Assembly: GCF_937863485.1 (NCBI RefSeq)
Contig: NZ_CALMFY010000043.1
Span: 41,506-105,505, forward strand
From: an uncultured Nostoc sp.
GTDB taxonomy: Bacteria; Cyanobacteriota; Cyanobacteriia; Cyanobacteriales; Nostocaceae
Direction of reading: 5' to 3'
Length of the DNA: 64,000 nucleotides
A model generated the notes under the pieces. The model did no database searches, had not been told where the DNA came from, and saw nothing but the letters and a program-made list of their open reading frames with translations. Positions within the stretch are counted from its first letter, which is position 1. Each line of letters begins with the position of its first letter. The translations under genes and the position numbers were made by a program. This document shows positions 1 to 64,000 of this stretch, one piece after another.

Positions 1-67
1 TAATCTCATCATTCGATCAATAAGTTCCCAGTTCCAAGTTCATAAGCTCAACTTTTGAGTAAAAAGG

Positions 68-262
68 TTGAAGTTTCTAGTTCAGACGCTCAACGTTCGA
101 GCAAAAAGGTCCCAGTTCCGAGTTCAGAGGCTCAACGTTCGAGTAAAAAGGTTCCAGTTCCGAGTTCAGAGGCTCAACGTTAGAGTAAAAAGGTCCCAGT
201 TCCGAGTTCCGAGGCTCAACGTTCGAGTAAAAAGGTCCCAGTTCCGAGTTCAGAGGTTAAAA
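68..262. repeat. 42-bp tandem repeat array, left flank of the NTPase/CHAT gene
   Basis: About 4.5 imperfect copies of a 42-bp unit that contains CAACGTTCGAGYAAAAAGGT followed by CCCAGTTCCGAGTTCAGAGG. Because 42 is divisible by three, the plus strand stays open and would encode a 14-residue amphipathic repeat (QFRVQRLNVRVKRS-like). The right flank of the CHAT gene carries related units. A short translated peptide is possible, but I read this as a repeat rather than a gene. Confidence 0.8.
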
Positions 263-277
263 ATGGGAATTTTGAGA

Positions 278-306
278 GCGATGTCTACGACAGGCTACGC
301 CTACGC
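278..306. repeat. SIR palindromic element (GCGATGTCTACGAC... family)
   Basis: A 29-bp copy of the short interspersed repeat that recurs through this window. The left half begins GCGATGTCTACGACAGGC and the right half is TACGCCTACGC. Other copies lie near 10988, 18344, 32664, 40858, 42887, 46835 and 50266. It sits between the 42-bp array and the NTPase gene. Confidence 0.8.
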
Positions 307-403
307 AAAAGCATTTATCCCGAAAACTCGTCTCTGAAGTGGCATTATTAAGGGTTAGTGAGGTTAACATAGTAAAAATGTTTTCAGCCTGTTGTCGGTG
401 AAA

Positions 404-1096
404 ATGCCAAGTCAAGATTACAAATGGAAGCGGTTCTGGTGTCCTCGGTCAGGTCGCCTTAATCTAGCTGATGGCGGTTATCTATGCGACCCAGAAGAGA
501 AGTGGGGCAAAATATACAATCCAGATTTAGTAACCTTCGAGGCTATATCCGACTTACCATGTTTAGCACTCCTGGGTGAGCCAGGAATTGGTAAAAGCCA
601 TGCTATAGAGGCAGAGAAAAATGAAATTATTAGCGAAATTCAAAAACAAGGTGGTCAGGTACTTTCGTTAGATATCCGTTCCTATGGAAGTGAAGACAGA
701 CTGGTTTGGAGATTATTTGACAGCCCAGAATTTACTCAATGGACAGAAGGCACTCATCAGTTACATATTTTTTTAGATAGTATTGATGAATGCTTGCTAC
801 GAATAGATACATTAGCAACGCTCCTAGTTGACGAGTTCAAACGTTATCAGAATCATATCCAGCGTTTACATCTTCGTATTGCCTGCCGAACGGCTGTTTG
901 GCAACCAGTCCTAGAGGAAGGACTGAAGCAAATTTGGGGTAAAGATAGTGTAGGAATTTATGAACTAGCCCCACTTCGGCGTGTAGATGTGAGTAAAGCC
1001 GCAAAGATTGAAGGCATCGATAATCCTGAAGCATTTATAGAAGAAATTAACAGGAAAGTGGAGAGAAGACCAGAAAATCATAACTTTCGACAATGA
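404..1096 (+). pseudogene. N-terminal NTPase fragment of a broken NTPase/CHAT protein
   Basis: This frame encodes a P-loop NTPase N-terminus. A Walker A motif GEPGIGKS lies near residues 58-65 from ATG 404, and a hydrophobic Walker B-like stretch ending LDSIDE lies near residue 125. The frame ends at a TGA at 1094-1096. The next frame is open across this point and continues into the large downstream reading frame ending at 3272. Intact cyanobacterial members of this family, as I recall them, have a long middle region between the NTPase and the CHAT end; here the two halves meet abruptly. I infer a frameshift, probably with an internal deletion. An upstream TTG at 392 is possible, but ATG 404 is the better start. 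Confidence 0.65.
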
Positions 1097-1208
1097 GATT
1101 CAAGCACAATTTAAATTATCACTTGTTAATAATCTTGAAAAACGGCGCAAGCTTGTTGATCAGGCAGTTATAACAGTTTCCCAATCAGGAGAAAATATAT
1201 ATTTTTTA

Positions 1209-3272
1209 TTGGATTCATTAACAGAAAATATCCTTTCAACAGAAGATGTTTTTTGGATGCTCGAAAAACTTCAAAATATTGATTCTCAGCAAGAGCGAAT
1301 TTGGGCAGCGCTAATTCAGTGGAAATTTAACCGTAATGATTTAAAACAGATAGATGCTATCCTTGAAGCTACTCAGACTAATAATATCTTACGTGAAGAA
1401 TTTGCATTCTATTTTTCAACAATTGATTTGGAGTCAGCACAGGCTAAGGAGTTGAGGGCTAACTATCAAAGGATGCAAGAACAGCAGAATCGTAGACAAA
1501 AACCTATTTTAGATCCACCACCTAAAGAACGAGTTATTCTATGTATAGAGCAACTAGAGTCAGGAAATCTATTAGCTTGGTGGCAAATAAATATGGAGAT
1601 GCTGCTTAAGCCAGATAGTCAACATTATGAACAAGAGCTTGAATCAGATTTAACAAAACTTCCTGGATGGCAAGAAGCTGATATAAAAACTCGTAAAAGA
1701 ATTATCAACGGCGCTAAAAAGTATATTCAAGAATATAATCAAGTAGTTTATGACTGGATAGGGACAAATACGTATGATCGTCCAGCATTAGCTGGCTGTA
1801 AAGCTTTACTATTGCTTTTACAAGAAACTCCAGAATTTTTAGACACTATATCATCTGAAATATGGCAACGGTGGGCATCTGTTATTGTTGCCTTTCCTCA
1901 TAGCAACACCACCCAACGAGAAGATTACTACACCGAATTAGTTAAGCGGGCATACATAAATGCCCCCTCTGAAACCCTGAATACACTGCTGTCCATTATT
2001 AATAAGGAGAATGAGGAACATAGCTTTATCTTCATTCTTAATAAATTTAAGAAATGCTGGAATGAGCCTTTCAAAGCTGTTCTTTTAGAAAAGGCTAGGG
2101 ATACAGCAATTAAACCTCAGTGTATGGGGCAGTTACTTGAAGAACTTTTAAAGCGTGAATCGATTGGAGCTAGAGAGTTTGCTAAATCCCTTGTTTCTAT
2201 TCCTCTACCTTTAGAAGAAGAAGCACACCAGAAAGCTGTAGTTGCAGGTAAGGTATTAGTCGAATGTGCAGAGCCTATTAGCTGGGCGGTTATTTGGTCG
2301 GCTATCCACCAAAATACAGATTTTGGGCGAGAAGTATTTGAAGCAGTCACTTACCGCTACTCGCATGGTTTGCATTTGAAGCTGACTGAAAAACAGCTAG
2401 CGGATTTATACATCTGGCTAGTTTGTCAGTATCCTCATGCTGAAGATCCTGATTACAGTAATGATGTTCTTGCTCACAATATGGGCGCTAGAGAGAGCGT
2501 TGCTAACTTAAGAGACAGTGTTTTAACACAACTTAGGGAAACTGGGACATCTCAGGCGTGTATTGAGATTGAGCGCATTTCCGAACAATTTCCTAAACTG
2601 ACCTGGCTTAAAAGAACTTTGCTAAACGCCCAGAACGTTACGCGGCGCAAAACTAGGCAACCACCTCAACCAGAGCAGATTCTTCAGATTGTGAGCAAAA
2701 AAGAGTCATACTCCATGAAAACAATACTAATTCTGGCAGCAAATCCTAAAAATTCAAGCCCGTTGCGCCTGGATGAGGAAATGCGAGAAATTAGTGAGGG
2801 TTTACGTCGATCTCAGAAGCGTGACCAATTTAAGCTAGAGCAGAGATGGGCTGTTCGGACTAGTGATTTACGTCGAGCCTTATTAGATACTGAACCACAA
2901 ATTGTCCACTTCTGCGGACACGGCTCTGGGGATGAAGGGCTAGTGATAGAAGACGAAGCTGGAAAATCAAAGCTAGTGAGTACAACTGCTCTAGCAAATT
3001 TATTTGAACTGTGTACTGAACACGTCGAATGCGTTCTCCTCAATGCTTGCTATTCAGAAGTGCAAGCAGAGGCAATTGTTCAACATATTGACTATGTAAT
3101 TGGGATGGGTGACGCAGTTGGAGATACAGCCGCAATCAAGTTTGCTACGGGATTTTATGATGCTCTTGGGGCAGGAAGGTCTATTGAAACCGCTTATAAG
3201 TTTGGTTGTAATGCAATTCAGTTAGAGAACATTCCAGAGCATCTGACTCCAAAATTTAAGAAGAAACAATAG
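1209..3272 (+). CDS. C-terminal part of NTPase/CHAT-domain protein (likely gene remnant)
   Basis: The product has a helical N-terminal part of about 490 residues of unrecognised fold. A CHAT domain (caspase-like peptidase fold, HetF-associated) follows from about residue 503. The catalytic His-Cys dyad looks intact: His571 in HFCGHG and Cys614 in LLNACYS. CHAT proteins are proteases, and several act in bacterial immunity or programmed-death circuits; a defence role here is inference only. The nominal start is a weak TTG, and the frame is open upstream to before 1098. The product therefore looks like the 3' half of a larger gene whose NTPase half lies at 404-1096. Both sides of the locus carry related tandem repeats. 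Confidence 0.7.
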   Translation: MDSLTENILSTEDVFWMLEKLQNIDSQQERIWAALIQWKFNRNDLKQIDAILEATQTNNILREEFAFYFSTIDLESAQAKELRANYQRMQEQQNRRQKPILDPPPKERVILCIEQLESGNLLAWWQINMEMLLKPDSQHYEQELESDLTKLPGWQEADIKTRKRIINGAKKYIQEYNQVVYDWIGTNTYDRPALAGCKALLLLLQETPEFLDTISSEIWQRWASVIVAFPHSNTTQREDYYTELVKRAYINAPSETLNTLLSIINKENEEHSFIFILNKFKKCWNEPFKAVLLEKARDTAIKPQCMGQLLEELLKRESIGAREFAKSLVSIPLPLEEEAHQKAVVAGKVLVECAEPISWAVIWSAIHQNTDFGREVFEAVTYRYSHGLHLKLTEKQLADLYIWLVCQYPHAEDPDYSNDVLAHNMGARESVANLRDSVLTQLRETGTSQACIEIERISEQFPKLTWLKRTLLNAQNVTRRKTRQPPQPEQILQIVSKKESYSMKTILILAANPKNSSPLRLDEEMREISEGLRRSQKRDQFKLEQRWAVRTSDLRRALLDTEPQIVHFCGHGSGDEGLVIEDEAGKSKLVSTTALANLFELCTEHVECVLLNACYSEVQAEAIVQHIDYVIGMGDAVGDTAAIKFATGFYDALGAGRSIETAYKFGCNAIQLENIPEHLTPKFKKKQ

Positions 3273-3309
3273 CTTGATATCTTTTCTGCTAAGAGGCGAT
3301 CGCCTTCCA

Positions 3310-3615
3310 ATCTCCATCATCCAACCTCAAACCCTCAAGTTTCAAGCTCAGAACTCGAAAGTTGCACCTCAGAACCCGAAGTTTCGACCTCAGAACTTCA
3401 ACATTCGAGCAAAAAGCCTGAAACTTCCCCTTCTGAACTCGAAGTTTCAACCTTAGAACTCGAACATCCGAGCAAAAAGCCTGAAACTTCCCCTTCTGAA
3501 CTCCAAGCTTCACCCTCATTACAGCAAGTTTGACCCTCTGAACACGAAACTTGGACTTCAGAAGCTCAAACATCCCCTTCAGAACTTGAACATTTGGCTT
3601 CAGAGGTTAAAGAGT
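3310..3615. repeat. Degenerate short tandem repeats, right flank of the CHAT gene
   Basis: Imperfect units of about 21 bp, doubled to about 42 and 63 bp, built from phrases such as GAACTCGAAGTTTC and CATYCGAGCAAAAAGCCTGA. One unit, AACATTCGAGCAAAAAG, closely matches the 42-bp repeat at 68-262, so both flanks of the NTPase/CHAT gene belong to one repeat family. Both strands are partly open, giving heptad-like basic or acidic peptides. I do not call a gene here. Confidence 0.7.
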
Positions 3616-3677
3616 TGAGCTAGAAGTTTAGAATTTAAGTTACAAGAGATATAGATTACTGGCACAAGGGTTAGACA

Positions 3678-4369
3678 ATGAGTGAAACTCAGACCCAGTT
3701 ACCGACAGATACATGGATTTGTGCTTCTTGGCAAGAGTATGAGCAAGCGATCGCTAACTTGCTCAACGAGAAGGCAAAGAGTTACTACTATAAGGGGCAC
3801 ATGAGGCTGGAGATGGCGCCAGTTAGTTTTGATCATGGTAAAGACCATGTTTAATTATTTTTGCAGTGACTCTATTTACAGCACTTAAAGGGATTCCAGC
3901 CAGAGGTTTAGACACAACCACCTTTCGTAAAACTGGTGTTCAGGACTGTCAGCCCGATGTAGCATATTACATCAGAGAACACGCCCAAACTATCCCAGCA
4001 GGTACAGGAATTGTCAACCTTGATCGCTATCCTGCACCGGATTTGGTGATTGAGATTGCGAAAACATCTCTGCTGGATGACTTGGGTACAAAGCGATGTC
4101 TGACGACAAGCCGCTTCTCTACGAGAGGCTTCGCCAACGCGTCTACGCTCTATGAAGAGTTGGGTGTTACTGAATACTGGGTAGTGGATGTGCAAAATGC
4201 CCAAATCATTGCCTATGCTATGGCAGAGCAGGGTAGTAAACGTATTCAGGAATCACAGGTATTTCCTGGGATCGCTATTTTAGAGGAGGCTTTACGCCGT
4301 AGCCGTGAAATCAATCAATCTCAAGTTGGAGCTTGGTTCTTGAGCCAGTTTCAACAAAAGGAGGCTTGA
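3678..4369 (+). pseudogene. Uma2-family (DUF820) PD-(D/E)XK nuclease, frameshifted, with in-frame repeat insertion
   Basis: ATG 3678 opens a typical Uma2 N-terminus (MSETQ...; YKGHMRLEM...SFDHGKDHV) that stops at TAA 3852-3854. The rest of the family (LFTALKGIP..., QPDVAYY..., PAPDLVIEI, EYWVVDV) continues in another frame to 4369. Adding one T to the T-run at 3850-3852 would restore a single frame, so this is one lost base in a homopolymer: a real frameshift or a sequencing error. Inside the core, between GTKR and LYEELG, there are about 18 extra residues encoded by an SIR-like palindrome (4093-4149). The family normally runs straight from GTKR to ALYEELG. It is convergent with, and 1 bp from, the DUF1016 gene. 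Confidence 0.75.
4093..4149. repeat. SIR-type element inserted in-frame in the Uma2 gene
   Basis: It begins GCGATGTCTGACGACAAGC, contains CTCTACGAGAGGC and ends in CGCGTCTACGCT. It matches the window's SIR/extended-SIR families and explains the extra residues in the Uma2 reading frame without breaking it. Confidence 0.7.
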
Positions 4370-4370
4370 G

Positions 4371-5408
4371 CTACATTTTTTCTTCTATAGACTTCCTGGC
4401 TTCTTCTATCTGTGCAGCCAGCTTTTCTTCATCAGGTAATTTTAGTTGATATTCTCTGGCTAAAATATTGGGTAAGTTGTCTAATGCATAGTGTGCAACA
4501 GCTTCATCTTTTTCACTGCACAATATCAAACCAACAGGAGGATTTTCTCCAGGGTATGTCCAATGTTCTCTAGCATAGTTCACATAAAAATTCATTTGTC
4601 CAGTATCAGCAGGTGTAAGTTTACCCAGCTTCAAATCAATTACTATCAGACATTTCAACACCCGATGAAAAAATAATAAATCAATCCTGTAGCATTCATC
4701 GCCAACGCGCAAACGTTTCTGACGACCTACAAAAGCAAATTCACTGCCCAATTCTAATAGAAAGTATTCTAGCTTATTGATTAATGCTTGTTCTAAATCA
4801 CTTTCTGAATATTCATCCTTCAATCCTAAAAATTCTAATACGAATGAATCTTTAAGTTCTTGTTCCGGGGTTAGGATATCTTCTGCCTGCTTTTTTTCAC
4901 CTTTTTTCAGCAACGCAGTTTTATTTTGTGACAAAGCTACTCGTTCATAAAATTTACTTTCTATCTGTCTTTTTAGTTGTCTTTCGCTCCAACCACCCCG
5001 TAGTGCTTCCGTTTCATAAAATTCTCTAGATTTTAAGTCGTGAACTGAAAGAAGACGAACATAATGCGACCAAGGCAAAGGAAATTCTTGAGCTAAAGTA
5101 GATAAATTAGATTCCGCAGACAGTGTTTGCGAAATTTGCCATTTGAGATAAAAACGACGCATTAACTCTAAATTCCGCTCAGAAAAACCTTTGCTATATC
5201 TGGCTGTTAAATCTTCTGAAAGCCTTGTTATGACTGCTGCTCCATATTCGGCTCGCTTCTCTCCACCCTGCTCAAGTTCTACAATCCGTCGTCCAATTTC
5301 CCAGTAAGTAGCTGTCATGATTGCATTGACTGAACGAGCCGCTGCACGACGAGATGATTCGAGAAGTTTGATTAAATCAGTTAAAGTATTTTCGTAGCCG
5401 TTAATCAC
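4371..5408 (-). CDS. PDDEXK nuclease domain protein (DUF1016, YhcG type)
   Basis: A 345-residue protein. The N-terminal half matches the DUF1016_N pattern (TYWEIGRRIVELEQ, YSKGFSERNLELMRRFY). The C-terminal half (about residues 190-340) is the PD-(D/E)XK nuclease-like domain with RIDLLFFHR and LIVIDLKLGKLTPADTGQM, which supply the D and D-x-K acidic and lysine residues. YhcG-type proteins are often accessory to restriction loci or move with mobile DNA; no restriction enzyme is adjacent here. Length is normal for the family and the frame is intact. Confidence 0.85.
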   Translation of the reverse strand: MINGYENTLTDLIKLLESSRRAAARSVNAIMTATYWEIGRRIVELEQGGEKRAEYGAAVITRLSEDLTARYSKGFSERNLELMRRFYLKWQISQTLSAESNLSTLAQEFPLPWSHYVRLLSVHDLKSREFYETEALRGGWSERQLKRQIESKFYERVALSQNKTALLKKGEKKQAEDILTPEQELKDSFVLEFLGLKDEYSESDLEQALINKLEYFLLELGSEFAFVGRQKRLRVGDECYRIDLLFFHRVLKCLIVIDLKLGKLTPADTGQMNFYVNYAREHWTYPGENPPVGLILCSEKDEAVAHYALDNLPNILAREYQLKLPDEEKLAAQIEEARKSIEEKM

Positions 5409-5535
5409 GATGTTTTTCTCAGTTGCAGTTTTCAGTCTTAAAAAATAATCTATTGTCTCATTTTATGACTTCTCAAATAACTATTTTCAAGATATTTAGC
5501 AATCTTATTTCAATTTTTCATCATTCCAAATTGCT

Positions 5536-5567
5536 GATCCCCGACTTTTTTAAAAAAGTCGGGGATC
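5536..5567. repeat. Hairpin repeat GATCCCCGACTT...AAGTCGGGGATC
   Basis: A perfect inverted repeat with 15-16 bp arms meeting at a short T/A centre. It lies between the starts of the DUF1016 gene and the creatininase-family gene's 3' end, and could work as a terminator on either strand. The same hairpin occurs at 6534-6565 and 49682-49712. Confidence 0.75.
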
Positions 5568-5652
5568 ATGTTTCTGCACATTTGATTCAGGATTGCTCTT
5601 TTATGCAGAGACGCAATTTGACTCGCATCTCTACAATGTCTTTGCATGACTT

Positions 5653-6399
5653 TTATTCTGCGTTCACAAATTCCAAATACCCATTGCTAAGTTCTTTCAC
5701 CGCCAAGTCATAAAGTTGTTTACCGTGTTCAGGCGTTGCTAAAGCCGGATTTGATCCCATGCGTCCATCTGGGTAACGCACTCGAAAGTCAGCTGCGCTA
5801 TAAATCCTGTATCCGCTTGCAACTTCGGGTGAAAGGGGCGCTTGCTTAATCGCCTCTGGATAAACGTATTGGGTAAGGGCTACTTCACTTGGCGTTGCAT
5901 GAGAACCTTCTTGATCCCCATATAATTCTTTAGCTAGCTTATATACAGAACCGCACATAAACCAGTTTGCCACTTGACATTGCACCTGTTGAGCATTGTT
6001 AATCTGTAAATCTTCTAAATGGGCGTAAGTTTCGGAGAAAGCCGCTTTCAGGGTGGCGATGTTACCACCATGTCCGTTGATAAAGTAGAACTTGGTAAAA
6101 CCAGCTTTGGCTAAACAAGTTACATAATCTCGCACTACTTGAATTAAAGTGCTGGGGCGCAGGCTGATTGTGCCAGGAAAGGAAGTATGGTGCAGTGCCA
6201 TCCCCACATTGATTGTCGGGCCAACGATCGCGCTAGTTGCATCACCTACACCAGCTGCGATCGCTTCTGCACAAATAGCATCAGTCCCAATTAACCCGGT
6301 TGGCCCATGTTGTTCTGTGGAACCAATAGGGAAAATTATCCCCTTTGACTGCTGTAAATAAGCTTCGATTTCTTGCCAAGTACTTAAATGCAGTAACAT
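5653..6399 (-). CDS. Creatininase-family amidohydrolase
   Basis: A 248-residue protein with the metal-binding signatures of the creatininase superfamily: GSTEQHGP near residues 26-33, GTDA near 38, FINGHGGN near 107-114 and EGSHATPSE near 163. These supply the Glu, Asp and His ligands for the binuclear Zn/Mn site. Family members hydrolyse creatinine or related cyclic or linear amides such as formamides, so the substrate cannot be read from sequence. Length (about 250) and frame are normal. It stands alone between repeat-rich spacers. Confidence 0.85.
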   Translation of the reverse strand: MLLHLSTWQEIEAYLQQSKGIIFPIGSTEQHGPTGLIGTDAICAEAIAAGVGDATSAIVGPTINVGMALHHTSFPGTISLRPSTLIQVVRDYVTCLAKAGFTKFYFINGHGGNIATLKAAFSETYAHLEDLQINNAQQVQCQVANWFMCGSVYKLAKELYGDQEGSHATPSEVALTQYVYPEAIKQAPLSPEVASGYRIYSAADFRVRYPDGRMGSNPALATPEHGKQLYDLAVKELSNGYLEFVNAE

Positions 6400-6850
6400 T
6401 TTTAATGATTTTCCTCAATAAAATTGCGGTGGAGCGAAACCTTTTTTTGCTACACAGCATTTTCTGTAATTAAACTCCTACTAATACGATTATGAACTGC
6501 CAAGATTAAGAGTGGTGGCGATCGCTATCACCAGATCCCCGACTTCGTAAAAGTTGTCGGGGATCAATGGTTTTCACATTTTTAGTTATCAACCACTAAC
6601 CTGGCAATAACTTTCTGCCAAATTTGCAGGAAATGAGACTATTTATTTCTAGGAATATTGTTTAGGGGATGGAGTCGCAACGAGTTTCAAGCGATATGGA
6701 TATAAGCAATTTACGGATTCTACCACTTTATCCTACGACACTCGCTGCGAACCTCCATATAGTAAAAATCTAAATTGAGTTATGAGATGTTATGAAGCGT
6801 TGCTCTTTGGGATCATCAAGTAGATAAAGGGGATCACTCTTGTCTATTGA
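6400..6850. other. Intergenic region with hairpin repeat 6534-6565
   Basis: No convincing gene. The only structure is a second copy of the GATCCCCGACTT hairpin (arms 6534-6545 and 6554-6565, one mismatch). The rest is AT-rich. Confidence 0.6.
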
Positions 6851-7122
6851 CTAATCAAAGTAATAATGTTTTTTCACGTTGCTTGTAATTTACCATATGC
6901 AGGACATGCCAAGAGGAAAAATCACCAAATCGCCTTTCCCCATTTCCACTGGTTGTCCACCATTAGGAGTAACAACTACATCACCTTCCAAAAAGTAGCA
7001 AGTTTCTTGAGAATCATAAGTCCAAGGGAATTTGGAAACTTCCTTTTTCCAAATTTCCCATTTAGAAACACCCAATTCATTGAGGCGTTCTTATGTAAAT
7101 TGATGCTCAATTTTAATTCCAT
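6851..7122 (-). pseudogene. Cupin-domain protein pseudogene (DUF861/EutQ-like)
   Basis: On the minus strand, ATG at 7122 to TAG at 6851 spans about 90 codons, the family's normal length. The middle is an intact small-cupin barrel (VSKWEIWKKEVSKFPWTYD, ETCYFLEGDVVVTP, MGKGDLVIFPLGM). Three lesions break it: a one-base deletion just after the ATG, an in-frame TAA at 7091-7093 where a Ser codon is expected (IEHQFT-stop-ERLNELG), and a TAA at 6890-6892 where a Glu codon is expected after GMSCIW. After that last stop the frame goes on with a family-like tail (VKKHYYFD). Such cupins are small proteins of unknown substrate. This is a recent, well-preserved pseudogene. Confidence 0.8.
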
Positions 7123-7141
7123 ATTGTATTTTCTCTAGTTA

Positions 7142-7513
7142 TCAACAGTAGGATTGAATATCTTCTCCACACTGATCTACTAGATAACACAAAGCCCGAA
7201 AACGCAAGTAGACAAGTTCGTTATAAAGCGGATTGAGTTTGCACATTGGCGGAATGTGGCCTATTGTGCGACCAAAAAGCATGATATCACGCTCAAATGG
7301 ACACTGGGCGGGAATCAGTTTAGCAATAAATCTGGCTAATTTCCGATTATGAATCTCAAATTTGTCCAGCGATTGACGTAATGGTTGCAGTAAATCTAAT
7401 TTAGGTAGAGCAAATTGCTTTTTACGGACTGTTCGATCCTTTTCTTCTAAAGGGTTAATAAAAGCAGGCAGAAAAATACGTCGATTTTTTGTTTTAAGCA
7501 TAGTCGTAGACAA
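7142..7513 (-). CDS. Mo-dependent nitrogenase C-terminal domain (Mo-nitro_C) protein, paralogue A
   Basis: A 123-residue protein. The C-terminal 85 residues carry the signature IPAQCPFERDI, FGR...HIPPMCKLNPLYNEL, LRFRALCYL and CGED..SYC. They are nearly identical in pattern to the second copy at 13934-14221. The N-terminal 40 residues are basic and not shared. The domain is named from nitrogenase-associated annotations in cyanobacteria; its biochemical role is not established. Conserved cysteines (PAQC, PPMC, ALC, CGED, final YC) suggest metal or redox chemistry, which is inference. It lies alone, downstream of the cupin pseudogene. Confidence 0.8.
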   Translation of the reverse strand: MSTTMLKTKNRRIFLPAFINPLEEKDRTVRKKQFALPKLDLLQPLRQSLDKFEIHNRKLARFIAKLIPAQCPFERDIMLFGRTIGHIPPMCKLNPLYNELVYLRFRALCYLVDQCGEDIQSYC

Positions 7514-8142
7514 GGTTTTCCTAGTATAGATGAGCTATTTGTCGATTGGGAATATTACCATGTAATCTGTCTGGTCAATTTGCATTCTGCTTGTAAATTG
7601 GAAAGTAAAGTAAGCACAATGCAAAGAATTTACATGCATCTTTGGGGGGAAATCGTTTAACTAATTGTTATTTAAACCCACCAAATCAGGAAGAACTGTC
7701 CCGTTAAATACAAAATAACAAAGAAAATATAAACATGGCATTTTTTTAACTTATGGATTGCTTATCTTGGATATAGCAATTTTATATCTTAAAGAGAAAT
7801 GCCTGGTTCTGAAACTGCCTAGTATCTAAAGATGGACTTTGGGGGAGAAGAACAGAGTTTATCTCTGACTCCATATAGACTTTACTAGGATTAGCCTCTA
7901 AGATTTAGCGATTCTAGGCTATTAAATATTTAATAATCTGTCCAATATGTTACACTAGCTAACCTATATATTATCTAATAAGTAGCAAAGAAATTCTTTG
8001 ATAAGTCCAAGCAAATATACTTAGAGAATATAGCATTTATCAAAAATATTTGCAAAAAATGCATCGGTTCTCAGGGCGTACAGCAGTATGCCGCTACTGA
8101 TATATATCAGGTATTTCCTGAAATGGTATAATTATGAAAATC
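7514..8142. other. AT-rich intergenic region, no gene seen
   Basis: About 630 bp with no coding frame, strong hairpin or dispersed repeat that I can identify. It should hold the promoter of the Mo-nitro_C gene (minus strand). The 3' end of the kinase gene borders it on the right. Confidence 0.5.
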
Positions 8143-9603
8143 TTATTTCTTAAAATATCTCAAGCCGTAACGAACTTGATATTTGCTGATATACTCTACA
8201 TTCTGTTGCTCTAATTTTGACAGCAATTTAAGTGGAAATGCTTTTGGTAAATATATAGGACGATACCAAGGTTGGTTATTAAAGTAATCTTGTAATTCAA
8301 GAGTATCAAAACGGCGACCGTGACTGGCAAAAATCGAATTTCGCATAATATCTAGTTCAAAACCGTTTTTACCATCCAAATCTGCATCAGTTACAAGTCT
8401 TTGGGAAAGCCACAAATAAGTGTTGACAGCCCTGGTATCAACTGGCGGTATTGATGTAGTTGGGGTAGGTGTAGATTGAGTAGGAAATGGGGTCGTTGGG
8501 ATCAATTTGGGAGTTTCTATGACGGGGCTTGTGACAGTTGACGGTGTTTGTGAAGGTAACACCGTTTTGTCTGCTGTAGATTGAGAAGATTTTGTTAATA
8601 CCTGGCTAATAATCACAGATGCACCAATTAACCCACCTGCGATTAAACTGCCGATAAGGATATTATTCTGACTATTACCTTGAAGGTTAGGCTGTGGTTT
8701 GACAGGCACTGTCTGAGGTGGCGGTGCAGAGACTACAGTCGGTTGAGTCAAGAGGGGTTGCGTCGGTGGAATAGGATTTGCTATGCTCTGCAAAGTATCC
8801 AGCATAGCTCTGGCTGTGGGGTAGCGATCGCGCGGATGATAAGCGATCGCTTTATCGATCACTCCTGCAATGATTGGGCTAAGATGACTGGCATACTGTC
8901 GCCAGACAATTTCACCTGTCTGGGAATCCGTTTCTAGTTGTTGGGCTTGTCTACCAGTCAACAAATAAATTACCGTCATTCCTAAACTGTATAAATCACT
9001 AGAAAAAACTGGTCTACCTGCGGCTTGTTCACTCGGCATATAGCCTGGTGTACCAATCACAATCGAACTGGTAGGATTACCTTGAGAATTCACCACTGTT
9101 CCCATTGATTCCCGTACAGCACCAAAATCAATCAGCACCGGTTTACCATCCCGATGACGCACAATGATGTTATCCGGTTTAATATCGCGGTGAACGATAT
9201 GCTTAGAGTGAACGTAATCCAGGACGGGTAATAAATTCATAAACAATTCCTGGACAGCGCCTTCACTAAATAGCCCCTGCTTCTGGACTTTTCCAGTTAG
9301 GGTATCGCCTTCAATCCACTCTTGAACTAAGTAAAATTGTCCGCTTGAGAAGAAGTAAGCATACAATGCCGGAATTTGGTCATTTGCGCCACCAAGTTCT
9401 TCTAAAATAGCTGCTTCCCGTTGAAACCTCTCTTGCACTATCTGGTAAATTTGGGGATTGCTGTGAATCGGTCTTAGCTGTTTAACCACACAACGGCGCT
9501 TTGAAGGCATATAGGTATCTTCTGCTAAATAGGTTTCACCAAACCCACCAGCGCCCAGTGTACGGATAACTTGATAGCGATCGTTCAGCAGCTGTATTGT
9601 CAT
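8143..9603 (-). CDS. Serine/threonine protein kinase with C-terminal YARHG domain
   Basis: 486 residues. An N-terminal Hanks-type kinase domain (about 10-270) has the glycine loop LGAGGFGETYLAED, the lysine in CVVKQL, the catalytic loop HRDIKPDNI with Asp140, and DFGAV. Then comes a Pro/Thr/Gln-rich linker, one membrane segment (about 315-335, ILIGSLIAGGLIGASVII), a second Pro/Thr-rich linker, and a C-terminal YARHG domain (about 395-480) with RNSIFASHGRRF. YARHG is an extracytoplasmic module thought to bind cell-wall or peptide ligands, so this looks like a one-component receptor kinase with its sensor outside. The start ATG opens directly into MTIQLLNDRYQVIRTLG, usual for cyanobacterial Pkn proteins. 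Confidence 0.92.
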   Translation of the reverse strand: MTIQLLNDRYQVIRTLGAGGFGETYLAEDTYMPSKRRCVVKQLRPIHSNPQIYQIVQERFQREAAILEELGGANDQIPALYAYFFSSGQFYLVQEWIEGDTLTGKVQKQGLFSEGAVQELFMNLLPVLDYVHSKHIVHRDIKPDNIIVRHRDGKPVLIDFGAVRESMGTVVNSQGNPTSSIVIGTPGYMPSEQAAGRPVFSSDLYSLGMTVIYLLTGRQAQQLETDSQTGEIVWRQYASHLSPIIAGVIDKAIAYHPRDRYPTARAMLDTLQSIANPIPPTQPLLTQPTVVSAPPPQTVPVKPQPNLQGNSQNNILIGSLIAGGLIGASVIISQVLTKSSQSTADKTVLPSQTPSTVTSPVIETPKLIPTTPFPTQSTPTPTTSIPPVDTRAVNTYLWLSQRLVTDADLDGKNGFELDIMRNSIFASHGRRFDTLELQDYFNNQPWYRPIYLPKAFPLKLLSKLEQQNVEYISKYQVRYGLRYFKK

Positions 9604-9650
9604 GAAAGATTACAAGCGAGATTTCTAAGATAGTTTTCCCCAAAACTACA

Positions 9651-10199
9651 TCATTTCAAATCTAGTAAACCTTCTTCTTTCAATTTAGGATTGAAGCGAA
9701 TTTGCATTTGCAAACCACGCCCTTCTAGCAATTGCGTTGAAATTTCTGCTTCTACTCTCCGCGCCACATTTTTAATAATTTTTATTTGTGCTAATTCATC
9801 ATTAGCTGGATTTTGATATTTTGCCTGTTCTTCAGGTGTCATTATCACTTTCACATCAATAGGATGAGTCCATTTTTCCTTGTGATCCCCATTTCCCCAA
9901 GGCACACTACCATTTTCAGCAATCCAAGCATTTTCAGTATTTTCTAAAATTGTGCGACTAGGGCGTTCAATAGTTTGAATTTTTACCCAATAGCATTGCT
10001 GTGGCTGACGGACTAAATGCTGCTTGAGGCTGAGATAAACATCACGGGAGTATCCTACAAATTGGAGTACTTTTTCTTTGTCAAAAATAGCATATACCCC
10101 AATTTTACTCTGAAACTGTTCGGGTAATTGACCGCGATCGTCAATGTAAGGAATGTATTCCAGGGTTGCCAAAGAAGAAAGATTCGTTTCAAGAGCCAT
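9651..10199 (-). CDS. GIY-YIG nuclease-family protein
   Basis: 182 residues. The GIY-YIG-like core begins IGVYAIFDKEKVLQFVGYSRD (shown here as the pattern GVY ... VGYSRD, about residues 33-54), which supplies the two paired strands. A helix follows and then the ENTENAWIAENG stretch with the expected acidic residue. A C-terminal extension of about 80 residues has no recognised domain. Stand-alone proteins of this type are common in cyanobacteria and their role is not established. It is about 50 bp upstream of the kinase on the same strand and could share its transcript. No clear Shine-Dalgarno. Confidence 0.7.
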   Translation of the reverse strand: MALETNLSSLATLEYIPYIDDRGQLPEQFQSKIGVYAIFDKEKVLQFVGYSRDVYLSLKQHLVRQPQQCYWVKIQTIERPSRTILENTENAWIAENGSVPWGNGDHKEKWTHPIDVKVIMTPEEQAKYQNPANDELAQIKIIKNVARRVEAEISTQLLEGRGLQMQIRFNPKLKEEGLLDLK

Positions 10200-10271
10200 A
10201 CATCAAATATCAAACTTACTATTTGCCTTCAGAATTCAGAGTTGCTAATTAGGGAAAAATTATCTTGAAAA

Positions 10272-10601
10272 TTACCCATTACCCAATTTTTGGTAAATTG
10301 CACAAAGGCGACTTGGTTTAAAAATCTTAGCACTAAACATGAAATTTGGTGGTACATTGATGATGGCATACTCATCAGATTCATGATACTTTTCAAATTC
10401 TGCTGGCATTCCTTTAGTGGTAGTTAAGCTGTAAGGAACTGGTTGGAAAAGTAATTCTGTAAATTTAACTTGTTCACACTGCAACTGTTGACGAATTTGG
10501 TTTAAGAAAGCAACGCTTGTCAATAAATTGAATAGAGTTTCTTGAGCTTGTGCTTCAAGAGTGAAACTGCCATCAAAGTTTTGGACGATTTTAAGGGGCA
10601 T
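10272..10601 (-). CDS. Hypothetical protein, 109 residues
   Basis: A soluble, ordinary-composition protein (MPLKIVQNFDGSFTLEAQAQ...) with no domain I recognise and no membrane segment. It lies 72 bp upstream of the GIY-YIG gene on the same strand, so the two may be co-transcribed. Codon use resembles the neighbours, which supports a real gene. Confidence 0.55.
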   Translation of the reverse strand: MPLKIVQNFDGSFTLEAQAQETLFNLLTSVAFLNQIRQQLQCEQVKFTELLFQPVPYSLTTTKGMPAEFEKYHESDEYAIINVPPNFMFSAKIFKPSRLCAIYQKLGNG

Positions 10602-10987
10602 TTTCTGTATAGGTAGTTATTAACGACTAAGCGATGATAGAGGATAGGCAACATGTTACACATGGTTATCCAAAAGTGCTAGACAATGAAGCCTACCTTT
10701 TTATGCAGATGAGCTTTCTGAAAAATCACCGCTTTAAGATCAGCCTATTGGATTGTGGAACTTCTGTCAGCCACAGAAGGAAGCTGGCATGATTAAGAAT
10801 CGTGAAGTTTAGCAGATTTTCAGGGATAGGTGATTTCTCCTTAACGCTGTGCTGACAAACTTCAGAGCTTGTACTTATAAATTTTAATGTTGACTTTATA
10901 ACTAAAAATAGAATATTTTTTCAGTATAGAGTAAAATAAAAGAAACGATAGTATAATCTAGCACTATTAAAACGGCATAAGACAAAA

Positions 10988-11016
10988 GCGATGCCTACAG
11001 CGGGCTGCGCCTACGC
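10988..11016. repeat. SIR palindromic element
   Basis: A 29-bp copy: GCGATGCCTACAGCGGGC then TGCGCCTACGC. It lies 10 bp left of the MITE-like repeat at 11027-11137, inside a 684-bp region (10602-11285) with no gene. Confidence 0.75.
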
Positions 11017-11026
11017 ACTCACTACA

Positions 11027-11137
11027 CTAGTACAACACGGCGTAAATAGAGCAACCATTTAAAAACCTTAAAAAGCCCATTCCGTAATACTTTTGACTTT
11101 TGATTTTTGACTTTTGACTTCCGCCTTGCGGTACTAG
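11027..11137. mobile_element. MITE-like dispersed repeat, CTAGTAC family, copy 1
   Basis: 111 bp that start CTAGTACAACACGGCG and end CGCCTTGCGGTACTAG. These ends are imperfect 16-bp terminal inverted repeats: CTAGTAC, five variable bases, GGCG. The interior has GTAAATAGAGCAACCATTT and runs of TTTTGACTT. A second copy is at 31476-31631 and an inverted, rearranged one near 41013. There is no transposase, so any movement would be in trans. Confidence 0.65.
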
Positions 11138-11285
11138 CCCCCACCCTCCCTAAAAACAATTCTTACACAACAAAATAAGTGGATAATCGTGATGTAAATC
11201 ACAACTATCCACTCAAAGTTTACTAAATCCGGATTACTAGAAAAAACTCAATTAGATTATTGAAACTAGGCAAAGTTCAAACCAA

Positions 11286-11480
11286 TTAACGTGACTCAGT
11301 TCCTTGATTAGGGCTACCTGCTACAGAATCGTTTTCTGGTGCTTCTGGTGTAGCAGAGGGTTTAGCATCACTCTTTTCAGCATCGCCAGTTTTGCGAGTA
11401 CTTTCGTCAGCGGTGGTTTGGTAACCACCAGAAGCAGTAGGCGTAGTTTCTGGATTATTAGATTTTTGTTCTTCAGCCAT
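11286..11480 (-). CDS. Small hydrophilic, low-complexity hypothetical protein
   Basis: About 64 residues starting MAEEQKSNNPETTPT. Rich in Ser, Thr, Pro, Glu and Gly, with no hydrophobic core, so probably intrinsically disordered. I chose ATG 11480 over an ATG 18 bp further upstream because a TAGGA ribosome-binding-like stretch sits about 8 bases before it. No family recognised. It is flanked by AT-rich spacer. Confidence 0.5.
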   Translation of the reverse strand: MAEEQKSNNPETTPTASGGYQTTADESTRKTGDAEKSDAKPSATPEAPENDSVAGSPNQGTESR

Positions 11481-11800
11481 GATTACATTCCTAATCATTT
11501 ATTCTTGGGATTATCTTAAGAAAATTCGGGGTTTGAGTGCATCTATCTAGAATCTAGTTATGGCTGATTTCACCTCTATCGGAAGTATTGTTTAGTACTA
11601 CTTATGTCTGCTGACAAAATCCATAAATATAGAATTTGTTAACCTTAGAACGCTTGCTGTCGTTAAGGGAGAACTTGGAACGGGTTTGATGTCCAAGATG
11701 GTTTTGAAATTGCTTTATTGATAGTTGGCAGGAAATGGCAAATGATCTGAGTGGATAATATGGTGTGATGATTGTGATACAAACTAGCAAAGTGTAATTA

Positions 11801-12328
11801 ATGAACCAGAGCAATCTATCGTTACCATCTGGATGTGTCCTTCGCAAGGCAACCTCTGGGGATCAGTGGTCGATTCGATTGCTGGTATTCTCAGCGAAAC
11901 TCGATCCAACCCAATTAAATTGGCAGCAATTTTGGGTAATTGAATGCGATGCTTACGGTGGGCAAAGCCTACGTAATCTGGTAGCTTGTGGACAGCTTCG
12001 TAATTTCTCAGGGGCACAAGAACTTGGTAGTTTAGTCGTTGCATCAGCTTGGAGAAGTCGTGGTTTGGGTACTTTGCTAACGCAGCATTTGATTAATACA
12101 GCAACACAACCACTTTATCTTGAATGTTTAGGTGAACGATTGGCGCAGTTTTACAGTCGCTTTGACTTTGTACCAATATCTTTTGAAGACTTGCCACAAT
12201 TTCCCAGAATAAGAGGCTTGTCTACGCTCAAGGGTAAATATAGATTTTCGCAATTAGCTAAAAAGCTGCTCAAAGTTCCTGTGGTGTTTATGGAATATCG
12301 AGATCAGTTAAGGCTTGATCCTCCCTAA
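11801..12328 (+). CDS. GNAT-family N-acetyltransferase
   Basis: 175 residues with a GNAT core. Strand beta-4 reads ELGSLVVASAWRSRGLGTLL, where RSRGLG is the acetyl-CoA pyrophosphate-binding loop. Then come YLECLGERLAQFYSRFDF, typical of the C-terminal alpha-4/beta-6 region, and a C-terminal extension. The substrate cannot be predicted. Around residues 49-60, ECDAYGGQSLRNLVACG contains about 10 residues encoded by a degenerate SIR (11946-11974), which looks like an in-frame insertion between beta-2 and beta-3. The frame stays open. Confidence 0.85.
   Translation: MNQSNLSLPSGCVLRKATSGDQWSIRLLVFSAKLDPTQLNWQQFWVIECDAYGGQSLRNLVACGQLRNFSGAQELGSLVVASAWRSRGLGTLLTQHLINTATQPLYLECLGERLAQFYSRFDFVPISFEDLPQFPRIRGLSTLKGKYRFSQLAKKLLKVPVVFMEYRDQLRLDPP
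11946..11974. repeat. Degenerate SIR element inside the GNAT gene
   Basis: GCGATGCTTACGGTGGGC then AAAGCCTACGT. It aligns over its whole 29-bp length with the SIR core GCGATGCCTACAGCGGGC...CTACGC. It encodes residues 49-58 of the acetyltransferase. Confidence 0.6.
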
Positions 12329-12481
12329 CCCTCCTTAAAAAGGAGGGAATTAGAGCAAGCCTTTTTAACGGGAGAAAGTTATCCGATTTTGGATGAGAGG
12401 ATTTTGGATTGTGAAAGAGTTGCTGGTAATCGCTTTGAGCGCTCCATCTGTCGCAATCATTGTTCAAATTGGTGTTATCCA

Positions 12482-13216
12482 TCAATCCAACGGAGGTTTA
12501 GCAAAAATCGTTAGTAAGACTGGCCCTAGTAAATAGTGGTGATTCAAACACAATAACCCAGCAGAGGAGCCAAGAAGTTGACGTTGATTAGGGCTGTAGA
12601 GTCTAATTCCACGGGGAGAGATTGGCAATAATTGAGGTTCTGACTCTTTTTTGGAGGTAATGTCAACTAAGTAGAAGCGTCCACCGGGAGAAAGTACTCG
12701 TGCTATCTCACTAACCACCTGTTTAGGTTCCAAATAGTGCAAAAAGCTGATAGTGCTGAAAATAGCATCAAATTGACCATCAGCAAAGGGAAGAGACTCA
12801 GCTTTCCCCTCAATATAAATTAAACGTGGACGGTGGCAGTTGCTCTGTCTTGCTACCCGCAACATATTAGCAGATAAATCCAATCCGGTGGCTTGCAGGT
12901 CGGGAAACTGAGTAGCAAGGCGCTCAAGTAAGCGCCCAGTACCACAGCCGATATCAAGTACATTTGCTGATTCTGGTAAATCGACATACTCCAGTAACCG
13001 TTTGTGAACGGCTCGATAAAACACTGAAGGAAAGAGCCAGTCGTAACTTGATGCCCATAGGTCAAAAAGTAGCTTTTTGTTAATAAAAAACTCATCAGTC
13101 ATCAGTTTTCGCAGTTTCCCTGAAGCTTGGTGCTTTTTTAGGGTAAGTTTAGCTGCGCCTCCAAGAAGTTGGTTATAGCTTTGCAGTCCGGCAATATCTA
13201 GCCTAGCCTTTGGCAC
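12482..13216 (-). CDS. Class I SAM-dependent methyltransferase
   Basis: The reading frame allows 244 residues, but the conserved part begins at Met39 (13102), so a shorter 206-residue product starting MTDEFFINKKLLFD is likely. Motif I is LDIGCGTGRLLE, motif post-I is ATGLDLSANML, and motif II/III regions are GQFDAIFSTISFLHY and LSPGGRFYLVDI. It belongs to the Methyltransf_11/25 group (small-molecule methyltransferases); substrate unknown. The 3' end faces the GNAT gene about 150 bp away, and a CCCTCCTTAAAAAGGAGGG hairpin (12330-12348) lies between them as a possible bidirectional terminator. Confidence 0.85.
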   Translation of the reverse strand: MPKARLDIAGLQSYNQLLGGAAKLTLKKHQASGKLRKLMTDEFFINKKLLFDLWASSYDWLFPSVFYRAVHKRLLEYVDLPESANVLDIGCGTGRLLERLATQFPDLQATGLDLSANMLRVARQSNCHRPRLIYIEGKAESLPFADGQFDAIFSTISFLHYLEPKQVVSEIARVLSPGGRFYLVDITSKKESEPQLLPISPRGIRLYSPNQRQLLGSSAGLLCLNHHYLLGPVLLTIFAKPPLD

Positions 13217-13572
13217 ATTACCATTTCACGAAATTCTGTTAAAAATACGTTGCCAGGGGCGTACAGATGTCATGGGTGTCAACTTAGGAATAAGAATTAA
13301 ATAACATACAATTTATGTCCCTGACTTACCTCACCCTCAATCCTTTTCCTTATAAAGGAGAGGGAAGCAAGATAGAGGATGAAGATTTTGCATTTTATTT
13401 AATCCACGTTCCTTAACGTCAAAGCCTGTCTAGAACAAGCTTTTAGAGATTGTCTCGTTAAGAGTGGGAATGCCTAATGGGGGGCTGCCGCCTCAAGACT
13501 TGCGGCTGTGCCGCAATTGAAGAGCATTTCCAGCCTTTGGCTGGAAACGAGGTTTTAAAAGGGTTTGCGCTT

Positions 13573-13674
13573 AGGGACTTCCAGTTAAAAAAACATCCCA
13601 TTATAGGGGCGCAAAGCCTTGCGCCCCTACAAATGTACAAATAATTTTGGATAATTTATTTTTTGTCAGTCCCT
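13573..13674. mobile_element. MITE-like dispersed repeat, AGGGACT family, copy A
   Basis: 102 bp bounded by AGGGACT and AGTCCCT. A central near-palindrome starts TAGGGGCGCAAAG and ends CTTGCGCCCCTA, followed by CAAATGTACAAATAATTTTG. The right two-thirds recur almost exactly, inverted, at 25763-25832. The element lies in the 717-bp gene-free stretch 13217-13933, which otherwise holds only short palindromes. Confidence 0.65.
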
Positions 13675-13933
13675 TAAGTTGACACCAATGTACAGATGTA
13701 AGTCTTTACAGCCGATTCATTTGTTGCAAAAATTTTTGGGCATGGTATAAATCATCCGGAATTTTGGCAATTGAATGTGTAGTTAACAGTGTGCCTAGAG
13801 ACTCATTCTATCTCTGTAAAGAACCAAAAAATGGGCAATCACTGCATAAAACTATAGAACCTAACCGTATGTATTTATAGAGGTTCAAATACAACAAACT
13901 CAATCTAATTTGAAATTATCAAGGTGAACAATT

Positions 13934-14221
13934 ATGACAAGCTTTATTCAAGTCCGGTTACACAATGATCTACTGCACACAGTCCGCCAGTGGTTGGAAA
14001 CGATAAAAATTCATAACTCCAAATTGGCTCATTTCCTGTGCAAAGCTATTCCTGCTCAATGTCCCTTTGAGCGAGACATCACAATGTTTGGTCGGAAGCT
14101 ATTTCACATTCCTCCGATGTGTAAATTAAATCCCCTATACGAAGAAGTGGTTGGTTTACGTTTTAAAGCGCTCTGTTATCTTGCCGATGAATGCGGTGAA
14201 GATGTCACAGCTTATTGCTAA
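13934..14221 (+). CDS. Mo-dependent nitrogenase C-terminal domain (Mo-nitro_C) protein, paralogue B
   Basis: A 95-residue protein made almost entirely of the domain: IPAQCPFERDITMFGRK, FHIPPMCKLNPLYEE, LRFKALCYLADECGED and a terminal AYC. It parallels the 7142-7513 gene but lacks its basic N-terminal extension. Start ATG 13934, with GGTGAACAATT upstream as a weak ribosome site. It lies 187 bp upstream of the response-regulator gene on the same strand. Function unknown; a link to diazotrophic growth is only suggested by the family name. Confidence 0.8.
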   Translation: MTSFIQVRLHNDLLHTVRQWLETIKIHNSKLAHFLCKAIPAQCPFERDITMFGRKLFHIPPMCKLNPLYEEVVGLRFKALCYLADECGEDVTAYC

Positions 14222-14407
14222 TAGCCAGTTGGATCGTTCTTTGATCAAGCAGCCATCGGGAATTGCAGACATACGGTTGTTACTTACTCAGATTTATACT
14301 AAGCTAAGTAGACCTAATTTAGATGTTTGGCTATTAAGTAGCTGGCACCTCACTAAAGTGTTTCCAGACCGTATTATTGCTTACCGTACCCTGCTGAAAT
14401 CATTAAC

Positions 14408-15088
14408 ATGATCATGACGCACATCTTACTGGTTGAAGATGAAGTCAAACTGGCACGATTTGTTGAATTGGAGCTAAGTTATGAAGGTTATCAAGTTAGC
14501 GTCGCCTACGATGGATTAACTGCACTCACCGCAGCGCGTGAGTTACATCTAGATTTAGTAATTTTAGACTGGATGTTGCCGGGTTTGTCAGGGTTGGAAA
14601 TTTGCCGCCGCTTACGAAATATTGGTAATAAAGTGCCGATAATCTTATTAACCGTCAAAGATGAAGTGAGCGATCGCATTGCAGGTTTAGACGCTGGTGC
14701 TGATGATTACCTCGTTAAACCCTTCGGTGTTGATGAATTATTAGCCAGAGTTAGCGCTCACCTGCGAAGAAGCCACCAAGCAGATAAAGCAGATGTTTTA
14801 GAATTTGAAGACCTAAGTTTAAATCGTCGCACGCGCCAAGTGTACCGAGATCAGCGGTTAATTGAGTTAACTGCTAAGGAATTTGATTTACTAGAATATT
14901 TACTGGCCCATCCGCGACAGGTAATTACCTGCGATCGCATTTTAGAGGAAGCCTGGGGTTACGACTTCATGGGCGATGCTAACATCATCGAACTTCACAT
15001 GCGCTACCTGCGTCTGAAACTTGAGTCCAATAATGAAAAGTGCCTTATTCAAACTGTCAGTGGTGTCGGCTACACATTGCGTGATTGA
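14408..15088 (+). CDS. OmpR/PhoB-family DNA-binding response regulator
   Basis: 226 residues. The receiver domain (about 4-120) has acidic pocket E10/D11, phospho-acceptor Asp54 in LVILDWMLPG, Thr82 and Lys104 (DDYLVKPF). A winged-helix domain (about 130-224) has LTAKEFDLLEYL and TVSGVGYTLRD. An ATG two codons in (MTHILLVEDE) is an equally good start. No histidine kinase gene adjoins it, so it is an orphan here. The next gene on the same strand, 134 bp on, is a phosphate carrier, which makes phosphate-related control a guess. Confidence 0.92.
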   Translation: MIMTHILLVEDEVKLARFVELELSYEGYQVSVAYDGLTALTAARELHLDLVILDWMLPGLSGLEICRRLRNIGNKVPIILLTVKDEVSDRIAGLDAGADDYLVKPFGVDELLARVSAHLRRSHQADKADVLEFEDLSLNRRTRQVYRDQRLIELTAKEFDLLEYLLAHPRQVITCDRILEEAWGYDFMGDANIIELHMRYLRLKLESNNEKCLIQTVSGVGYTLRD

Positions 15089-15222
15089 ATTTGGGACTGG
15101 GGATTGGGAAAAGACAAGCGAAAGACTTCTTCAATAATTCTTCCTTATTCCCTTTATCCTGTGTTTATCAGGCGCACTGACACTATAGCAGTGGTGGTTG
15201 CTGTTAATTTATAAACTCCAAA

Positions 15223-16182
15223 ATGTTGTTAATTAGTCTATTTATTGCTACGCTCTTTTTAGCATATTCAAATGGTGCAAATGACAACTTTAAAGGGGTA
15301 GCAACGCTATTTGGTAGCCGAACTAGCAGCTATCAAACAGCAATTTTGTGGGCAACTTTTACAACTTTGGCTGGTGCGGGAACTGCGACTTTGTTGGCAA
15401 GTACACTAATTAAAAACTTCTCTGGAAAAGGACTAGTGCCTGATGCGATCGCTAACGCCCCAGAGTTTCATATAGCAGTAGCGATCGCTGCTGGTTTAAC
15501 TGTGCTCATAGCTACCCTCATGGGGTTTCCCGTTTCTACAACTCACAGTTTAACAGGTGCCCTTGTTGGCGCTGGATTAGTTGCGATCGGACTCAAAGTT
15601 AATTTTGCAGCTTTGGGAACTTCCTTTATTTTGCCTCTATTACTCAGTCCAATCATTGCTATTCCGTTGGGAGCAGGAATTTATAGCTTATCTGGCTATA
15701 TCAATTCTAAATGGAACCTACCAGTTAACCAGAAAATGGTTGATACTTGCCATTTTATCAGTGCTGGAGTTGTCAGCTTTGCTAGAGGATTAAATGATAC
15801 TCCCAAGATTTTCTCACTCATTCTAATTATTGAGTATTTTTCGATTCAGGGAGGAATGATCACGATAGCGATCGCAATGGCACTTGGCGGTTTACTCAAC
15901 TCCCAAAAAGTTGCAGTAACCATGAGTGAAAAGATTACCTCAATGAATCATCCTCAAGGCTTATCAGCAAATATAGTAACTGGAGTTTTAGTTATTGCAG
16001 CTAGTCAGTTTGGGCTTACAGTTTCTACAACTCACGTTTCAGTTGGTTCTATTTTTGGAGTAGGATTAATTGGTAAAAAGCCCAATATGCGTGTTTTTTA
16101 TCAGATATTATTATCGTGGATTTTAACTTTACCTACTGCTGCAATTATTAGTGCAATAACCTACAGATTATTGCAAGGCTAG
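15223..16182 (+). CDS. PiT-family inorganic phosphate transporter
   Basis: 319 residues, almost wholly membrane segments, with the duplicated PiT signatures. Near the N-terminus is YSNGANDNFKGVATL, and in the second half SFARGLNDTPKIFSL. Paired GFPVSTTHSLTGALVG and LTVSTTHVSVGSIFGVG motifs occur in each half. This family moves phosphate (or metal-phosphate) across the inner membrane with H+ or Na+. It is much shorter than E. coli PitA, as is usual for the compact bacterial/archaeal form. A HIP1 site lies inside. Downstream is a small-RNA candidate with its own terminator. Confidence 0.9.
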   Translation: MLLISLFIATLFLAYSNGANDNFKGVATLFGSRTSSYQTAILWATFTTLAGAGTATLLASTLIKNFSGKGLVPDAIANAPEFHIAVAIAAGLTVLIATLMGFPVSTTHSLTGALVGAGLVAIGLKVNFAALGTSFILPLLLSPIIAIPLGAGIYSLSGYINSKWNLPVNQKMVDTCHFISAGVVSFARGLNDTPKIFSLILIIEYFSIQGGMITIAIAMALGGLLNSQKVAVTMSEKITSMNHPQGLSANIVTGVLVIAASQFGLTVSTTHVSVGSIFGVGLIGKKPNMRVFYQILLSWILTLPTAAIISAITYRLLQG

Positions 16183-16399
16183 AGAATTTTAATATATTTA
16201 TTTGTTAAGCCTTTAAAAAAAACTCAGTTCTCCTTTAACAAAAAAAGTAATTACTGTTAGTCTTTAAATTCATCGCTGGCTTCTTGAGTGAGGATAAAGT
16301 CAATATCCTTTGGGTTAGTAGCAGGGTAAGCTCATCACACTTTACGCTTGAGAGTTTTATCAACAAAAAAGTCTGTTACCGAAATTGTTACGAGTGCGT

Positions 16400-16492
16400 T
16401 GTTGTTGGGCAGTTACTTTATGATGATATTTAGTTAAGCTCCTCACACCACACTGAAAACCGTGAAACATAGTGTTTCACGGTTTTTTCTTT
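16400..16492 (+). ncRNA. Candidate Yfr1-type small RNA with intrinsic terminator
   Basis: Positions 16438-16448 read GCTCCTCACAC, which matches 10 of 11 bases of the ultraconserved unpaired motif of cyanobacterial Yfr1 (ACUCCUCACAC). After eleven bases comes a strong hairpin and T-run, the layout described for Yfr1. I could not find a clear first stem 5' of the motif, so the 5' boundary is uncertain. No protein frame spans the region. Yfr1 in other cyanobacteria regulates outer-membrane proteins by pairing through this motif. Recognised from memory of the motif, not from a search. Confidence 0.5.
16457..16487 (+). terminator. Rho-independent terminator of the sRNA candidate
   Basis: Arms AAACCGTGAAAC and GTTTCACGGTTT around a short ATAGT-type loop, followed by TTTTTTCTTTTTT. 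Perfect pairing over 12 bp and the T-run on the plus strand mark an intrinsic terminator. Confidence 0.85.
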
Positions 16493-16608
16493 TTTCAGAA
16501 TTGACGTTGGGGCGTAGACACGGAGTCGTTTGTCGTCAGACTTCACGTTGTTAAGGTGAAAAGATGCGATCGCAGTTTTCCACCCTTTCTAAAGAATTAT
16601 CGCTCCAT

Positions 16609-17352
16609 TCAAAAGCAAATCTCCTTTTTATTCAATTTTTCCTGAAGTTTTTTTCTAACTGCATCGGTAAATTTTAGATCAGATGCCAAACCTTCTAAAT
16701 TAATATAGCTTTTGCGCTGTCTAAGAGTTATGAGCTTCTCAATAGTAGTTTTATTTACACGTGTACCCTTAAAAGCTGTAATTAGTAATGTTTTATCAGC
16801 CTTATTGATGTTGATAGCAGTTGGCAGTAGTAGTCGTGATGTTGAATCTGGTATCAGTGTTGGAGGTACTTTTCCAGATTTAATAAATTGAATATTTTTA
16901 AGCTCTAGCTTTCGGTGCAACAAAGATGGGCATGAAGGAGCAATCATAAAAGCTAGATCAGGTGGATGATCATCAGAAGATGATGGCTTGAATTTAACAT
17001 CCTGTAACCATTCTTCAAACGTCTGCAAGTGTCCGCTTAAAAGCTCATAGTTTTTTGCTTCGCCAAAGGCTCTAGCTATAGGACTGCCATTGTGTAATAA
17101 TTCCACACAGCTATCAAATGCATGACCTGCAAGCACAAGCGCTTTCCTGCCCTCTTCTGTGACTGAAATCCGCCTTCTCTTCGGAGATTCTAGTAAATTT
17201 TGCTGGTATAGAGTGTTCTATATATCATCAGCATTTTTTTTGAGTTCTTTAGACAAATGCTCTTTGACAGTACCTTGAGTTACCGTACCCTCATTTGAGT
17301 AGGCAACTGTGTAAAGCAAGTAAAGCATTTGCTCTATGGAGAGTTTAGTCAT
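16609..17352 (-). pseudogene. wHTH-like/HhH protein gene interrupted by one in-frame TAG
   Basis: Read from ATG 17352 (preceded by AGAGGAATTT, a good ribosome site), the frame gives 247 codons broken only by TAG at 17218-17220 (codon 45). The frame then runs on unbroken to 16609. Residues 1-75 look like a winged-helix DNA-binding domain (MTKLSIEQMLYLLYTVAYSN..., then after the stop NTLYQQNLLESPKRRRISVTEEGRKAL). The C-terminal 60 residues resemble a ComEA-type helix-hairpin-helix (NINKADKTLLITAFKGTRV, then KLITLRQRKSYINLEGL). The part after the stop can itself be called as an open frame from GTG 17136. Either a fresh nonsense mutation, suppression, or a sequencing error. Confidence 0.6.
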
Positions 17353-17712
17353 AAATTCCTCTTACTCTTAAACAATTTTACTTAGACTCCTTTGGTGAAC
17401 ATAAGATATATTAACAAAGTAACATATAATACTTAAACCTAAATAATATTTGTTACATTGCATCAGTTCACCGACGAGTAAGTATGCAGAATTCCCCAAA
17501 TTACTAAACTTGGGGATACAAATAACATTACCAAAAGTAATCGCCCCTTGTATAATTTGCTAATCAAAAGCGCGTAGTTTACCGCCGCAGGCATCGCCCC
17601 TGCTTTTTTACTTCGCGCCCTTCTCTGCTAGACAAGCAAGGGACGCAATTCAAATCCGAAACCACTTTTCTACAAGTGCTTATATGCAAAGAAGCTTATT
17701 GTCATACATTAC
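17353..17712. other. Intergenic region, nothing recognised
   Basis: 360 bp, AT-rich at the left and with a GC-richer repeat-like stretch (CGCCCCTGC, TTCGCGCCCTTCTC) near 17580-17645. No gene. Confidence 0.5.
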
Positions 17713-18048
17713 TCATTCTTCCAACAATCTCTGCAAGAGTGTATAAATGTCCCCTTTGTCACCCTCTTTCCGTAGTCCTACCCCAACCACTAAAACCACG
17801 ACTTTCTCTAGCTCTACTTTATAAATAATTCTGTAGCGTTGACCCACAGCCCTGACACTGCGATATCCCTTAAGCTTGTCAACGAGAGGTTTTCCCTGCT
17901 TTTCTGGATCTGTCTTGAGTTTGTCGATTCTGTCGCTCAAAGATTTCTGATGACGCTGATCTTTAACACTAGTCAACATTTCTAAAGCTAACGGTGTCAG
18001 TTCAATTTCATATTCTATATTGGCGGGTTGCGGTGTCTCAGAGTCCAA
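17713..18048 (-). CDS. RelE/ParE-superfamily toxin
   Basis: 111 residues with the RelE/ParE fold pattern: a leading strand ([13 protein letters not shown]), a helix, [33 protein letters not shown] and [19 protein letters not shown]. Family members are ribosome-dependent mRNA interferases (RelE) or gyrase inhibitors (ParE); which one is not decided by sequence. The start overlaps the antitoxin's 3' end by 11 bp, the usual toxin-antitoxin coupling. Antitoxin first, toxin second. Confidence 0.85.
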
Positions 18049-18301
18049 GTTGGGCTTTTACTTCCTTCCAGTTAATGGTTTCTCCCCGTTCTCCCTGGCC
18101 TATACTCTCCCGTAGCTGATGGACAAACTCCCGATCAGATAAAATTGCTAGGGTTTCCAACAGAGATTCAAATTGCTCAAAACTAAGTGCTGCCATTACG
18201 GGCTTACCATGCTTAGTGATGATCACTGGTTCATCTTTCAACTCATCTGGCAAATCTAACAATTGTCGTCGAGCTTCAGTTATGCTTAAGTATTTTGGCA
18301 T
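18038..18301 (-). CDS. Phd/YefM-family antitoxin
   Basis: 87 residues. The N-terminal Phd/YefM DNA-binding domain reads [40 protein letters not shown], followed by an acidic C-terminal tail that would wrap the toxin. Starts at ATG 18301, only 10 bp from a perfect 16-bp palindrome that is the natural autorepression site. Pairs with the downstream overlapping toxin. Confidence 0.88.
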
Positions 18302-18311
18302 CTAGATAAGT

Positions 18312-18327
18312 GTACATTTAAATGTAC
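18312..18327. promoter_or_regulatory. Palindromic operator candidate of the toxin-antitoxin operon
   Basis: GTACATTTAAATGTAC is a perfect 16-bp palindrome 11-26 bp upstream of the antitoxin start. Phd/YefM antitoxins bind such palindromes to repress their own promoters. The assignment is by position and symmetry. Confidence 0.65.
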
Positions 18328-18343
18328 GTTTATTATAGCGTTA

Positions 18344-18374
18344 GCGTGATGTCTACGACGGGCTACGCCTACGC
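18344..18374. repeat. SIR palindromic element
   Basis: GCGTGATGTCTACGACGGGC then TACGCCTACGC, the best match to the window consensus. It lies between the toxin-antitoxin operon and the MDR oxidoreductase gene. Confidence 0.85.
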
Positions 18375-18460
18375 AGTTTTCCCTCAAACATAACTCTGTA
18401 TCCACCCTCTTGCGCTAAAGTTGCAACTGAACGTGCATTTAAAGCCAGGAGGAAAGAGTT

Positions 18461-19468
18461 GTGAAAGCAGTCTTGATGACAGCAGCTGGCAGTCCGGAAG
18501 TTCTGCAAGTACAGGAAGTGCCAAACCCTGCTGTTCCTGTAGGTAATACTGAACTTTTAGTGCGTTTGGTGGCAGCTGGCATTAACCCTATTGACACTAA
18601 ACTTCGTAGCCGAGGCACTTTCTACCCCGATCGCTTGCCGACAATTTTAGGATGTGATGGTGCAGGTGTAGTCGAAGCAGTGGGTGCTAGTGTTCAGCGT
18701 TTTCGCCCAGGCGATGAGGTATATTTTTGCTATGGCGGCTTGGGCGCACACCAAGGCAATTATGCTGAATATACCGTTGTGGATGAGCGGTTTGTGGCAC
18801 GTAAACCCGCGTCTATCTCCTTTGCCGAAGCAGCAGCAGCGCCTTTGGTGTTAATCACCGCTTGGGAGGCTTTATACGAACGGGGACGATTGGAACCTGG
18901 AGAACGGGTTTTGATTCATGCGGGTGCTGGTGGTGTCGGTCATGTAGCAATTCAATTGGCGAAACTCAAAGGTGTTAGTGTTTCCACCACAGTCAGTTCT
19001 GAGGAAAAGGCTAATTTCGTCAAAGAACTCGGTGCTGATCATGTAATCTTTTATAAACAAACAGACTTTGTGCAAGCGGTATTAGATTGGACTGGCGGTA
19101 AAGGCGTAGACTTGGCTTTTGATACCGTAGGCGGTGAAACCTTTCACAAAACTTTCCCCGCAGTGCGAGTGTATGGCGATATTGTGACAATTCTCGAACC
19201 AGATGCCAATACTGTTTGGAAAACTGCTAGAACTCGCAACCTCCGCATTGGTTTAGAATTCATGTTGGCACCAGCGTTGCTAGGATTGGAAGAGAGTCTC
19301 CAGCATCATGCAGAAATTCTCGAACAATGTGCCACCTGGATCGATGAAGGCAAGTTAAAAATCCACGTTAGTCACAAGTTTCCTTTGAAAGAAGCGGCTA
19401 AAGTCCACCAATTACTTGAAAGCGGTTCTGTGACGGGTAAAATTGTTCTACTGATTAGCGACGAATGA
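18461..19468 (+). CDS. MDR-superfamily zinc-type alcohol dehydrogenase / quinone oxidoreductase
   Basis: 335 residues. A GroES-like N-terminal domain (about 1-120; LRSRGTFYPDRLPTILGCDG, GVVEAVG, RFRPGDEVY) is followed by a Rossmann NAD(P)-binding domain (about 125-265) with HAGAGGVGHVAIQLAK. The zinc-binding cysteines of true alcohol dehydrogenases are not evident. It therefore fits the zeta-crystallin/QOR branch, which reduces quinones or enones with NADPH. The start is GTG 18461, fixed by a strong AGGAGGA six to seven bases upstream. The frame is intact and it is a single-gene unit. Confidence 0.9.
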   Translation: MKAVLMTAAGSPEVLQVQEVPNPAVPVGNTELLVRLVAAGINPIDTKLRSRGTFYPDRLPTILGCDGAGVVEAVGASVQRFRPGDEVYFCYGGLGAHQGNYAEYTVVDERFVARKPASISFAEAAAAPLVLITAWEALYERGRLEPGERVLIHAGAGGVGHVAIQLAKLKGVSVSTTVSSEEKANFVKELGADHVIFYKQTDFVQAVLDWTGGKGVDLAFDTVGGETFHKTFPAVRVYGDIVTILEPDANTVWKTARTRNLRIGLEFMLAPALLGLEESLQHHAEILEQCATWIDEGKLKIHVSHKFPLKEAAKVHQLLESGSVTGKIVLLISDE

Positions 19469-19620
19469 TCGAGCAACTTGGATAAATTATTTTTTAAACG
19501 CATAGGCACGCAGAGGTTAAACGCAGAGGTACACAGAGGGGTTTCTCTGCGCTCCTTTGCGTTTATATTAATTCTTCTCTTTTTCCCTCTGAGGAGTTGC
19601 GATCGCACTACAAAGTTAAG

Positions 19621-19823
19621 TTAATGCATCGGCCGCCTTGTTAATGCATTGGCTTACATTATTAATGCGTCGGCCGCCTTGTTAATGTAATGGCTTACAT
19701 TATTAATGCGTCGGCCGCCTTGTTAATGTAATGGCTTGCATTGTTAATGCAGCGGCCGCTTTGTTAATGTAATGGCTTGCATTGTTAATGCAGCGGCCGC
19801 CTTGTTAATGCATCAGCTTGCAT
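19621..19823. repeat. 41-bp tandem repeat (TTAATG... units with GGCCGCC)
   Basis: Five alternating pairs of a 20-bp half-unit (TTAATGCRKCGGCCGCCTTG) and a 21-bp half-unit that starts TTAATGTAATGGCTT and ends CATTA or CATTG, giving a 41-bp period from 19621 to 19823. The half-units share TTAATGYN at their starts, so the array itself arose by duplication and divergence. The period is not a multiple of three, so it is not coding. The array abuts the SnoaL-like gene's upstream region. Confidence 0.9.
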
Positions 19824-19948
19824 AAATTAACCTACTCTTTCTCTAATTTTATCCAGCAAGCTTATCAGGCTATGTTGGCGCAGCAACAAGCTGAAACCGA
19901 AAAACTAGCTTTATACTGTGCTGCTGTCGATGCTGCTCGATTAGCAAA

Positions 19949-20467
19949 ATGGGAATTTTACGACGATTATCCGGGCAGATTTTCACCAGTTTCAAGATTC
20001 TGTTTTATAAAGCTTTTGACAATCGGAATATTGAGCAAGCATTAGCACTTCTGACTCCCAATTTTGTCGCTCATCTGGCTGGCGGATCTGAACCACTCAA
20101 TAGCGATGGTTTCAAACAGTTTGGCATGGCATTTTACTTAGCTTTTACTAATGGTCAACATAGATTTGACGAAGTAATTGTTGAAGGCGATAAAGTAGTC
20201 ACCTGTGGAACGTTCACAGCTACACATTTTGCTAACTTTCAAGGTCTTCCTCCAACAGGTAAGCAAATCAAGCTATCAATCATGCACATTGATCGCGTTA
20301 ACGATGGCAAAATCATTGAACATTGGGGCCAAGGCGACGCACTAGGATTAATGCAACAGTTGGGTATTATCTTTCTACCAGGCCCCGCACTTTTGCCGCA
20401 TATTTTTAAAAGCTTTTTATCTAAGCCGTTTAAGAAGCCTGCAATAAAGGCACAAAAGCTAAAATAA
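19949..20467 (+). CDS. SnoaL-like/ester-cyclase-family protein
   Basis: 172 residues. The middle matches the SnoaL/NTF2-like cone fold: FYKAFDNRNIEQALALLTP, FVAHLAGG, FKQFGMAFYLAFTN, VVTCGTFTATH and GKIIEHWGQGD. The C-terminus is Lys-rich. These small proteins include polyketide cyclases and many of unknown role. The conserved fold begins near residue 15, so the ATG chosen may not be the ancestral start. An overlapping frame from TTG 19818 in the tandem repeat ends at 20045, which suggests the 5' end was disturbed by the repeat or by a frameshift. Confidence 0.7.
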   Translation: MGILRRLSGQIFTSFKILFYKAFDNRNIEQALALLTPNFVAHLAGGSEPLNSDGFKQFGMAFYLAFTNGQHRFDEVIVEGDKVVTCGTFTATHFANFQGLPPTGKQIKLSIMHIDRVNDGKIIEHWGQGDALGLMQQLGIIFLPGPALLPHIFKSFLSKPFKKPAIKAQKLK

Positions 20468-20600
20468 CTCTCGATAAATAAAACACCATCAGCCATTTGA
20501 CCTAGAGTAGCAGCAACGTTGGATGCAACAGAGGTTCAGGGCGCACAGATGTACGCCCCTACAAGTTGATTATTTACAAAGCCTTTATTTAAGTTTCCAA

Positions 20601-21119
20601 CTAAACTTTTGCTTCCAAAGACTTGAGTAACTCGGTATTCACACCCGACTCACGAGTCAGAGCAATTTTGCCAGTGCGGGCGATTTCTCTCAAACCAAAT
20701 TTTTGCAACACCTGCACGATCGCTACCATTTTACCTGGATCTCCCACAACTTCTAAGGTGAGAGAATCTTCCGCCACATCCACGACTCGCGCCCGGAAAA
20801 TCTGAGACAGTTCAATCACTTCTGAGCGATTGCTGCTACTTGCATTCACCTTTAAGAGCATCAATTCCCGCTCTACGCAAGGAGTTTCGGTAATATCCTG
20901 TACCTTAAGCACATTGACTAACTTGTATAGTTGCTTGGTGAGTTGCTCGATAATGCGATCGTCACCAGGTATAACCATCGTAATTCGCGAGACTCCTCCT
21001 TGTTCAGCAGGGCCAACAGCAAGGCTTTCAATATTAAAGCCGCGACGGGCGAATAAACTAGAAATGCGGGAAAGAACACCCGCCTCATCTTCAACGAGAA
21101 CTGAAAGAGTATGTTTCAT
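20601..21119 (-). CDS. ilvN: Acetolactate synthase small (regulatory) subunit
   Basis: 172 residues from ATG 21119 (a TTG 9 bp upstream is less likely). N-terminal ACT domain ([44 protein letters not shown]) and C-terminal IlvN/H domain ([50 protein letters not shown]). It activates the IlvB catalytic subunit and gives valine feedback control of branched-chain amino-acid synthesis. Length and conservation are full. The large subunit is not in this window, as is common in cyanobacteria. Confidence 0.96.
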
Positions 21120-21463
21120 CTTCGCCAACAGAGGCTAGAACAGGATTTGAGTAACGTAACACTAGTACCGTTTGGCAGAATTCACTCATTCAAAATTCAA
21201 AATTACTTGAGTTCTAAACTCTTGACATTTTGTAAAATGTATGTTTATTTCTACGGTGAGGTACTACTGCACTAATTGTTAGTGTGACCTTTTATTGTAA
21301 ACTCAATAGCTGCACTGATTGCATTCTCTAGAGATAAATTGGGCAGAAATCATTCTGCAAGGAGGAATTTCATTGAATGCATCTCTTTTGATTGGTAGAT
21401 GCGGTATTTTTGTAAAGCTTTTATACTCAGGTTTGATAAGCCTCTAATAGGAGAAAAGTTTTT

Positions 21464-21832
21464 ATGGGTTGGTTACAAAGATTATTTGGAATGGAAAAGC
21501 CTCAAAATGCCGAAGTAAATCCTACTCCGCAGTCAATAGCCGCAGATCCTAGTAGTAGTGTTGCTTCTACTGATACGCAATCAATCCCCCCAGAACGTTT
21601 AGGATTAAGCGGCGAATACGACCAAAGTGGCTTGGCAAAGCGAGTAGCGTTGGCATTTGATCAAGACCCCCAACTTGATGATGTTGATACCCTTTGGGTT
21701 GCTCAAACGGGTAGCACTGTAGTATTGAAAGGTAAAGTTCCCAGTCAAGAAATTCTCAACAAGATGATTTCTGTAGCTAATTCTGTGAATGGCGCTACAG
21801 ATGTTGACACTAACCAAGCCACGATTGGCTAG
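21464..21832 (+). CDS. BON-domain protein
   Basis: 122 residues starting MGWLQRLFGM. After a Ser/Pro-rich linker, a BON domain (about 50-118) reads LAKRVALAFDQDPQLDDVDTLWV, GSTVVLKGKVPSQE and ANSVNGATDVDT. BON domains bind membranes or small ligands; the precise role is unknown. No signal peptide is obvious, though the short amphipathic start could touch a membrane. A strong AGGAGAA lies 8-9 bases before the ATG. Confidence 0.8.
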   Translation: MGWLQRLFGMEKPQNAEVNPTPQSIAADPSSSVASTDTQSIPPERLGLSGEYDQSGLAKRVALAFDQDPQLDDVDTLWVAQTGSTVVLKGKVPSQEILNKMISVANSVNGATDVDTNQATIG

Positions 21833-21902
21833 GTGTTAAGCAATTCAAAATTCAATAGTGGCAAAGGTACTGGCTGGCGCGATCGCTCCCATTGCATAAT
21901 AT

Positions 21903-22835
21903 TTAGGGAGTAAGCAACTGTTGGCGATCGCCAACCCATCTCTCAATCCAATCTAAAATAGCTTGGTTAACTTGTTCTGGACATTCATCATGGGGACAAT
22001 GACCTACGTCTGGTAAATTTAGCACTTCCAGTTTTTCGTTGTACTGCGCGAATTGGCTAGCCAGGGCTGGGGGAACAAACCGATCCTTTTCTCCCCAAAT
22101 TAACAGCATCGGAATTGTTAAGGTTGGTAACACTGTCTTGACACTGGGACTAAAGTTAATTCCAATCGCAGCTTTGAATAAAGCACTAAAAGCCCTCGCT
22201 GAACCTATGTCTTGGGGAGGCCCTGCTAAAATTTCTATGAGTTCATCGGTAATCGCCTCTGGTTTAGCGTAGGCAAGACCTGCCCAGCGACGCAGCACCC
22301 CTGGACGGCGCACGAAGTTAAACACAGGTTTTAGAATCAACGGCGAAGCGACAATATTTTTAATTGCTCTGACCACTGGTTGCAGCATAGGCGGGATTGC
22401 TTCTTGCTCTAGTGAAGGGTCGGGTAAACTCATCATCACCATACCCAACACCATATCGGGGTGGGTGGCAGCGGCGGCCATGGAAATTAGTGAACCGTTG
22501 GAATTGCCCACCAAAATCGCTGGTTGACGGATAAATGTTTTCCAAAAATCGTAAACCTGCTCTACCCAGAGTTCGATGCTGTAATTAGCTGCTGCTTTTT
22601 CAGAAGCGCCAAAACCTAGCATATCAATGGCATAAACTGTGTGATGCTCACCCAACACCTCTAAATTATGTCGCCAATGACCAATGGAAGCGCCAAAGCC
22701 ATGTAACAGAATCAGAGGTGTTGTCTTGTGGGTATTTTGGGCAGGGCGAATGTAAGTATAGCGAGTTTGCCAGCCCCGCCAAACCCAATCCCTTTGATTA
22801 CCAACCCGCTCTTGCCAGTGTAGTGTAGTGGTCAC
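21903..22835 (-). CDS. Alpha/beta-fold hydrolase
   Basis: 310 residues. The oxyanion region is LILLHGFGASIGHWRHN, the nucleophile elbow is VGNSNGS (Ser in GNSNG), the acid is in LLIWGEKDRFVPP and the base His in LPDVGHCPHDE. The elbow has Asn before the Ser, as in a plant/cyanobacterial group that includes pheophytinase-like enzymes. The substrate cannot be assigned. Complete frame; start ATG 22835 (MTTTLHWQERVGNQRDWVWRG). Confidence 0.88.
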   Translation of the reverse strand: MTTTLHWQERVGNQRDWVWRGWQTRYTYIRPAQNTHKTTPLILLHGFGASIGHWRHNLEVLGEHHTVYAIDMLGFGASEKAAANYSIELWVEQVYDFWKTFIRQPAILVGNSNGSLISMAAAATHPDMVLGMVMMSLPDPSLEQEAIPPMLQPVVRAIKNIVASPLILKPVFNFVRRPGVLRRWAGLAYAKPEAITDELIEILAGPPQDIGSARAFSALFKAAIGINFSPSVKTVLPTLTIPMLLIWGEKDRFVPPALASQFAQYNEKLEVLNLPDVGHCPHDECPEQVNQAILDWIERWVGDRQQLLTP

Positions 22836-22990
22836 AGTCTCCTCTAATTCATCAGTGTGAAAATCCCATTATAAAACTTTGCTTTTTCACCTTGTTTATC
22901 TTTGCTTTTAGGAAAATTTGTATATTGTTGATTCCAGTTTTTCACCCAGCTTTCAAAATCGCGTCAGCAAATATCTCCCAAATCCTCAGT

Positions 22991-25198
22991 TCAATTAATT
23001 GAAAAACGTTTTAAATCTTGTAAAACTGCGGCGGCTGATTGATAGCGATCGCTAAAATGATAACAAACCATCTTATCTAAAATTGCCGCTAATTCTTCGC
23101 TGACTGGCGCTGTTTGCCGCCACATCACATTCCCTGTTTCTAAATCTGGGTGGAGTTCTTGCGGTGGTATCCCAGTTATCGCTTGAATGCCAATCATTCC
23201 TAAAGCGTAAATGTCACTACATAAGCGGGGATGACCGGCAAATTGTTCTGGAGGTGCATAACCCCGCGTCCCGATGGCTACTGTCGCTAATTCGGTTTGC
23301 TCACTATTTGGCGGTTGCATCAATTTTACAGCACCAAAGTCAATCAACACCAGCCGATTATCTTGAGCGCATCTAATAATATTAGTCGGTTTGAGATCAC
23401 GATGAATCACTCGATGCTGGTGAATAAATTCTAGAACTTCTAAAACTTGTTTGAGCATCTCCATCACAAATGATTCGTTCTGCACATTCTGCACAGGTGG
23501 TAATTCTTCACTTAGGGTATGTCCCTCGATATATTCTTGAATTAAATAGAATTCGTGGTCATCTTCAAAATAAGCAAGTAGTTCGGGAATCTGATCATGT
23601 TTACCCAAAGATTCTAATATTTCAGCTTCACTATTAAACAACCTGCGAGCAATTTGCAAAAATCGTGTATCTTGACGGGCTGGCATTAACTTTTTCACTA
23701 CACAAGTAGGATTACCCGGTCGTTGAGTATCCTGTGCTAAATAAGTGCGACCAAATCCACCTGTACCAAGAACTTGAGAGATTTTGTAGCGTCCACTCAA
23801 AAGTAAATCACCAGATTTTATTTTTGGTGAATCAATTGGGGGAGGAAAGTCAAGATAGGAGTCGGGAAATGCTGTTTTATCTTCTAAGAGTACATTTAAT
23901 TGGGCGATCGCTTCTTGTTGTTTTTCAACTTGCAGAATAATCACCTGAGTTTGCCGCTGATTTTGGTAGCTAGTATAAGCAATCACACAGATACTACTAA
24001 TTACTAAGGCAAGAGCAGAAGGTATTAATGGCACCCATCCAGCTTGAAAAAACAAAGCAATGCAGATTACTATTAAGCTCAGTAGAGTTGTCCCGTCCAC
24101 CATTAGCAACAGCAACGGATTTTGCCACCGCCATGCGATAATTCCACCTAAGAGTGACCAGCCCCACACCCAAATAAGTTCCGCCCAATCTGGCCAATAC
24201 CAAATTAGAGGTCGCCCATCCAATACTGTATCAATGAGTTGACTTGCTATTTGTGCATGAATAAACAGAGCAGGCATTCTAGCTGGTTGATCTGGCAAAG
24301 CGCTGTAAGGTGTATAAAAGCTACCTGAAGAAAGATTAGCTGCTGTGATGCCAATAATTACAAGACGGTCTTTGACTAAATTGGGGTTGACTTGGCCACT
24401 GAGAATTTGTGTGAGGGTTACTTGGTTGGCGAAGCTGTTGGGGTGATGGTAATTTAATAATATTTGATAGCCATTTGCATCCAGATGTTGGTAGCTACCA
24501 GAATTAGATTGTAAACGCGGGAAGAGGGTTTTACCTAATTGAAATTCTCCTTTATTTGTAAATTGGTATTCAATGCCTTGTTTTTCCAGATAATTAATTG
24601 CTATTTGCGCCCCAAATGCAAATGATGTTGTACATTTCTTGTCTGTAGAGTTAGCAAATAACAAACTGCGGCGGACAATTTGGTCGTTTTCATTGTCAGC
24701 AACTACATCACTAAACCCAACATTATCTATAGGAAAATTGGGTGGCGGTGGTATTTCATCTCTACCCAAGCTGCTGAACAAACAGGTGCTGATGATATTA
24801 TCTTGATTTTGCTCCTTAGCTGCTAAATTGTTGTCTTCTGGTTGGAAAAGATATAAACCAACAATTCGCGGTTGATAAGACTCAATTTTATCTAACAGCT
24901 GATTTATGGTACCATCTGATAGAGTCCGTTTGTCTATTTTGAGATCCTCGTCAGTGATTTTTACCAGCAAAATCCGCCGATCAGGTGCTTCTCTCAGACG
25001 CGATCGCAACATTTGGTCATAAACTATTAACTCCCAAGACTGCAACCATTTCAGTTCCCGAACTCCCCATATAAAGGCGGTAACTCCTACACTGGTAACC
25101 AAAATAATTTGCAACCAACTTTTGTTCTTGGAAGTTTTACGGGAATCCTGAACTTTGACAAAGGGGACACGAAGTTTTTCTAATAGTCCACTAATCAC
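22991..25198 (-). CDS. CHASE2-domain serine/threonine protein kinase
   Basis: 735 residues. One membrane segment near residue 30, a CHASE2 sensor (about 50-330; WELIVYDQMLRSRL, KITDEDL, VVIIGITAANLSSGSFYTPY), then three membrane helices (about 340-410). A cytosolic Hanks kinase domain (about 470-735) has LGTGGFGRTYLAQD, CVVKKLMP, HRDLKPTNI with Asp601, DFGAV and GTRGYAPPEQ. CHASE2 is an extracytoplasmic ligand-sensing domain of unknown ligand. Architecture typical of multicellular cyanobacteria. The kinase part resembles the 8143-9603 kinase. Confidence 0.93.
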   Translation of the reverse strand: MISGLLEKLRVPFVKVQDSRKTSKNKSWLQIILVTSVGVTAFIWGVRELKWLQSWELIVYDQMLRSRLREAPDRRILLVKITDEDLKIDKRTLSDGTINQLLDKIESYQPRIVGLYLFQPEDNNLAAKEQNQDNIISTCLFSSLGRDEIPPPPNFPIDNVGFSDVVADNENDQIVRRSLLFANSTDKKCTTSFAFGAQIAINYLEKQGIEYQFTNKGEFQLGKTLFPRLQSNSGSYQHLDANGYQILLNYHHPNSFANQVTLTQILSGQVNPNLVKDRLVIIGITAANLSSGSFYTPYSALPDQPARMPALFIHAQIASQLIDTVLDGRPLIWYWPDWAELIWVWGWSLLGGIIAWRWQNPLLLLMVDGTTLLSLIVICIALFFQAGWVPLIPSALALVISSICVIAYTSYQNQRQTQVIILQVEKQQEAIAQLNVLLEDKTAFPDSYLDFPPPIDSPKIKSGDLLLSGRYKISQVLGTGGFGRTYLAQDTQRPGNPTCVVKKLMPARQDTRFLQIARRLFNSEAEILESLGKHDQIPELLAYFEDDHEFYLIQEYIEGHTLSEELPPVQNVQNESFVMEMLKQVLEVLEFIHQHRVIHRDLKPTNIIRCAQDNRLVLIDFGAVKLMQPPNSEQTELATVAIGTRGYAPPEQFAGHPRLCSDIYALGMIGIQAITGIPPQELHPDLETGNVMWRQTAPVSEELAAILDKMVCYHFSDRYQSAAAVLQDLKRFSIN

Positions 25199-25422
25199 GG
25201 CGTTGCGACGGTAGCCTGAATTGGGTAGATGTTGCAGGCGCAGAAGTTAATTTTCTGACTCTAGGTTAAAAGCTAATTAATCTGAGCTTCTTTTATTAAT
25301 GTAGCAATTTCCTTGCTACTTAGAAACCTTGGTGTATTCCTACTCTTAGCTACGTGCAGCCTCACCCACAGAATCAGACAAGCGATGTCTAAGGGCGGGC
25401 TATTTGGCATCGCGCTATGCGG

Positions 25423-25707
25423 CTAATCATCTGTAAGAGATGTTTGAGCATCTTCAACAGGACTGGCAATTGGGAAAGAAACAGGATTAGTAGATGAGGT
25501 TATTGAATCTAACTGGGGTTGTTCGAGTGATGCTCCGATGCTTGAATCATCGAAATAGGATCCAAATATTTTATCATAGTTAGAAGCAACAGCTAAAAAA
25601 GCGCCACCCAAAATATAGATAGGTAATGGCAGATTAAATTCTTGCAACCAGTCAAACAGTTCTGCCAAGGCAAACAGCACCAAAAAGCAGGCAAGCCAAA
25701 CCTTCAT
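25423..25707 (-). CDS. Small membrane protein, hypothetical
   Basis: 94 residues. Two hydrophobic stretches (about 1-20 and 27-45: KVWLACFLVLFALAELFDWL, PIYILGGAFLAVASNYDK) precede a polar Ser/Asp-rich tail. Topology would be a two-helix hairpin with a soluble C-terminus. No family recognised. A 220-bp spacer with a truncated SIR (about 25380-25408) separates it from the CHASE2-kinase start. Confidence 0.6.
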   Translation of the reverse strand: MKVWLACFLVLFALAELFDWLQEFNLPLPIYILGGAFLAVASNYDKIFGSYFDDSSIGASLEQPQLDSITSSTNPVSFPIASPVEDAQTSLTDD

Positions 25708-25762
25708 ATTTTCATTCTCTGGATTGAAACAACTCTATTACTAGCTTAAATAGCTTGCATAA

Positions 25763-25832
25763 GGGACTGACAAAAATAAATTATCCAAAATTATTTGTAC
25801 ATTTGTAGGGGATCTTGGCCTTGCGCCCCTAC
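25763..25832. mobile_element. MITE-like AGGGACT-family repeat, copy B (inverted, truncated)
   Basis: Starts AGGGACTGACAAAAATAAAT and runs through CCAAAATTATTTGTACATTT to CTTGCGCCCCTAC. It is the reverse complement of most of the copy at 13573-13674, almost base for base over about 70 bp. The far end is missing. It lies in the gene-free stretch 25708-26321, where I see no supported gene. Confidence 0.65.
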
Positions 25833-26321
25833 TTATACCATTTCTTTGTAAGGCTGCGCCAAATTTTCTTGGCTTCTTATTTCTTTCTTTGTGTCCTACC
25901 CTGCGGGAAGCCACTTCGTGTCTATGCGTCCTTTGCGGTTCGTTCCTCATGTAGTTTGGCGCATCTTCATATAGAATTGGTATTACAACCTCTATAACTG
26001 TAGATAGATGCAGTCAGAGTGATCGCAGATGCTATATTCCAGTATCTGGTAGAAAAATAAAAATATATTTAGCTTATGCCTGCAATCGAACAGTTAAGGA
26101 TTGCACAGTTGTTTGAAAGACTCGGCAGTGTCTCAAAGTTTCACAGGTAAAACTGGCAACGATTTTAGGGGTTTCCCCCACTACAAATTGATGGGAAAAC
26201 GGACGGACACGACCTTCCCCACTGGCTATGAAAGAAATTGAAAAGCTACTTACTATACCAGATGGAAGAACCAGGTGAGGCGCTTTTAGCCAAATACTTT
26301 CAAAAATGAGGAGCAGAGACT

Positions 26322-29300
26322 GTGACTGCTGATGTTCCAGCAACTATCACCCAAGACGTTAAACAGGTCTTAGCTAGGATCAGCGATGCTTTTATCAGAT
26401 TGGATCGTGAATGGCGCTACACCTACGTTAATGACAAGCTAGCTGAACTAGCTGGGATGAATCAAGAAGACTTCTTAGGCAAAAGTATTTGGGAGTTTCC
26501 TGACAAAGTTAATAGCCTACTCTACACTGAACTGCACCGCGCTGTTGCCGAACAAGTTCCAGTAAATTTTGAGTATTTCTATCCAAAATGGGATCGCTGG
26601 TTGGAAAACCGCGTCTATCCCTCAGAAACTGGCGTATCAATCTTAATTACAGATATTACTGAGCGCAAACGTAGCCAACAGCTTCTAACTGTACAGTATG
26701 CGATCGCTCACATCCTTGCTGAAGCTACCACGCTTGTGAATGCGATTCCAGCTATTCTCCAATCCTTGTGTGAAAGTTTAGGATGGCAAGCTGGGATAAT
26801 TTGGAGTGGAGACGATGAAGCTAATGTTCTGCACCGCATGAGTAGTTGGTATTCATCTGACTTGGAGAAAGAACCATTCAACCAGCAAACAATTGCTTTT
26901 AATGAAGGTTTACCCGCTCAAGTTTGGGCAAGTGGTCAACCTGTTTGGATTTCAGAAGCCCAAGACGAGAATTTTTTTGCTGCTGCTATCGGATTTCCGA
27001 TTCGGCTGGGTAATAAAATCTTAGGTGTGATCGAATTTTTCAGCGACCAAATTTCAGAGCCTGACACCAATTTACTCCAGATGATGAGTGCGATCGCCAC
27101 TCAAATTGGTCAGTTCATCGAGCAGAAGCAAACCGAGTTGTTACTACAAGAAAGCGAGGAAAAATATCGTCAGATTTTTGAAACCCCAGGTGTGTTGATT
27201 GGCGAGGAAGACTTTACCATTGTTAAAGATTTAATTGATCACCTGAAAGCTGAAGAGGTTACAGATTTGCGGCAAGATTTGAGTCAACAGCAAGCTGCGC
27301 TGCGCGATAGTGAAGCACGCTACCGTTCCCTGGCAGAAGCAAGCGCATCGATAGTCTGGAGGGCGGCACCTTGGGGCAACGTTGTTGATGATATTCCTAC
27401 CTGGGAGGCGTTCACAGGGCAAAGTCCCGAAGAATACAAAGGATGGGGTTGGGTTGAAGCGCTGCACCCAGAAGATCGTTCCTCGATGGTGGCAATTTGG
27501 AAACAGGCATTTCCTACACGTAGTGTTGCAGTTGCCGAGTATCGTGTTCTGCGACATGACGGTGAATACCGTTACATGAATATACGCGGTGTGCCTATAC
27601 TCGACGAAACAGGCGAAATTCGCGAATGGGTAGGAATGTGCTTGGATATTACCGAACGCAAGCAGGCTGAGGCAGACCGTGAGCGACTATTGGTGCTACT
27701 GAAAACAGAGCAGACTCGCTTGATTAAAGCTAACGTTCTGCTTGATACCCTCTTCAATAACGCACCTATAGGTATTGGTCTATGGGATGAGAAATTGAGA
27801 TACGTTCGATTGAATGACGCTTTAGCTGAGATTAATGGTTTTCCCCAAGAGGTGCATATCGGTAAGACCATCGCCCAACTGCTACCTGGGATAGATCCTG
27901 CGGTGATCGAAGCTTTCCGCTATGTGATCGAGACGGGAGAATCTATTGTCCAAGAGACTAGTGGGGAGACACCCGCCGCACCTGGAAAGCAGCGGTATTG
28001 GTTGGGAAATTATTATCCGATTAAACTACCCGATGAAATTACTTGGGTGGGCGCAATCTGTCAAGAAGTCACCGATCACAAGCTTGCCGAAGCAGAGTGT
28101 GAACAGCTATTTGAGCGGGAGCAAGCGGCTCGTGTTGAGGCTGAGAACGCCAAAGAGCAAGTTACCCAAATTTTGGAGAGGATCACTGACGGCTTTCTGG
28201 CCTTTGACAGTGAGTGGCGCTTCACCTACCTCAATCATGAAGCAAGCAGAAATCTGGGGCGTTCCGGCGAGGATCTGCTCGGAAAAAATTTGTGGTCAGA
28301 GTTCCCAGAACTTGCCGCTAGTAGCTTTGGTCAGCTTTATCAAAGGGCAGTTACTCTAGGAATGCCGCTTGAGCTTGAAGATTATTACCCACCCTTGGAT
28401 GCATGGTTTGCGGTTCGCGCCTATCCTTCACCCACAGGGTTATCAATTTATTTCCGTAATATTAGTGTACGCAAACTCTCAGAGGCAAAACTGGGCGAGA
28501 GTGAGGCATGTTTTCGGCTGCTGGCTGAGAATTCAACTGATATTATTTCACGCCATACAGTAAATGGAACTCTTCTGTACATTTCACCAGCTTGCTACAC
28601 AGTACTGGGGTATCAACCAGAGGAATTAGTAGGTCGCCTCAGCTATCAGTTAGTTCACCCTGATGATCTGGCAGAGATTACTAAGAATTACCCAGTTAAT
28701 GCCAATTTACCAGATATTTGTACTATTACTCACCAGGGTCGTCACAAAGACGGACACTATATCTGGTTGGAAACAACTCTTCGAGCTATTCGCGATCGCA
28801 AAACTAAAGAAATTTTAGAGATGCAGACCTCTTCACGAGATATTACTGAGCGCAAGCAGGTGGAGGAACAGCAGCGTTTTATAGCTGAGGCTAGTGGGAT
28901 TTTGGCTGCATCATTGGACTACGAGACAACCTTAGCCAGTTTGGCGCGTTTAGCAGTGCCTGAAATAGCTGATTGGTGCTTAGTTGATATTATTTGTGAG
29001 AATCAATCAGTCCGCCGGGTAGCAGCAGTTCATGCCAATCGAGGCAAACAAGAATTGGTAGAAGATTTAGAAAATTATCCGCCTGATTTGACACAAACAA
29101 AAGGTGTTGCTGAGGTAATACGCACAGGCAAGTCACAAATTACTCATTTTCGTGACGAACAGATACAAGTGCCAACCCACAACGCTGCTCACCGAAAAAT
29201 ATTGCAAGAACTAAATCCGACATCTGGTATGAGTGTACCACTGATAGTTCGGGGACGAGTGCTGGGAGCTATGACTTTGGTATCTTCTTCAGGTCGTCGC

Positions 29301-31121
29301 TATGACACCAAAAGCCTGATGTTAGCTGAGGAGTTAGCTTGTCGGGCGGCGATCGCTGTTGATAATGCCCGACTCTACAAAGAAGCACAGCAATCTCAGC
29401 AGGCGGCTTTACGGGCAGCATCTCGCACTGCCCGTCTGCAAGCTATTACCGCTGCACTTTCTGAATCTCTAACTCCCACACAGGTCGCTGAGGTAATGGT
29501 AGAGCAAGGCATGGCAGCTTTGGCAGCTAGTTCTGCTTTAGTAGCATTACTGACTAAAAGCGGCACTGAACTAGAAATTGTCCGGGCAGTAGGTTATCAA
29601 GAGGAAACGCTAGATTCATGGCGTCGATTCTCTATTAATGCATCCGCGCCACTGGCAGAAGCAGTCCGAACCAAAAAGCCGATCTGGCAAGAGCCAACAA
29701 CAACAAGAGTTGCTCGTTACTCACATCTGGCTCAGGAGTATGCTCGGTACAACTACGGAGCTTGGATTTCGATTCCATTGATCATCGAGGGACGAGCCAT
29801 AGGTGGAATATCTCTAGCTTTTGCCGAAATTCAGGAGTTTAACCAGGATGACCATACCTTTATCCTGGCACTAGCACAGCAGTGCGCTCAAGCGATGGAA
29901 CGTGCCCGTCTATACGAGGCAGAGCAAACCGCACGAGAAGCAGCAGAAAACGCCAATCGGATAAAAGACGAGTTTCTGGCAGTCCTTTCTCATGAGTTGC
30001 GATCGCCACTCAACCCAATTTTAGGATGGTCAAAGCTACTCCAAACCAAAAAACTTGATGAAAAGACAATTCCTCAAGCGCTGAAGACTATTGAGCGAAA
30101 TGCTAAGTTACAGGCTCAACTGATTGAAGACTTGTTAGATATTTCCCGGATTTTACAAGGTAAACTTAGCTTAAATATCTACCCAGTTGACCTGACATCT
30201 GTGATTTCGGCAGCAATGGAGACAGTGCGGCTATCGGCAGAAGCTAAGTCAATTCAAATGCATATCAGCCTAGAACCAAATTTGAGACAAGTTTTAGGTG
30301 ACTCCAACCGATTGCAGCAAATCGTTTGGAACCTACTCTCAAACGCAATTAAGTTTACACCTGTGGAAGGACGGGTGGATATCCGATTGGAAAGCGTAAA
30401 GGGTATAGGGCACAGGGCACAGGAAACAGAAAATAGTCCTATGCTAAACCCTATATTTTATGTTCAAATCACAGTCAGCGACACAGGGAAAGGCATCGAT
30501 CCTGATTTCCTACCTTACGTGTTTGAATATTTTCGCCAAGAGAACAGTAGCACCACCAGAAAATTTGGTGGACTGGGGTTAGGGTTAGCAATCGTCCGTC
30601 ACTTAGTCGAACTGCATGGCGGCACAGTCCAGGTAGAAAGCAGGGGGGAAGATCAGGGGGCAACTTTTACTGTAAGACTACCGCTGATCCAAAATCAATC
30701 AGAGATTAAACAGGACAGTAGCGACTCAGAGCCATCCGCAAATTTGAATGGGGTGAAAATTTTAGTAGTGGATGACGATGTAGATACGCGAGAATTTATT
30801 ACCTTCTTGCTAGAGCAGTATGGAGCAAATGTGACAGCAGTAACATCAGCAGATGAAGCCTTAGCCGCTTTAACCCAATCCTTGCCAGATATACTTTTAA
30901 GCGACATTGGGATGCCAGAAGTCGATGGATGTATGTTTATGCGACAGTTAAGAACACTGCCACCAGAGCAGGGAGGGCAAATTCGGGCGATCGCACTTAC
31001 TGCCTATGCTGGAGAAATTAACGCCAAGCAGGTACTAGAAGCCGGATTTGACAAGCATCTTGCCAAACCAATAGAGCCAGCCAAGTTAGTAGAAGCGATC
31101 GCTAACTTAATAGCTGAATAA
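26322..31121 (+). CDS. Multi-PAS/GAF hybrid sensor histidine kinase with receiver domain
   Basis: 1599 residues, no membrane segment. Approximate order: PAS (10-115), GAF (120-270), a short truncated PAS (280-320), PAS (330-450), PAS (465-590), PAS (615-720), PAS/PAC (730-850), GAF (860-1020), GAF (1030-1200), HisKA with His1224 in LSHELRSP, HATPase (N-box WNLLSNAIKFTP, DTGKGI, GGLGLGLAIV), and a C-terminal receiver with phospho-acceptor Asp1528 (LLSDIGMPEVDG). A cytosolic sensor integrating several inputs, probably light, redox or small ligands; no Cys-bilin or haem site is certain. GTG start, fixed by AGGAG eight bases upstream. About 20 extra residues sit inside the ATPase domain before VQITVSDTGKG, encoded by repeat-like DNA at 30400-30460. 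Confidence 0.95.
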   Translation: MTADVPATITQDVKQVLARISDAFIRLDREWRYTYVNDKLAELAGMNQEDFLGKSIWEFPDKVNSLLYTELHRAVAEQVPVNFEYFYPKWDRWLENRVYPSETGVSILITDITERKRSQQLLTVQYAIAHILAEATTLVNAIPAILQSLCESLGWQAGIIWSGDDEANVLHRMSSWYSSDLEKEPFNQQTIAFNEGLPAQVWASGQPVWISEAQDENFFAAAIGFPIRLGNKILGVIEFFSDQISEPDTNLLQMMSAIATQIGQFIEQKQTELLLQESEEKYRQIFETPGVLIGEEDFTIVKDLIDHLKAEEVTDLRQDLSQQQAALRDSEARYRSLAEASASIVWRAAPWGNVVDDIPTWEAFTGQSPEEYKGWGWVEALHPEDRSSMVAIWKQAFPTRSVAVAEYRVLRHDGEYRYMNIRGVPILDETGEIREWVGMCLDITERKQAEADRERLLVLLKTEQTRLIKANVLLDTLFNNAPIGIGLWDEKLRYVRLNDALAEINGFPQEVHIGKTIAQLLPGIDPAVIEAFRYVIETGESIVQETSGETPAAPGKQRYWLGNYYPIKLPDEITWVGAICQEVTDHKLAEAECEQLFEREQAARVEAENAKEQVTQILERITDGFLAFDSEWRFTYLNHEASRNLGRSGEDLLGKNLWSEFPELAASSFGQLYQRAVTLGMPLELEDYYPPLDAWFAVRAYPSPTGLSIYFRNISVRKLSEAKLGESEACFRLLAENSTDIISRHTVNGTLLYISPACYTVLGYQPEELVGRLSYQLVHPDDLAEITKNYPVNANLPDICTITHQGRHKDGHYIWLETTLRAIRDRKTKEILEMQTSSRDITERKQVEEQQRFIAEASGILAASLDYETTLASLARLAVPEIADWCLVDIICENQSVRRVAAVHANRGKQELVEDLENYPPDLTQTKGVAEVIRTGKSQITHFRDEQIQVPTHNAAHRKILQELNPTSGMSVPLIVRGRVLGAMTLVSSSGRRYDTKSLMLAEELACRAAIAVDNARLYKEAQQSQQAALRAASRTARLQAITAALSESLTPTQVAEVMVEQGMAALAASSALVALLTKSGTELEIVRAVGYQEETLDSWRRFSINASAPLAEAVRTKKPIWQEPTTTRVARYSHLAQEYARYNYGAWISIPLIIEGRAIGGISLAFAEIQEFNQDDHTFILALAQQCAQAMERARLYEAEQTAREAAENANRIKDEFLAVLSHELRSPLNPILGWSKLLQTKKLDEKTIPQALKTIERNAKLQAQLIEDLLDISRILQGKLSLNIYPVDLTSVISAAMETVRLSAEAKSIQMHISLEPNLRQVLGDSNRLQQIVWNLLSNAIKFTPVEGRVDIRLESVKGIGHRAQETENSPMLNPIFYVQITVSDTGKGIDPDFLPYVFEYFRQENSSTTRKFGGLGLGLAIVRHLVELHGGTVQVESRGEDQGATFTVRLPLIQNQSEIKQDSSDSEPSANLNGVKILVVDDDVDTREFITFLLEQYGANVTAVTSADEALAALTQSLPDILLSDIGMPEVDGCMFMRQLRTLPPEQGGQIRAIALTAYAGEINAKQVLEAGFDKHLAKPIEPAKLVEAIANLIAE

Positions 31122-31475
31122 ACCTGCCTCTACCTTCATCTGCAAAAAGTAAAGGCTCAGAAACTCCAGTTAAAAAAATATCCCATCCCTGCGGGACGCT
31201 CCGCGAACGTAGGGACGCAAGGCCAAGATCCCCTACAGATTGTCAGGGGACGAAATTGCAGCTATCTTGGCTCAACCAGAAGCTAAGATGGGGTAACTTC
31301 AGATTAATTACTTTTTCTTGCCCTTAGATTTCTTGCCTAAGTCCGGTGAATCAAATCCTTTTGTGTTGGTCTTCGGTTTTTGTTTAAAGGATTTGGTGCT
31401 TGACACAGGAAGCTGGAAAGTTAGATTTTGTTGCCGCGAACGCAGATATCATGTCAATAGTTTTTTGACAAACTA

Positions 31476-31631
31476 CTAGTACAACACGGCGTAAATAGAG
31501 CAACTATTTAAAATCCTTAAAAAGCTTATTCCATAATACTTTTGACTTTTGAACGCCAGTTGCTTCAAGTCGGCAGAGCCGCCCAACGCACTGGCTCCTT
31601 TTGATTTTTGACTTCCGCCTTGCGGTGCTAG
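31476..31631. mobile_element. MITE-like CTAGTAC-family repeat, copy 2, with nested element
   Basis: 156 bp from CTAGTACAACACGGCG to TTGCGGTGCTAG. Matches copy 1 (11027-11137) except for about 45 extra bp in the TTTTGACTT region, which form a nested mini-element bounded by GCCAGTTGC and GCACTGGC. A degenerate AGGGACT-like repeat fragment lies just upstream at about 31165-31250. Confidence 0.65.
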
Positions 31632-31640
31632 TAGGGACTA

Positions 31641-32279
31641 TTATGTTCCCGGACGAAAGCGAATATGATCGGGTATATGATGGCGATCGCCCAATATTTC
31701 TAACAAAGGACCGTGAACGTCAAATTTAACCATACTTACCGACGCGACCAAAATATTCACCCGATAGCGATAGCGTCCCAAATCAATTCCCAGTAAACTG
31801 CAAAGCATAATCCGAATCGTGGCTTTATGGGAAACTACTAAAACATTACCTTGGGAATGTTTTTCTTGAATTTCAGCAATTACAGTCATAGAACGGTTAG
31901 CAATATCTACCGCAGTTTCTCCACCAATGGGTGCATTCCAAGCGGGTTCTGTCAACCATTTTACATAATTTTCTGCGTAATTCTCTTGGGTAAACGATTT
32001 ACTCTTAGTTTCCCATTCGCCGTAACTACCTTCTCTAAGTCCGTCACGCAACTGCATATCCATACCGATAGCATCACAAAATGGCTTGGCAGTTGCAATT
32101 GTGCGCTTCATCGGGCTAACATAAACAGCCTCCCACTTCAATTTTTGATAAGCATCGGCAAAACTCTCTGCCATCTGCATCCCTTCAAAGGTCAACTCCG
32201 CATCAGTTTTACCGCAGAAATTACCACTTTGACTAAAAGTAGTTTCTCCATGTCGCAGTAAATATAAATTGAGTGTCAT
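31641..32279 (-). CDS. Histidine phosphatase family protein (phosphoglycerate-mutase-like)
   Basis: 212 residues from ATG 32279. The catalytic motif LYLLRHGET opens the protein. Then come VYVSPMKRTIATAKPF, the acidic LREGSYGEWE (acid/base Glu) and VLVVSHKATIRIML (second His). The fold is that of cofactor-dependent phosphoglycerate mutases and broad phosphatases. Substrate not predictable. A longer frame reaches 32333, but its first 18 residues are not conserved in the family. Confidence 0.9.
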   Translation of the reverse strand: MTLNLYLLRHGETTFSQSGNFCGKTDAELTFEGMQMAESFADAYQKLKWEAVYVSPMKRTIATAKPFCDAIGMDMQLRDGLREGSYGEWETKSKSFTQENYAENYVKWLTEPAWNAPIGGETAVDIANRSMTVIAEIQEKHSQGNVLVVSHKATIRIMLCSLLGIDLGRYRYRVNILVASVSMVKFDVHGPLLEILGDRHHIPDHIRFRPGT

Positions 32280-32427
32280 AGCTTGTATTGCGATTGGGAT
32301 AAAAGAGTTTGTGCAAAAATAAAATACCATCAATCTCTCAATCGAGTCTGTGACACCAGGACAAAGTAATCAACCAAAAAAGTCAATCAACCACAAACTT
32401 TTGATTTCGTTGACAAAAGTAGCGGTT

Positions 32428-32694
32428 TCAGCTAATGCTAGCTATTGAGCCGGGATACGGATACCGTTGGCGAATTCGCCAAACAGCTAAACTGAACCGA
32501 TTGAGAGCTTTCTGAGCAATTTTATCCCCAGATGCAAGATTCCCCAACTTCAGTTCATTCCGATGCTTTACTAAGGCTACTTGAAGATAACCAATGTGGT
32601 TGGCATTTGTTGGTGAAGAAATGCCGCCTCTATCTGAACCAGGACTTACACAACTGGCACAGCGCGATGCCTGCGGCGGGCTACGCCTACGCAT
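32428..32694 (-). CDS. Doubtful short ORF, N-terminus encoded by an SIR repeat
   Basis: 88 residues. The first ten (MRRRSPPQAS) come from an SIR copy at 32664-32692. The rest, NANHIGYLQVALVKHRNELK and AQKALNRFSLAVWRIRQRYP, has protein-like composition. I recognise no family. It may be a fragment of an older gene fused to a repeat, or not a gene. Confidence 0.3.
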   Translation of the reverse strand: MRRRSPPQASRCASCVSPGSDRGGISSPTNANHIGYLQVALVKHRNELKLGNLASGDKIAQKALNRFSLAVWRIRQRYPYPGSIASIS

Positions 32695-33240
32695 TTTTAT
32701 AGTATTTATGTACTATAAAAAAGTGGCACATTCAAAAGGCATTGCTAAAATTAGTAACAGTAACCGACTGTGTTAAGTATTCTTCAAATCATGAGAAAAT
32801 TAGTTGAAAATGCATAAAATAAATCTTATAGTTTATAATATTTATTAAATTTAACTATTGCCAGTAACTTGTTAAATAGTCAGATTAAACAATTGACTGG
32901 CATTAAATCATGTCAATGCCGTAAAAATCAGATTCAAAGAAATCATAAAAGCCTCGCGCTATTTTAGTCTGGCTAAGGCTCAACGCTGTAATGTGCCACT
33001 ATTATTTTGAATATTTTTTTAGTTGAAATTCCTTTAATGAAAGCTAGAAATCCCTGGTTACCAATGAATCTGAGGATTCTGTTGATTATGAATGAGTTAG
33101 GAGTGAGCGAGAAATTATATAAAATTTCTTTGAGAAAAATCCAAAATTTCAATTTGATTGCGATAATACATTTAACTAACTCAAACTTGTACATCCTCAA
33201 CTGTTAAAGTTATCTAAACCACTACACGTGAATAGGGGCA
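32695..33240. other. AT-rich intergenic region upstream of the lipoxygenase gene
   Basis: 545 bp of strongly AT-rich DNA. It is the likely promoter region of the lipoxygenase gene. Open frames on both strands at about 32973-33207 are low-complexity and overlap each other; I do not call them genes. No repeat family found. Confidence 0.5.
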
Positions 33241-35133
33241 ATGACTGCTTCATCATCAGATAATTCGATAACTTCCCCAAGTACTCATAGTCTAGACATC
33301 ACTAGGCAAGAGTATGAATATAACTATACCTATATTCCATCTATTGCTATGGTGGATCGGGTTTCTTTTACGGAAGACTTCACCACTAATTGGTATTTTT
33401 TATTAGCCCAGCAGTTACGAGTTCTTTTTGTGAATACCTTGATTGTCAACAGAGGAAATCAGGGTTCTGAATCGATTCGTGATGATGTCGAAAGGTTTAT
33501 TTTAGAAGCCTTAATCAAGGGAGCAATACCAGCCCAAATCAGCATTCTGGTGAGAATCCTACAAATTATCCCCCAGCTTTTGCTTAAACAGATATCTCAG
33601 GATGTTAGAGAACTCGACGATCTTTTCTTTTCTATTCTTAAAGAAAACGGACTTGTGATCCTCAGAGATACTCTAAATCAGGTAATTACCCTTTTATATG
33701 AAGGACAACCCACAGGACATGCAACCAGTCTCAAGGACTACGAAAACTTGTTTGTGATGATTGGTGTACCAGCGATCGCCAAAACTTACCAGGAAGATGA
33801 AGTATTTGCCTACATGCGAGTAGCTGGCTACAATCCCGTGATGATCGAGCGAGTAACCAGTCCAGGCGATCGCTTCCCAGTCACAGACGAACATTACCAA
33901 GCAGTGATGGGAACTGACGATTCATTAGCAGCCGCAGGAGAAGAAGGAAGGCTCTACTTAGCTGACTATAAAATTTTATCCGGTGCGATCAACGGTACAT
34001 TCCCACATGAGCAAAAATATGTCTATGCTCCCATAGCACTGTTTGCTTTACCCAAAGGCTCAGACCCCACTCGTCTATTGCGTCCGATAGCGATTCAATG
34101 CGGTCAAACCCCAGGATCAGATTATCCAATCATTACCCCTAATTCTGGTAAATACGCTTGGCTTTTTGCCAAAACAGTTGTCCAAATAGCAGATGCCAAC
34201 TTCCACGAACCGATTACTCACCTAGCAAGAACTCACCTGTTAGTTGGTGTTTTTGCAATCGCAACCTATCGACAACTGCCACTTACCCATCCTCTAAGAA
34301 TTCTGCTGCGCCCGCATTTTGACAGTACCTTAGCAATTAACGATGCTGCTCAACGGATTCTAATTGCTCCTGGCGGTGGTGTCGATAGATTACTCTCAGC
34401 ATCAATCGATAACTCCCGCGTTTTAACAGTGCTAGGGTTGCAAAGCTATGGGTTCAATAGTGCCATTTTGCCCAAGCAATTCCAACAGCGCGGTGTGGAT
34501 GATCCCAACCTATTGCCTGTTTATCCTTATCGGGATGATGCACTATTAGTTTGGGATGCCATTCATCAATGGGTTTGGGACTATCTGAATTTATATTACC
34601 TCACTGATGAAGATATTCAGAAAGATACAGCCCTGCAAGCATGGGCAGCTGAAATATCAGCTTATGATGGTGGTCGTATCCCCGATTTTGGCGAGAATGG
34701 GGGCATCAAAACGCGAAATTACCTGAATGATGCCATGACGCTGATTATTTTCACCGCCAGCGCTCAACATGCTGCGGTTAACTTTCCGCAAAAAGATTTC
34801 ATGGGCTACGCCGCAGCCATCCCAATGGCAGGTTATTTACCAGCCTCAACTCTCAAAAGAGAAGTTACTGAGCAAGACTACCTGAATTTGCTCCCCCCTT
34901 TAGATCAGGCGCAACGGCAATACAATTTACTCAGCTTATTGGGATCGGTATACTATAACAAGCTGGGCCAGTATCAGCAAGGATACTTTACAGACCAGAA
35001 AGTAAAACCATTGTTACAGGCATTCCAGAGTAATCTTCAGCAGGTAGAAGGTACGATTAAGCAACGTAATTTGCATCGTCCAATTTATGAGTATCTGCTT
35101 CCTTCTAAAATTCCTCAAAGCATCAATATCTGA
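33241..35133 (+). CDS. Lipoxygenase (catalytic-domain-only, bacterial type)
   Basis: 630 residues with the non-haem iron site of lipoxygenases. His327 and His332 lie in THLARTH (H-x4-H), His510 and Asn514 in QHAAVNF (H-x3-N), and a C-terminal Ile630 (...SINI) provides the carboxylate ligand. There is no N-terminal PLAT domain, usual for cyanobacterial forms. The enzyme would oxygenate polyunsaturated fatty acids such as linoleate or alpha-linolenate to hydroperoxides; regio- and stereospecificity cannot be read here. About 110 bp downstream on the same strand is a cytochrome P450, the natural next step. Intact, start ATG 33241 after GGGGCA. Confidence 0.93.
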   Translation: MTASSSDNSITSPSTHSLDITRQEYEYNYTYIPSIAMVDRVSFTEDFTTNWYFLLAQQLRVLFVNTLIVNRGNQGSESIRDDVERFILEALIKGAIPAQISILVRILQIIPQLLLKQISQDVRELDDLFFSILKENGLVILRDTLNQVITLLYEGQPTGHATSLKDYENLFVMIGVPAIAKTYQEDEVFAYMRVAGYNPVMIERVTSPGDRFPVTDEHYQAVMGTDDSLAAAGEEGRLYLADYKILSGAINGTFPHEQKYVYAPIALFALPKGSDPTRLLRPIAIQCGQTPGSDYPIITPNSGKYAWLFAKTVVQIADANFHEPITHLARTHLLVGVFAIATYRQLPLTHPLRILLRPHFDSTLAINDAAQRILIAPGGGVDRLLSASIDNSRVLTVLGLQSYGFNSAILPKQFQQRGVDDPNLLPVYPYRDDALLVWDAIHQWVWDYLNLYYLTDEDIQKDTALQAWAAEISAYDGGRIPDFGENGGIKTRNYLNDAMTLIIFTASAQHAAVNFPQKDFMGYAAAIPMAGYLPASTLKREVTEQDYLNLLPPLDQAQRQYNLLSLLGSVYYNKLGQYQQGYFTDQKVKPLLQAFQSNLQQVEGTIKQRNLHRPIYEYLLPSKIPQSINI

Positions 35134-35242
35134 ATTAGGGACTGGGAACTAGGAACCAGGGAAGGGAGACAAGGAAAAAAAGGAAATAACTAATGCCCAA
35201 TGTTCTATGAACAATGACCACTAAAACTCCAAAGTAAATGTT

Positions 35243-36592
35243 ATGACACTTAAAGATAAAGTCCTACAAGGTCATGATCGCCAGCTTTGGCTTGCACCTA
35301 TACTAGCCAAAGTAGGTTATGACACTGCGATCGGCAAGTTTGTGCGCTTAGTTTTTTATTACATGGATGCCTCAATCATGCTCAACGCATGGCGAGACTT
35401 TCTCTACATCCGAAAGGACAATATTGGAGACAAGTATTTTGCCGTGGATCAAGCAATTATGCATTCCTCTCACTCCCAGGTGAAGGAACTAATGCAAACC
35501 CAACCACAGCTGCGGGGAAATGATTTAGGTATCATCAGAATATTAGCTCCTAGCTACCTGCTGGATAATCCTCTGAGCTTAGGAACCAACGGTAACGAAC
35601 ACACAGGACTGCGTGCTGTGTTCTTACAAGCCTTACCAGAACCGTCTCAACAGATAGACTTTTTAGGGTATCTAGTTGAGCAAAGCCTGTTAGAGGCTGC
35701 TAGACAGAGCAAATTACACATCGGCAACGATTTGCCAAAGATTATGCTGTCGATTTTGCACCAACTGGTTTTTCAGATATCTTTATCTGAGGAAGAAATC
35801 ACAGCATCGAGTAGTTACATTAAAGGTTTAGCTCTGGCATCCTTGCCAAATTTTATTAGCAAGTATCTGCTGGCAATATTAACAGCACCAAATATTCGGC
35901 ATCGTAAGCATTTAACCAAGCGATATAAACAATCTGCCAAATGGGCATCTTACTTTGAAACAGGCGCTCAGTATCAGTTGAACGAACACCAAATCGCTAA
36001 TAGCCTTTTTGATATGATTCATATTGCTGGTACTGCCGGCACAAGTGGGCTTTTGGGATCTGTTATTGGTGTTCTATGCCTGGATAATGCCCTCAGAAAT
36101 GATGTATTGTCAGAAGTCAATGCTGTTTGGAATGCCAAGGAAAGTTTAGACCCAGACGCTTTAGAACAGTCAACACTCCTCAATCAAGTGATTTTGGAAA
36201 CAGCTCGTCTCTATCCACCTGTGCGATTTGTTAGCCAACTCACCACTGAAGCAGGTGAGGTTGAGATTGGAGAACAAAAATGTCCATTCCAAAAAGGTAC
36301 TCGCTTGCTTGGCTCTATTTTGACGGCTAATCGGGATGCCAATAGATACCAAAATCCAGATGATTTTGACCTAACACGGAATTTTTCAGATATCTTATCT
36401 TGGAACGGCGAAGGGCATGAGCGAGCCTGTCCTGGTAGAACCTTATCAATTGGCTTTATCAAGATTTTCTGTTTACATCTGTTCAAGAACTATCAATGGG
36501 ACTCAATTACAGAAGTCAAGTGGGATTTTGAAAAAGTGACTGCCGTTACTCCTAATAGTTTAGTGCTACAAGGTTTTGCTCCACGGCTATGA
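35243..36592 (+). CDS. Divergent cytochrome P450 next to lipoxygenase (CYP74-like role suspected)
   Basis: 449 residues. The K-helix ExxR is E319-x-x-R322 (ILETARLYPPV). The haem-thiolate Cys396 lies in GHERACPGRTL. Two parts depart from the usual monooxygenase pattern. The I-helix reads HIAGTAGTSG, with no acid-Thr pair for oxygen activation. The haem loop is longer and lacks the FxxG spacing. Such changes are typical of CYP74-like P450s that rearrange fatty-acid hydroperoxides (allene oxide synthase, hydroperoxide lyase, divinyl ether synthase) without needing a reductase. The position after lipoxygenase supports this. The exact reaction is inference. No membrane anchor seen. Confidence 0.85.
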   Translation: MTLKDKVLQGHDRQLWLAPILAKVGYDTAIGKFVRLVFYYMDASIMLNAWRDFLYIRKDNIGDKYFAVDQAIMHSSHSQVKELMQTQPQLRGNDLGIIRILAPSYLLDNPLSLGTNGNEHTGLRAVFLQALPEPSQQIDFLGYLVEQSLLEAARQSKLHIGNDLPKIMLSILHQLVFQISLSEEEITASSSYIKGLALASLPNFISKYLLAILTAPNIRHRKHLTKRYKQSAKWASYFETGAQYQLNEHQIANSLFDMIHIAGTAGTSGLLGSVIGVLCLDNALRNDVLSEVNAVWNAKESLDPDALEQSTLLNQVILETARLYPPVRFVSQLTTEAGEVEIGEQKCPFQKGTRLLGSILTANRDANRYQNPDDFDLTRNFSDILSWNGEGHERACPGRTLSIGFIKIFCLHLFKNYQWDSITEVKWDFEKVTAVTPNSLVLQGFAPRL

Positions 36593-36707
36593 GTGAAGAT
36601 GTCAGGTTTGGAGTTAGAGAATTGTCTTGGAAGCCTACACTGACTCTTTGAGTACAGTGTAGGAGTATGTCACAGTAATATTCCAATACGGTTCACTTAA
36701 GAAAATT

Positions 36708-36781
36708 GTAGGTTGGGTAGAACGAAGTGAAACCCAACAAAGTCACGCAAGTGTTGGGTTTCGTTCCTTAACCCAACCTAC
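36708..36781. repeat. 74-bp inverted-repeat hairpin
   Basis: Left arm GTAGGTTGGGTAGAACGAAG plus TGAAACCCAACA; right arm TGTTGGGTTTCGTTCC plus TTAACCCAACCTAC; loop about 12 bp. It lies between the P450 gene and the 193-residue gene, and could form a very strong hairpin or attenuator. A known type of dispersed cyanobacterial palindrome. Confidence 0.8.
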
Positions 36782-36931
36782 GCAGAAGTTGAGTTTTAGG
36801 CTTAACTGAACTGTATTAGGTAATATTTATCTGTTTGGTGTATCGCCAAATTTTTAGACATTCTCTTATAAGCCTGTAATCATTTTTATTTTTTGTATGT
36901 ATTACTTACGAAGTAGGAATTACAAATTAGT

Positions 36932-37513
36932 ATGGCTGAATTAATCGAGAAAAAGCAACTGAATAATATTGCAACCTGGATGATTCCAATCAAACAAACA
37001 AACTTACCATCTGTCCTTAAGGGTGTATTTTTTCTGGATGGTAATCCACTGCCAGATACTTGCATCACTATGTACAATTTAGAATGGGATACACAGAAAA
37101 GAAGCTTGGATTTACCAGTCTTTGCACCGTTGCAGTGGACTTTTCATAACTCGATTGGTGGCTGGATATTACTACATTTAATTCAATGGTTTAAAGTAAC
37201 TTACAAAATTCAGTTTACAGATGAAACTTTGCAGCAAGCTCAAATCATCCCTTTTTTGCTAGGAATAGAAATTTCAACATCGATTGTAAGTTTTACAATG
37301 TCTCAAGACAAAAATTCTCCCAATGGAGATATCTGGCACAGAAAAAACGTTTGGTTCGGCGGATTTTCTAGGGCTGGAGAGTATACTCTCCGCAAGGTTG
37401 TTGATGAAGGTGGTCGTTATACTCCAGCTTTTAACAATATGCTTACTAGGGTTCCAAATGAGTGTTTAGTGATTGCAAGAAACTCAAAAGACAATGCATA
37501 TAATAATTATTAA
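36932..37513 (+). CDS. Hypothetical protein, 193 residues, downstream of lipoxygenase-P450
   Basis: A soluble protein (MAELIEKKQLNN...) with several Trp and Phe residues (NSIGGWILLHLIQWFK, NVWFGGFSRAGEYTL) and no domain I recognise. It follows the lipoxygenase and P450 on the same strand after a 339-bp gap with a hairpin repeat. ATG 36932 has no strong ribosome site. A role as a third member of the putative oxylipin cluster is possible but unsupported. Confidence 0.6.
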   Translation: MAELIEKKQLNNIATWMIPIKQTNLPSVLKGVFFLDGNPLPDTCITMYNLEWDTQKRSLDLPVFAPLQWTFHNSIGGWILLHLIQWFKVTYKIQFTDETLQQAQIIPFLLGIEISTSIVSFTMSQDKNSPNGDIWHRKNVWFGGFSRAGEYTLRKVVDEGGRYTPAFNNMLTRVPNECLVIARNSKDNAYNNY

Positions 37514-37668
37514 AAAGCCTACTTCTTCACCTAAAACAGCGCCTAAATCTGCTTTCTTTCTCACCTTTTAGATTATTTGCATTGATTTTTCTCAACTCAA
37601 CTTCCTGAGTAATTTTGTGCTTTTTAGTCTAAAGTCCACCCTACAAGAGGGCGAGTAGACAGCTTAAT

Positions 37669-38856
37669 TTAAGAATATTGCGTGATTACGGGTAGCTGAT
37701 CGTTGAGTACCCAATCGCCGATCGCTCGCAATTTGTAGTCCACAGGATCGTGGAGAGTAAAGGTTCGTAAATCCCGCCAGTAACGGTCAAATCCATATTT
37801 GGTTGCAGTGGCGCGAGTTCCGGTAACTTCAAAGATGCGATTGGTAATATCTATACCTACACGGCTAGCTAATCCTCTGGCTGCGAAAACTGCGATCGCA
37901 ACTTCTCCTCTCTCTTGATAAGTGAGTGCTGCATCTTTTTCCCATGCTGCTTGCAGCTTCTCGGCTGCTTGGTCAGCTAGAGCGATCGCAGCTTGGATTT
38001 CAATCCAAAAATCTCCGTAATGATGCAGAATATATGGGTCTTGAGTAGCACTATCTACCCCTGATGTAATCCACGCTTTAGTAGTAGTTTTAGTGTACTC
38101 ACGAGCCGCCGCGAAGGCTCCTTTAGTAATTCCCAGAAAAACGTTGGTTTTTGTTAGCTGGGCAATAATAGCAAGAAAAGTTGAGAAGGCAGTATCAGGG
38201 GAATTGGGTGGCCCCAAAATCTCATCTTTCTCTACTAGAACATTGTTAAATGTATAACTACCACTATCAGTGCGACGTTGCCCGATGTTGTCCCAATCTT
38301 GATTAGAAACTAACCCTTCCCTGTCTTTGGGAATTATGAATATGAAGGGCAACTCTACGCCATCTTCCAAAGCGGAGAATGCCCGCAAATCTGCAACGGA
38401 AATTCCTGTGCCAAAGCTTTTAACACCATTAACCCGAAAATTATCGCCTTCTGGGTTAATTTTCAGCCTAGTGTCCCGCGGATTCATGGCGTTTGCCCAA
38501 AATAAGTTATTTTTAGCAGTTTCTCTATAATATTTTTCTTTTTGGGCTGGTGTGCCCAAAACGTGACCCAAAGTCGTCAAGTTGAGATGATTACCATATA
38601 ACTGACCAATTGAACCATCTGCTTTTGACAGTTTTCTGACAATTTTTAAGGCATCAATCCAAGTTGCGCCAATCCCACCATATTGCTTGGGGACAATCAG
38701 CGGTAACAAACCACTTTCACGCAGTTTATTAATTTCTTCTTCTGGAACTCCAGCTTGGGCATCCCGTTCAACTGCGGATTGAGCAAGTTCTTTGGACAAA
38801 GAAGATGCTACGTTAATGTAATCCTTTGGTTTTGTAATATCTAGCACCATAATCAA
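37669..38856 (-). CDS. Acyl-CoA dehydrogenase-family flavoprotein (SfnB/DszC-like monooxygenase group)
   Basis: 395 residues with the acyl-CoA dehydrogenase architecture: N-terminal helices (LRESGLLPLIVPKQYGGIG, GSIGQLYGNHL), middle beta domain (FWANAMNPRDTRL, GVKSFGTGISVAD) and C-terminal helical domain (EVTGTRATATKYGFDRYWRDLRTFTLHDP). The C-terminal motif with RYWRDLRTFTLHDP resembles the SfnB/DszC/flavin monooxygenase branch, which uses FMN and O2 on sulphur or aromatic compounds. No catalytic Glu for acyl-CoA oxidation is obvious. Start at 38856 or the Met two codons in. Convergent with the 36932 gene. Confidence 0.8.
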   Translation of the reverse strand: MIMVLDITKPKDYINVASSLSKELAQSAVERDAQAGVPEEEINKLRESGLLPLIVPKQYGGIGATWIDALKIVRKLSKADGSIGQLYGNHLNLTTLGHVLGTPAQKEKYYRETAKNNLFWANAMNPRDTRLKINPEGDNFRVNGVKSFGTGISVADLRAFSALEDGVELPFIFIIPKDREGLVSNQDWDNIGQRRTDSGSYTFNNVLVEKDEILGPPNSPDTAFSTFLAIIAQLTKTNVFLGITKGAFAAAREYTKTTTKAWITSGVDSATQDPYILHHYGDFWIEIQAAIALADQAAEKLQAAWEKDAALTYQERGEVAIAVFAARGLASRVGIDITNRIFEVTGTRATATKYGFDRYWRDLRTFTLHDPVDYKLRAIGDWVLNDQLPVITQYS

Positions 38857-38942
38857 ATCATCCTTAACTTTTGAAATAATCAGGATAAACTATCATGACA
38901 TGTTATTGTTTCAACAATTAGGTAGCAATCAGAGACAGAATT

Positions 38943-39053
38943 TTAAGCCGTATCTTTGAAGAAGTCACGATTCAGGCTGGTGTATAACTCCAATGGATGA
39001 ATCGACAGGAAATATTGCAAATCTTCTTCGCTGATAATCTTGCGTTCTACCAT
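38943..39053 (-). CDS. Possible very small gene or gene fragment (36 residues)
   Basis: ATG at 39053 reads MVERKIISEEDLQYFLSIHP then LELYTSLNRDFFKDTA and stops at 38943. The composition is protein-like and the frame stays open upstream (AIAANTYS) to about 39119. It could be the C-terminal end of a lost gene. I do not recognise it. A small inverted repeat (TGTGGGACGGGCGAGATGC...TTATCCCACA, 39100-39130) lies beside it. Confidence 0.3.
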   Translation of the reverse strand: MVERKIISEEDLQYFLSIHPLELYTSLNRDFFKDTA

Positions 39054-39151
39054 TGAATAGGTATTAGCAGCGATCGCAAGGAGATTGCATAGAAGAATGT
39101 GCTGTGGGACGGGCGAGATGCTTATCCCACAAGAGTCATTCTTTTAGTTAA

Positions 39152-40543
39152 TTAATTCCGAGCAATACCTTCTTCACGCGCTGCACGTTGCACAGCAGCA
39201 GCAACAGCAGTGACGACGCGCTCATCAAAGACTGAAGGAATAATATGTTCCCGATCCAAGTCTGAAGGCTTGACTAAGGAGGCGATCGCACTTGCGGCTT
39301 CCAGATACATTGTGGTGGTAATTGCCTGGGCCCGACAATCTAAAGCACCACGGAATACTCCAGGAAAAGCGAGGACGTTATTAATTTGATTTGGGTAATC
39401 ACTGCGACCAGTAGCGATCACAGCAACATATTCACTAATTAATTCTGGCTGAATTTCTGGAATCGGATTTGCCATTGCAAATACAATTGCATCTTTCGCC
39501 ATTGAATGCACCATTTCTGGTGTCAAAACTCCCGGTGCGCTGACACCAATAAACACATCTGCCCCTTGCATTGCACCCGCTAATGTACCCTGAGCTTTCA
39601 CGGCAAATTCAAGTTTTTCTTCTGTTAGATCGGTGCGACTAGTAGAGATAATCCCTTTAGAGTCGCACATCCAGATTTTTTCTGCCCCAGCTTTGGTCAG
39701 TAATCGAGCGATCGCCACTCCAGCCGCCCCAGCACCGTTAATCACGATCCTGATTTGGGCCATTGACTTATTTACCAGCTTTAAGGCATTAAACAATGCG
39801 GCCAAGGTAACAATTGCTGTACCGTGCTGGTCATCGTGAAAAACGGGGATATCTAACTCCTGGCGCAATCTCTTTTCAATTTCAAAGCAGCGAGGTGCAG
39901 CGATATCCTCTAAATTCACGCCCCCAAAAACTGGAGCGATATTCTTAACTGTCTGGATAATCTCTTCTGTATCTTGGGTGGCGAGACAAATGGGAAAAGC
40001 ATCTAGCCCAGCAAATTCTTTAAATAGCATTGCTTTGCCTTCCATGACTGGGAGAGATGCTGCTGGGCCAAGATTTCCCAAACCCAAAACGGCACTACCA
40101 TCGGTAACAATCGCAACAGTGTTTTGTTTAATGGTTAATTTGTAAACCTCCTCTGGATCTTGAGCGATCGCTGTACAAATTCGACCGACTCCGGGCGTGT
40201 AAGCCATTGCTAGATCGGACACACTTCTTAAGGGAATTCTGCTGGTAATGCTGATTTTGCCCCCGCGATGCAAATTAAAGGTGCGATCGTAGACACTGAG
40301 TAACTTGATATCAGGCAATGCTTTCACTGCTTGCACAATGGTTTCAGCGTGTTCAGTACTAGCAGCATCCACAGTCAGATCGCGGGTAGACTCTTTGCGG
40401 GTTTGCTCGATTAAATCAATTTGACCAAGATTACCGCCAGTGGTAGCGATCGCCTGGGTTATCGACGCCAACATCCCCACACGATTGGGAATCTGCAAGC
40501 GCAGCGTCAAACTAAAACTAGAATTAGGAGTTAGGTTTGCCAT
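39152..40543 (-). CDS. Malic enzyme with N-terminal ACT domain
   Basis: 463 residues. An ACT domain (about 10-85; LTLRLQIPNRVGMLASITQA, NLGQIDLI) precedes the malic enzyme core (about 95-460): PLRSVSDLAMAYTPGVGR, TDGSAVLGLGNLGP, EGKAMLFKEFAGLDAFP, DIPVFHDDQHGTAIV, the NAD(P)-binding INGAGAAGVAIA, and FAMANPIPEI. It oxidatively decarboxylates malate to pyruvate plus CO2, and the ACT domain suggests amino-acid or other small-ligand control. ppc lies about 20 kb away. Complete and single-copy here. Confidence 0.93.
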   Translation of the reverse strand: MANLTPNSSFSLTLRLQIPNRVGMLASITQAIATTGGNLGQIDLIEQTRKESTRDLTVDAASTEHAETIVQAVKALPDIKLLSVYDRTFNLHRGGKISITSRIPLRSVSDLAMAYTPGVGRICTAIAQDPEEVYKLTIKQNTVAIVTDGSAVLGLGNLGPAASLPVMEGKAMLFKEFAGLDAFPICLATQDTEEIIQTVKNIAPVFGGVNLEDIAAPRCFEIEKRLRQELDIPVFHDDQHGTAIVTLAALFNALKLVNKSMAQIRIVINGAGAAGVAIARLLTKAGAEKIWMCDSKGIISTSRTDLTEEKLEFAVKAQGTLAGAMQGADVFIGVSAPGVLTPEMVHSMAKDAIVFAMANPIPEIQPELISEYVAVIATGRSDYPNQINNVLAFPGVFRGALDCRAQAITTTMYLEAASAIASLVKPSDLDREHIIPSVFDERVVTAVAAAVQRAAREEGIARN

Positions 40544-40830
40544 GTTGATTTTGGATTTTAAGTTTTAGATTTTATATTGAATTGAGACGAAAACTAAAAT
40601 CTGAGATTTGTAGTCAGTGGAAACACAATGAATGTATACTCCTGCGGGAACCCTCAGTAGTTAGTTTACTCACTACTCACAGTTTTGATAATTATTTTTA
40701 TTTATACCAATGCATTTACTAATATAAATAAGTAACAATTTAGTAATTGTACCCAAATACACCAGATATTTTTTTAATGTTTTATCTGTGTAAATATTTG
40801 TATAACTATAGTTTCATGAAAAAAGCGCCC

Positions 40831-40985
40831 TCTAGACAGAGAGCGTAAATTACAGGCGCGTAGGCGTAGCCCGTCGTAGACATCGTTGCCACAGGTACTG
40901 CCTCACCAGCAACCAAATCCAGGGAAAAGTTGTAAGCATTGCGCTCGTGCATTACTTCTATACCCAAATTGGCGCGGTTAGACAT
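40831..40985 (-). pseudogene. psbA 3' fragment (D1 C-terminus) with SIR at its end
   Basis: On the minus strand, 40985 down to about 40887 reads as a D1 C-terminus: [15 protein letters not shown], then [17 protein letters not shown]. It aligns with [16 protein letters not shown]..., [13 protein letters not shown] of the full psbA at 52033. After VPVAT the sequence switches to an SIR (40858-40886) and then to a short inverted repeat (GCGCCCTCTAGACAGAGAGCG) like the psbA terminator. The upstream side (40986 on) loses D1 similarity. So only the last ~33 codons remain. Confidence 0.85.
40858..40886. repeat. SIR element at the end of the psbA fragment
   Basis: GCGTAGGCGTAGCCCGTCG then TAGACATCGT, the reverse complement of the 18344 element. 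It replaces the last codons of the truncated psbA copy. Confidence 0.85.
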
Positions 40986-41012
40986 AGAACAGACTACATG
41001 ACGATGATTAGA

Positions 41013-41185
41013 CTAGTACCGCAAGGCGGAAGTCAAAAGGAGCTAGTGCGTTGGGCGGCTCTGCCGACTTGAAGCAACTGGCGTTCAAAAGTCAAAAGTC
41101 AAAAGTATTATGGAATGGGCGTTTTAGAGATTTGAAATGGCGCAAAAGTCCGGAATACAATTCTTTTGACTTCCGCCTTGCCCTC
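41013..41185. mobile_element. MITE-like CTAGTAC-family repeat, copy 3 (inverted, rearranged)
   Basis: Starts CTAGTACCGCAAGGCGGAAG, the reverse complement of the right end of copies 1 and 2. It contains the nested element (GCGTTGGGCGGCTCTGCCGAC, split here as GCGTTGGGC / GGCTCTGCCGAC) and GTATTATGGAATGGGC. The far end diverges and repeats TTTTGACTTCCGCCTTGCC instead of the expected terminal repeat. It lies between the psbA fragment and the TonB-receptor remnant. Confidence 0.6.
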
Positions 41186-41314
41186 GGCTCCAAACCTCTG
41201 CTTGAGTAAAAGTAGTAGTGCAGACATCTTTCTAGAGTCTTATATTAAAGAGCTTGAAAAAGACTTAAAAAATCAAAGGGGCAGCTATTTTGCTTACTCA
41301 TGCAGGAAAACAAA

Positions 41315-41560
41315 TTTGTGCTGGTCTTTTTTCGGAAGTTGGAGTCAGGCGATCGCTAGGGAGACTTAGACAACTCGTTTGCTCTGCCAAGTTATTTACG
41401 CACAGATGCTGACATCTTCTACAATCAAGAAGGTTTTCGAGCCTCAGTCAATGTTAGGAATCTGTTTGACGTTGACTATTTTGAGACTTCCCAGAGCAGG
41501 CTACGGGTTTTCCCAGGTGATCCGTTGACGGTGGTGGGGTCAATTTCCTGGGAGTTATAA
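41315..41560 (+). pseudogene. C-terminal remnant of a TonB-dependent siderophore receptor
   Basis: From about 41363 the frame reads DLDNSFALPSYLRTDADIFY, then EGFRASVNVRNLFDVDYFET and VVGSISWEL-stop (41558-41560). This is a typical last-three-strand end of a TonB-dependent receptor barrel. A TAG sits at 41357-41359 in GDR-stop-GDLDN, and upstream similarity fades. It is a different sequence type from the two intact receptors that follow, and marks the left edge of the array. Confidence 0.75.
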
Positions 41561-41729
41561 AGAAATTTTAGTAGTCAACAGGCGATCGCTCTATACCAAC
41601 CAGCCTCAAATGAGACGCTGTTCGCGTTCGCTTAGAGCGACGCAGGAACGTCACCCGTAGGGCTTGCTGTAGACATTACTCTCCCTACTAATGGATACTA
41701 TTTCTCAATAAGTAGTTGAGAGTATTATC

Positions 41730-42806
41730 ATGACTATTCGTCTAACTGGGACAGAAGACTTTGGGGAATTTTGCCAAGATGTGCAGTTGTTTAATGACTA
41801 TGAAGGAAAATCACAATTGTCTACTTGGTTTGGTAAATACAGCTTTCACTGGACTGGGCTTCGCCATAATCTTGGGCTAGGAATTCATGACAATGAGTAT
41901 TCTCAACCAGTAATTTTTGAGCAAAAACACGATGACTCACCTTTGCTGACATCTAAATTTTTTCTCTCTAGTGGTGTCAGAACTGTTACACCAAATGTGC
42001 CCGGAGTCAGTGACGATTATGAAGAAGTTGCGGGTTATAACTACTTATTTTGCTTGCCTGATGTTCGGGAGTTTGAACATTTTAATGCAAACCAACGCAC
42101 TCAGTGTATCAGTATTTATTGGTATCCGGATTTACTTGACAGTTTCCAAGGAAGCTTTGAAGAGTTGCCTACTTTGCTAGAGCAGTTGAGAGAAAATCCC
42201 ATAAAAGAGCGCTTCCATCAGCCGTTAGAAGCAACTACACCTGCAATGTGGTTAGTACTCAAACAAATATTGCAGTGTCCGTTTCGAGAAAAACTTAGAC
42301 AAATGTATTTAGAAGCAAAAGTGCTAGAACTACTGACACTTCAGATTGCACAATGGGGGGAAAATCATCAGGTATTGGGGCGATCGCTTTATTTCCGTGC
42401 CGATGAAATTGAACGTTTGCATCACGCCAAAGCTATTTTAAATCAAAGGCTGCCACATCCACCTTCTCTACTAAATTTAGCCAAAGAAATCGGACTCAAT
42501 GACTTTAAGCTCAAACGCGGATTTCGAGAAGTGTTTGGGACTACAGTATTGGGATATGTGCAATCCCTGCGGCTAGAGCAGGCAAAACAGCTACTCCGAA
42601 GCACTAATTTGCTGATCGCACAAATTGCTTATCAAGTGGGATACGAAAGTACGAGTCATTTTAGCCATCTGTTTAAGCGGCAATTTGGCATGACTCCTAG
42701 AGAATATCGTCAGCAAAAGGCTTGTAGCAAAAAGGACATCCCGATTCCGATAAAAAAAAATCCGGTTTCAGATATTTGCGCTTACCTGAATTTCGTATTC
42801 TCATAA
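41730..42806 (+). CDS. AraC-family regulator, PchR type
   Basis: 358 residues. The C-terminal AraC/XylS domain (about 235-335) has two helix-turn-helix units: LNLAKEIGLNDFKLKRGFRE, GTTVLGYVQSLRLEQAKQLL, then IAQIAYQVGYESTSHFSHLF and GMTPREYR. The N-terminal 230 residues are the usual PchR-type sensor region. PchR-like proteins sense iron-siderophore complexes and activate receptor genes; the neighbours fit. A decayed copy of its C-terminal domain is at 49755-50103. The last codons run straight into the conserved leader of the next receptor. ATG 41730, GAG-type weak ribosome site. Confidence 0.92.
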   Translation: MTIRLTGTEDFGEFCQDVQLFNDYEGKSQLSTWFGKYSFHWTGLRHNLGLGIHDNEYSQPVIFEQKHDDSPLLTSKFFLSSGVRTVTPNVPGVSDDYEEVAGYNYLFCLPDVREFEHFNANQRTQCISIYWYPDLLDSFQGSFEELPTLLEQLRENPIKERFHQPLEATTPAMWLVLKQILQCPFREKLRQMYLEAKVLELLTLQIAQWGENHQVLGRSLYFRADEIERLHHAKAILNQRLPHPPSLLNLAKEIGLNDFKLKRGFREVFGTTVLGYVQSLRLEQAKQLLRSTNLLIAQIAYQVGYESTSHFSHLFKRQFGMTPREYRQQKACSKKDIPIPIKKNPVSDICAYLNFVFS

Positions 42807-42875
42807 ACAGAGTTACATAAAATAATTCTCAAGTATCGACTCTGTTTTGAGAAATCCGGTTGGGTGTGTGGAATG
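42797..42875 (+). promoter_or_regulatory. Conserved leader of the receptor genes, copy 1
   Basis: From ATTCTCATAAACAGAGTTA through AATTCTCAAG, ACTCTGTTTTGAGAAAT and GGTTGGGTGTGTGGA to the receptor start. Nearly the same sequence precedes the second receptor (46744-46823) and the receptor pseudogene (50174-50254). TTCTCAA...TTGAGAA is an interrupted inverted repeat and a candidate binding site for the AraC regulator or Fur. It also marks the duplication boundary. Confidence 0.6.
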
Positions 42876-45521
42876 ATGAAACTGTTGCGTAGGCGTAGCC
42901 CGTCGTTGACATCGCTGTTTATTTCCTGGTTTTTTATTGCTGTGGTTATACAACCAACTCAGGCAAAGCAAGTAACTGAAATTCATCGTGTGCAAGAACT
43001 AGACCGTTCTGCAAAAACAGTCAAAGAATGGTTTGCTCAAATAGAACAGCAGAACCCCCCTTTACCAGCCCAAAATCAAGGGGGTGAAGTTATACAAGTG
43101 ACTTCAGTCAAGGCAAACCCCACTTCTTCGGGTGTGGAGGTGATTTTACAGACATCCCTTGGGCAACAATTGCAAGTAGTTAATCGCTCGAATGGCAATA
43201 ACTTTATTGCTGACATTCCCAATGCCCAACTGCGTTTACCCAACGGTGACGCTTTTACATTTCCCTCTACTAAACCAATTGCAGGTGTTAGCGAAATAAC
43301 GGTAACAAACTTTGATGCTACTACTATCCGGGTGAGTGTGACGGGGGAAGCCGATGTACCGATTGTTGAGTTGTTTGACAGTCCGGATGAGGGTATTATC
43401 TTCTCTGTGGCTAGTTCTGCATCTTCTGCACAACAGCCGCAGCAACAGCCTCAAACGCAAAACTCCACCCCTTCAGGACAGAGTGAGGGGTCACAACAAA
43501 CACAGCCTAGTCTTCCATTAACACAGAGTGATGAGCCAATTGAACTTGTGGTTACAGGTGAGCAAGATGGATACACTGTGCCAGATGCAAGTACTGCAAC
43601 TTTAACTGATACACCTTTACGTGATATTCCTCAGTCGATTCAGGTGGTTCCCCAACAGGTAATCAAGGATCAAGGAATTACTCGGATTGTGGATGCGGTT
43701 CGCAATGTATCTGGTACTCAGATAGGAGGAGGCTATGGCAATCTTTTCGGTGAAGTCAGGATTCGCGGTTTTTTCGCCGGTAGCTTAGTAGATGGGTTTA
43801 CTGGTACTAATTTACTTTCTCCTAATGGTGCCAACATTGAACAGGTGGAAGTGCTCAAAGGTCCAGCTTCAGTACTGTATGGAGAAGGAGATCCGGGTGG
43901 TCTGGTAAATTATGTGACGAAAAAACCTTTAAGCAATCCTTATTATTCTGCTAGTTTCACGGCTGGCAGCTACGATTACTACAATCCTGCAATCGATCTA
44001 TCTGGGCCACTCACGACCGATAAAAAGTTATTGTATCGTTTGAATATTTCCTATGAAAATTCTGGTAGCTATCGGGATTACATTGAAAACGATATATTAT
44101 ATATTTCTCCGGTTCTCACCTACAAGATTAGTGATGCCACAACCCTAGACTTCGCCTATGAATATCTGAATTCTAAACAAGGGTTTGACCGAGGCTTTAG
44201 TCCAGAAGCAATCTATCTAACGTTGCCCAGAAATCGCCTTTTAAATCAACCGGATGATTTTTCCAATACTGAAAGCCATCGCCTTGCGCTAACACTCAAT
44301 CAGCAGTTTAGTGAAAATTGGCGGCTGAGAAGCAGATTTTCCGCACAATTTGATGAAGGTGGTGAAAAAGTTACCCAAATTGGCAATCCTCTTTTAGAGG
44401 ATGGTCGAACGTTGCCGCGACAGCAGTATGGTGATGGTCCGAATTATACACAAAGTTATGCTCTGCAAACCAACTTAATTGGTAAATTCAACACGGGTGC
44501 GATCGCCCATCAACTGCTGTTAGGTCTGGACTGGAGCCATAGCACCTCTGATACCAATAACGCTTATGGTATTGATGATTTCCCTTCGATAGATATTTTT
44601 GAGCCAAACTATAACGTTCTCTTGCCTGAGCGCATCTATAGCGGCCCTTATACCACTAAAAATAACGGCATAGGAATTTATCTGCAAGACCAGGTGACAT
44701 TGTTGCCCAATCTGAAGTTAGTTTTAGGCGGGAGATATGACTTTGCTGACACAACCACTGAAGATTTTAGTATTCCTGATGAGCCGCAAAAGTCTGGATT
44801 TAACTCTCAAGCCTTTTCACCGCGTGTAGGGATTGTTTATCAACCAATCGAACCGATTTCGCTGTACGCCAGCTACAATCGCTCTTTTGTATCCAACTTA
44901 GGGACTCTAAAAGTAGGCCGGACGCAAATAGAGCCTTCATTCAGTACACAGTACGAAGTCGGCATCAGGGCTGAACTTTTAGACAAGCGACTTTCAGTAA
45001 ACCTTGCAGCCTATGACATTGCTAAAACAAATATCCCCACTACAGACCCTAACAACGACCAATTCTCAATTGCAATTGGAGAAGTGAAAAGTCGAGGAAT
45101 TGAACTGGATGTAGCCGGGGAAATTTTACCGGGTTGGAAAGTGATTGCCTCTAGTTTTCTCAATGATGCTTATGTTAGTAAAGGTTATGCCGGACTTCCC
45201 GAAGGTCGCCATCTGACAAATGCACCATATCATGGCGCGAGTTTCTGGACAACTTATGAATTTCAAAAGGGTAACTTGCAAGGATTACAGTTTGGTGCGG
45301 GGTTGTTTTTTAAAGGCGATCGCACTGCCAACCTCGATGATCCGTTTACTCTACCGTCTTATATCACAACCGATGCCTTAATCTCTTACAAACGGGATAA
45401 CTGGCAAGCTGCGCTCAATTTTAAGAATATCTTCAATGTCAAATATTACGAATCAAACGACTATCTCACCTTCCCTCAAGCACCATTTACCGTACAGGGC
45501 ACAATTTCAGTGACCTTTTGA
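42876..45521 (+). CDS. TonB-dependent siderophore receptor with AMIN domain, copy 1
   Basis: About 881 residues from ATG 42876 (ATGAAACTG, shared by all three copies). Signal peptide (MKLLRRRSPSLTSLFIS..., cut near PTQA-KQ) with its basic part encoded by an SIR. A linker with VKEWFAQI, an AMIN domain (about 70-185; VIQVTSVKANPTSSGVEV), a Gln/Pro-rich linker, a TonB-box-like EPIELVVTGEQD, a plug (DIPQSIQVVPQQVI, VEVLKGPASVLYGEGDPGG, VNYVTKKP) and a 22-strand barrel ending GTISVTF. It imports ferric siderophores across the outer membrane. Lies 69 bp after the AraC gene and 111 bp before the PepSY gene. Confidence 0.93.
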   Translation: MKLLRRRSPSLTSLFISWFFIAVVIQPTQAKQVTEIHRVQELDRSAKTVKEWFAQIEQQNPPLPAQNQGGEVIQVTSVKANPTSSGVEVILQTSLGQQLQVVNRSNGNNFIADIPNAQLRLPNGDAFTFPSTKPIAGVSEITVTNFDATTIRVSVTGEADVPIVELFDSPDEGIIFSVASSASSAQQPQQQPQTQNSTPSGQSEGSQQTQPSLPLTQSDEPIELVVTGEQDGYTVPDASTATLTDTPLRDIPQSIQVVPQQVIKDQGITRIVDAVRNVSGTQIGGGYGNLFGEVRIRGFFAGSLVDGFTGTNLLSPNGANIEQVEVLKGPASVLYGEGDPGGLVNYVTKKPLSNPYYSASFTAGSYDYYNPAIDLSGPLTTDKKLLYRLNISYENSGSYRDYIENDILYISPVLTYKISDATTLDFAYEYLNSKQGFDRGFSPEAIYLTLPRNRLLNQPDDFSNTESHRLALTLNQQFSENWRLRSRFSAQFDEGGEKVTQIGNPLLEDGRTLPRQQYGDGPNYTQSYALQTNLIGKFNTGAIAHQLLLGLDWSHSTSDTNNAYGIDDFPSIDIFEPNYNVLLPERIYSGPYTTKNNGIGIYLQDQVTLLPNLKLVLGGRYDFADTTTEDFSIPDEPQKSGFNSQAFSPRVGIVYQPIEPISLYASYNRSFVSNLGTLKVGRTQIEPSFSTQYEVGIRAELLDKRLSVNLAAYDIAKTNIPTTDPNNDQFSIAIGEVKSRGIELDVAGEILPGWKVIASSFLNDAYVSKGYAGLPEGRHLTNAPYHGASFWTTYEFQKGNLQGLQFGAGLFFKGDRTANLDDPFTLPSYITTDALISYKRDNWQAALNFKNIFNVKYYESNDYLTFPQAPFTVQGTISVTF
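42887..42915. repeat. SIR element encoding part of the receptor signal peptide, copy 1
   Basis: GCGTAGGCGTAGCCCGTCG then TTGACATCGC. It matches the SIR consensus except TTG for TAG, so the reading frame (RRRSPSLTS) stays open. Same position in copy 2 (46835-46863, also TTG) and copy 3 (50266-50294, TAG). Confidence 0.8.
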
Positions 45522-45632
45522 CCCCACCCTAACCCTCTGACAAGTGTAGGTTTTTTACAAGAATACTTGAAAAGGGACAAGGAGTATCCTACTGATTCAT
45601 CAAGCCTGAGCTTGTGCAAAGGAGCGTCTACC

Positions 45633-46772
45633 TTGAGTAATAAAAAACTACGTAATTTCCTATTTACCCTGCACCGTTATATTGGTTTAGCGATCGCACC
45701 AATTGCCATCTTAGTTGGCTTAACTGGGAGCCTGATCGTCTTCCAGGGCGAAATCAATGACTTTCAACGACATCAACAGTTTGGCAGTATTATTCCCCAG
45801 GGCGAACGCTTATCGTTGGAAGTTATCCTAGATTTTGTCAAAGCTGCCTATGCCAACCAGCCTCAAATGGCATTCCAAAGGGTTTATTTCCCTTCTAAAC
45901 CGGATGATCTATTTGATGTCGTCATCTCAGTTCCGAGCAACGATTGGGTAGAAGTCTACGTCAACCCCTACACAGGGGTAATTCTGGGCGACAGTCTGCA
46001 TCCCAACGCCGTACAGCGCTTTCTCCAGATTGTTTATCAACTCCACACCTCATTAAAATTAGGCGATCTGGGTTTACAGATTGTCGGTGTAGTGGGTTTA
46101 GGGATGTCCATTGTTGCGATCACGGGAATTATTTTGTGGCCCGGTTGGCGCAAGCTGATGGCAGGTTTCAAAATTAAGTGGAATGCCCACCCCAAGCGCC
46201 TTAACTTTGATCTACACAAGGTATCAGGTATTACTGCCGCTATATTTTTACTGTTGACATTTTTCACTGGATTTGCCTGGAATTTGGGCTATGTTGACCC
46301 TCTGATTCGTGCCATCACCTTCAGTCCATCGCTTCCTGAGCTTGTTTCCCAGCCGTTAGCAGGTCAATCGCCCCGACCACTCAGCCAGCAGATGAAAACG
46401 GCTCAACTTGCCCTGCCCGACGGAGCATTGCGGAGCATTGACTTAACAAAAGACCCGAAAGCGCCTCTGCGATTGCGGATGAAGCTCCCCCAAGAGCGGG
46501 AGGAATACGGTATGAGCAATGTCTATCTCGATCAATACAGCGGTCAGGTTTTACGAGTTGATAATTCGTTAAAGGCATCGTTAGGCGATAAGATTCTCAA
46601 TTCCTTTCAGCCACTGCACTTCGGCATCTTCGGCGGTTTACCTACCCGCATTCTTTACGTCTTCGTTGGTCTGGCTCCGTTAATTCTATTTATTACTGGC
46701 TTTGTGATGTGGTGGGTTCACAAACGCAAGCAGAAAGATGATTATTCTCATAAACGGAGTTATATAAACTAA
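45633..46772 (+). CDS. PepSY-associated transmembrane protein, copy 1
   Basis: About 379 residues from TTG 45633, chosen because AAAGGAG lies nine bases upstream; an ATG at 45567 would add 22 unconserved residues. N-terminal helix (FTLHRYIGLAIAPIAILVGL), PepSY-type periplasmic part (VYVNPYTGVILG), helices around VGLGMSIVAITGIILWPGWRK and DLHKVSGITAAIFLLLTFFTG, a second PepSY-like stretch (VYLDQYSGQVLRV) and a last helix (LAPLILFITGFVMWW). Such proteins adjoin siderophore receptors and are thought to help reduce or move ferric siderophores in the inner membrane. Its tail (SHKRSYIN) is encoded by the start of the duplicated leader. Confidence 0.88.
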   Translation: MSNKKLRNFLFTLHRYIGLAIAPIAILVGLTGSLIVFQGEINDFQRHQQFGSIIPQGERLSLEVILDFVKAAYANQPQMAFQRVYFPSKPDDLFDVVISVPSNDWVEVYVNPYTGVILGDSLHPNAVQRFLQIVYQLHTSLKLGDLGLQIVGVVGLGMSIVAITGIILWPGWRKLMAGFKIKWNAHPKRLNFDLHKVSGITAAIFLLLTFFTGFAWNLGYVDPLIRAITFSPSLPELVSQPLAGQSPRPLSQQMKTAQLALPDGALRSIDLTKDPKAPLRLRMKLPQEREEYGMSNVYLDQYSGQVLRVDNSLKASLGDKILNSFQPLHFGIFGGLPTRILYVFVGLAPLILFITGFVMWWVHKRKQKDDYSHKRSYIN

Positions 46773-46823
46773 TTCTTAAATAATCAGCTTTGTTTTGAAA
46801 AATACGATTAGGTGTGTGGAGTT

Positions 46824-49451
46824 ATGAAACTGTTGCGTAGGCGTAGCCCGTCGTTGACATCGCTTTTTATTTCCTGTTTTTTTATTACTGTAGTCATACA
46901 ACCAACTCAGGCAAAGCAAGTAACTGAAATTCAAAGTGTACAAGAACTAAAGCGTTCTGCAAGAACAGTCAAAGAATGGTTCGCTCAGATAAAACAGCAG
47001 AACCCACCAGCCCAAAATCAGGAAGATGAAGTTATACAAGTGACTTCAGTGAAGGCAAATCCCACCTCTTCGGGTGTGGAGGTGGTTTTACAGACCTCAA
47101 AAGGGCAACAATTGCAAGTAGTGAATCGCAGTTTGGGTAATAACTTTATTGCTGATATTCCCAATGCCCAACTGCGTTTACCTAATAGCGAGGCATTCAC
47201 ATTCCGCTCCCAAAAACCAATTGCAGGGGTTAGTGAGATAACAGTAACAAACTTTGATGATAATACTATCAGGGTGACGGTGACGGGGGAAGCAGGTGTA
47301 CCAATTGTTGAATTGTTTGACAGTGCAGATGAGGGTATTATCTTCTCTGTGGCTAGTGCTGCACCTGACACACAGCCGCAGCAGCAAAACCCCACCCCGC
47401 CACCGAGGGAAGGGGAGAGGTCACAACAGACACAGCCTAGTCTTCCATCAGCAGAAGGTGACGAACCGATTGAGCTTGTAGTGACAGGTGAACAAGATGG
47501 ATACACTGTGCCAGAAGCGAGTACTGCAACCAGGACTGATACACCTTTACGTGATATTCCCCAGTCGATTCAGGTAGTTCCCCAACAGGTGATCAAGGAT
47601 CAGGGAATCACGCGGATTAATGATGCTGTTCGCAATGTGTCTGGTACATCCTTTACAACGGGGTATGGCAATTCCGAAAACGGTGTTAACATTCGCGGCT
47701 TTAATGCCAACTCTTTAAAAGATGGATTTACCACTACGTCTATCTTCACCAATGCCACCAATATTGAGCAGGTAGAGGTACTCAAAGGTCCGGCTTCAGT
47801 GCTATATGGACAGGTGGAACCGGGTGGAGTGATCAATTATGTCACGAAAAAACCTTTGAGCAACCCCTATTATGCTGCTAATTTCACTGCTGGAAGCTAC
47901 AACTATTACAATGGGGCGATTGATTTGTCTGGACCGCTGACGACCGATAAAAAGTTATTGTATCGGTTGAATGTTTCTTACGAGGATTCCGATAGCTTTC
48001 GGGATTTAGTTTTCAACAAGGTTTTCTTTATCTCTCCTGCGTTTACCTACAAAATCAGCGATAGAACAACCCTGGATTTCGCCTATGAATATCTCAATTT
48101 TAACTCCAGTTTTGATCGCGGTTTTCCTAACGACCCTAGATCGTTTAATCTGCCGATCAATCTTTCTTTAAATGATTACAATGCCGCTCAAGACATTGAA
48201 AGCCATCAAATCGATTTAACGCTCAACCATCAGTTTAATGATCATCTCCAGATCAGGAGCCGGTTTGAGGCGAAGTTTGAACATTATTACAGTGCTGTGG
48301 TCAATGAGTATGCTTTTGCCGAAGATGGTCAAACAGTATTGCGAGACTTCTACGGTGGTGATTCTAATTCCACCAACCTCGTTCTGCAAACCGATTTAAT
48401 TGCTAAATTTAAAACTGGTTCCATTGAGCATCAACTGTTAGCAGGATTAGAATGGAAACCAAGTTTTGGTGATAGTACTGACTTTAGTTCTGTTGAGGGG
48501 TATCCATCGATAAACATTTACAATCCGGTCTATGGCTTTCCCTTTCCTGCGGTTACTACGTCAAATGGTAACAGTAACACTGATACTGTCGGAATTGCCT
48601 TGCAAGACCAGGTGACATTGCTGCCAAATGTCAAGTTGCTTGTAGGTGGCAGATATGACTTTATCAGCACAGACAGTGACAGTATTGCTGACATTAGCAT
48701 CCCTAGCGAACCGCAAAAGTCCGGTTCCGACTCCCAAGCCTTTTCCCCGCGCGTAGGCATTGTTTATCAACCAATCGAACCCATCTCGCTCTACGCCAGC
48801 TACAGTCGCTCTTTTACACCCAACTTAGGAACCCTAAGAGCAGACCTGACGCAAATAGAGCCTTCTCGTGGTACACAGTATGAAGTTGGTGTCAAAGCCG
48901 AGCTTTTTGGTGGACGGCTGATATCATCACTAGCAGCCTATGACATTGCCAAAACAAACATCCCTACCACAGACCCTGATAATCCTCAATACTCAATCGC
49001 TTTGGGAGAAGTCAAAAGCCGAGGAATTGAATTCGATATTGCCGGCGAAATCTCACCTGGTTGGAAAGTTATTGCTTCTGCGTATCTCAACGATACCTAT
49101 ACCAGCAAAGACAGCAATTCGACAATCATCGGGGGGGCTTTGCCAGCTATTCCTAGTCAGGGTGCAAGTCTGTGGACAACCTACGAGATTCAAAAAGGGA
49201 GTTTGAAAGGGTTACAGTTTGGAGGAGGTATATTTTATGTGGGCGATCGGGTTAATGATTACTTTGACCCGATTATTACCCTTCCTTCCTATGTCAGAAC
49301 TGATGCTGTCATTTCTTATAAACGTGATAATTGGCGAGCTGCACTCAATTTCAAGAATATCTTTAATGTCAGATATTACGAAACCAATTGGCCTCTTATT
49401 TTCCCCCAAGCACCATTTACCTTACAGGGCACAATTTCTGTGGAGTTTTAA
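46824..49451 (+). CDS. TonB-dependent siderophore receptor with AMIN domain, copy 2
   Basis: About 875 residues, same architecture as copy 1: SIR-derived signal peptide (MKLLRRRSPSLTSLFIS), AMIN domain (VIQVTSVKANPTSSGVEV), TonB box-like EPIELVVTGEQD, plug (DIPQSIQVVPQQVIKDQGIT, VEVLKGPASVLYGQVEPGG) and barrel ending GTISVEF. The first 250 residues and the last 200 are very close to copy 1; the central barrel loops differ much more. This suggests selection or exchange at the loops that contact the siderophore. Starts 51 bp after the PepSY gene. Confidence 0.93.
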   Translation: MKLLRRRSPSLTSLFISCFFITVVIQPTQAKQVTEIQSVQELKRSARTVKEWFAQIKQQNPPAQNQEDEVIQVTSVKANPTSSGVEVVLQTSKGQQLQVVNRSLGNNFIADIPNAQLRLPNSEAFTFRSQKPIAGVSEITVTNFDDNTIRVTVTGEAGVPIVELFDSADEGIIFSVASAAPDTQPQQQNPTPPPREGERSQQTQPSLPSAEGDEPIELVVTGEQDGYTVPEASTATRTDTPLRDIPQSIQVVPQQVIKDQGITRINDAVRNVSGTSFTTGYGNSENGVNIRGFNANSLKDGFTTTSIFTNATNIEQVEVLKGPASVLYGQVEPGGVINYVTKKPLSNPYYAANFTAGSYNYYNGAIDLSGPLTTDKKLLYRLNVSYEDSDSFRDLVFNKVFFISPAFTYKISDRTTLDFAYEYLNFNSSFDRGFPNDPRSFNLPINLSLNDYNAAQDIESHQIDLTLNHQFNDHLQIRSRFEAKFEHYYSAVVNEYAFAEDGQTVLRDFYGGDSNSTNLVLQTDLIAKFKTGSIEHQLLAGLEWKPSFGDSTDFSSVEGYPSINIYNPVYGFPFPAVTTSNGNSNTDTVGIALQDQVTLLPNVKLLVGGRYDFISTDSDSIADISIPSEPQKSGSDSQAFSPRVGIVYQPIEPISLYASYSRSFTPNLGTLRADLTQIEPSRGTQYEVGVKAELFGGRLISSLAAYDIAKTNIPTTDPDNPQYSIALGEVKSRGIEFDIAGEISPGWKVIASAYLNDTYTSKDSNSTIIGGALPAIPSQGASLWTTYEIQKGSLKGLQFGGGIFYVGDRVNDYFDPIITLPSYVRTDAVISYKRDNWRAALNFKNIFNVRYYETNWPLIFPQAPFTLQGTISVEF
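46835..46863. repeat. SIR element encoding part of the receptor signal peptide, copy 2
   Basis: GCGTAGGCGTAGCCCGTCG then TTGACATCGC, identical to the copy at 42887. Frame kept open by TTG. Confidence 0.8.
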
Positions 49452-49507
49452 TTCAATCTTTATGCTGATTCAGGCTGATTTCCATATCGAATTTTTCACA
49501 AGAACAG

Positions 49508-49618
49508 TGGCCGGGTTGGCGTCGGTTAATTTCCGGCTTCAAAATTAAGTGGAATGCTCATCCCAAGCGGGTTAACTTTGATCTTCACAAAATTACTGGC
49601 GCGATCGCAGCAGAAACC
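49508..49618 (+). pseudogene. PepSY protein remnant
   Basis: Reads WPGWRRLISGFKIKWNAHPK then RVNFDLHKITGAIAAET, aligning with WPGWRKLMAGFKIKWNAHPK..., LNFDLHKVSGITAA of the 45633 gene. It is a 37-codon central scrap; both ends are missing. It follows copy-2 receptor, as the intact PepSY follows copy 1. Confidence 0.85.
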
Positions 49619-49640
49619 ATCAGTCATTGCACAGATGTAA

Positions 49641-49746
49641 TATAGCAATCCTATCTGATTTCGTTCAAATTCGTGGTCTCCAGATCCCCGACTTCTCTAA
49701 GAAGTCGGGGATCTAACTTTTCACGAGTGATTTAGGATTGCTATAT
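49641..49746. mobile_element. MITE-like element with outer TATAGCAATCCT repeats and inner hairpin
   Basis: Outer inverted repeats ATATAGCAATCCT (49641-49653) and AGGATTGCTATAT (49734-49746) enclose the hairpin GATCCCCGACTTC...GAAGTCGGGGATC (49682-49712). About 105 bp. It sits exactly between the PepSY and AraC remnants and may have replaced what joined them. Shortened relatives are at 5536 and 6534. Confidence 0.65.
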
Positions 49747-49754
49747 ATTAAGAG

Positions 49755-50103
49755 CGATCACTTTATTTCCGTCCCAATGAAATTCAACGTTTATATTACG
49801 CCAAAGCTATTTTAAATCAAACGCTCCACAATCCACCCTCTCTATTAAATCTAGCCAAAGAAATCGGACTCAATGACTTTAAGCTCAAGCGGGCATTTAA
49901 AGAAGTTTTTGGGACTACAGTGTTGGGATATGTGCAATCTTTGCGGCTAGAGCAAGCACAACGGCTACTGCGAGACACTAATTTCACTAGTTGCAGAAAT
50001 TGCTTCTCAAGTAGGGTACGAGAATATAGGTCATTTTAGGTATCTATTTAAGCGGCAATTTGGTATCACTCCCAGAGAATATCGTCAGCAAAAATATTTA
50101 TAG
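49755..50103 (+). pseudogene. AraC-family regulator remnant (C-terminal domain, frameshifted)
   Basis: Reads RSLYFRPNEIQRLYYAKAIL, NLAKEIGLNDFKLKRAFKEV and GTTVLGYVQSLRLEQAQRLL, closely matching the intact regulator from residue 226. A +1 shift after LLRDTNF moves the rest (VAEIASQVGYENIGHFRYLF, GITPREYRQQ) to another frame, ending TAG 50101-50103. The sensor half is absent. Followed directly by a receptor leader, as in the intact unit. Confidence 0.88.
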
Positions 50104-50254
50104 CAAAAAATACATCCCGATTCCGTCTTAAAAAATCCGGTTTCAGTATTTATGCGCTCGCTCAAATTTTGGTATTCTCTTAAATAGAGTTATTTAAAAA
50201 TAATTCTCAAGTAATCGACTCTGTTGTGAAAAATCTGGTTGGGTGTGTGGAGTG

Positions 50255-50682
50255 ATGAAACTGTTGCGTAGGCGTAGCCCGTCGTAGACATCGCTATTTA
50301 TTTCCTGTTTTTTTATTGCTGTTGTCATACAACCAACTCAGGCAAAGCAAGTAACTGAAATTCAAAGTGTGCAAGAACTGAACCGTTCTGCAAGAACGGT
50401 CAAAGAATGGTTTGCTCAGATACAACAGCAGAACCCGCCAGCCCAAAGCCAGAAAGGTGAAGTTGTACAAGTGACTTCGATCAATCTGATCCGCCAAACT
50501 TCAAGCTACCTGCCTACACTCGATTCGATGCGGCTCTATTTTACCGACGCAATAACTGGGAAGTAGCAATTAACGCTGAGAATTTGTTTGATGTCGAATA
50601 CTACACAAATTCGTGCTATTCTGCTGCAAATTCTCCAGGTGCGCCTTTTACCTTAATTGGGTCACTCACATTGCGGTTTTAA
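50255..50682 (+). pseudogene. TonB-dependent receptor pseudogene, copy 3 (internal deletion, nonsense)
   Basis: Same leader and ATGAAACTG start as copies 1 and 2. TAG at codon 11 (50285-50287) comes from the consensus SIR sequence. After that stop the frame keeps the family N-terminus (TSLFISCFFIAVVIQPTQA, VKEWFAQIQQQNPPAQ, VVQVTS) to about 50480. There it jumps, out of frame, to a barrel end: LPAYTRFDAALFYRRNNWEV, NLFDVEYYTNS, GSLTLRF-stop at 50680-50682. About 750 codons are missing. The barrel end resembles a different receptor type from copies 1 and 2, so two genes may have been joined. Confidence 0.88.
50266..50294. repeat. SIR element, copy 3, creating a stop codon
   Basis: GCGTAGGCGTAGCCCGTCG then TAGACATCGC, the consensus SIR. 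In this frame TAG is a stop codon; the two intact receptors have TTG here. Confidence 0.85.
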
Positions 50683-50851
50683 TTGAGAAAACCAATCTCG
50701 TATTTGGAATCAAAAGGTATAAAGATTTTCAGGTTTACTTTTCAGTAGAAACTGGCGTGGGATTGAGGGCGGTAATCCGGGGAACAATAAAAAGCTACCT
50801 CCTCATCCTACCAATTGCTCAAACTTGAAATTGTGCAAAGGAGTGTTTACC

Positions 50852-51970
50852 TTGAGTAATAAAAAACTACGTAACTGGATATTTACCCTACATCGCTACT
50901 TGGGTCTAACACTAGGACTGATTGCAATCATCATCGGATTGACGGGTAGTTTATTGGTTTTCCACACAGAAATTGACAGCTTGGATCAGCATCTTCAAAG
51001 TGGCAGCATTATCCCTCAAGGAAAACAACTACCTATCGAAGCTGTTGTCAACACTGTCAAAAAATCCTACGCCGACCAACCAGACGCAACTATTCAACGG
51101 TATTACCCGTCCACAAAGTCAGATCAGTCAATAAAGGTTATCCTCAAAACCAAAGAAAGTGATTGGCTGCCAATTTATGTCAACCCTTACACAGGGGTAA
51201 TCCTCAACCCCAACTCCAAGCCAAGTTCGATCCAAAAGACATTTTTAGACATTATCTATCCACTTCACTACACCCTCTTAAGTGGTGACATTGGCACGAA
51301 GTTTGTTGGCATTGTTGGGTTACTGTTCACAATCTTGAGCATTACAGGCATTATCTTATGGCCTGGTTGGCGTAAATTGATTGCTGGCTTCAAAATCAAG
51401 TTTGACGCCCATCCCAAGCGAGCGAACTTTGATATTCACAAAGTTGCTGGTGTGATTACAGCTACATTTCTAGTCTTTACCTTTTTCACAGGCTTTTGCT
51501 GGAACTTTTCTGAATTTGTCAACCCGATAATCTACGCAGCTACTTTCAGCAAACCTCAACCCAATTTAGTTTCTGTACCTATTTCCGGTCAGTTGCCGCT
51601 AGGACTAAAAGACCAGTTAAAAATCGCTCAAGCTGCCCTGCCCAATGCATCACTTAGTCTAATTGGCTTTCCAAGTAAACCAGAAGAGACTTTTTGGTTT
51701 AACTTTAATCTTGGCGATGTTTTTCTTGACCAGTATAGCGGCAAGGTTTTACAAGTATCTGCGATGGCGACTGCTTCATTAGGCGATCGCATCCTGAATT
51801 CCTTTAACGATTTGCACTATGGCACTTTCTGGGGACTTCCATCCCGTATTTTCTACATGTTTGTGGGATTTGCACCGTTGATTTTATTTATTACTGGTTT
51901 TCTGATGTGGAAGCATCGTTATCGGACAAAATCTCCTACAGAATTTATTAACCAGTCCCTTTCAAGGTAA
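50852..51970 (+). CDS. PepSY-associated transmembrane protein, copy 3
   Basis: About 372 residues from TTG 50852, with AAAGGAG nine bases upstream exactly as in copy 1 (ATG 50825 would add nine residues). Same order: FTLHRYLGLTLGLIAIIIGL, IYVNPYTGVILN, VGLLFTILSITGIILWPGWR, DIHKVAGVITATFLVFTFFT, VFLDQYSGKVLQV, FAPLILFITGFLMW. About half identical to copy 1 by eye. The only intact gene of the third unit. The stop at 51970 is followed by the psbA terminator hairpin, so the two transcripts converge. Confidence 0.88.
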   Translation: MSNKKLRNWIFTLHRYLGLTLGLIAIIIGLTGSLLVFHTEIDSLDQHLQSGSIIPQGKQLPIEAVVNTVKKSYADQPDATIQRYYPSTKSDQSIKVILKTKESDWLPIYVNPYTGVILNPNSKPSSIQKTFLDIIYPLHYTLLSGDIGTKFVGIVGLLFTILSITGIILWPGWRKLIAGFKIKFDAHPKRANFDIHKVAGVITATFLVFTFFTGFCWNFSEFVNPIIYAATFSKPQPNLVSVPISGQLPLGLKDQLKIAQAALPNASLSLIGFPSKPEETFWFNFNLGDVFLDQYSGKVLQVSAMATASLGDRILNSFNDLHYGTFWGLPSRIFYMFVGFAPLILFITGFLMWKHRYRTKSPTEFINQSLSR

Positions 51971-51978
51971 TTACAACT

Positions 51979-52009
51979 AAAAAGCGCCCCCCATTTCTGG
52001 AGGGCGCTT
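51979..52009 (-). terminator. Intrinsic terminator of psbA (shared with the convergent PepSY gene)
   Basis: Arms AAGCGCCCCCC (51982-51992) and GGAGGGCGCTT (51999-52009) form a GC-rich stem of about 11 bp. On the minus strand it is followed by a short T-run (AAAAA on the plus strand), the right arrangement to end psbA. 23 bp past the psbA stop. Confidence 0.85.
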
Positions 52010-52032
52010 CTTATTTAGCTAATCTTTACTAT

Positions 52033-53115
52033 TTAACCGTTGATAGCAGGAGCAGTCATTGCTACAGGAGTAACTTCACCAGTAGCTAAGTCTAGGGGGA
52101 AGTTGTGAGCATTGCGCTCGTGCATTACTTCCATACCCAAGTTAGCGCGGTTAATTACGTCTGCCCAGGTGCTGATGACGCGACCTTGAGAGTCAATGAT
52201 TGACTGGTTGAAGTTGAAACCGTTCAAGTTGAACGCCATTGTGCTGATACCCAAAGCGGTAAACCAGATACCAATGACAGGCCAAGCTGCAAGCAAGAAG
52301 TGCAATTGACGGCTGTTTTGGAATGACGCGTATTGGAAAATTAAACGACCGAAGTAGCCGTGGGCTGCAACGATGTTGTAGGTTTCTTCTTCTTGACCGA
52401 ACTTGTAACCGTAGTTTAATGATTCGGTTTCGGTGGTTTCACGCACCAAAGAAGAAGTTACTAGAGAACCGTGCATTGCAGAGAACAAGGAACCGCCAAA
52501 TACACCAGCCACACCTAACATGTGGAAGGGGTGCATCAAGATGTTATGTTCTGCTTGGAACACAATCATGAAGTTGAAGGTTCCAGAGATACCCAAAGGC
52601 ATACCATCAGAGAAAGAACCTTGACCGATGGGGTAGATCAAGAATACTGCGGTAGCAGAAGCCAAAGGTGCGCTGTAAGCTACGCAGATCCAAGGACGCA
52701 TACCTAAGCGGTAAGAAAGTTCCCACTGACGACCCAGGTACGCAGCGCAACCGAGCAAGAAGTGGAAAACTACCAACTGGTAAGGACCACCGTTGTACAA
52801 CCACTCATCTAAGGAAGCAGCTTCCCAGATTGGGTAGAAGTGCAAGCCGATAGCGTTTGAAGAAGGAACAACTGCACCAGAGATGATGTTGTTTCCGTAG
52901 ATCAAAGAGCCTGCAACTGGTTCGCGGATACCATCGATATCCACAGGAGGAGCAGCAATGAAGGCAATTACGAAGCAGGTGGTAGCAGCTAGCAGGGTTG
53001 GAATCATCAGTACACCGAACCAACCGACATAAATACGGTTATCAGTGCTGGTGATCCACTCGCAAAAGCGATCCCATACGTTAGCGTCAGAGCGCCGTTG
53101 TAAGGTTGTGGTCAT
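52033..53115 (-). CDS. psbA: Photosystem II reaction-centre protein D1
   Basis: 360 residues, full length. Tyr161 (Yz), Asp170, Glu189, His190, chlorophyll ligand His198, iron ligand His215 and the C-terminal HERNAHNF...DLA stretch (His332, Glu333, Asp342, Ala344) are all present, so the manganese-cluster ligands are complete. Residue 130 is Gln, the form found in standard low-light D1 rather than the Glu of high-light forms. A 16-residue extension after Ala344 would be removed by CtpA. Five membrane helices in the thylakoid. The start lacks a clear ribosome site. A second, truncated copy of its 3' end is at 40831-40985. Confidence 0.99.
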
Positions 53116-53839
53116 GGTTTTATAAGTGCTATGAGTTGTTAAATATAGAACAAGCTAACTCATTTTCGCCTGTTAAATTTCAGTCTACATGAATTTACTT
53201 TGATCCGATCTGTGGCTTAATACTCTTTAACAATCTCATCGAATTTCCTAATCTAAACAATAGTGATAAAAGTAATAGATTAAGGCTTTGTAAGCGATTT
53301 CAACACTAACCTAGCTATAACTTTCAATGACGCGATCGCCTAGTTAATTGTCTTTACATTCCTTTACAAATAACCTGTTGAAAAATTTTTAAGTTTTGTT
53401 AATTTGTAACGAAATAATAAGTTGTACATTCTTTTATATTTCTGTTAATCAAACAAAATTAAGTAGTCAGAATTGAGTTGGGTATTCTGTATGCCAGATT
53501 TCTCACGAAGCCTGATAAAAGAGGAGTCAAAAACTATCCAAATGTCTATTGCACATGATTTACAGCAGTTTGTAAGCATGATCATTAAGAAAATTTGTAT
53601 ATCGTAACAGTTCAAATTTGAACAAGTAAAGCCATGTCCAGTCATAGTTAATTTCAACAGTGATTCTGTAACATCATATCTACGTAAATGAATTGATATG
53701 TTAAAATTTTTGGTGGACAGGGTGAGGCAAAAGTGGCTTTTACTGGACTAAAAAGAAATAATCCAAACATTCTTACTACTTCTCATTTTAAAAGCTTCAA
53801 AGAAGTAGCTAAAAGAACTCCAAGCTGAGGGTGGAATTA
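53116..53839. other. AT-rich region between psbA and the 53840 gene
   Basis: 724 bp, divergent promoters expected: psbA to the left, the 126-residue gene to the right. I cannot fix -10/-35 boxes with confidence. No repeats or coding frames seen. Confidence 0.5.
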
Positions 53840-54217
53840 ATGAATAATAATGTGTTAATTAAAAAGATTGAAATTCTATCAGAAGATGCCGAAGAGGCTT
53901 TAGTACATATAAGTGATGGAGTTTATGAGTGTGCTGCTTTCTGTCAGCCTTGCAATATATCTCTAGGTAATGTTATAAAAAATGCACTTTTTGCTTTCAA
54001 TAGTCAATCTACTGTGCTGAACACCACAGAAGAAACTCCTTATATCAAACGCAAAGATAATAGTTTAGGATATGAAATATTAGCAAAAGTAACAAATGTA
54101 GAAAACAAATTGTTACAAGTGGGGGCTATTTTAATTGAACTAGATATTGATTTTCCTGGAGAAGCTAAAATCAATGATTGTATAAAATTTACTTGTGGAA
54201 GACTAGATATATTTTAA
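53840..54217 (+). CDS. Hypothetical protein, 125 residues
   Basis: ATG 53840 (MNNNVLIKKIEILSEDAEEA) is preferred over GTG 53831, with GGGTGGAATTA before it. Acidic, soluble, alternating hydrophobic pattern (ALVHISDGVYECAAFCQPC, VGAILIELDIDFPG), probably beta-rich. No family recognised. Codon use like its neighbours. A free-standing gene. Confidence 0.65.
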   Translation: MNNNVLIKKIEILSEDAEEALVHISDGVYECAAFCQPCNISLGNVIKNALFAFNSQSTVLNTTEETPYIKRKDNSLGYEILAKVTNVENKLLQVGAILIELDIDFPGEAKINDCIKFTCGRLDIF

Positions 54218-54413
54218 TGGTGAGGTTATCTCTAATACACTTTTCAAGGTGACTCGTAAAATAAGATTGTTTTTTCTCAGCGCTCTTTGTGCTGCTGTGG
54301 TTTAAAAGTAATTTATTTAACCGCGGAGGCATAGAGAAAACAGAGAGAAGAGGTTAAAGAGGAATTTATGAACTAAAATTTTTACCCACCTTGAAAGGGC
54401 TGGTCTTAGAAAC

Positions 54414-55913
54414 TTAAAAATCAAAGTAGATGTAGGGCAAACTGCCTTCAGGAGCTAATAACCAAACAGCGTAGAAACATAGAGGGACGAAGACAAGCTT
54501 AAGGGGCCAATTGAACTCTAACTTCAGCATCCGGTTGAAGGCATAGACTACGGCCATAAGGGCAGCTAAAGCTAGAAGTACCCAAGTGAGTTGGTATTGG
54601 CTCATATTTAAGGCTTCTACATAGACCTTTTCAGCAAACTGGGCGTCAGCTGGATAACCCCAAAGATGTCGAATTACCAAAGAAGAGTCTTGGACATTAG
54701 GTAAGCGGAACCAGATCCAAGAGGTAAAAACCATCAGTTGGGTCAATAACCAGGCGACAAAGATACCCAGAGGATTTTGCCAGAATTGTTCTAGATTTTC
54801 AAAGCGATCGCTCATCGTATCTGTAAGTCGATGAACCACCAAGGCTAACCCGTGGAATATGCCCCAAATAACATAACCTAAAGCAGCACCGTGCCAGATA
54901 CCAGCGATTAGCATCACAATAAATAAATTCCAGCAGGTACGCACTAAACCTCGACGGGAACCACCCAAAGGAAAGTAGACATAGTTACGTAGCCAATCTC
55001 CTAGAGTCATGTGCCAGCGCCGCCAAAATTCTCCAATATTGGTGCTGAAGTAGGGAAAGTCAAAATTCTCAGGTAGAACCAAGCCGAAAAGCAAAGCACT
55101 ACCACGGGCGATGTCTACGTAACCGTTGAAATCTAGATATAACTGCAAGCCGTAGGCGAATGTAGCTAACCAGAGATCGGTACTACCCGCCCGTTGTAAA
55201 TTACCAAAACATAAATCAACGAAAACTCCCAGGTGGTCTGCCAAAATACCTTTTTTGACCGCGCCCCTAGCAATTAACCACAGCGCTTCAGATACTCTAT
55301 CGACACTGGGGAAGGCTAGGGTATTGAATTGATTTGCTAAGTTATGGTAGCGCGTAATCGGGCCGGAAATCAGTTTGGCGAAAAATAATTTGTAGGTGGC
55401 AAATTTGAGAAACTGCTCAGTCGCAGGGGCACCACGATAGACATCTATTAAATAAGCAATGCATTCAAAGGTAAAAAATGAAATTCCCAAGGGTGCAATC
55501 AATTTAAAAGAGCTATCTGGTGAATTTGTTTGCACATGAAAAACAAACTTGAATAAAGGGGTAAAATACTTAAAAACTAATAACAGTAAAACATTTAGAC
55601 TTATCCCCAGCCACAAAAGTTTTAGACGACGACGATTCCAATCACCTTGGGCAAATTGCCACTCTTCATTAGAAATTTGCCAGTCAAGAGAATGTTTTCC
55701 TGGTGATGTGTTTTTCCCAATCTCCAGCCCCACACGGAAATTAATAAACGTCAATGCTAATAGTAATGGGATGTACTGGATGTGCAAAGATGCATAGAAA
55801 ACCAAACTAGCAATTAGCAGCGTCCACAATCGCAATTTATGTTGTGCTAAAGACCAGTAAATTCCTAACACACTCAACAAGAACAGCCCATAGAAAATTG
55901 ATATAAAGTTCAT
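54414..55913 (-). CDS. MBOAT-family O-acyltransferase (AlgI-like)
   Basis: 499 residues, about ten or more membrane helices. The MBOAT signature region has FWRRWHMTLGDWLRNYVYFP and the catalytic His341 in LIAGIWHGAALGYVIWG. AlgI-type proteins pass acetyl groups across the inner membrane to modify extracellular polysaccharide or wall polymers. Here the upstream gene on the same strand encodes an SGNH/DUF1574 protein, the usual partner that makes the final transfer, so the pair likely O-acetylates an exopolysaccharide. The polymer is unknown. A repeat cluster of about 220 bp separates the two genes. Confidence 0.92.
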   Translation of the reverse strand: MNFISIFYGLFLLSVLGIYWSLAQHKLRLWTLLIASLVFYASLHIQYIPLLLALTFINFRVGLEIGKNTSPGKHSLDWQISNEEWQFAQGDWNRRRLKLLWLGISLNVLLLLVFKYFTPLFKFVFHVQTNSPDSSFKLIAPLGISFFTFECIAYLIDVYRGAPATEQFLKFATYKLFFAKLISGPITRYHNLANQFNTLAFPSVDRVSEALWLIARGAVKKGILADHLGVFVDLCFGNLQRAGSTDLWLATFAYGLQLYLDFNGYVDIARGSALLFGLVLPENFDFPYFSTNIGEFWRRWHMTLGDWLRNYVYFPLGGSRRGLVRTCWNLFIVMLIAGIWHGAALGYVIWGIFHGLALVVHRLTDTMSDRFENLEQFWQNPLGIFVAWLLTQLMVFTSWIWFRLPNVQDSSLVIRHLWGYPADAQFAEKVYVEALNMSQYQLTWVLLALAALMAVVYAFNRMLKLEFNWPLKLVFVPLCFYAVWLLAPEGSLPYIYFDF

Positions 55914-55924
55914 TTGTTATTTGT

Positions 55925-56145
55925 TATGGGGCATTGGGCACTTGTACTGAGCGAAGCCGTAAAGCCTGCGGCATAGCTACGCTTAGGGCGTAGCCTCTCC
56001 AAGAGTTGTATTGGGCATTGGGCATTGGGCACTTGTACTGAGCGACTTGTGCCGAGCAGAGCCGAGGTAAGCTGTAAAGCCTGCGGCATAGCTACGCCCT
56101 AAGCGCCAGCCTCTTTAAGAGTTGTATTGGGCATTGGGCATTTGG
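55925..56145. repeat. Duplicated extended-SIR cluster between the MBOAT and SGNH genes
   Basis: Two imperfect copies of a roughly 100-bp block: GCACTTGTACTGAGCG, GTAAAGCCTGCGGCATAGC, TACGCCCTAAGCG or its inverse, AGAGTTGTATTGGGCATTGG. The block occurs again at 63118-63240. It separates genes that otherwise look like an operon. Confidence 0.75.
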
Positions 56146-56170
56146 TTATTTCCCCTGCCCCCTCACTTCT

Positions 56171-59100
56171 CTACTTCGCTGGCCAAGGAATCATTGGATC
56201 ATTAGCCAGCTTTTTGGAGACTTCGTATGCTCCAAAGCGATTGAGGTGGCTGGGATCAGAAAAGTAGTCATTTGCTTTTGACCACTGTTGGCTCAAATCA
56301 CGATAAATAAAGTTGGGATTAGTAGCCAAATGCAACATATATTGCTGAAATTCTTGCTCATATTGTGTACGCACTGGATCTAAATAATCTTCCGTCAGAG
56401 GCATGTTGACAAACAATAAGGAAATTTTCTGAGACTGGGTAAACTGAAGTACTTCTTGAAAGGCAGCATCTTGCTCTCCTTCTACCTGGAAAGATTTATA
56501 GTCGTTGTCGTAATTTCCGGGAACTCTAGGATGTTTTTGATAGTATCTAGCAGGATTGAAACGAATAGACAAAGGTAGAAAGCCATCAAAATCAACTGCT
56601 TGCTGGGAAGTACTTTCATCTGAAGTACCATCTGTTAGCTGTTTTTGTGATGTAACTGTCTGATTGCGACCAAGCATGAGCAGTTGTTTTTGTAGTAAAC
56701 TTTTAATTTGGTCGCGGTTTTGGTAGCTAGCAGAAAGAGATGCTAGAGCCTGATTTAACGAATGATTGACAGCTTCATAGGTGCTAATCTCCTGTTTTTC
56801 TTCTTTTATCTTTTGTTCTCCCGAACTTACCTGATTTTTGGGCGAATCATTGCTATTGGCAGTTGGTGGCGCTTTTTGGAATGCTTGTTTATAACCAGCT
56901 GATGCAGCGATGGATTTAAAGGTAATATCCTCACGTCCACCGTTAAAAGCACGCGCACCATCTGCCCAGATAATTATTTTAGGCAGTTCTGATGGTTCCA
57001 GTACGTGGCGAATCACAAAGTCTACAACTTGTGCGGTAGCACCGTTGATCCCAAAGTTAAACACGTCAAGATTTGGATAGCCCTGAGTCGCTAAAGCTTT
57101 AGAAAGTGCTGCCGGATCTATTCCCCTGAGGGCGCGGGAGGAGCCAATAATCAACACATTTGGCGGACTACCAGTTCTAGCCAAACGCTGTTTATACAGT
57201 GCTAGTTGCTCGTCTAACTGTCTGACATTGAAACTTGGCATCTGCGATCGCGCTGCTAAAAGAATAGCTGTTGCGGTTGCCTTTTCCTTCAATGGTGCGG
57301 CTGCCAAATTCTTTGTCGGAGGATCATCACTTTGAGTAAATTCAGAAGCATTAAATACAGAACTCTGATTTGGAGGAGATTTTGTCTCGGAAGTGCTAGG
57401 AAAAAATGTCGGTTTCTGACTCTGAGTTTTCCCAGATATCAAAGATGCCTTTTGCCCAGAAGATGATGAAGGCAAGACACTGGCGACTTTTGGCGTCGGC
57501 GTAGTCCAGGCAATAATTTGACCTAACACCCAATCAGTTTGGAGGGTAAGTAATAATCCCAGTGTCCCCCAAACCAGAGCAATCTTAAGTCCTTGAACAT
57601 CAGGTTTATGTTCTGCTGACTGCTGGCTTTCAGTAAATAGCTGGCTTTTCAACAGGAATTTTTTCGCTGTTGCACTCGCCGTTACCATCCAATCTCGCGC
57701 TACTTCTGTGACAAAACTTTGAACTTCTTCTGTGGTTAAGTTGGGGCGCAAAATTGGTTCATTAGTCTCAGAGGTTACCAGATCGTTAACATATTTAGAA
57801 GTAGCAGCAAATTCTGGAGTTGCTTCTGGGACTAAACGTTGGCGATGCTCAAGATCAATGCCATAGCTCCAAAAAGGTTCTTTATTCCCAGCCCGGCGAC
57901 CGTAGACACGTACCCCCATAATACCGGGAATTTTTAACTGGCGGATAAACTGCGTAACTTTGTTTGCTACTTGTTGACGCCCTGGACAAACAGGTGCATC
58001 ACACATGATGTGCAATAAATCATTTTTGATCAGCAGGAGGACGCGAATTCCACCTGTCAATAGCCGCCAATCCAGGTCAGGATTGAGTAAGCGTTCCAGT
58101 AAAAAAATGATCGCTGGTTGATCGCCAGTATTCGCCAAATCTAGCGGCGATGTGGCAAAGACGGGATGCTTTGCAGCGGGTAAAGCCAGCCAATCAATCC
58201 AAGTGGGTTGCTTGTCGCCTGCTTTTTGTCCGTATACGGTGGCGGCGAGAATGCCTTGGGGAGCAATCGCTTCTAGCTGAGGTAAAATCGCCTCTAAGCA
58301 CACTACCTTGTCGGGGATTGGGGCAGTTCCCAAGGGATCAAAAGCTGGGGTACAAAAGATATGTAGGGTTGATTCTTTAACAGAAGTTTGGACAGCAACT
58401 TTTAACTCTGACAATACCTCAGTTAATAATCGAGCGATCGCTTGGACATCCCCCCAACGCGCCCACTCCTTAAGCATCACCTCTGGTGGCGTCAAATCGA
58501 CTCGCAGCAGCCAATCAGGGGCTGTTTCGCCGCTCACCTGGGAAACAATTATTGCATCTTGGTAACCGGAAAGCTTCAGATAACGCAACTTCTGCGCTAT
58601 TGGTTCAGCAAGCAACGATGCATCAGGGCTATAGCTCGACTGGCAAAATATCCATAGGCGATTTTCTTCCGACTGAGAGTTCTTTGACTTATATGGCTTA
58701 ATCTTTACCTGTACTGATACGCCTAATACACTTAAAGTCTCGCTAAGATACCGAGCAATGGCTTCTGGGTTACCTTGGCGTGCCAAACTTTCGTTAGAGA
58801 CAATCAGCGCCCCACCCGATTGTTTTGATTTTTCCGAGTCTACTAGCAGTGCTTGCTGCACCTGCTCCAGATGCTTTTCTATTTGATTCAAGTAAACCCG
58901 ATGGCACCATTTGGGGCGCTGTTCCCCTTTTCTCCGGCCATAGACAAATACTTGATATATTGAAGGTTGTTCGTTGCTTGTGAGGATATCTAAGTTTGTT
59001 TGCTGTAGTGCTTGCAGCAAATCAGACAAAGTACGCCAACGCTGAGGACATTCTGTACCTTCACAAAGAATATGAAGGTCATTTCCCCGTAATCGGACTT

Positions 59101-59182
59101 TCACCCCAAAAGTGTTGATCCCTGTTGCTTGGCTTACCCATTGCACTAAGGATTGCTGGCGATCTGGTAATACTGTTTTCAT
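56171..59182 (-). CDS. SGNH/DUF1574 protein with four N-terminal tandem repeats
   Basis: 1003 residues. Residues 1-440 hold four repeats of about 100 aa, each with a helix, a strand like LHILCEGTECP or LHIMCDAPVCP, a helix, and VYGRRKGEQRP or VYGRRAGNKEP. Then a linker, one membrane segment (about 535-560), another linker, and a DUF1574/SGNH domain (about 660-1003) with VLIIGSSRALRGIDP (Ser682), NFGINGATAQ and DPSHLNRFG (Asp976, His979). The hydrolase-like domain faces the periplasm and probably moves acetyl groups from the MBOAT partner. The repeat domain would be cytosolic; its role is unknown. Start ATG 59182. Confidence 0.85.
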   Translation of the reverse strand: MKTVLPDRQQSLVQWVSQATGINTFGVKVRLRGNDLHILCEGTECPQRWRTLSDLLQALQQTNLDILTSNEQPSIYQVFVYGRRKGEQRPKWCHRVYLNQIEKHLEQVQQALLVDSEKSKQSGGALIVSNESLARQGNPEAIARYLSETLSVLGVSVQVKIKPYKSKNSQSEENRLWIFCQSSYSPDASLLAEPIAQKLRYLKLSGYQDAIIVSQVSGETAPDWLLRVDLTPPEVMLKEWARWGDVQAIARLLTEVLSELKVAVQTSVKESTLHIFCTPAFDPLGTAPIPDKVVCLEAILPQLEAIAPQGILAATVYGQKAGDKQPTWIDWLALPAAKHPVFATSPLDLANTGDQPAIIFLLERLLNPDLDWRLLTGGIRVLLLIKNDLLHIMCDAPVCPGRQQVANKVTQFIRQLKIPGIMGVRVYGRRAGNKEPFWSYGIDLEHRQRLVPEATPEFAATSKYVNDLVTSETNEPILRPNLTTEEVQSFVTEVARDWMVTASATAKKFLLKSQLFTESQQSAEHKPDVQGLKIALVWGTLGLLLTLQTDWVLGQIIAWTTPTPKVASVLPSSSSGQKASLISGKTQSQKPTFFPSTSETKSPPNQSSVFNASEFTQSDDPPTKNLAAAPLKEKATATAILLAARSQMPSFNVRQLDEQLALYKQRLARTGSPPNVLIIGSSRALRGIDPAALSKALATQGYPNLDVFNFGINGATAQVVDFVIRHVLEPSELPKIIIWADGARAFNGGREDITFKSIAASAGYKQAFQKAPPTANSNDSPKNQVSSGEQKIKEEKQEISTYEAVNHSLNQALASLSASYQNRDQIKSLLQKQLLMLGRNQTVTSQKQLTDGTSDESTSQQAVDFDGFLPLSIRFNPARYYQKHPRVPGNYDNDYKSFQVEGEQDAAFQEVLQFTQSQKISLLFVNMPLTEDYLDPVRTQYEQEFQQYMLHLATNPNFIYRDLSQQWSKANDYFSDPSHLNRFGAYEVSKKLANDPMIPWPAK

Positions 59183-59687
59183 CGGAAGTTAACTTTACAG
59201 GAAGCGATTGTTGGGGGATAGTGCCTGCACTTGTAAACTAGAACCATAGGTTTATCACACTGTGACGGTTTTTTTTAACAATTTTGTTACCTTCGTAGCT
59301 TACAAAATCGGACAAGATAGTCTTGTACAGGTTGCGAGTCTGACTAATGTTGAGTTTTGCGTTTATTTTACTAATAGGGAGTCATAAATTAGAAGTTAGG
59401 AGTTAGGGGTTAGGAGCCAGGAGTCAGAATAATTCTATATGACTGGCTAATGACTTGTCCTTTAAAGCTAAACTTGCGTCCCATTGCGCTAACGGCCCTG
59501 ATGAGCGAAACAAACAACAAGCTTATCTCATTTAAACTCCGTCTTTTGATTATTGGAGTAATCCTAATTCCTGTACAGACAAAGATTTTTCCCGTCTCTA
59601 CTCTTAACTCCTGTACAGACGCCATTAATCCCGTCTCCTAACTTCTAACTCCTTTTTACTCATAATTCCCATAACCAAAAATTAGCA
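59183..59687. other. Intergenic region, no gene supported
   Basis: 505 bp. It has short phrases of cyanobacterial spacer type (GAAGTTAGGAGTTAGGGGTT, GGAGCCAGGAGTCAG). Overlapping opposite-strand frames at 59410-59641 share the same bases and show no family features. Confidence 0.5.
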
Positions 59688-59924
59688 ATGCCTTCTGCCA
59701 ACCAACAACCCTCATCTAACCCCGCATCCAATCCGGATTTATTTAGCATTCCCCAGTCGTTCCTTTTACAAATAGGTACAGCGTCTATATTACTGTTGCT
59801 GATTACAGGAAAAACTACAGTAAGAGCACTAGAAGCCATAGGGGAAGCCAGTGAAGAATTATTTCGAGGCGATCGCCTACCCATTCTCGACTTCCCAGAG
59901 GATCACGAAACTGATCAAACTTAA
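59688..59924 (+). CDS. Small single-pass membrane protein upstream of ppc
   Basis: 78 residues: polar N-terminus (MPSANQQPSSNPASNPDLFS), one membrane helix (about 28-42, IGTASILLLLIT) and an acidic C-terminal tail. No family recognised. 102 bp upstream of ppc on the same strand. Simple, complete frame; likely real. Confidence 0.65.
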   Translation: MPSANQQPSSNPASNPDLFSIPQSFLLQIGTASILLLLITGKTTVRALEAIGEASEELFRGDRLPILDFPEDHETDQT

Positions 59925-60026
59925 AAAATATACACCAAATAATTATTTGCTCAGGAACAACAGGATGAGCATTAGGTGTAAAAACTAGAAGCGTAAACAG
60001 TAATTAGCTTTACAACAATAGAGAAT

Positions 60027-63000
60027 ATGGGTTCCCTTTTATACTCTTCGTCTCAAACTGCGGATATATACCCGGTGTCGGAATTATTTTTGCGTCATCG
60101 TCTCCAGGTAGTGGAAGAATTGTGGGAGTCAGTTCTCCGGCAAGAATGCGGTCAAAACATGGTAGACTTATTGCGCCAATTGCGCGATTTATGTTCACCA
60201 GAAGGACAAGCAAGAAATGACCAAGCATCCTCAGCCGTAAAATTGATTGAACAACTAAATATCAACGAAGCAATCCGCGCAGCTCGTGCTTTCGCTCTGT
60301 ATTTTCAGTTGATTAACATCATAGAGCAGGAATATGAACAACGGCAGCAATTGAGTCGCTATGAGGCAGAAACAGAGGCTATAGCGCCAGAAACAGCATC
60401 AAATGTTAACTATTCCTCCAATCAAAGAGAAGATGACGCGCCTGTTAGCAGGGGAATAGCAGCAGAGTTACTGAGAAAGAGTTATCTAGAAAAAGCGCCA
60501 GTCAAACCAAAAGGTACTTTCGCTGCTTTGTTTCCCTATTTATTCAAACTGAATGTACCACCCCAGCAAATTCAACGTCTAATTGCACATCTGGATGTGC
60601 GCTTAGTTTTCACAGCGCACCCGACAGAAATTGTTCGTCATACCATCCGAGATAAGCAGCGACAGGTGGTACAACTATTACAAAAACTGGATGCCTTGGA
60701 AAACCACTCTGGTAGCACACCAGGAGCATATCCTTGGGAAGCAGCAGATGTGCGCGAACAATTGCTCGAAGAAATTCGGCTGTGGTGGCGCACAGACGAA
60801 CTTCACCAGTTCAAACCCACTGTGCTGGATGAAGTAGATTATGCCCTACACTACTTCCAAGAAGTTTTATTTGATGGCATTCCCCAACTGTATAAACGTT
60901 TCAAACACACTCTATCCAACACCTTTCCTTGGCTAGAACCACCGAGTAAAAACTTTTGCTCTTTCGGCTCCTGGGTAGGCTCAGACAGGGATGGGAACCC
61001 ATCAGTCACACCAGAAATCACCTGGCAGACAGCTTGCTATCAGCGCAAAATGGTGCTGGGGAGATATATTCAGTCAGTGAAAAATCTGATTGAATTGTTG
61101 AGTGTGTCGATGCACTGGAGTGATGTATTACCAGATTTGCTGGAATCTCTAGAGTTGGATCAGTCCCAGTTGAGTGAGGTATACGATGCACTGGCGCTGC
61201 GTTATCGACAAGAACCGTATCGGCTGAAACTGGCTTATGTACTCAAACGGCTAGAAAATACTCGCGATCGCAATCTAGCTTTGTATAATCGGGAAACGCC
61301 AAAAAATCAAGATAGTCCCCTATATCTTTCGGGAGCCGATTTTTTGGCAGAACTGCGAATGATTCAGCGCAACTTGACAGAAACCGGCTTAAGTTGTCGA
61401 GAATTAGAAAATCTGGTCTGTCAGGTAGAAATTTTTGGTTTTAACTTGACACAGCTAGATATCCGCCAAGAATCATCCCGCCACGCCGATGCGCTCAATG
61501 AGATCCTAGAATACCTGCAAATATTATCTCAACCTTACAACGAACTATCTGAGGAGCAAAGAGTCGCTTGGCTCACAGGAGAACTGCAAACCCGGCGGCC
61601 GTTAATTCCGGCAGAATTGCCATTTTCTGAAAAAACCAACGATGTAATTGAAACCTTTCGCGTTGTGCGATCGCTGCAACAAGAATTTGGTCTCAGCATT
61701 TGCCAAACTTACATTATCAGCATGTGCCGCGACGTGAGCGACGTGCTAGAAGTACTACTGTTAGCCAAAGAAGCCAGACTTTTTGACCCCGCCATTGCTG
61801 TGGGAACTATTCAAGTTGTCCCCCTATTTGAGACAGTAGAAGACTTACAACGCTCCAGAAGCGTCATGCAGAAACTGTTTGAACTCCCGTTATATCGGGC
61901 TTTGTTAGCCGGCGGCTACGAACAGACAAAAGCAGAGGATGCCGACGAAAATTCATCCTCCCCTGCCTCCCCCCTCTCCTTTAACTTGCAAGAAGTGATG
62001 CTGGGGTATTCTGACAGCAATAAAGACTCTGGTTTTTTAAGTAGCAACTGGGAAATTCATAAAGCTCAAAAATCACTGCAAGAAATAGCAGAAAATTATG
62101 ATCTAAATTTGCGGATTTTCCACGGACGCGGCGGTTCTGTAGGACGGGGTGGGGGCCCTGCTTACGAGGCGATTTTGGCTCAACCGGGTCATAGTATCAA
62201 TGGGCGAATCAAAATTACTGAACAAGGAGAAGTTTTGGCTTCCAAATACTCCTTGTTGGACTTGGCTTTGTACCACATGGAAACCATCACCACTGCTGTG
62301 ATTCAAGCTAGCCTGCTGCGGACAGGGTTTGATGATATTGAACCCTGGAATGAGATTATGGAAGAATTAGCAGCGCGATCGCGTCAACATTATCGGGCTC
62401 TAATCTACGAACAGCCTGATTTTGTTGACTTCTTCCACCAAGTAACCCCCATTGAAGAAATTAGCCAGCTACAAATTAGTTCTCGTCCAGCCCGGCGTCC
62501 ATCTGGTAAAAAAGATTTAAGTAGTCTGCGAGCTATTCCTTGGGTATTTAGCTGGACACAAACTCGCTTTTTGCTGCCTTCCTGGTACGGCGTTGGCACA
62601 GCTGTGCAAAACTTCTTGAACGAAGAACCAGAAGAACACTTGAAATTGCTACGTTACTTTTACGTTAAGTGGCCCTTTTTCAAGATGGTGATTTCTAAGG
62701 CGGAGATGACCTTGGCAAAAGTAGATATGCAAATGGCACACCACTACGTCCAAGAATTGTCAAAACCAGAAGATCAAGTTCGTTTTACCAAGGTTTTTGA
62801 GCAAATTGCTAGCGAGTTCTATCTTACAAGGGATTTGGTGTTAAAAATCACCGACCACAATCGATTGTTAGATGGTGATCCTGTCTTGCAACGATCTGTG
62901 CAGTTACGCAATGGCACAATTGTCCCCTTGGGATTTATTCAAGTTTCCCTACTCAAGCGCCTACGACAGTCCCAAAATACTACGGCTACTTCTGGAATCA

Positions 63001-63089
63001 TCCACTCTCGTTACAGCAAAGGCGAGTTACTGCGAGGAGCATTGTTAACTATTAATGGGATTGCAGCCGGGATGAGAAATACAGGTTGA
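60027..63089 (+). CDS. ppc: Phosphoenolpyruvate carboxylase
   Basis: 1020 residues, normal for cyanobacteria. Catalytic His198 in [12 protein letters not shown], the substrate region [14 protein letters not shown], the glycine-rich [14 protein letters not shown] with His699, and the conserved C-terminus [12 protein letters not shown] are all present. It fixes bicarbonate onto PEP to give oxaloacetate, feeding nitrogen assimilation. A Ser/Pro insert ([11 protein letters not shown]) interrupts a variable loop before [13 protein letters not shown]. Start ATG 60027; intact frame. Confidence 0.98.
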
Positions 63090-63117
63090 TTTGGAAGGGG
63101 GAGCAGGAGGGAAATAA

Positions 63118-63240
63118 CCAATACAACTCTTCTCTACGAGAGGCTGCGCCAAGGAGAGGCTGGCGCTTAGGGCGTAGCTATGCCGTAGGCTTTACGGCAA
63201 CTCTTAGAGACGCTCTTGCGTTCGCTCAGTACAAGTGCCT
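63118..63240. repeat. Extended-SIR cluster after ppc
   Basis: CTACGAGAGGCTGCGCC, GAGAGGCTGGCGCTTAGGGC, GTAGCTATGCCGTAGGC, TTTACGGC, ending CAGTACAAGTGCC. The inverted form of the block at 55925-56145. Confidence 0.7.
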
Positions 63241-63423
63241 AATACCCAATACCAATAGATTTCTTGCATAAATGCTTAAATTGTCATGTTGAGCAAAGCG
63301 AAACAGAGTAGTGAGATTCTTCTCTTGACTTTTGACTTTTGACTTTTGACTTCCTCGAACGCAAGAGCGTTCCGTAGGGAAGGGGCTGACATTCCTGATT
63401 TTTTGACTTTTGCAAGAGGTCTA

Positions 63424-63678
63424 ATGATTAAAAACAGAATTTTAATTTGCACTTTTTTGGCGCTGTCATCAGGTTTTATTGGTGCTTACACCAGTGGGCA
63501 AATTACCATCATGCTGCATAGCCAAAAGTGCCAAAACCAACCTTGGGGTTTCAAGGAGATGTGCAACGCTTGGATGACACCAGGAGCAATATGGCAAGGT
63601 AGCACAACAGGACTATGGACAGGCACAGTCTTAGGGGCCTTTGTTGGTGGTTTGATTACGCGACAAGCTCGTGATTAG
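63424..63678 (+). CDS. Small two-helix membrane protein, hypothetical
   Basis: 84 residues from ATG 63424 (MIKNRILICTFLALSSGFIG), with AGAGG six bases before it. A longer frame from 63346 would run through repeat DNA and is rejected. Two hydrophobic, glycine-rich helices (about 5-25 and 58-78, GLWTGTVLGAFVGGLIT) flank a loop with two Cys (SQKCQNQPWGFKEMCNAW). No family recognised. Confidence 0.65.
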   Translation: MIKNRILICTFLALSSGFIGAYTSGQITIMLHSQKCQNQPWGFKEMCNAWMTPGAIWQGSTTGLWTGTVLGAFVGGLITRQARD

Positions 63679-63682
63679 TCTA

Positions 63683-63969
63683 TAGGACTTACGCAAAATA
63701 TCTCTCAAACTCTGATTTCTCCGTGCCGCGCCAGTTGCTTCTCCTAAGGGAGACGCTGCGCGTAGCAAGATCCCTGTAGGGGTACAAGTCGGGGAACCGC
63801 AGACGCTCTCTACGAGACGCTACGCGAACGCAGGCTCGCTACCGCTGCGCTATCGCCCTTGGCGTCTCCCCTTCTCCCAAAGGGAGAGGCTAGCGCCAAG
63901 GGAGAAGGGTGCACTGGCTTCTCTGTGCCTCTGCGGTTTCGTTATTCCGTAACTTGTGCGTAAGTCCTA
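63683..63969. mobile_element. Repeat block bounded by TAGGACTTACGCA inverted repeats
   Basis: Ends TAGGACTTACGCAAA (63683-63697) and TGTGCGTAAGTCCTA (63955-63969) are inverted repeats (13 of 15 match). Inside are several extended-SIR phrases (CTACGAGACGCTACGCGAACG, given here in parts CTACGAGACGC / TACGCGAACG; CCCTTGGCGTCTCC; GAGAGGCTAGCGCC). No coding frame. A composite non-autonomous element. Confidence 0.6.
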
Positions 63970-64000
63970 GTCTATTGACTACTTAATCAAACGTGAGTTC

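Follow-up and report, generated by a model that had tools for sequence, protein, structure and literature searches.

Within the 64,000-nucleotide stretch of DNA analysed here (the window), three intact genes follow one another on the forward strand, encoding a lipoxygenase (LOX), a non-canonical cytochrome P450 and a small protein that we call orf3. The genes and the gaps between them are as follows, with gene coordinates including the stop codon.

33241..35133, + strand: LOX gene, 630 aa, assigned by Pfam PF00305 (E 4.5e-59)
35134..35242, + strand: gap between the LOX and P450 genes, 109 nt (range in 44 relatives, 4-662 nt)
35243..36592, + strand: non-canonical cytochrome P450 gene, CYP227A1 type, 449 aa, matching Pfam PF00067
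36593..36931, + strand: gap between the P450 gene and orf3, 339 nt (range in 48 relatives, -4 to 708 nt)
36932..37513, + strand: orf3, 193 aa, outside known families, with a beta-rich, barrel-like model

The first protein is an iron lipoxygenase by its PF00305 domain, three His, Asn and C-terminal Ile. A first-pass annotation of this DNA had proposed a LOX with five named iron ligands, and exactly these residues (His327, His332, His510, Asn514 and the C-terminal Ile630) are invariant in 46 of 46 sequences, the window and 45 relatives. PF00305 is the sole Pfam match in the 630 residues, and an N-terminal catalase-related domain is absent. The residue at the Coffa site is Ala370 in all 46 sequences; it aligns to a position at which the chains 4g32 and 5lc8 disagree (Ala/Gly), 5lc8 presumably being the P. 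aeruginosa Ala420Gly mutant, and because that difference points to A370 we dropped Gly378/379 as candidates for the Coffa residue. Since Ala occupies this site, the product probably has the S configuration, by a rule that has exceptions. The window genome contains a single LOX match at 1e-20, together with desaturase matches at nine places, two of which are halves of one gene.

The second gene scores 60.1 bits against PF00067 (cut-off 22.8), and its AF2 model (pLDDT 84) adopts the P450 fold. When the window protein was aligned with 44 of the 50 named-locus copies, the Cys396 ligand, Glu319 and Arg322 of the ExxR motif, and Arg379 proved invariant (45/45), and fold, Cys ligand and ExxR together identify a member of the P450 superfamily. 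The I-helix, in contrast, departs from that of eight ordinary cyanobacterial P450s (GYETTS, AGTDTTA and so on), each of which has an acid followed by Thr. Residues H260-S268 read HIAGTAGTS in 39 of the 45 copies and differ from this by one residue in the other six; the acid position is Ala in 42 and Leu in 3, while the catalytic Thr position is Gly in all 45. One pairwise alignment moves the register by a residue, and the pair is missing in both registers, so that no copy among the 45 has the acid-Thr/Ser pair that marks reductase-dependent monooxygenases. Around the Cys ligand, the loop (SWNGEGHERACPG in the window) exceeds that of the eight ordinary P450s by two residues in length, and the residue seven positions ahead of Cys is Gly instead of Phe. 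Earlier claims of a P450 with Cys396 and ExxR, no acid-Thr pair and an altered haem loop are thus borne out, the first three in 45 of 45 copies.

The first-pass annotation was right in its observation of a LOX beside a P450 but overlooked orf3, as well as the fact that the P450 already had a name. CYP227A1 of Nostoc punctiforme PCC 73102 has been named and cloned (PMC3411444, the covered parts of which do not mention a LOX neighbour). Both CYP227A1 primers in Table 1 of that paper match the ORF ends with 0 mismatches in 7 of the 50 named-locus copies, among them that of N. punctiforme NIES-2108 (L074); the window gene, 93% identical to the L074 copy, matches the forward primer exactly and the reverse primer with 3 mismatches. 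By these primer matches in the same species, the window P450 is assigned to the CYP227A1 type, for which no published function was found in the open-access literature, as far as it was covered.

The P450 had also been proposed to be CYP74-type, and this is not supported. The CYP74-clan features given in the covered parts of PMC8124189 are an I-helix Asn, a nine-residue haem-loop insertion, an ERR triad, a PPV motif and the Cys ligand. The I-helix groove Asn is missing at residues 260-268 in 45 of 45 copies, and the nine-residue insertion is missing from a loop that exceeds those of the eight ordinary P450s by merely two residues; with both lacking, we reject membership of the clan. The ERR triad (E319/R322/R379) and C396 are found in all 45 copies and YPPVR in the consensus, features that are not specific to the CYP74 clan. 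A profile search ranked CYP74A2 ninth (1.3e-5), after ordinary P450s and CYP152, and fold searches of the model showed no preference for CYP74 or any peroxide-type P450. In fungal 8R- and 9R-AOS a Thr, not Asn, faces the haem iron (PMC13049297, seen in part), and lining CYP227 up by eye with the motif given there for prostacyclin synthase would put T264 at this position, evidence of low weight. Plant AOS and prostacyclin synthase have an I-helix Asn that CYP227 lacks, which counts against the oxylipin reading proposed below.

The third gene lies downstream of the P450 in all 49 named loci, although the L073 copy is truncated where the contig ends and those of L080 and L085 carry stops. Its alignment comprises the window and 45 of these 49 copies; of the four left out, one is truncated, two carry stops and one contains N. 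The best Pfam match among the 46 members scanned has an E of 0.016. The AF2 model (pLDDT 87.8) has 11 strands, and fold searches with it returned weak lipocalin-like matches only. The allene oxide cyclase profile PF06351 has no match up to E 1 in the 46 members, which led us to reject, on sequence, an identity of orf3 with that cyclase. Among the best 50 matches listed in each of two fold searches there is no such cyclase, although one may lie further down, and a search of the window genome for one gave only a 0.7 match, on another contig. The gap between P450 and orf3 holds a AACCCAAC-rich, repeat-like stretch near 36709-36785 and, at the settings used, no inverted repeat, and counts of terminators and promoters in 32700-37700 are close to those in shuffled sequence.

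Of 49 named cyanobacterial loci, 45 preserve the order LOX-P450-orf3, in hosts that include Nostoc, Calothrix, Rivularia, Leptolyngbya and Leptothoe, and for this reason the pairing of LOX and P450 is not a matter of chance. Two of the other four loci are cut by contig ends and two have a LOX that is not adjacent. The first-pass annotation had made its proposal depend on conservation of the neighbourhood in related genomes, and that conservation is found, with identities to the window of 54-91% for LOX, 63-96% for the P450 and 54-92% for orf3. Counting ORFs of at least 100 aa, the next most common family occurs in 10 of the 49 loci, on both strands, and no reductase or ferredoxin family is conserved in the cassette. 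Among 99 related genomes, which are not independent, the LOX (at least 74% identity) is present in 22, every one of which has a full-length CYP227 (Fisher p 4e-21); a 23rd CYP227 genome (G004) has no LOX match, and its P450 begins 131 bp from a contig end. Damaged copies also exist, namely a P450 with a stop beside a short LOX (L081) and remnants (L055 and L126). Counting against the cassette reading, besides the two loci whose LOX is not adjacent, orf3 is also present at loci with no P450 found alongside (L185-L190). Plasmid carriage was rejected, as the plasmid collection held no match spanning 80% of CYP227 and no match to orf3.

The P450 partner has been swapped within one LOX clade for another non-canonical P450. 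In a LOX tree containing the window and 16 of the 45 CYP227-paired LOXs (the partial LOX of L181 was left out), four LOXs that are each followed by a P450 of a second family, B, nest inside the CYP227-paired clade, which holds the 17 sampled CYP227-paired LOXs and one LOX of the L090 genome (support 100/99); the B rows group with Leptolyngbya-type rows (98/93). Given this nesting, the P450 slot was refilled, and by a very different protein, as family B is 21% identical to CYP227 and scores below the Pfam cut-off. Across 291 class genomes, families B and C occur at 14 places, spread over 13 genomes, with a LOX directly upstream at seven and orf3 alongside at three; two of the 14 have no adjoining LOX, orf3 or hydrolase, which counts against the cassette reading. 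Downstream of P450-B lie patatin lipase genes (L174, L175) and alpha/beta hydrolase genes (L173, L177, L178). Solved epoxide hydrolases are the best matches of the only two hydrolases searched, L177 (2e-77) and L178 (1.8e-35), and none of the three matched an NCBIfam model above cut-off.

An unrooted 27-row P450 tree splits CYP227, B and C from the eight ordinary P450s (100/99), while the hhalign scores of CYP227 are 79-124 against ordinary cyanobacterial P450s, 85 against B and 137 against C. As the tree is unrooted and CYP227 is about equally near to ordinary P450s and to B, we do not claim a single LOX-linked ancestor for the three families. Among 20 loci with LOXs of other types, a different P450 adjoins the LOX in at least 2 (Pfam scanning covered just the pair in which a P450 was visible, so others were possibly missed), and some LOX-P450 adjacency could therefore have other causes. 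In a small control, no LOX lay within ~1.5 kb of ordinary P450s in 8 of 8 loci.

We propose that these genes probably form a three-gene oxylipin cassette, in which a LOX hydroperoxide would pass to a reductase-free P450 and become an epoxide-type oxylipin, with orf3 acting later. Support comes from the conserved neighbourhood, the missing acid-Thr pair, the lack of a conserved reductase family and the refilled P450 slot. The LOX would oxygenate linoleate or linolenate to a hydroperoxide, probably S. CYP227 may then take this hydroperoxide as both substrate and oxygen donor, with no reductase and no O2, cleaving the O-O bond at the haem and rearranging the molecule to an epoxide-type oxylipin, for which an allene oxide or epoxyalcohol is favoured over a lyase product. 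The orf3 protein would come next, to cyclise, isomerise or bind the reactive product. On this reading, CYP227 would work like CYP74 though it lacks two features of that clan. Of the plant-like oxylipin pathway put forward at first pass, the pairing of a LOX with a non-canonical P450 in one pathway is supported, while 'plant-like' stands as analogy and the allene oxides, aldehydes or divinyl ethers it named are candidate products that sequence does not distinguish.

The nearest competitor, which we consider unlikely, keeps the same hydroperoxide but makes CYP227 a hydroperoxide lyase (hemiacetal synthase) yielding short aldehydes and oxo-acids, with orf3 as a non-catalytic binding or delivery protein. 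Lyase activity has reportedly been seen long ago in the cyanobacterium Oscillatoria. The start of the reaction is common to every hydroperoxide P450, and few residues switch lyase and synthase activity in CYP74 enzymes (PMC10813956, seen in part). Against it, several P450-B cassettes have an epoxide-hydrolase-like gene downstream of the P450, which an epoxide product fits better, by an argument from another P450 family.

Slightly less credible is that CYP227 belongs to the ordinary monooxygenases that depend on a reductase, has merely diverged in its I-helix, and hydroxylates either the hydroxy or hydroperoxy fatty acids made by the LOX or some unrelated lipid. Loss of the acid-Thr pair does not prevent a P450 from being a monooxygenase, and CYP227 matches PF00067 well and has a canonical ExxR and PERF-like Arg. 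Placement in an ordinary monooxygenase family, on which the first-pass annotation would have given way, was not found, but by hhalign CYP227 is as near ordinary cyanobacterial P450s as it is other LOX-linked P450s. The reading is opposed by the absence of the acid-Thr pair from 45 of 45 copies, by the lack of a reductase or ferredoxin family conserved in the cassette, and by the tight linkage and co-occurrence of CYP227 with LOX. In addition, when the P450s of three strains, including the ten of N. punctiforme with CYP227A1, were fused to a reductase and tested on 47 small molecules, CYP110E1 was the one named as active, and the covered parts of that report (PMC3411444) mention no fatty acid hydroperoxide.

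A more specific form of the proposed pathway carries about the same low probability as the monooxygenase: in this cyanobacterial LOX - allene oxide synthase - cyclase line, CYP227 would make an unstable allene oxide and orf3, as a new barrel family, an OPDA-like cyclopentenone signal, convergently with plant jasmonate biosynthesis, the P450 slot being filled at different times by CYP227, family B and family C. Least probable of all is detoxification by a P450 peroxidase or peroxygenase that clears lipid hydroperoxides without a signalling product: CYP152 fatty-acid peroxygenases are among the weak profile matches (6e-6), but a detoxifier would not need its own upstream LOX, and the Arg-Pro carried by the CYP152 I-helix is missing from the AGTAGTS of CYP227.

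To our knowledge, the fate of hydroperoxides from bacterial LOXs is mostly unknown, and we found no description of the LOX-P450-orf3 cassette in the open-access literature covered. The cassette gives the named P450 CYP227 a testable function, brings to light P450 family B and the uncharacterised orf3, and suggests that, outside the CYP74 clan, P450s that use peroxides have been joined with LOX more than once. Since CYP227A1 was named from N. punctiforme PCC 73102, gene knock-out and assay seem within reach in that strain.

Several known systems offer points of comparison. NpLOX1 of N. punctiforme (ZP_00106490.1, 630 aa, as cited in the covered parts of PMC10177866) equals the cassette LOX in length and comes from the same species group, and by length and species it is probably the orthologue. 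The fusions of a catalase-related AOS with a LOX that occur in corals and cyanobacteria (PMC8124189 and PMC11507377, both in part) likewise pair a haem protein with LOX in cyanobacteria; they fuse a catalase-type haem domain to the LOX, whereas the cassette has a separate thiolate P450 gene. In fungal dioxygenase-P450 fusions (LDS, EAS, AOS) and in prostacyclin synthase, a self-sufficient P450 acts on the peroxide of a partner dioxygenase, as proposed for CYP227, although that partner is a cyclooxygenase relative rather than a LOX (PMC13049297, in part). Compared with the LOX/CYP74/allene oxide cyclase system, CYP227 has neither the Asn nor the haem-loop insert of CYP74, and orf3 has no sequence match to the cyclase. 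The three-part layout of LOX, non-canonical P450 and small protein, with a beta-rich, barrel-like model for orf3, is nevertheless alike, and the cassette resembles a bacterial equivalent, so far unexplored, of the pathway by which plants turn membrane fats into oxidised signal molecules.

The lipoxygenase (LOX) and P450 of the window are followed by a third co-directional gene, orf3, which was absent from the first-pass annotation and is filed here as a new family. The nearest named relatives suggest that the window is of Nostoc type.

33241-35133, + strand: LOX
35243-36592, + strand: P450
36932-37513, + strand: orf3, third cassette gene
37669-38856, - strand: acyl-CoA-dehydrogenase-like protein, just downstream of orf3

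Among 49 named cyanobacterial loci with a P450 63-96% identical to that of the window, LOX-P450-orf3 stands in the same order and strand in 45, so the neighbourhood of the pair singled out by the first-pass annotation is conserved. In L071 and L111 the sequence ends just upstream of the P450, cutting off the LOX position, and in L090 and L093 a different gene lies there; the L090 genome carries a 76% identical LOX elsewhere. Downstream of the P450, orf3 is found in 49 of 49 loci (truncated in L073, with stops in L080 and L085). When ORFs of at least 100 amino acids from the 49 loci were clustered, P450 was recovered 49 times, orf3 48 and LOX 45, the next family reaching 10. Between LOX and P450 the gap is 4-662 nt (44 loci); between P450 and orf3 it runs from -4 to 708 nt (48 loci). 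Within the latter gap of the window, positions 36700-36785 hold a repeat-like stretch with halves AACCCAAC and GTTGGGTT, whose 30-base form has a single occurrence in the window.

Among 99 relatives, 22 carry the LOX (at least 74%), and every one of these also has a full-length copy of CYP227, the family of the cassette P450. CYP227 occurs in 23 of the 99, the odd one being G004, where LOX was not found and the P450 begins 131 bp from a contig end. Many genomes without CYP227 carry LOXs of other types, which reach no more than 51% identity. Decaying cassettes were also seen: P450 and orf3 fragments (L055), orf3 with stops (L126), a split orf3 (L193), and a stop in the P450 with a shortened LOX (L081).

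The match of the LOX to PF00305 has an E-value of 4.5e-59, and 46 of 46 sequences share the five iron ligands reported by the first-pass annotation and also Ala370 at the Coffa site. The closest solved structures are chains named arachidonate 15-lipoxygenase; in the alignment with them, the site was assigned as the position where chain 4g32 differs (Ala/Gly) from chain 5lc8, the latter presumably the Ala420Gly mutant. Alanine here goes with S oxygenation, a rule with exceptions, and S oxygenation is therefore predicted for the window LOX.

Judged by a 60.1-bit match and the P450 fold of its AF2 model (pLDDT 84), the second protein is a true P450. CYP227A1 primers for N. punctiforme, as printed in Table 1 of PMC3411444, match exactly at both ORF ends in 7 of 50 copies, including locus L074 of N. 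punctiforme NIES-2108, which settles the name as CYP227A1 type on primer identity. Among open-access papers, a search on CYP227 gave this paper and another on hepatic differentiation. Glu319, Arg322, Arg379 and Cys396 are kept in 45 of 45 copies, and the I-helix reads HIAGTAGTS in 39, with one-residue variants in 6. The acid is absent and Gly occupies the catalytic Thr position; eight aligned ordinary cyanobacterial P450s have both acid and Thr, confirming the missing acid-Thr pair noted earlier, and their Cys loop is shorter than that of CYP227 by two residues. In L096 (6001-8779) CYP227 is duplicated in tandem between LOX and orf3, the two copies sharing 68% and 62% identity with that of the window.

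A second P450 found near orf3 was used to search 291 class genomes, and two further families, B and C, were found at 14 places in 13 genomes. Family B falls below the Pfam p450 cut-off and family C above it.

L122:7437-8798, L174:6995-8341, L177:6833-8332 and relatives: family B P450, Pfam p450 E 0.12, 0.26 or no match in those scanned
L174:2673-6800, L175:3148-6954: very long patatin-like proteins directly downstream of LOX-P450-B, PF01734 and DUF3376 in both
L207:7378-8697, L220:3253-4608: P450s of another kind, immediately preceding LOX genes of other types

Family B, with I-helix IA(G/A)(L/M)QGPLH and RICP at the Cys, frequently lies behind LOX or adjoins orf3. The 14 places have LOX directly upstream (7), orf3 (3), a hydrolase alone (1), none of these partners (2) or a contig end (1). 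The relationship of families B and C extends along their length (2.3e-28); CYP227 and B share 21% identity across 348 aligned columns (1.1e-10), and CYP227 aligns about equally well with ordinary P450s. Elsewhere, family f2 has orf3 in 21 of 61 genomes, and P450-B adjoins it in 9 of the fetched f2 loci; in L185-L188 orf3 has neither P450 nor LOX adjoining, and in L189 and L190 a LOX is nearby.

In L174-L177 the LOX precedes P450-B, and in a midpoint-rooted tree of 45 LOX rows, among which those of L177 and L178 are long, all four of these LOXs nest within the CYP227-paired clade (100/99) and group with Leptolyngbya-type rows (98/93). The P450 has therefore been replaced by another non-canonical P450 in one LOX lineage. 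The LOXs of L178 and of L184 (family C) fall outside the clade. Such a swap would be expected of a slot that serves to process the LOX product. At 20 control loci of other LOX types (tblastn), families A (CYP227), B and C were adjacent in none, and at least 2 had another P450 (L207, 1.4e-20; L220, 2.9e-18; Pfam p450). These have I-helix IDLT or VDLT and ordinary-looking Cys loops (HTCFG, HTCHG), and are possibly a fourth kind.

An alpha/beta hydrolase lies downstream of P450-B in L173, L177 and L178; the two that were searched had solved epoxide hydrolases as their best matches, and none of the three passed an NCBIfam cut-off. In L174 and L175 the downstream gene encodes the patatin-like lipase, that of L174 above the TIGR03607 cut-off; these are plausible lipases supplying LOX.

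In the window, the nearest models of the acyl-CoA-dehydrogenase-like protein are the sulfur flavoenzymes DszC and SfnB, both below cut-off, and of the 23 fetched stretches from relatives L033 alone yielded it, some 7 kb away from orf3. Further on, 41730-51970 looks like a siderophore-iron uptake island, with an AraC regulator, a pair of TonB-dependent receptors that carry AMIN domains, and two PepSY_TM proteins.

Alongside the observed linkage, co-occurrence, active-site states and partner swapping we place a putative route: LOX would form a hydroperoxide, CYP227 would convert it to an epoxide-type product, and this would pass to orf3. An epoxide product is preferred because epoxide-hydrolase-like genes lie in sister cassettes. 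CYP227 would resemble the CYP74 clan in its working. PMC10813956 describes CYP74 enzymes as needing neither O2 nor redox partners, with a differing I-helix, and PMC13049297 reports fungal 8R- and 9R-AOS that function with Thr, not Asn, facing the iron. However, two clan features, as set out in PMC8124189, are absent from CYP227, namely the I-helix Asn and the nine-residue haem-loop insertion; the CYP74-type label of the first-pass annotation is therefore set aside, and the protein is filed as CYP227, predicted to work like the CYP74 clan but outside it.
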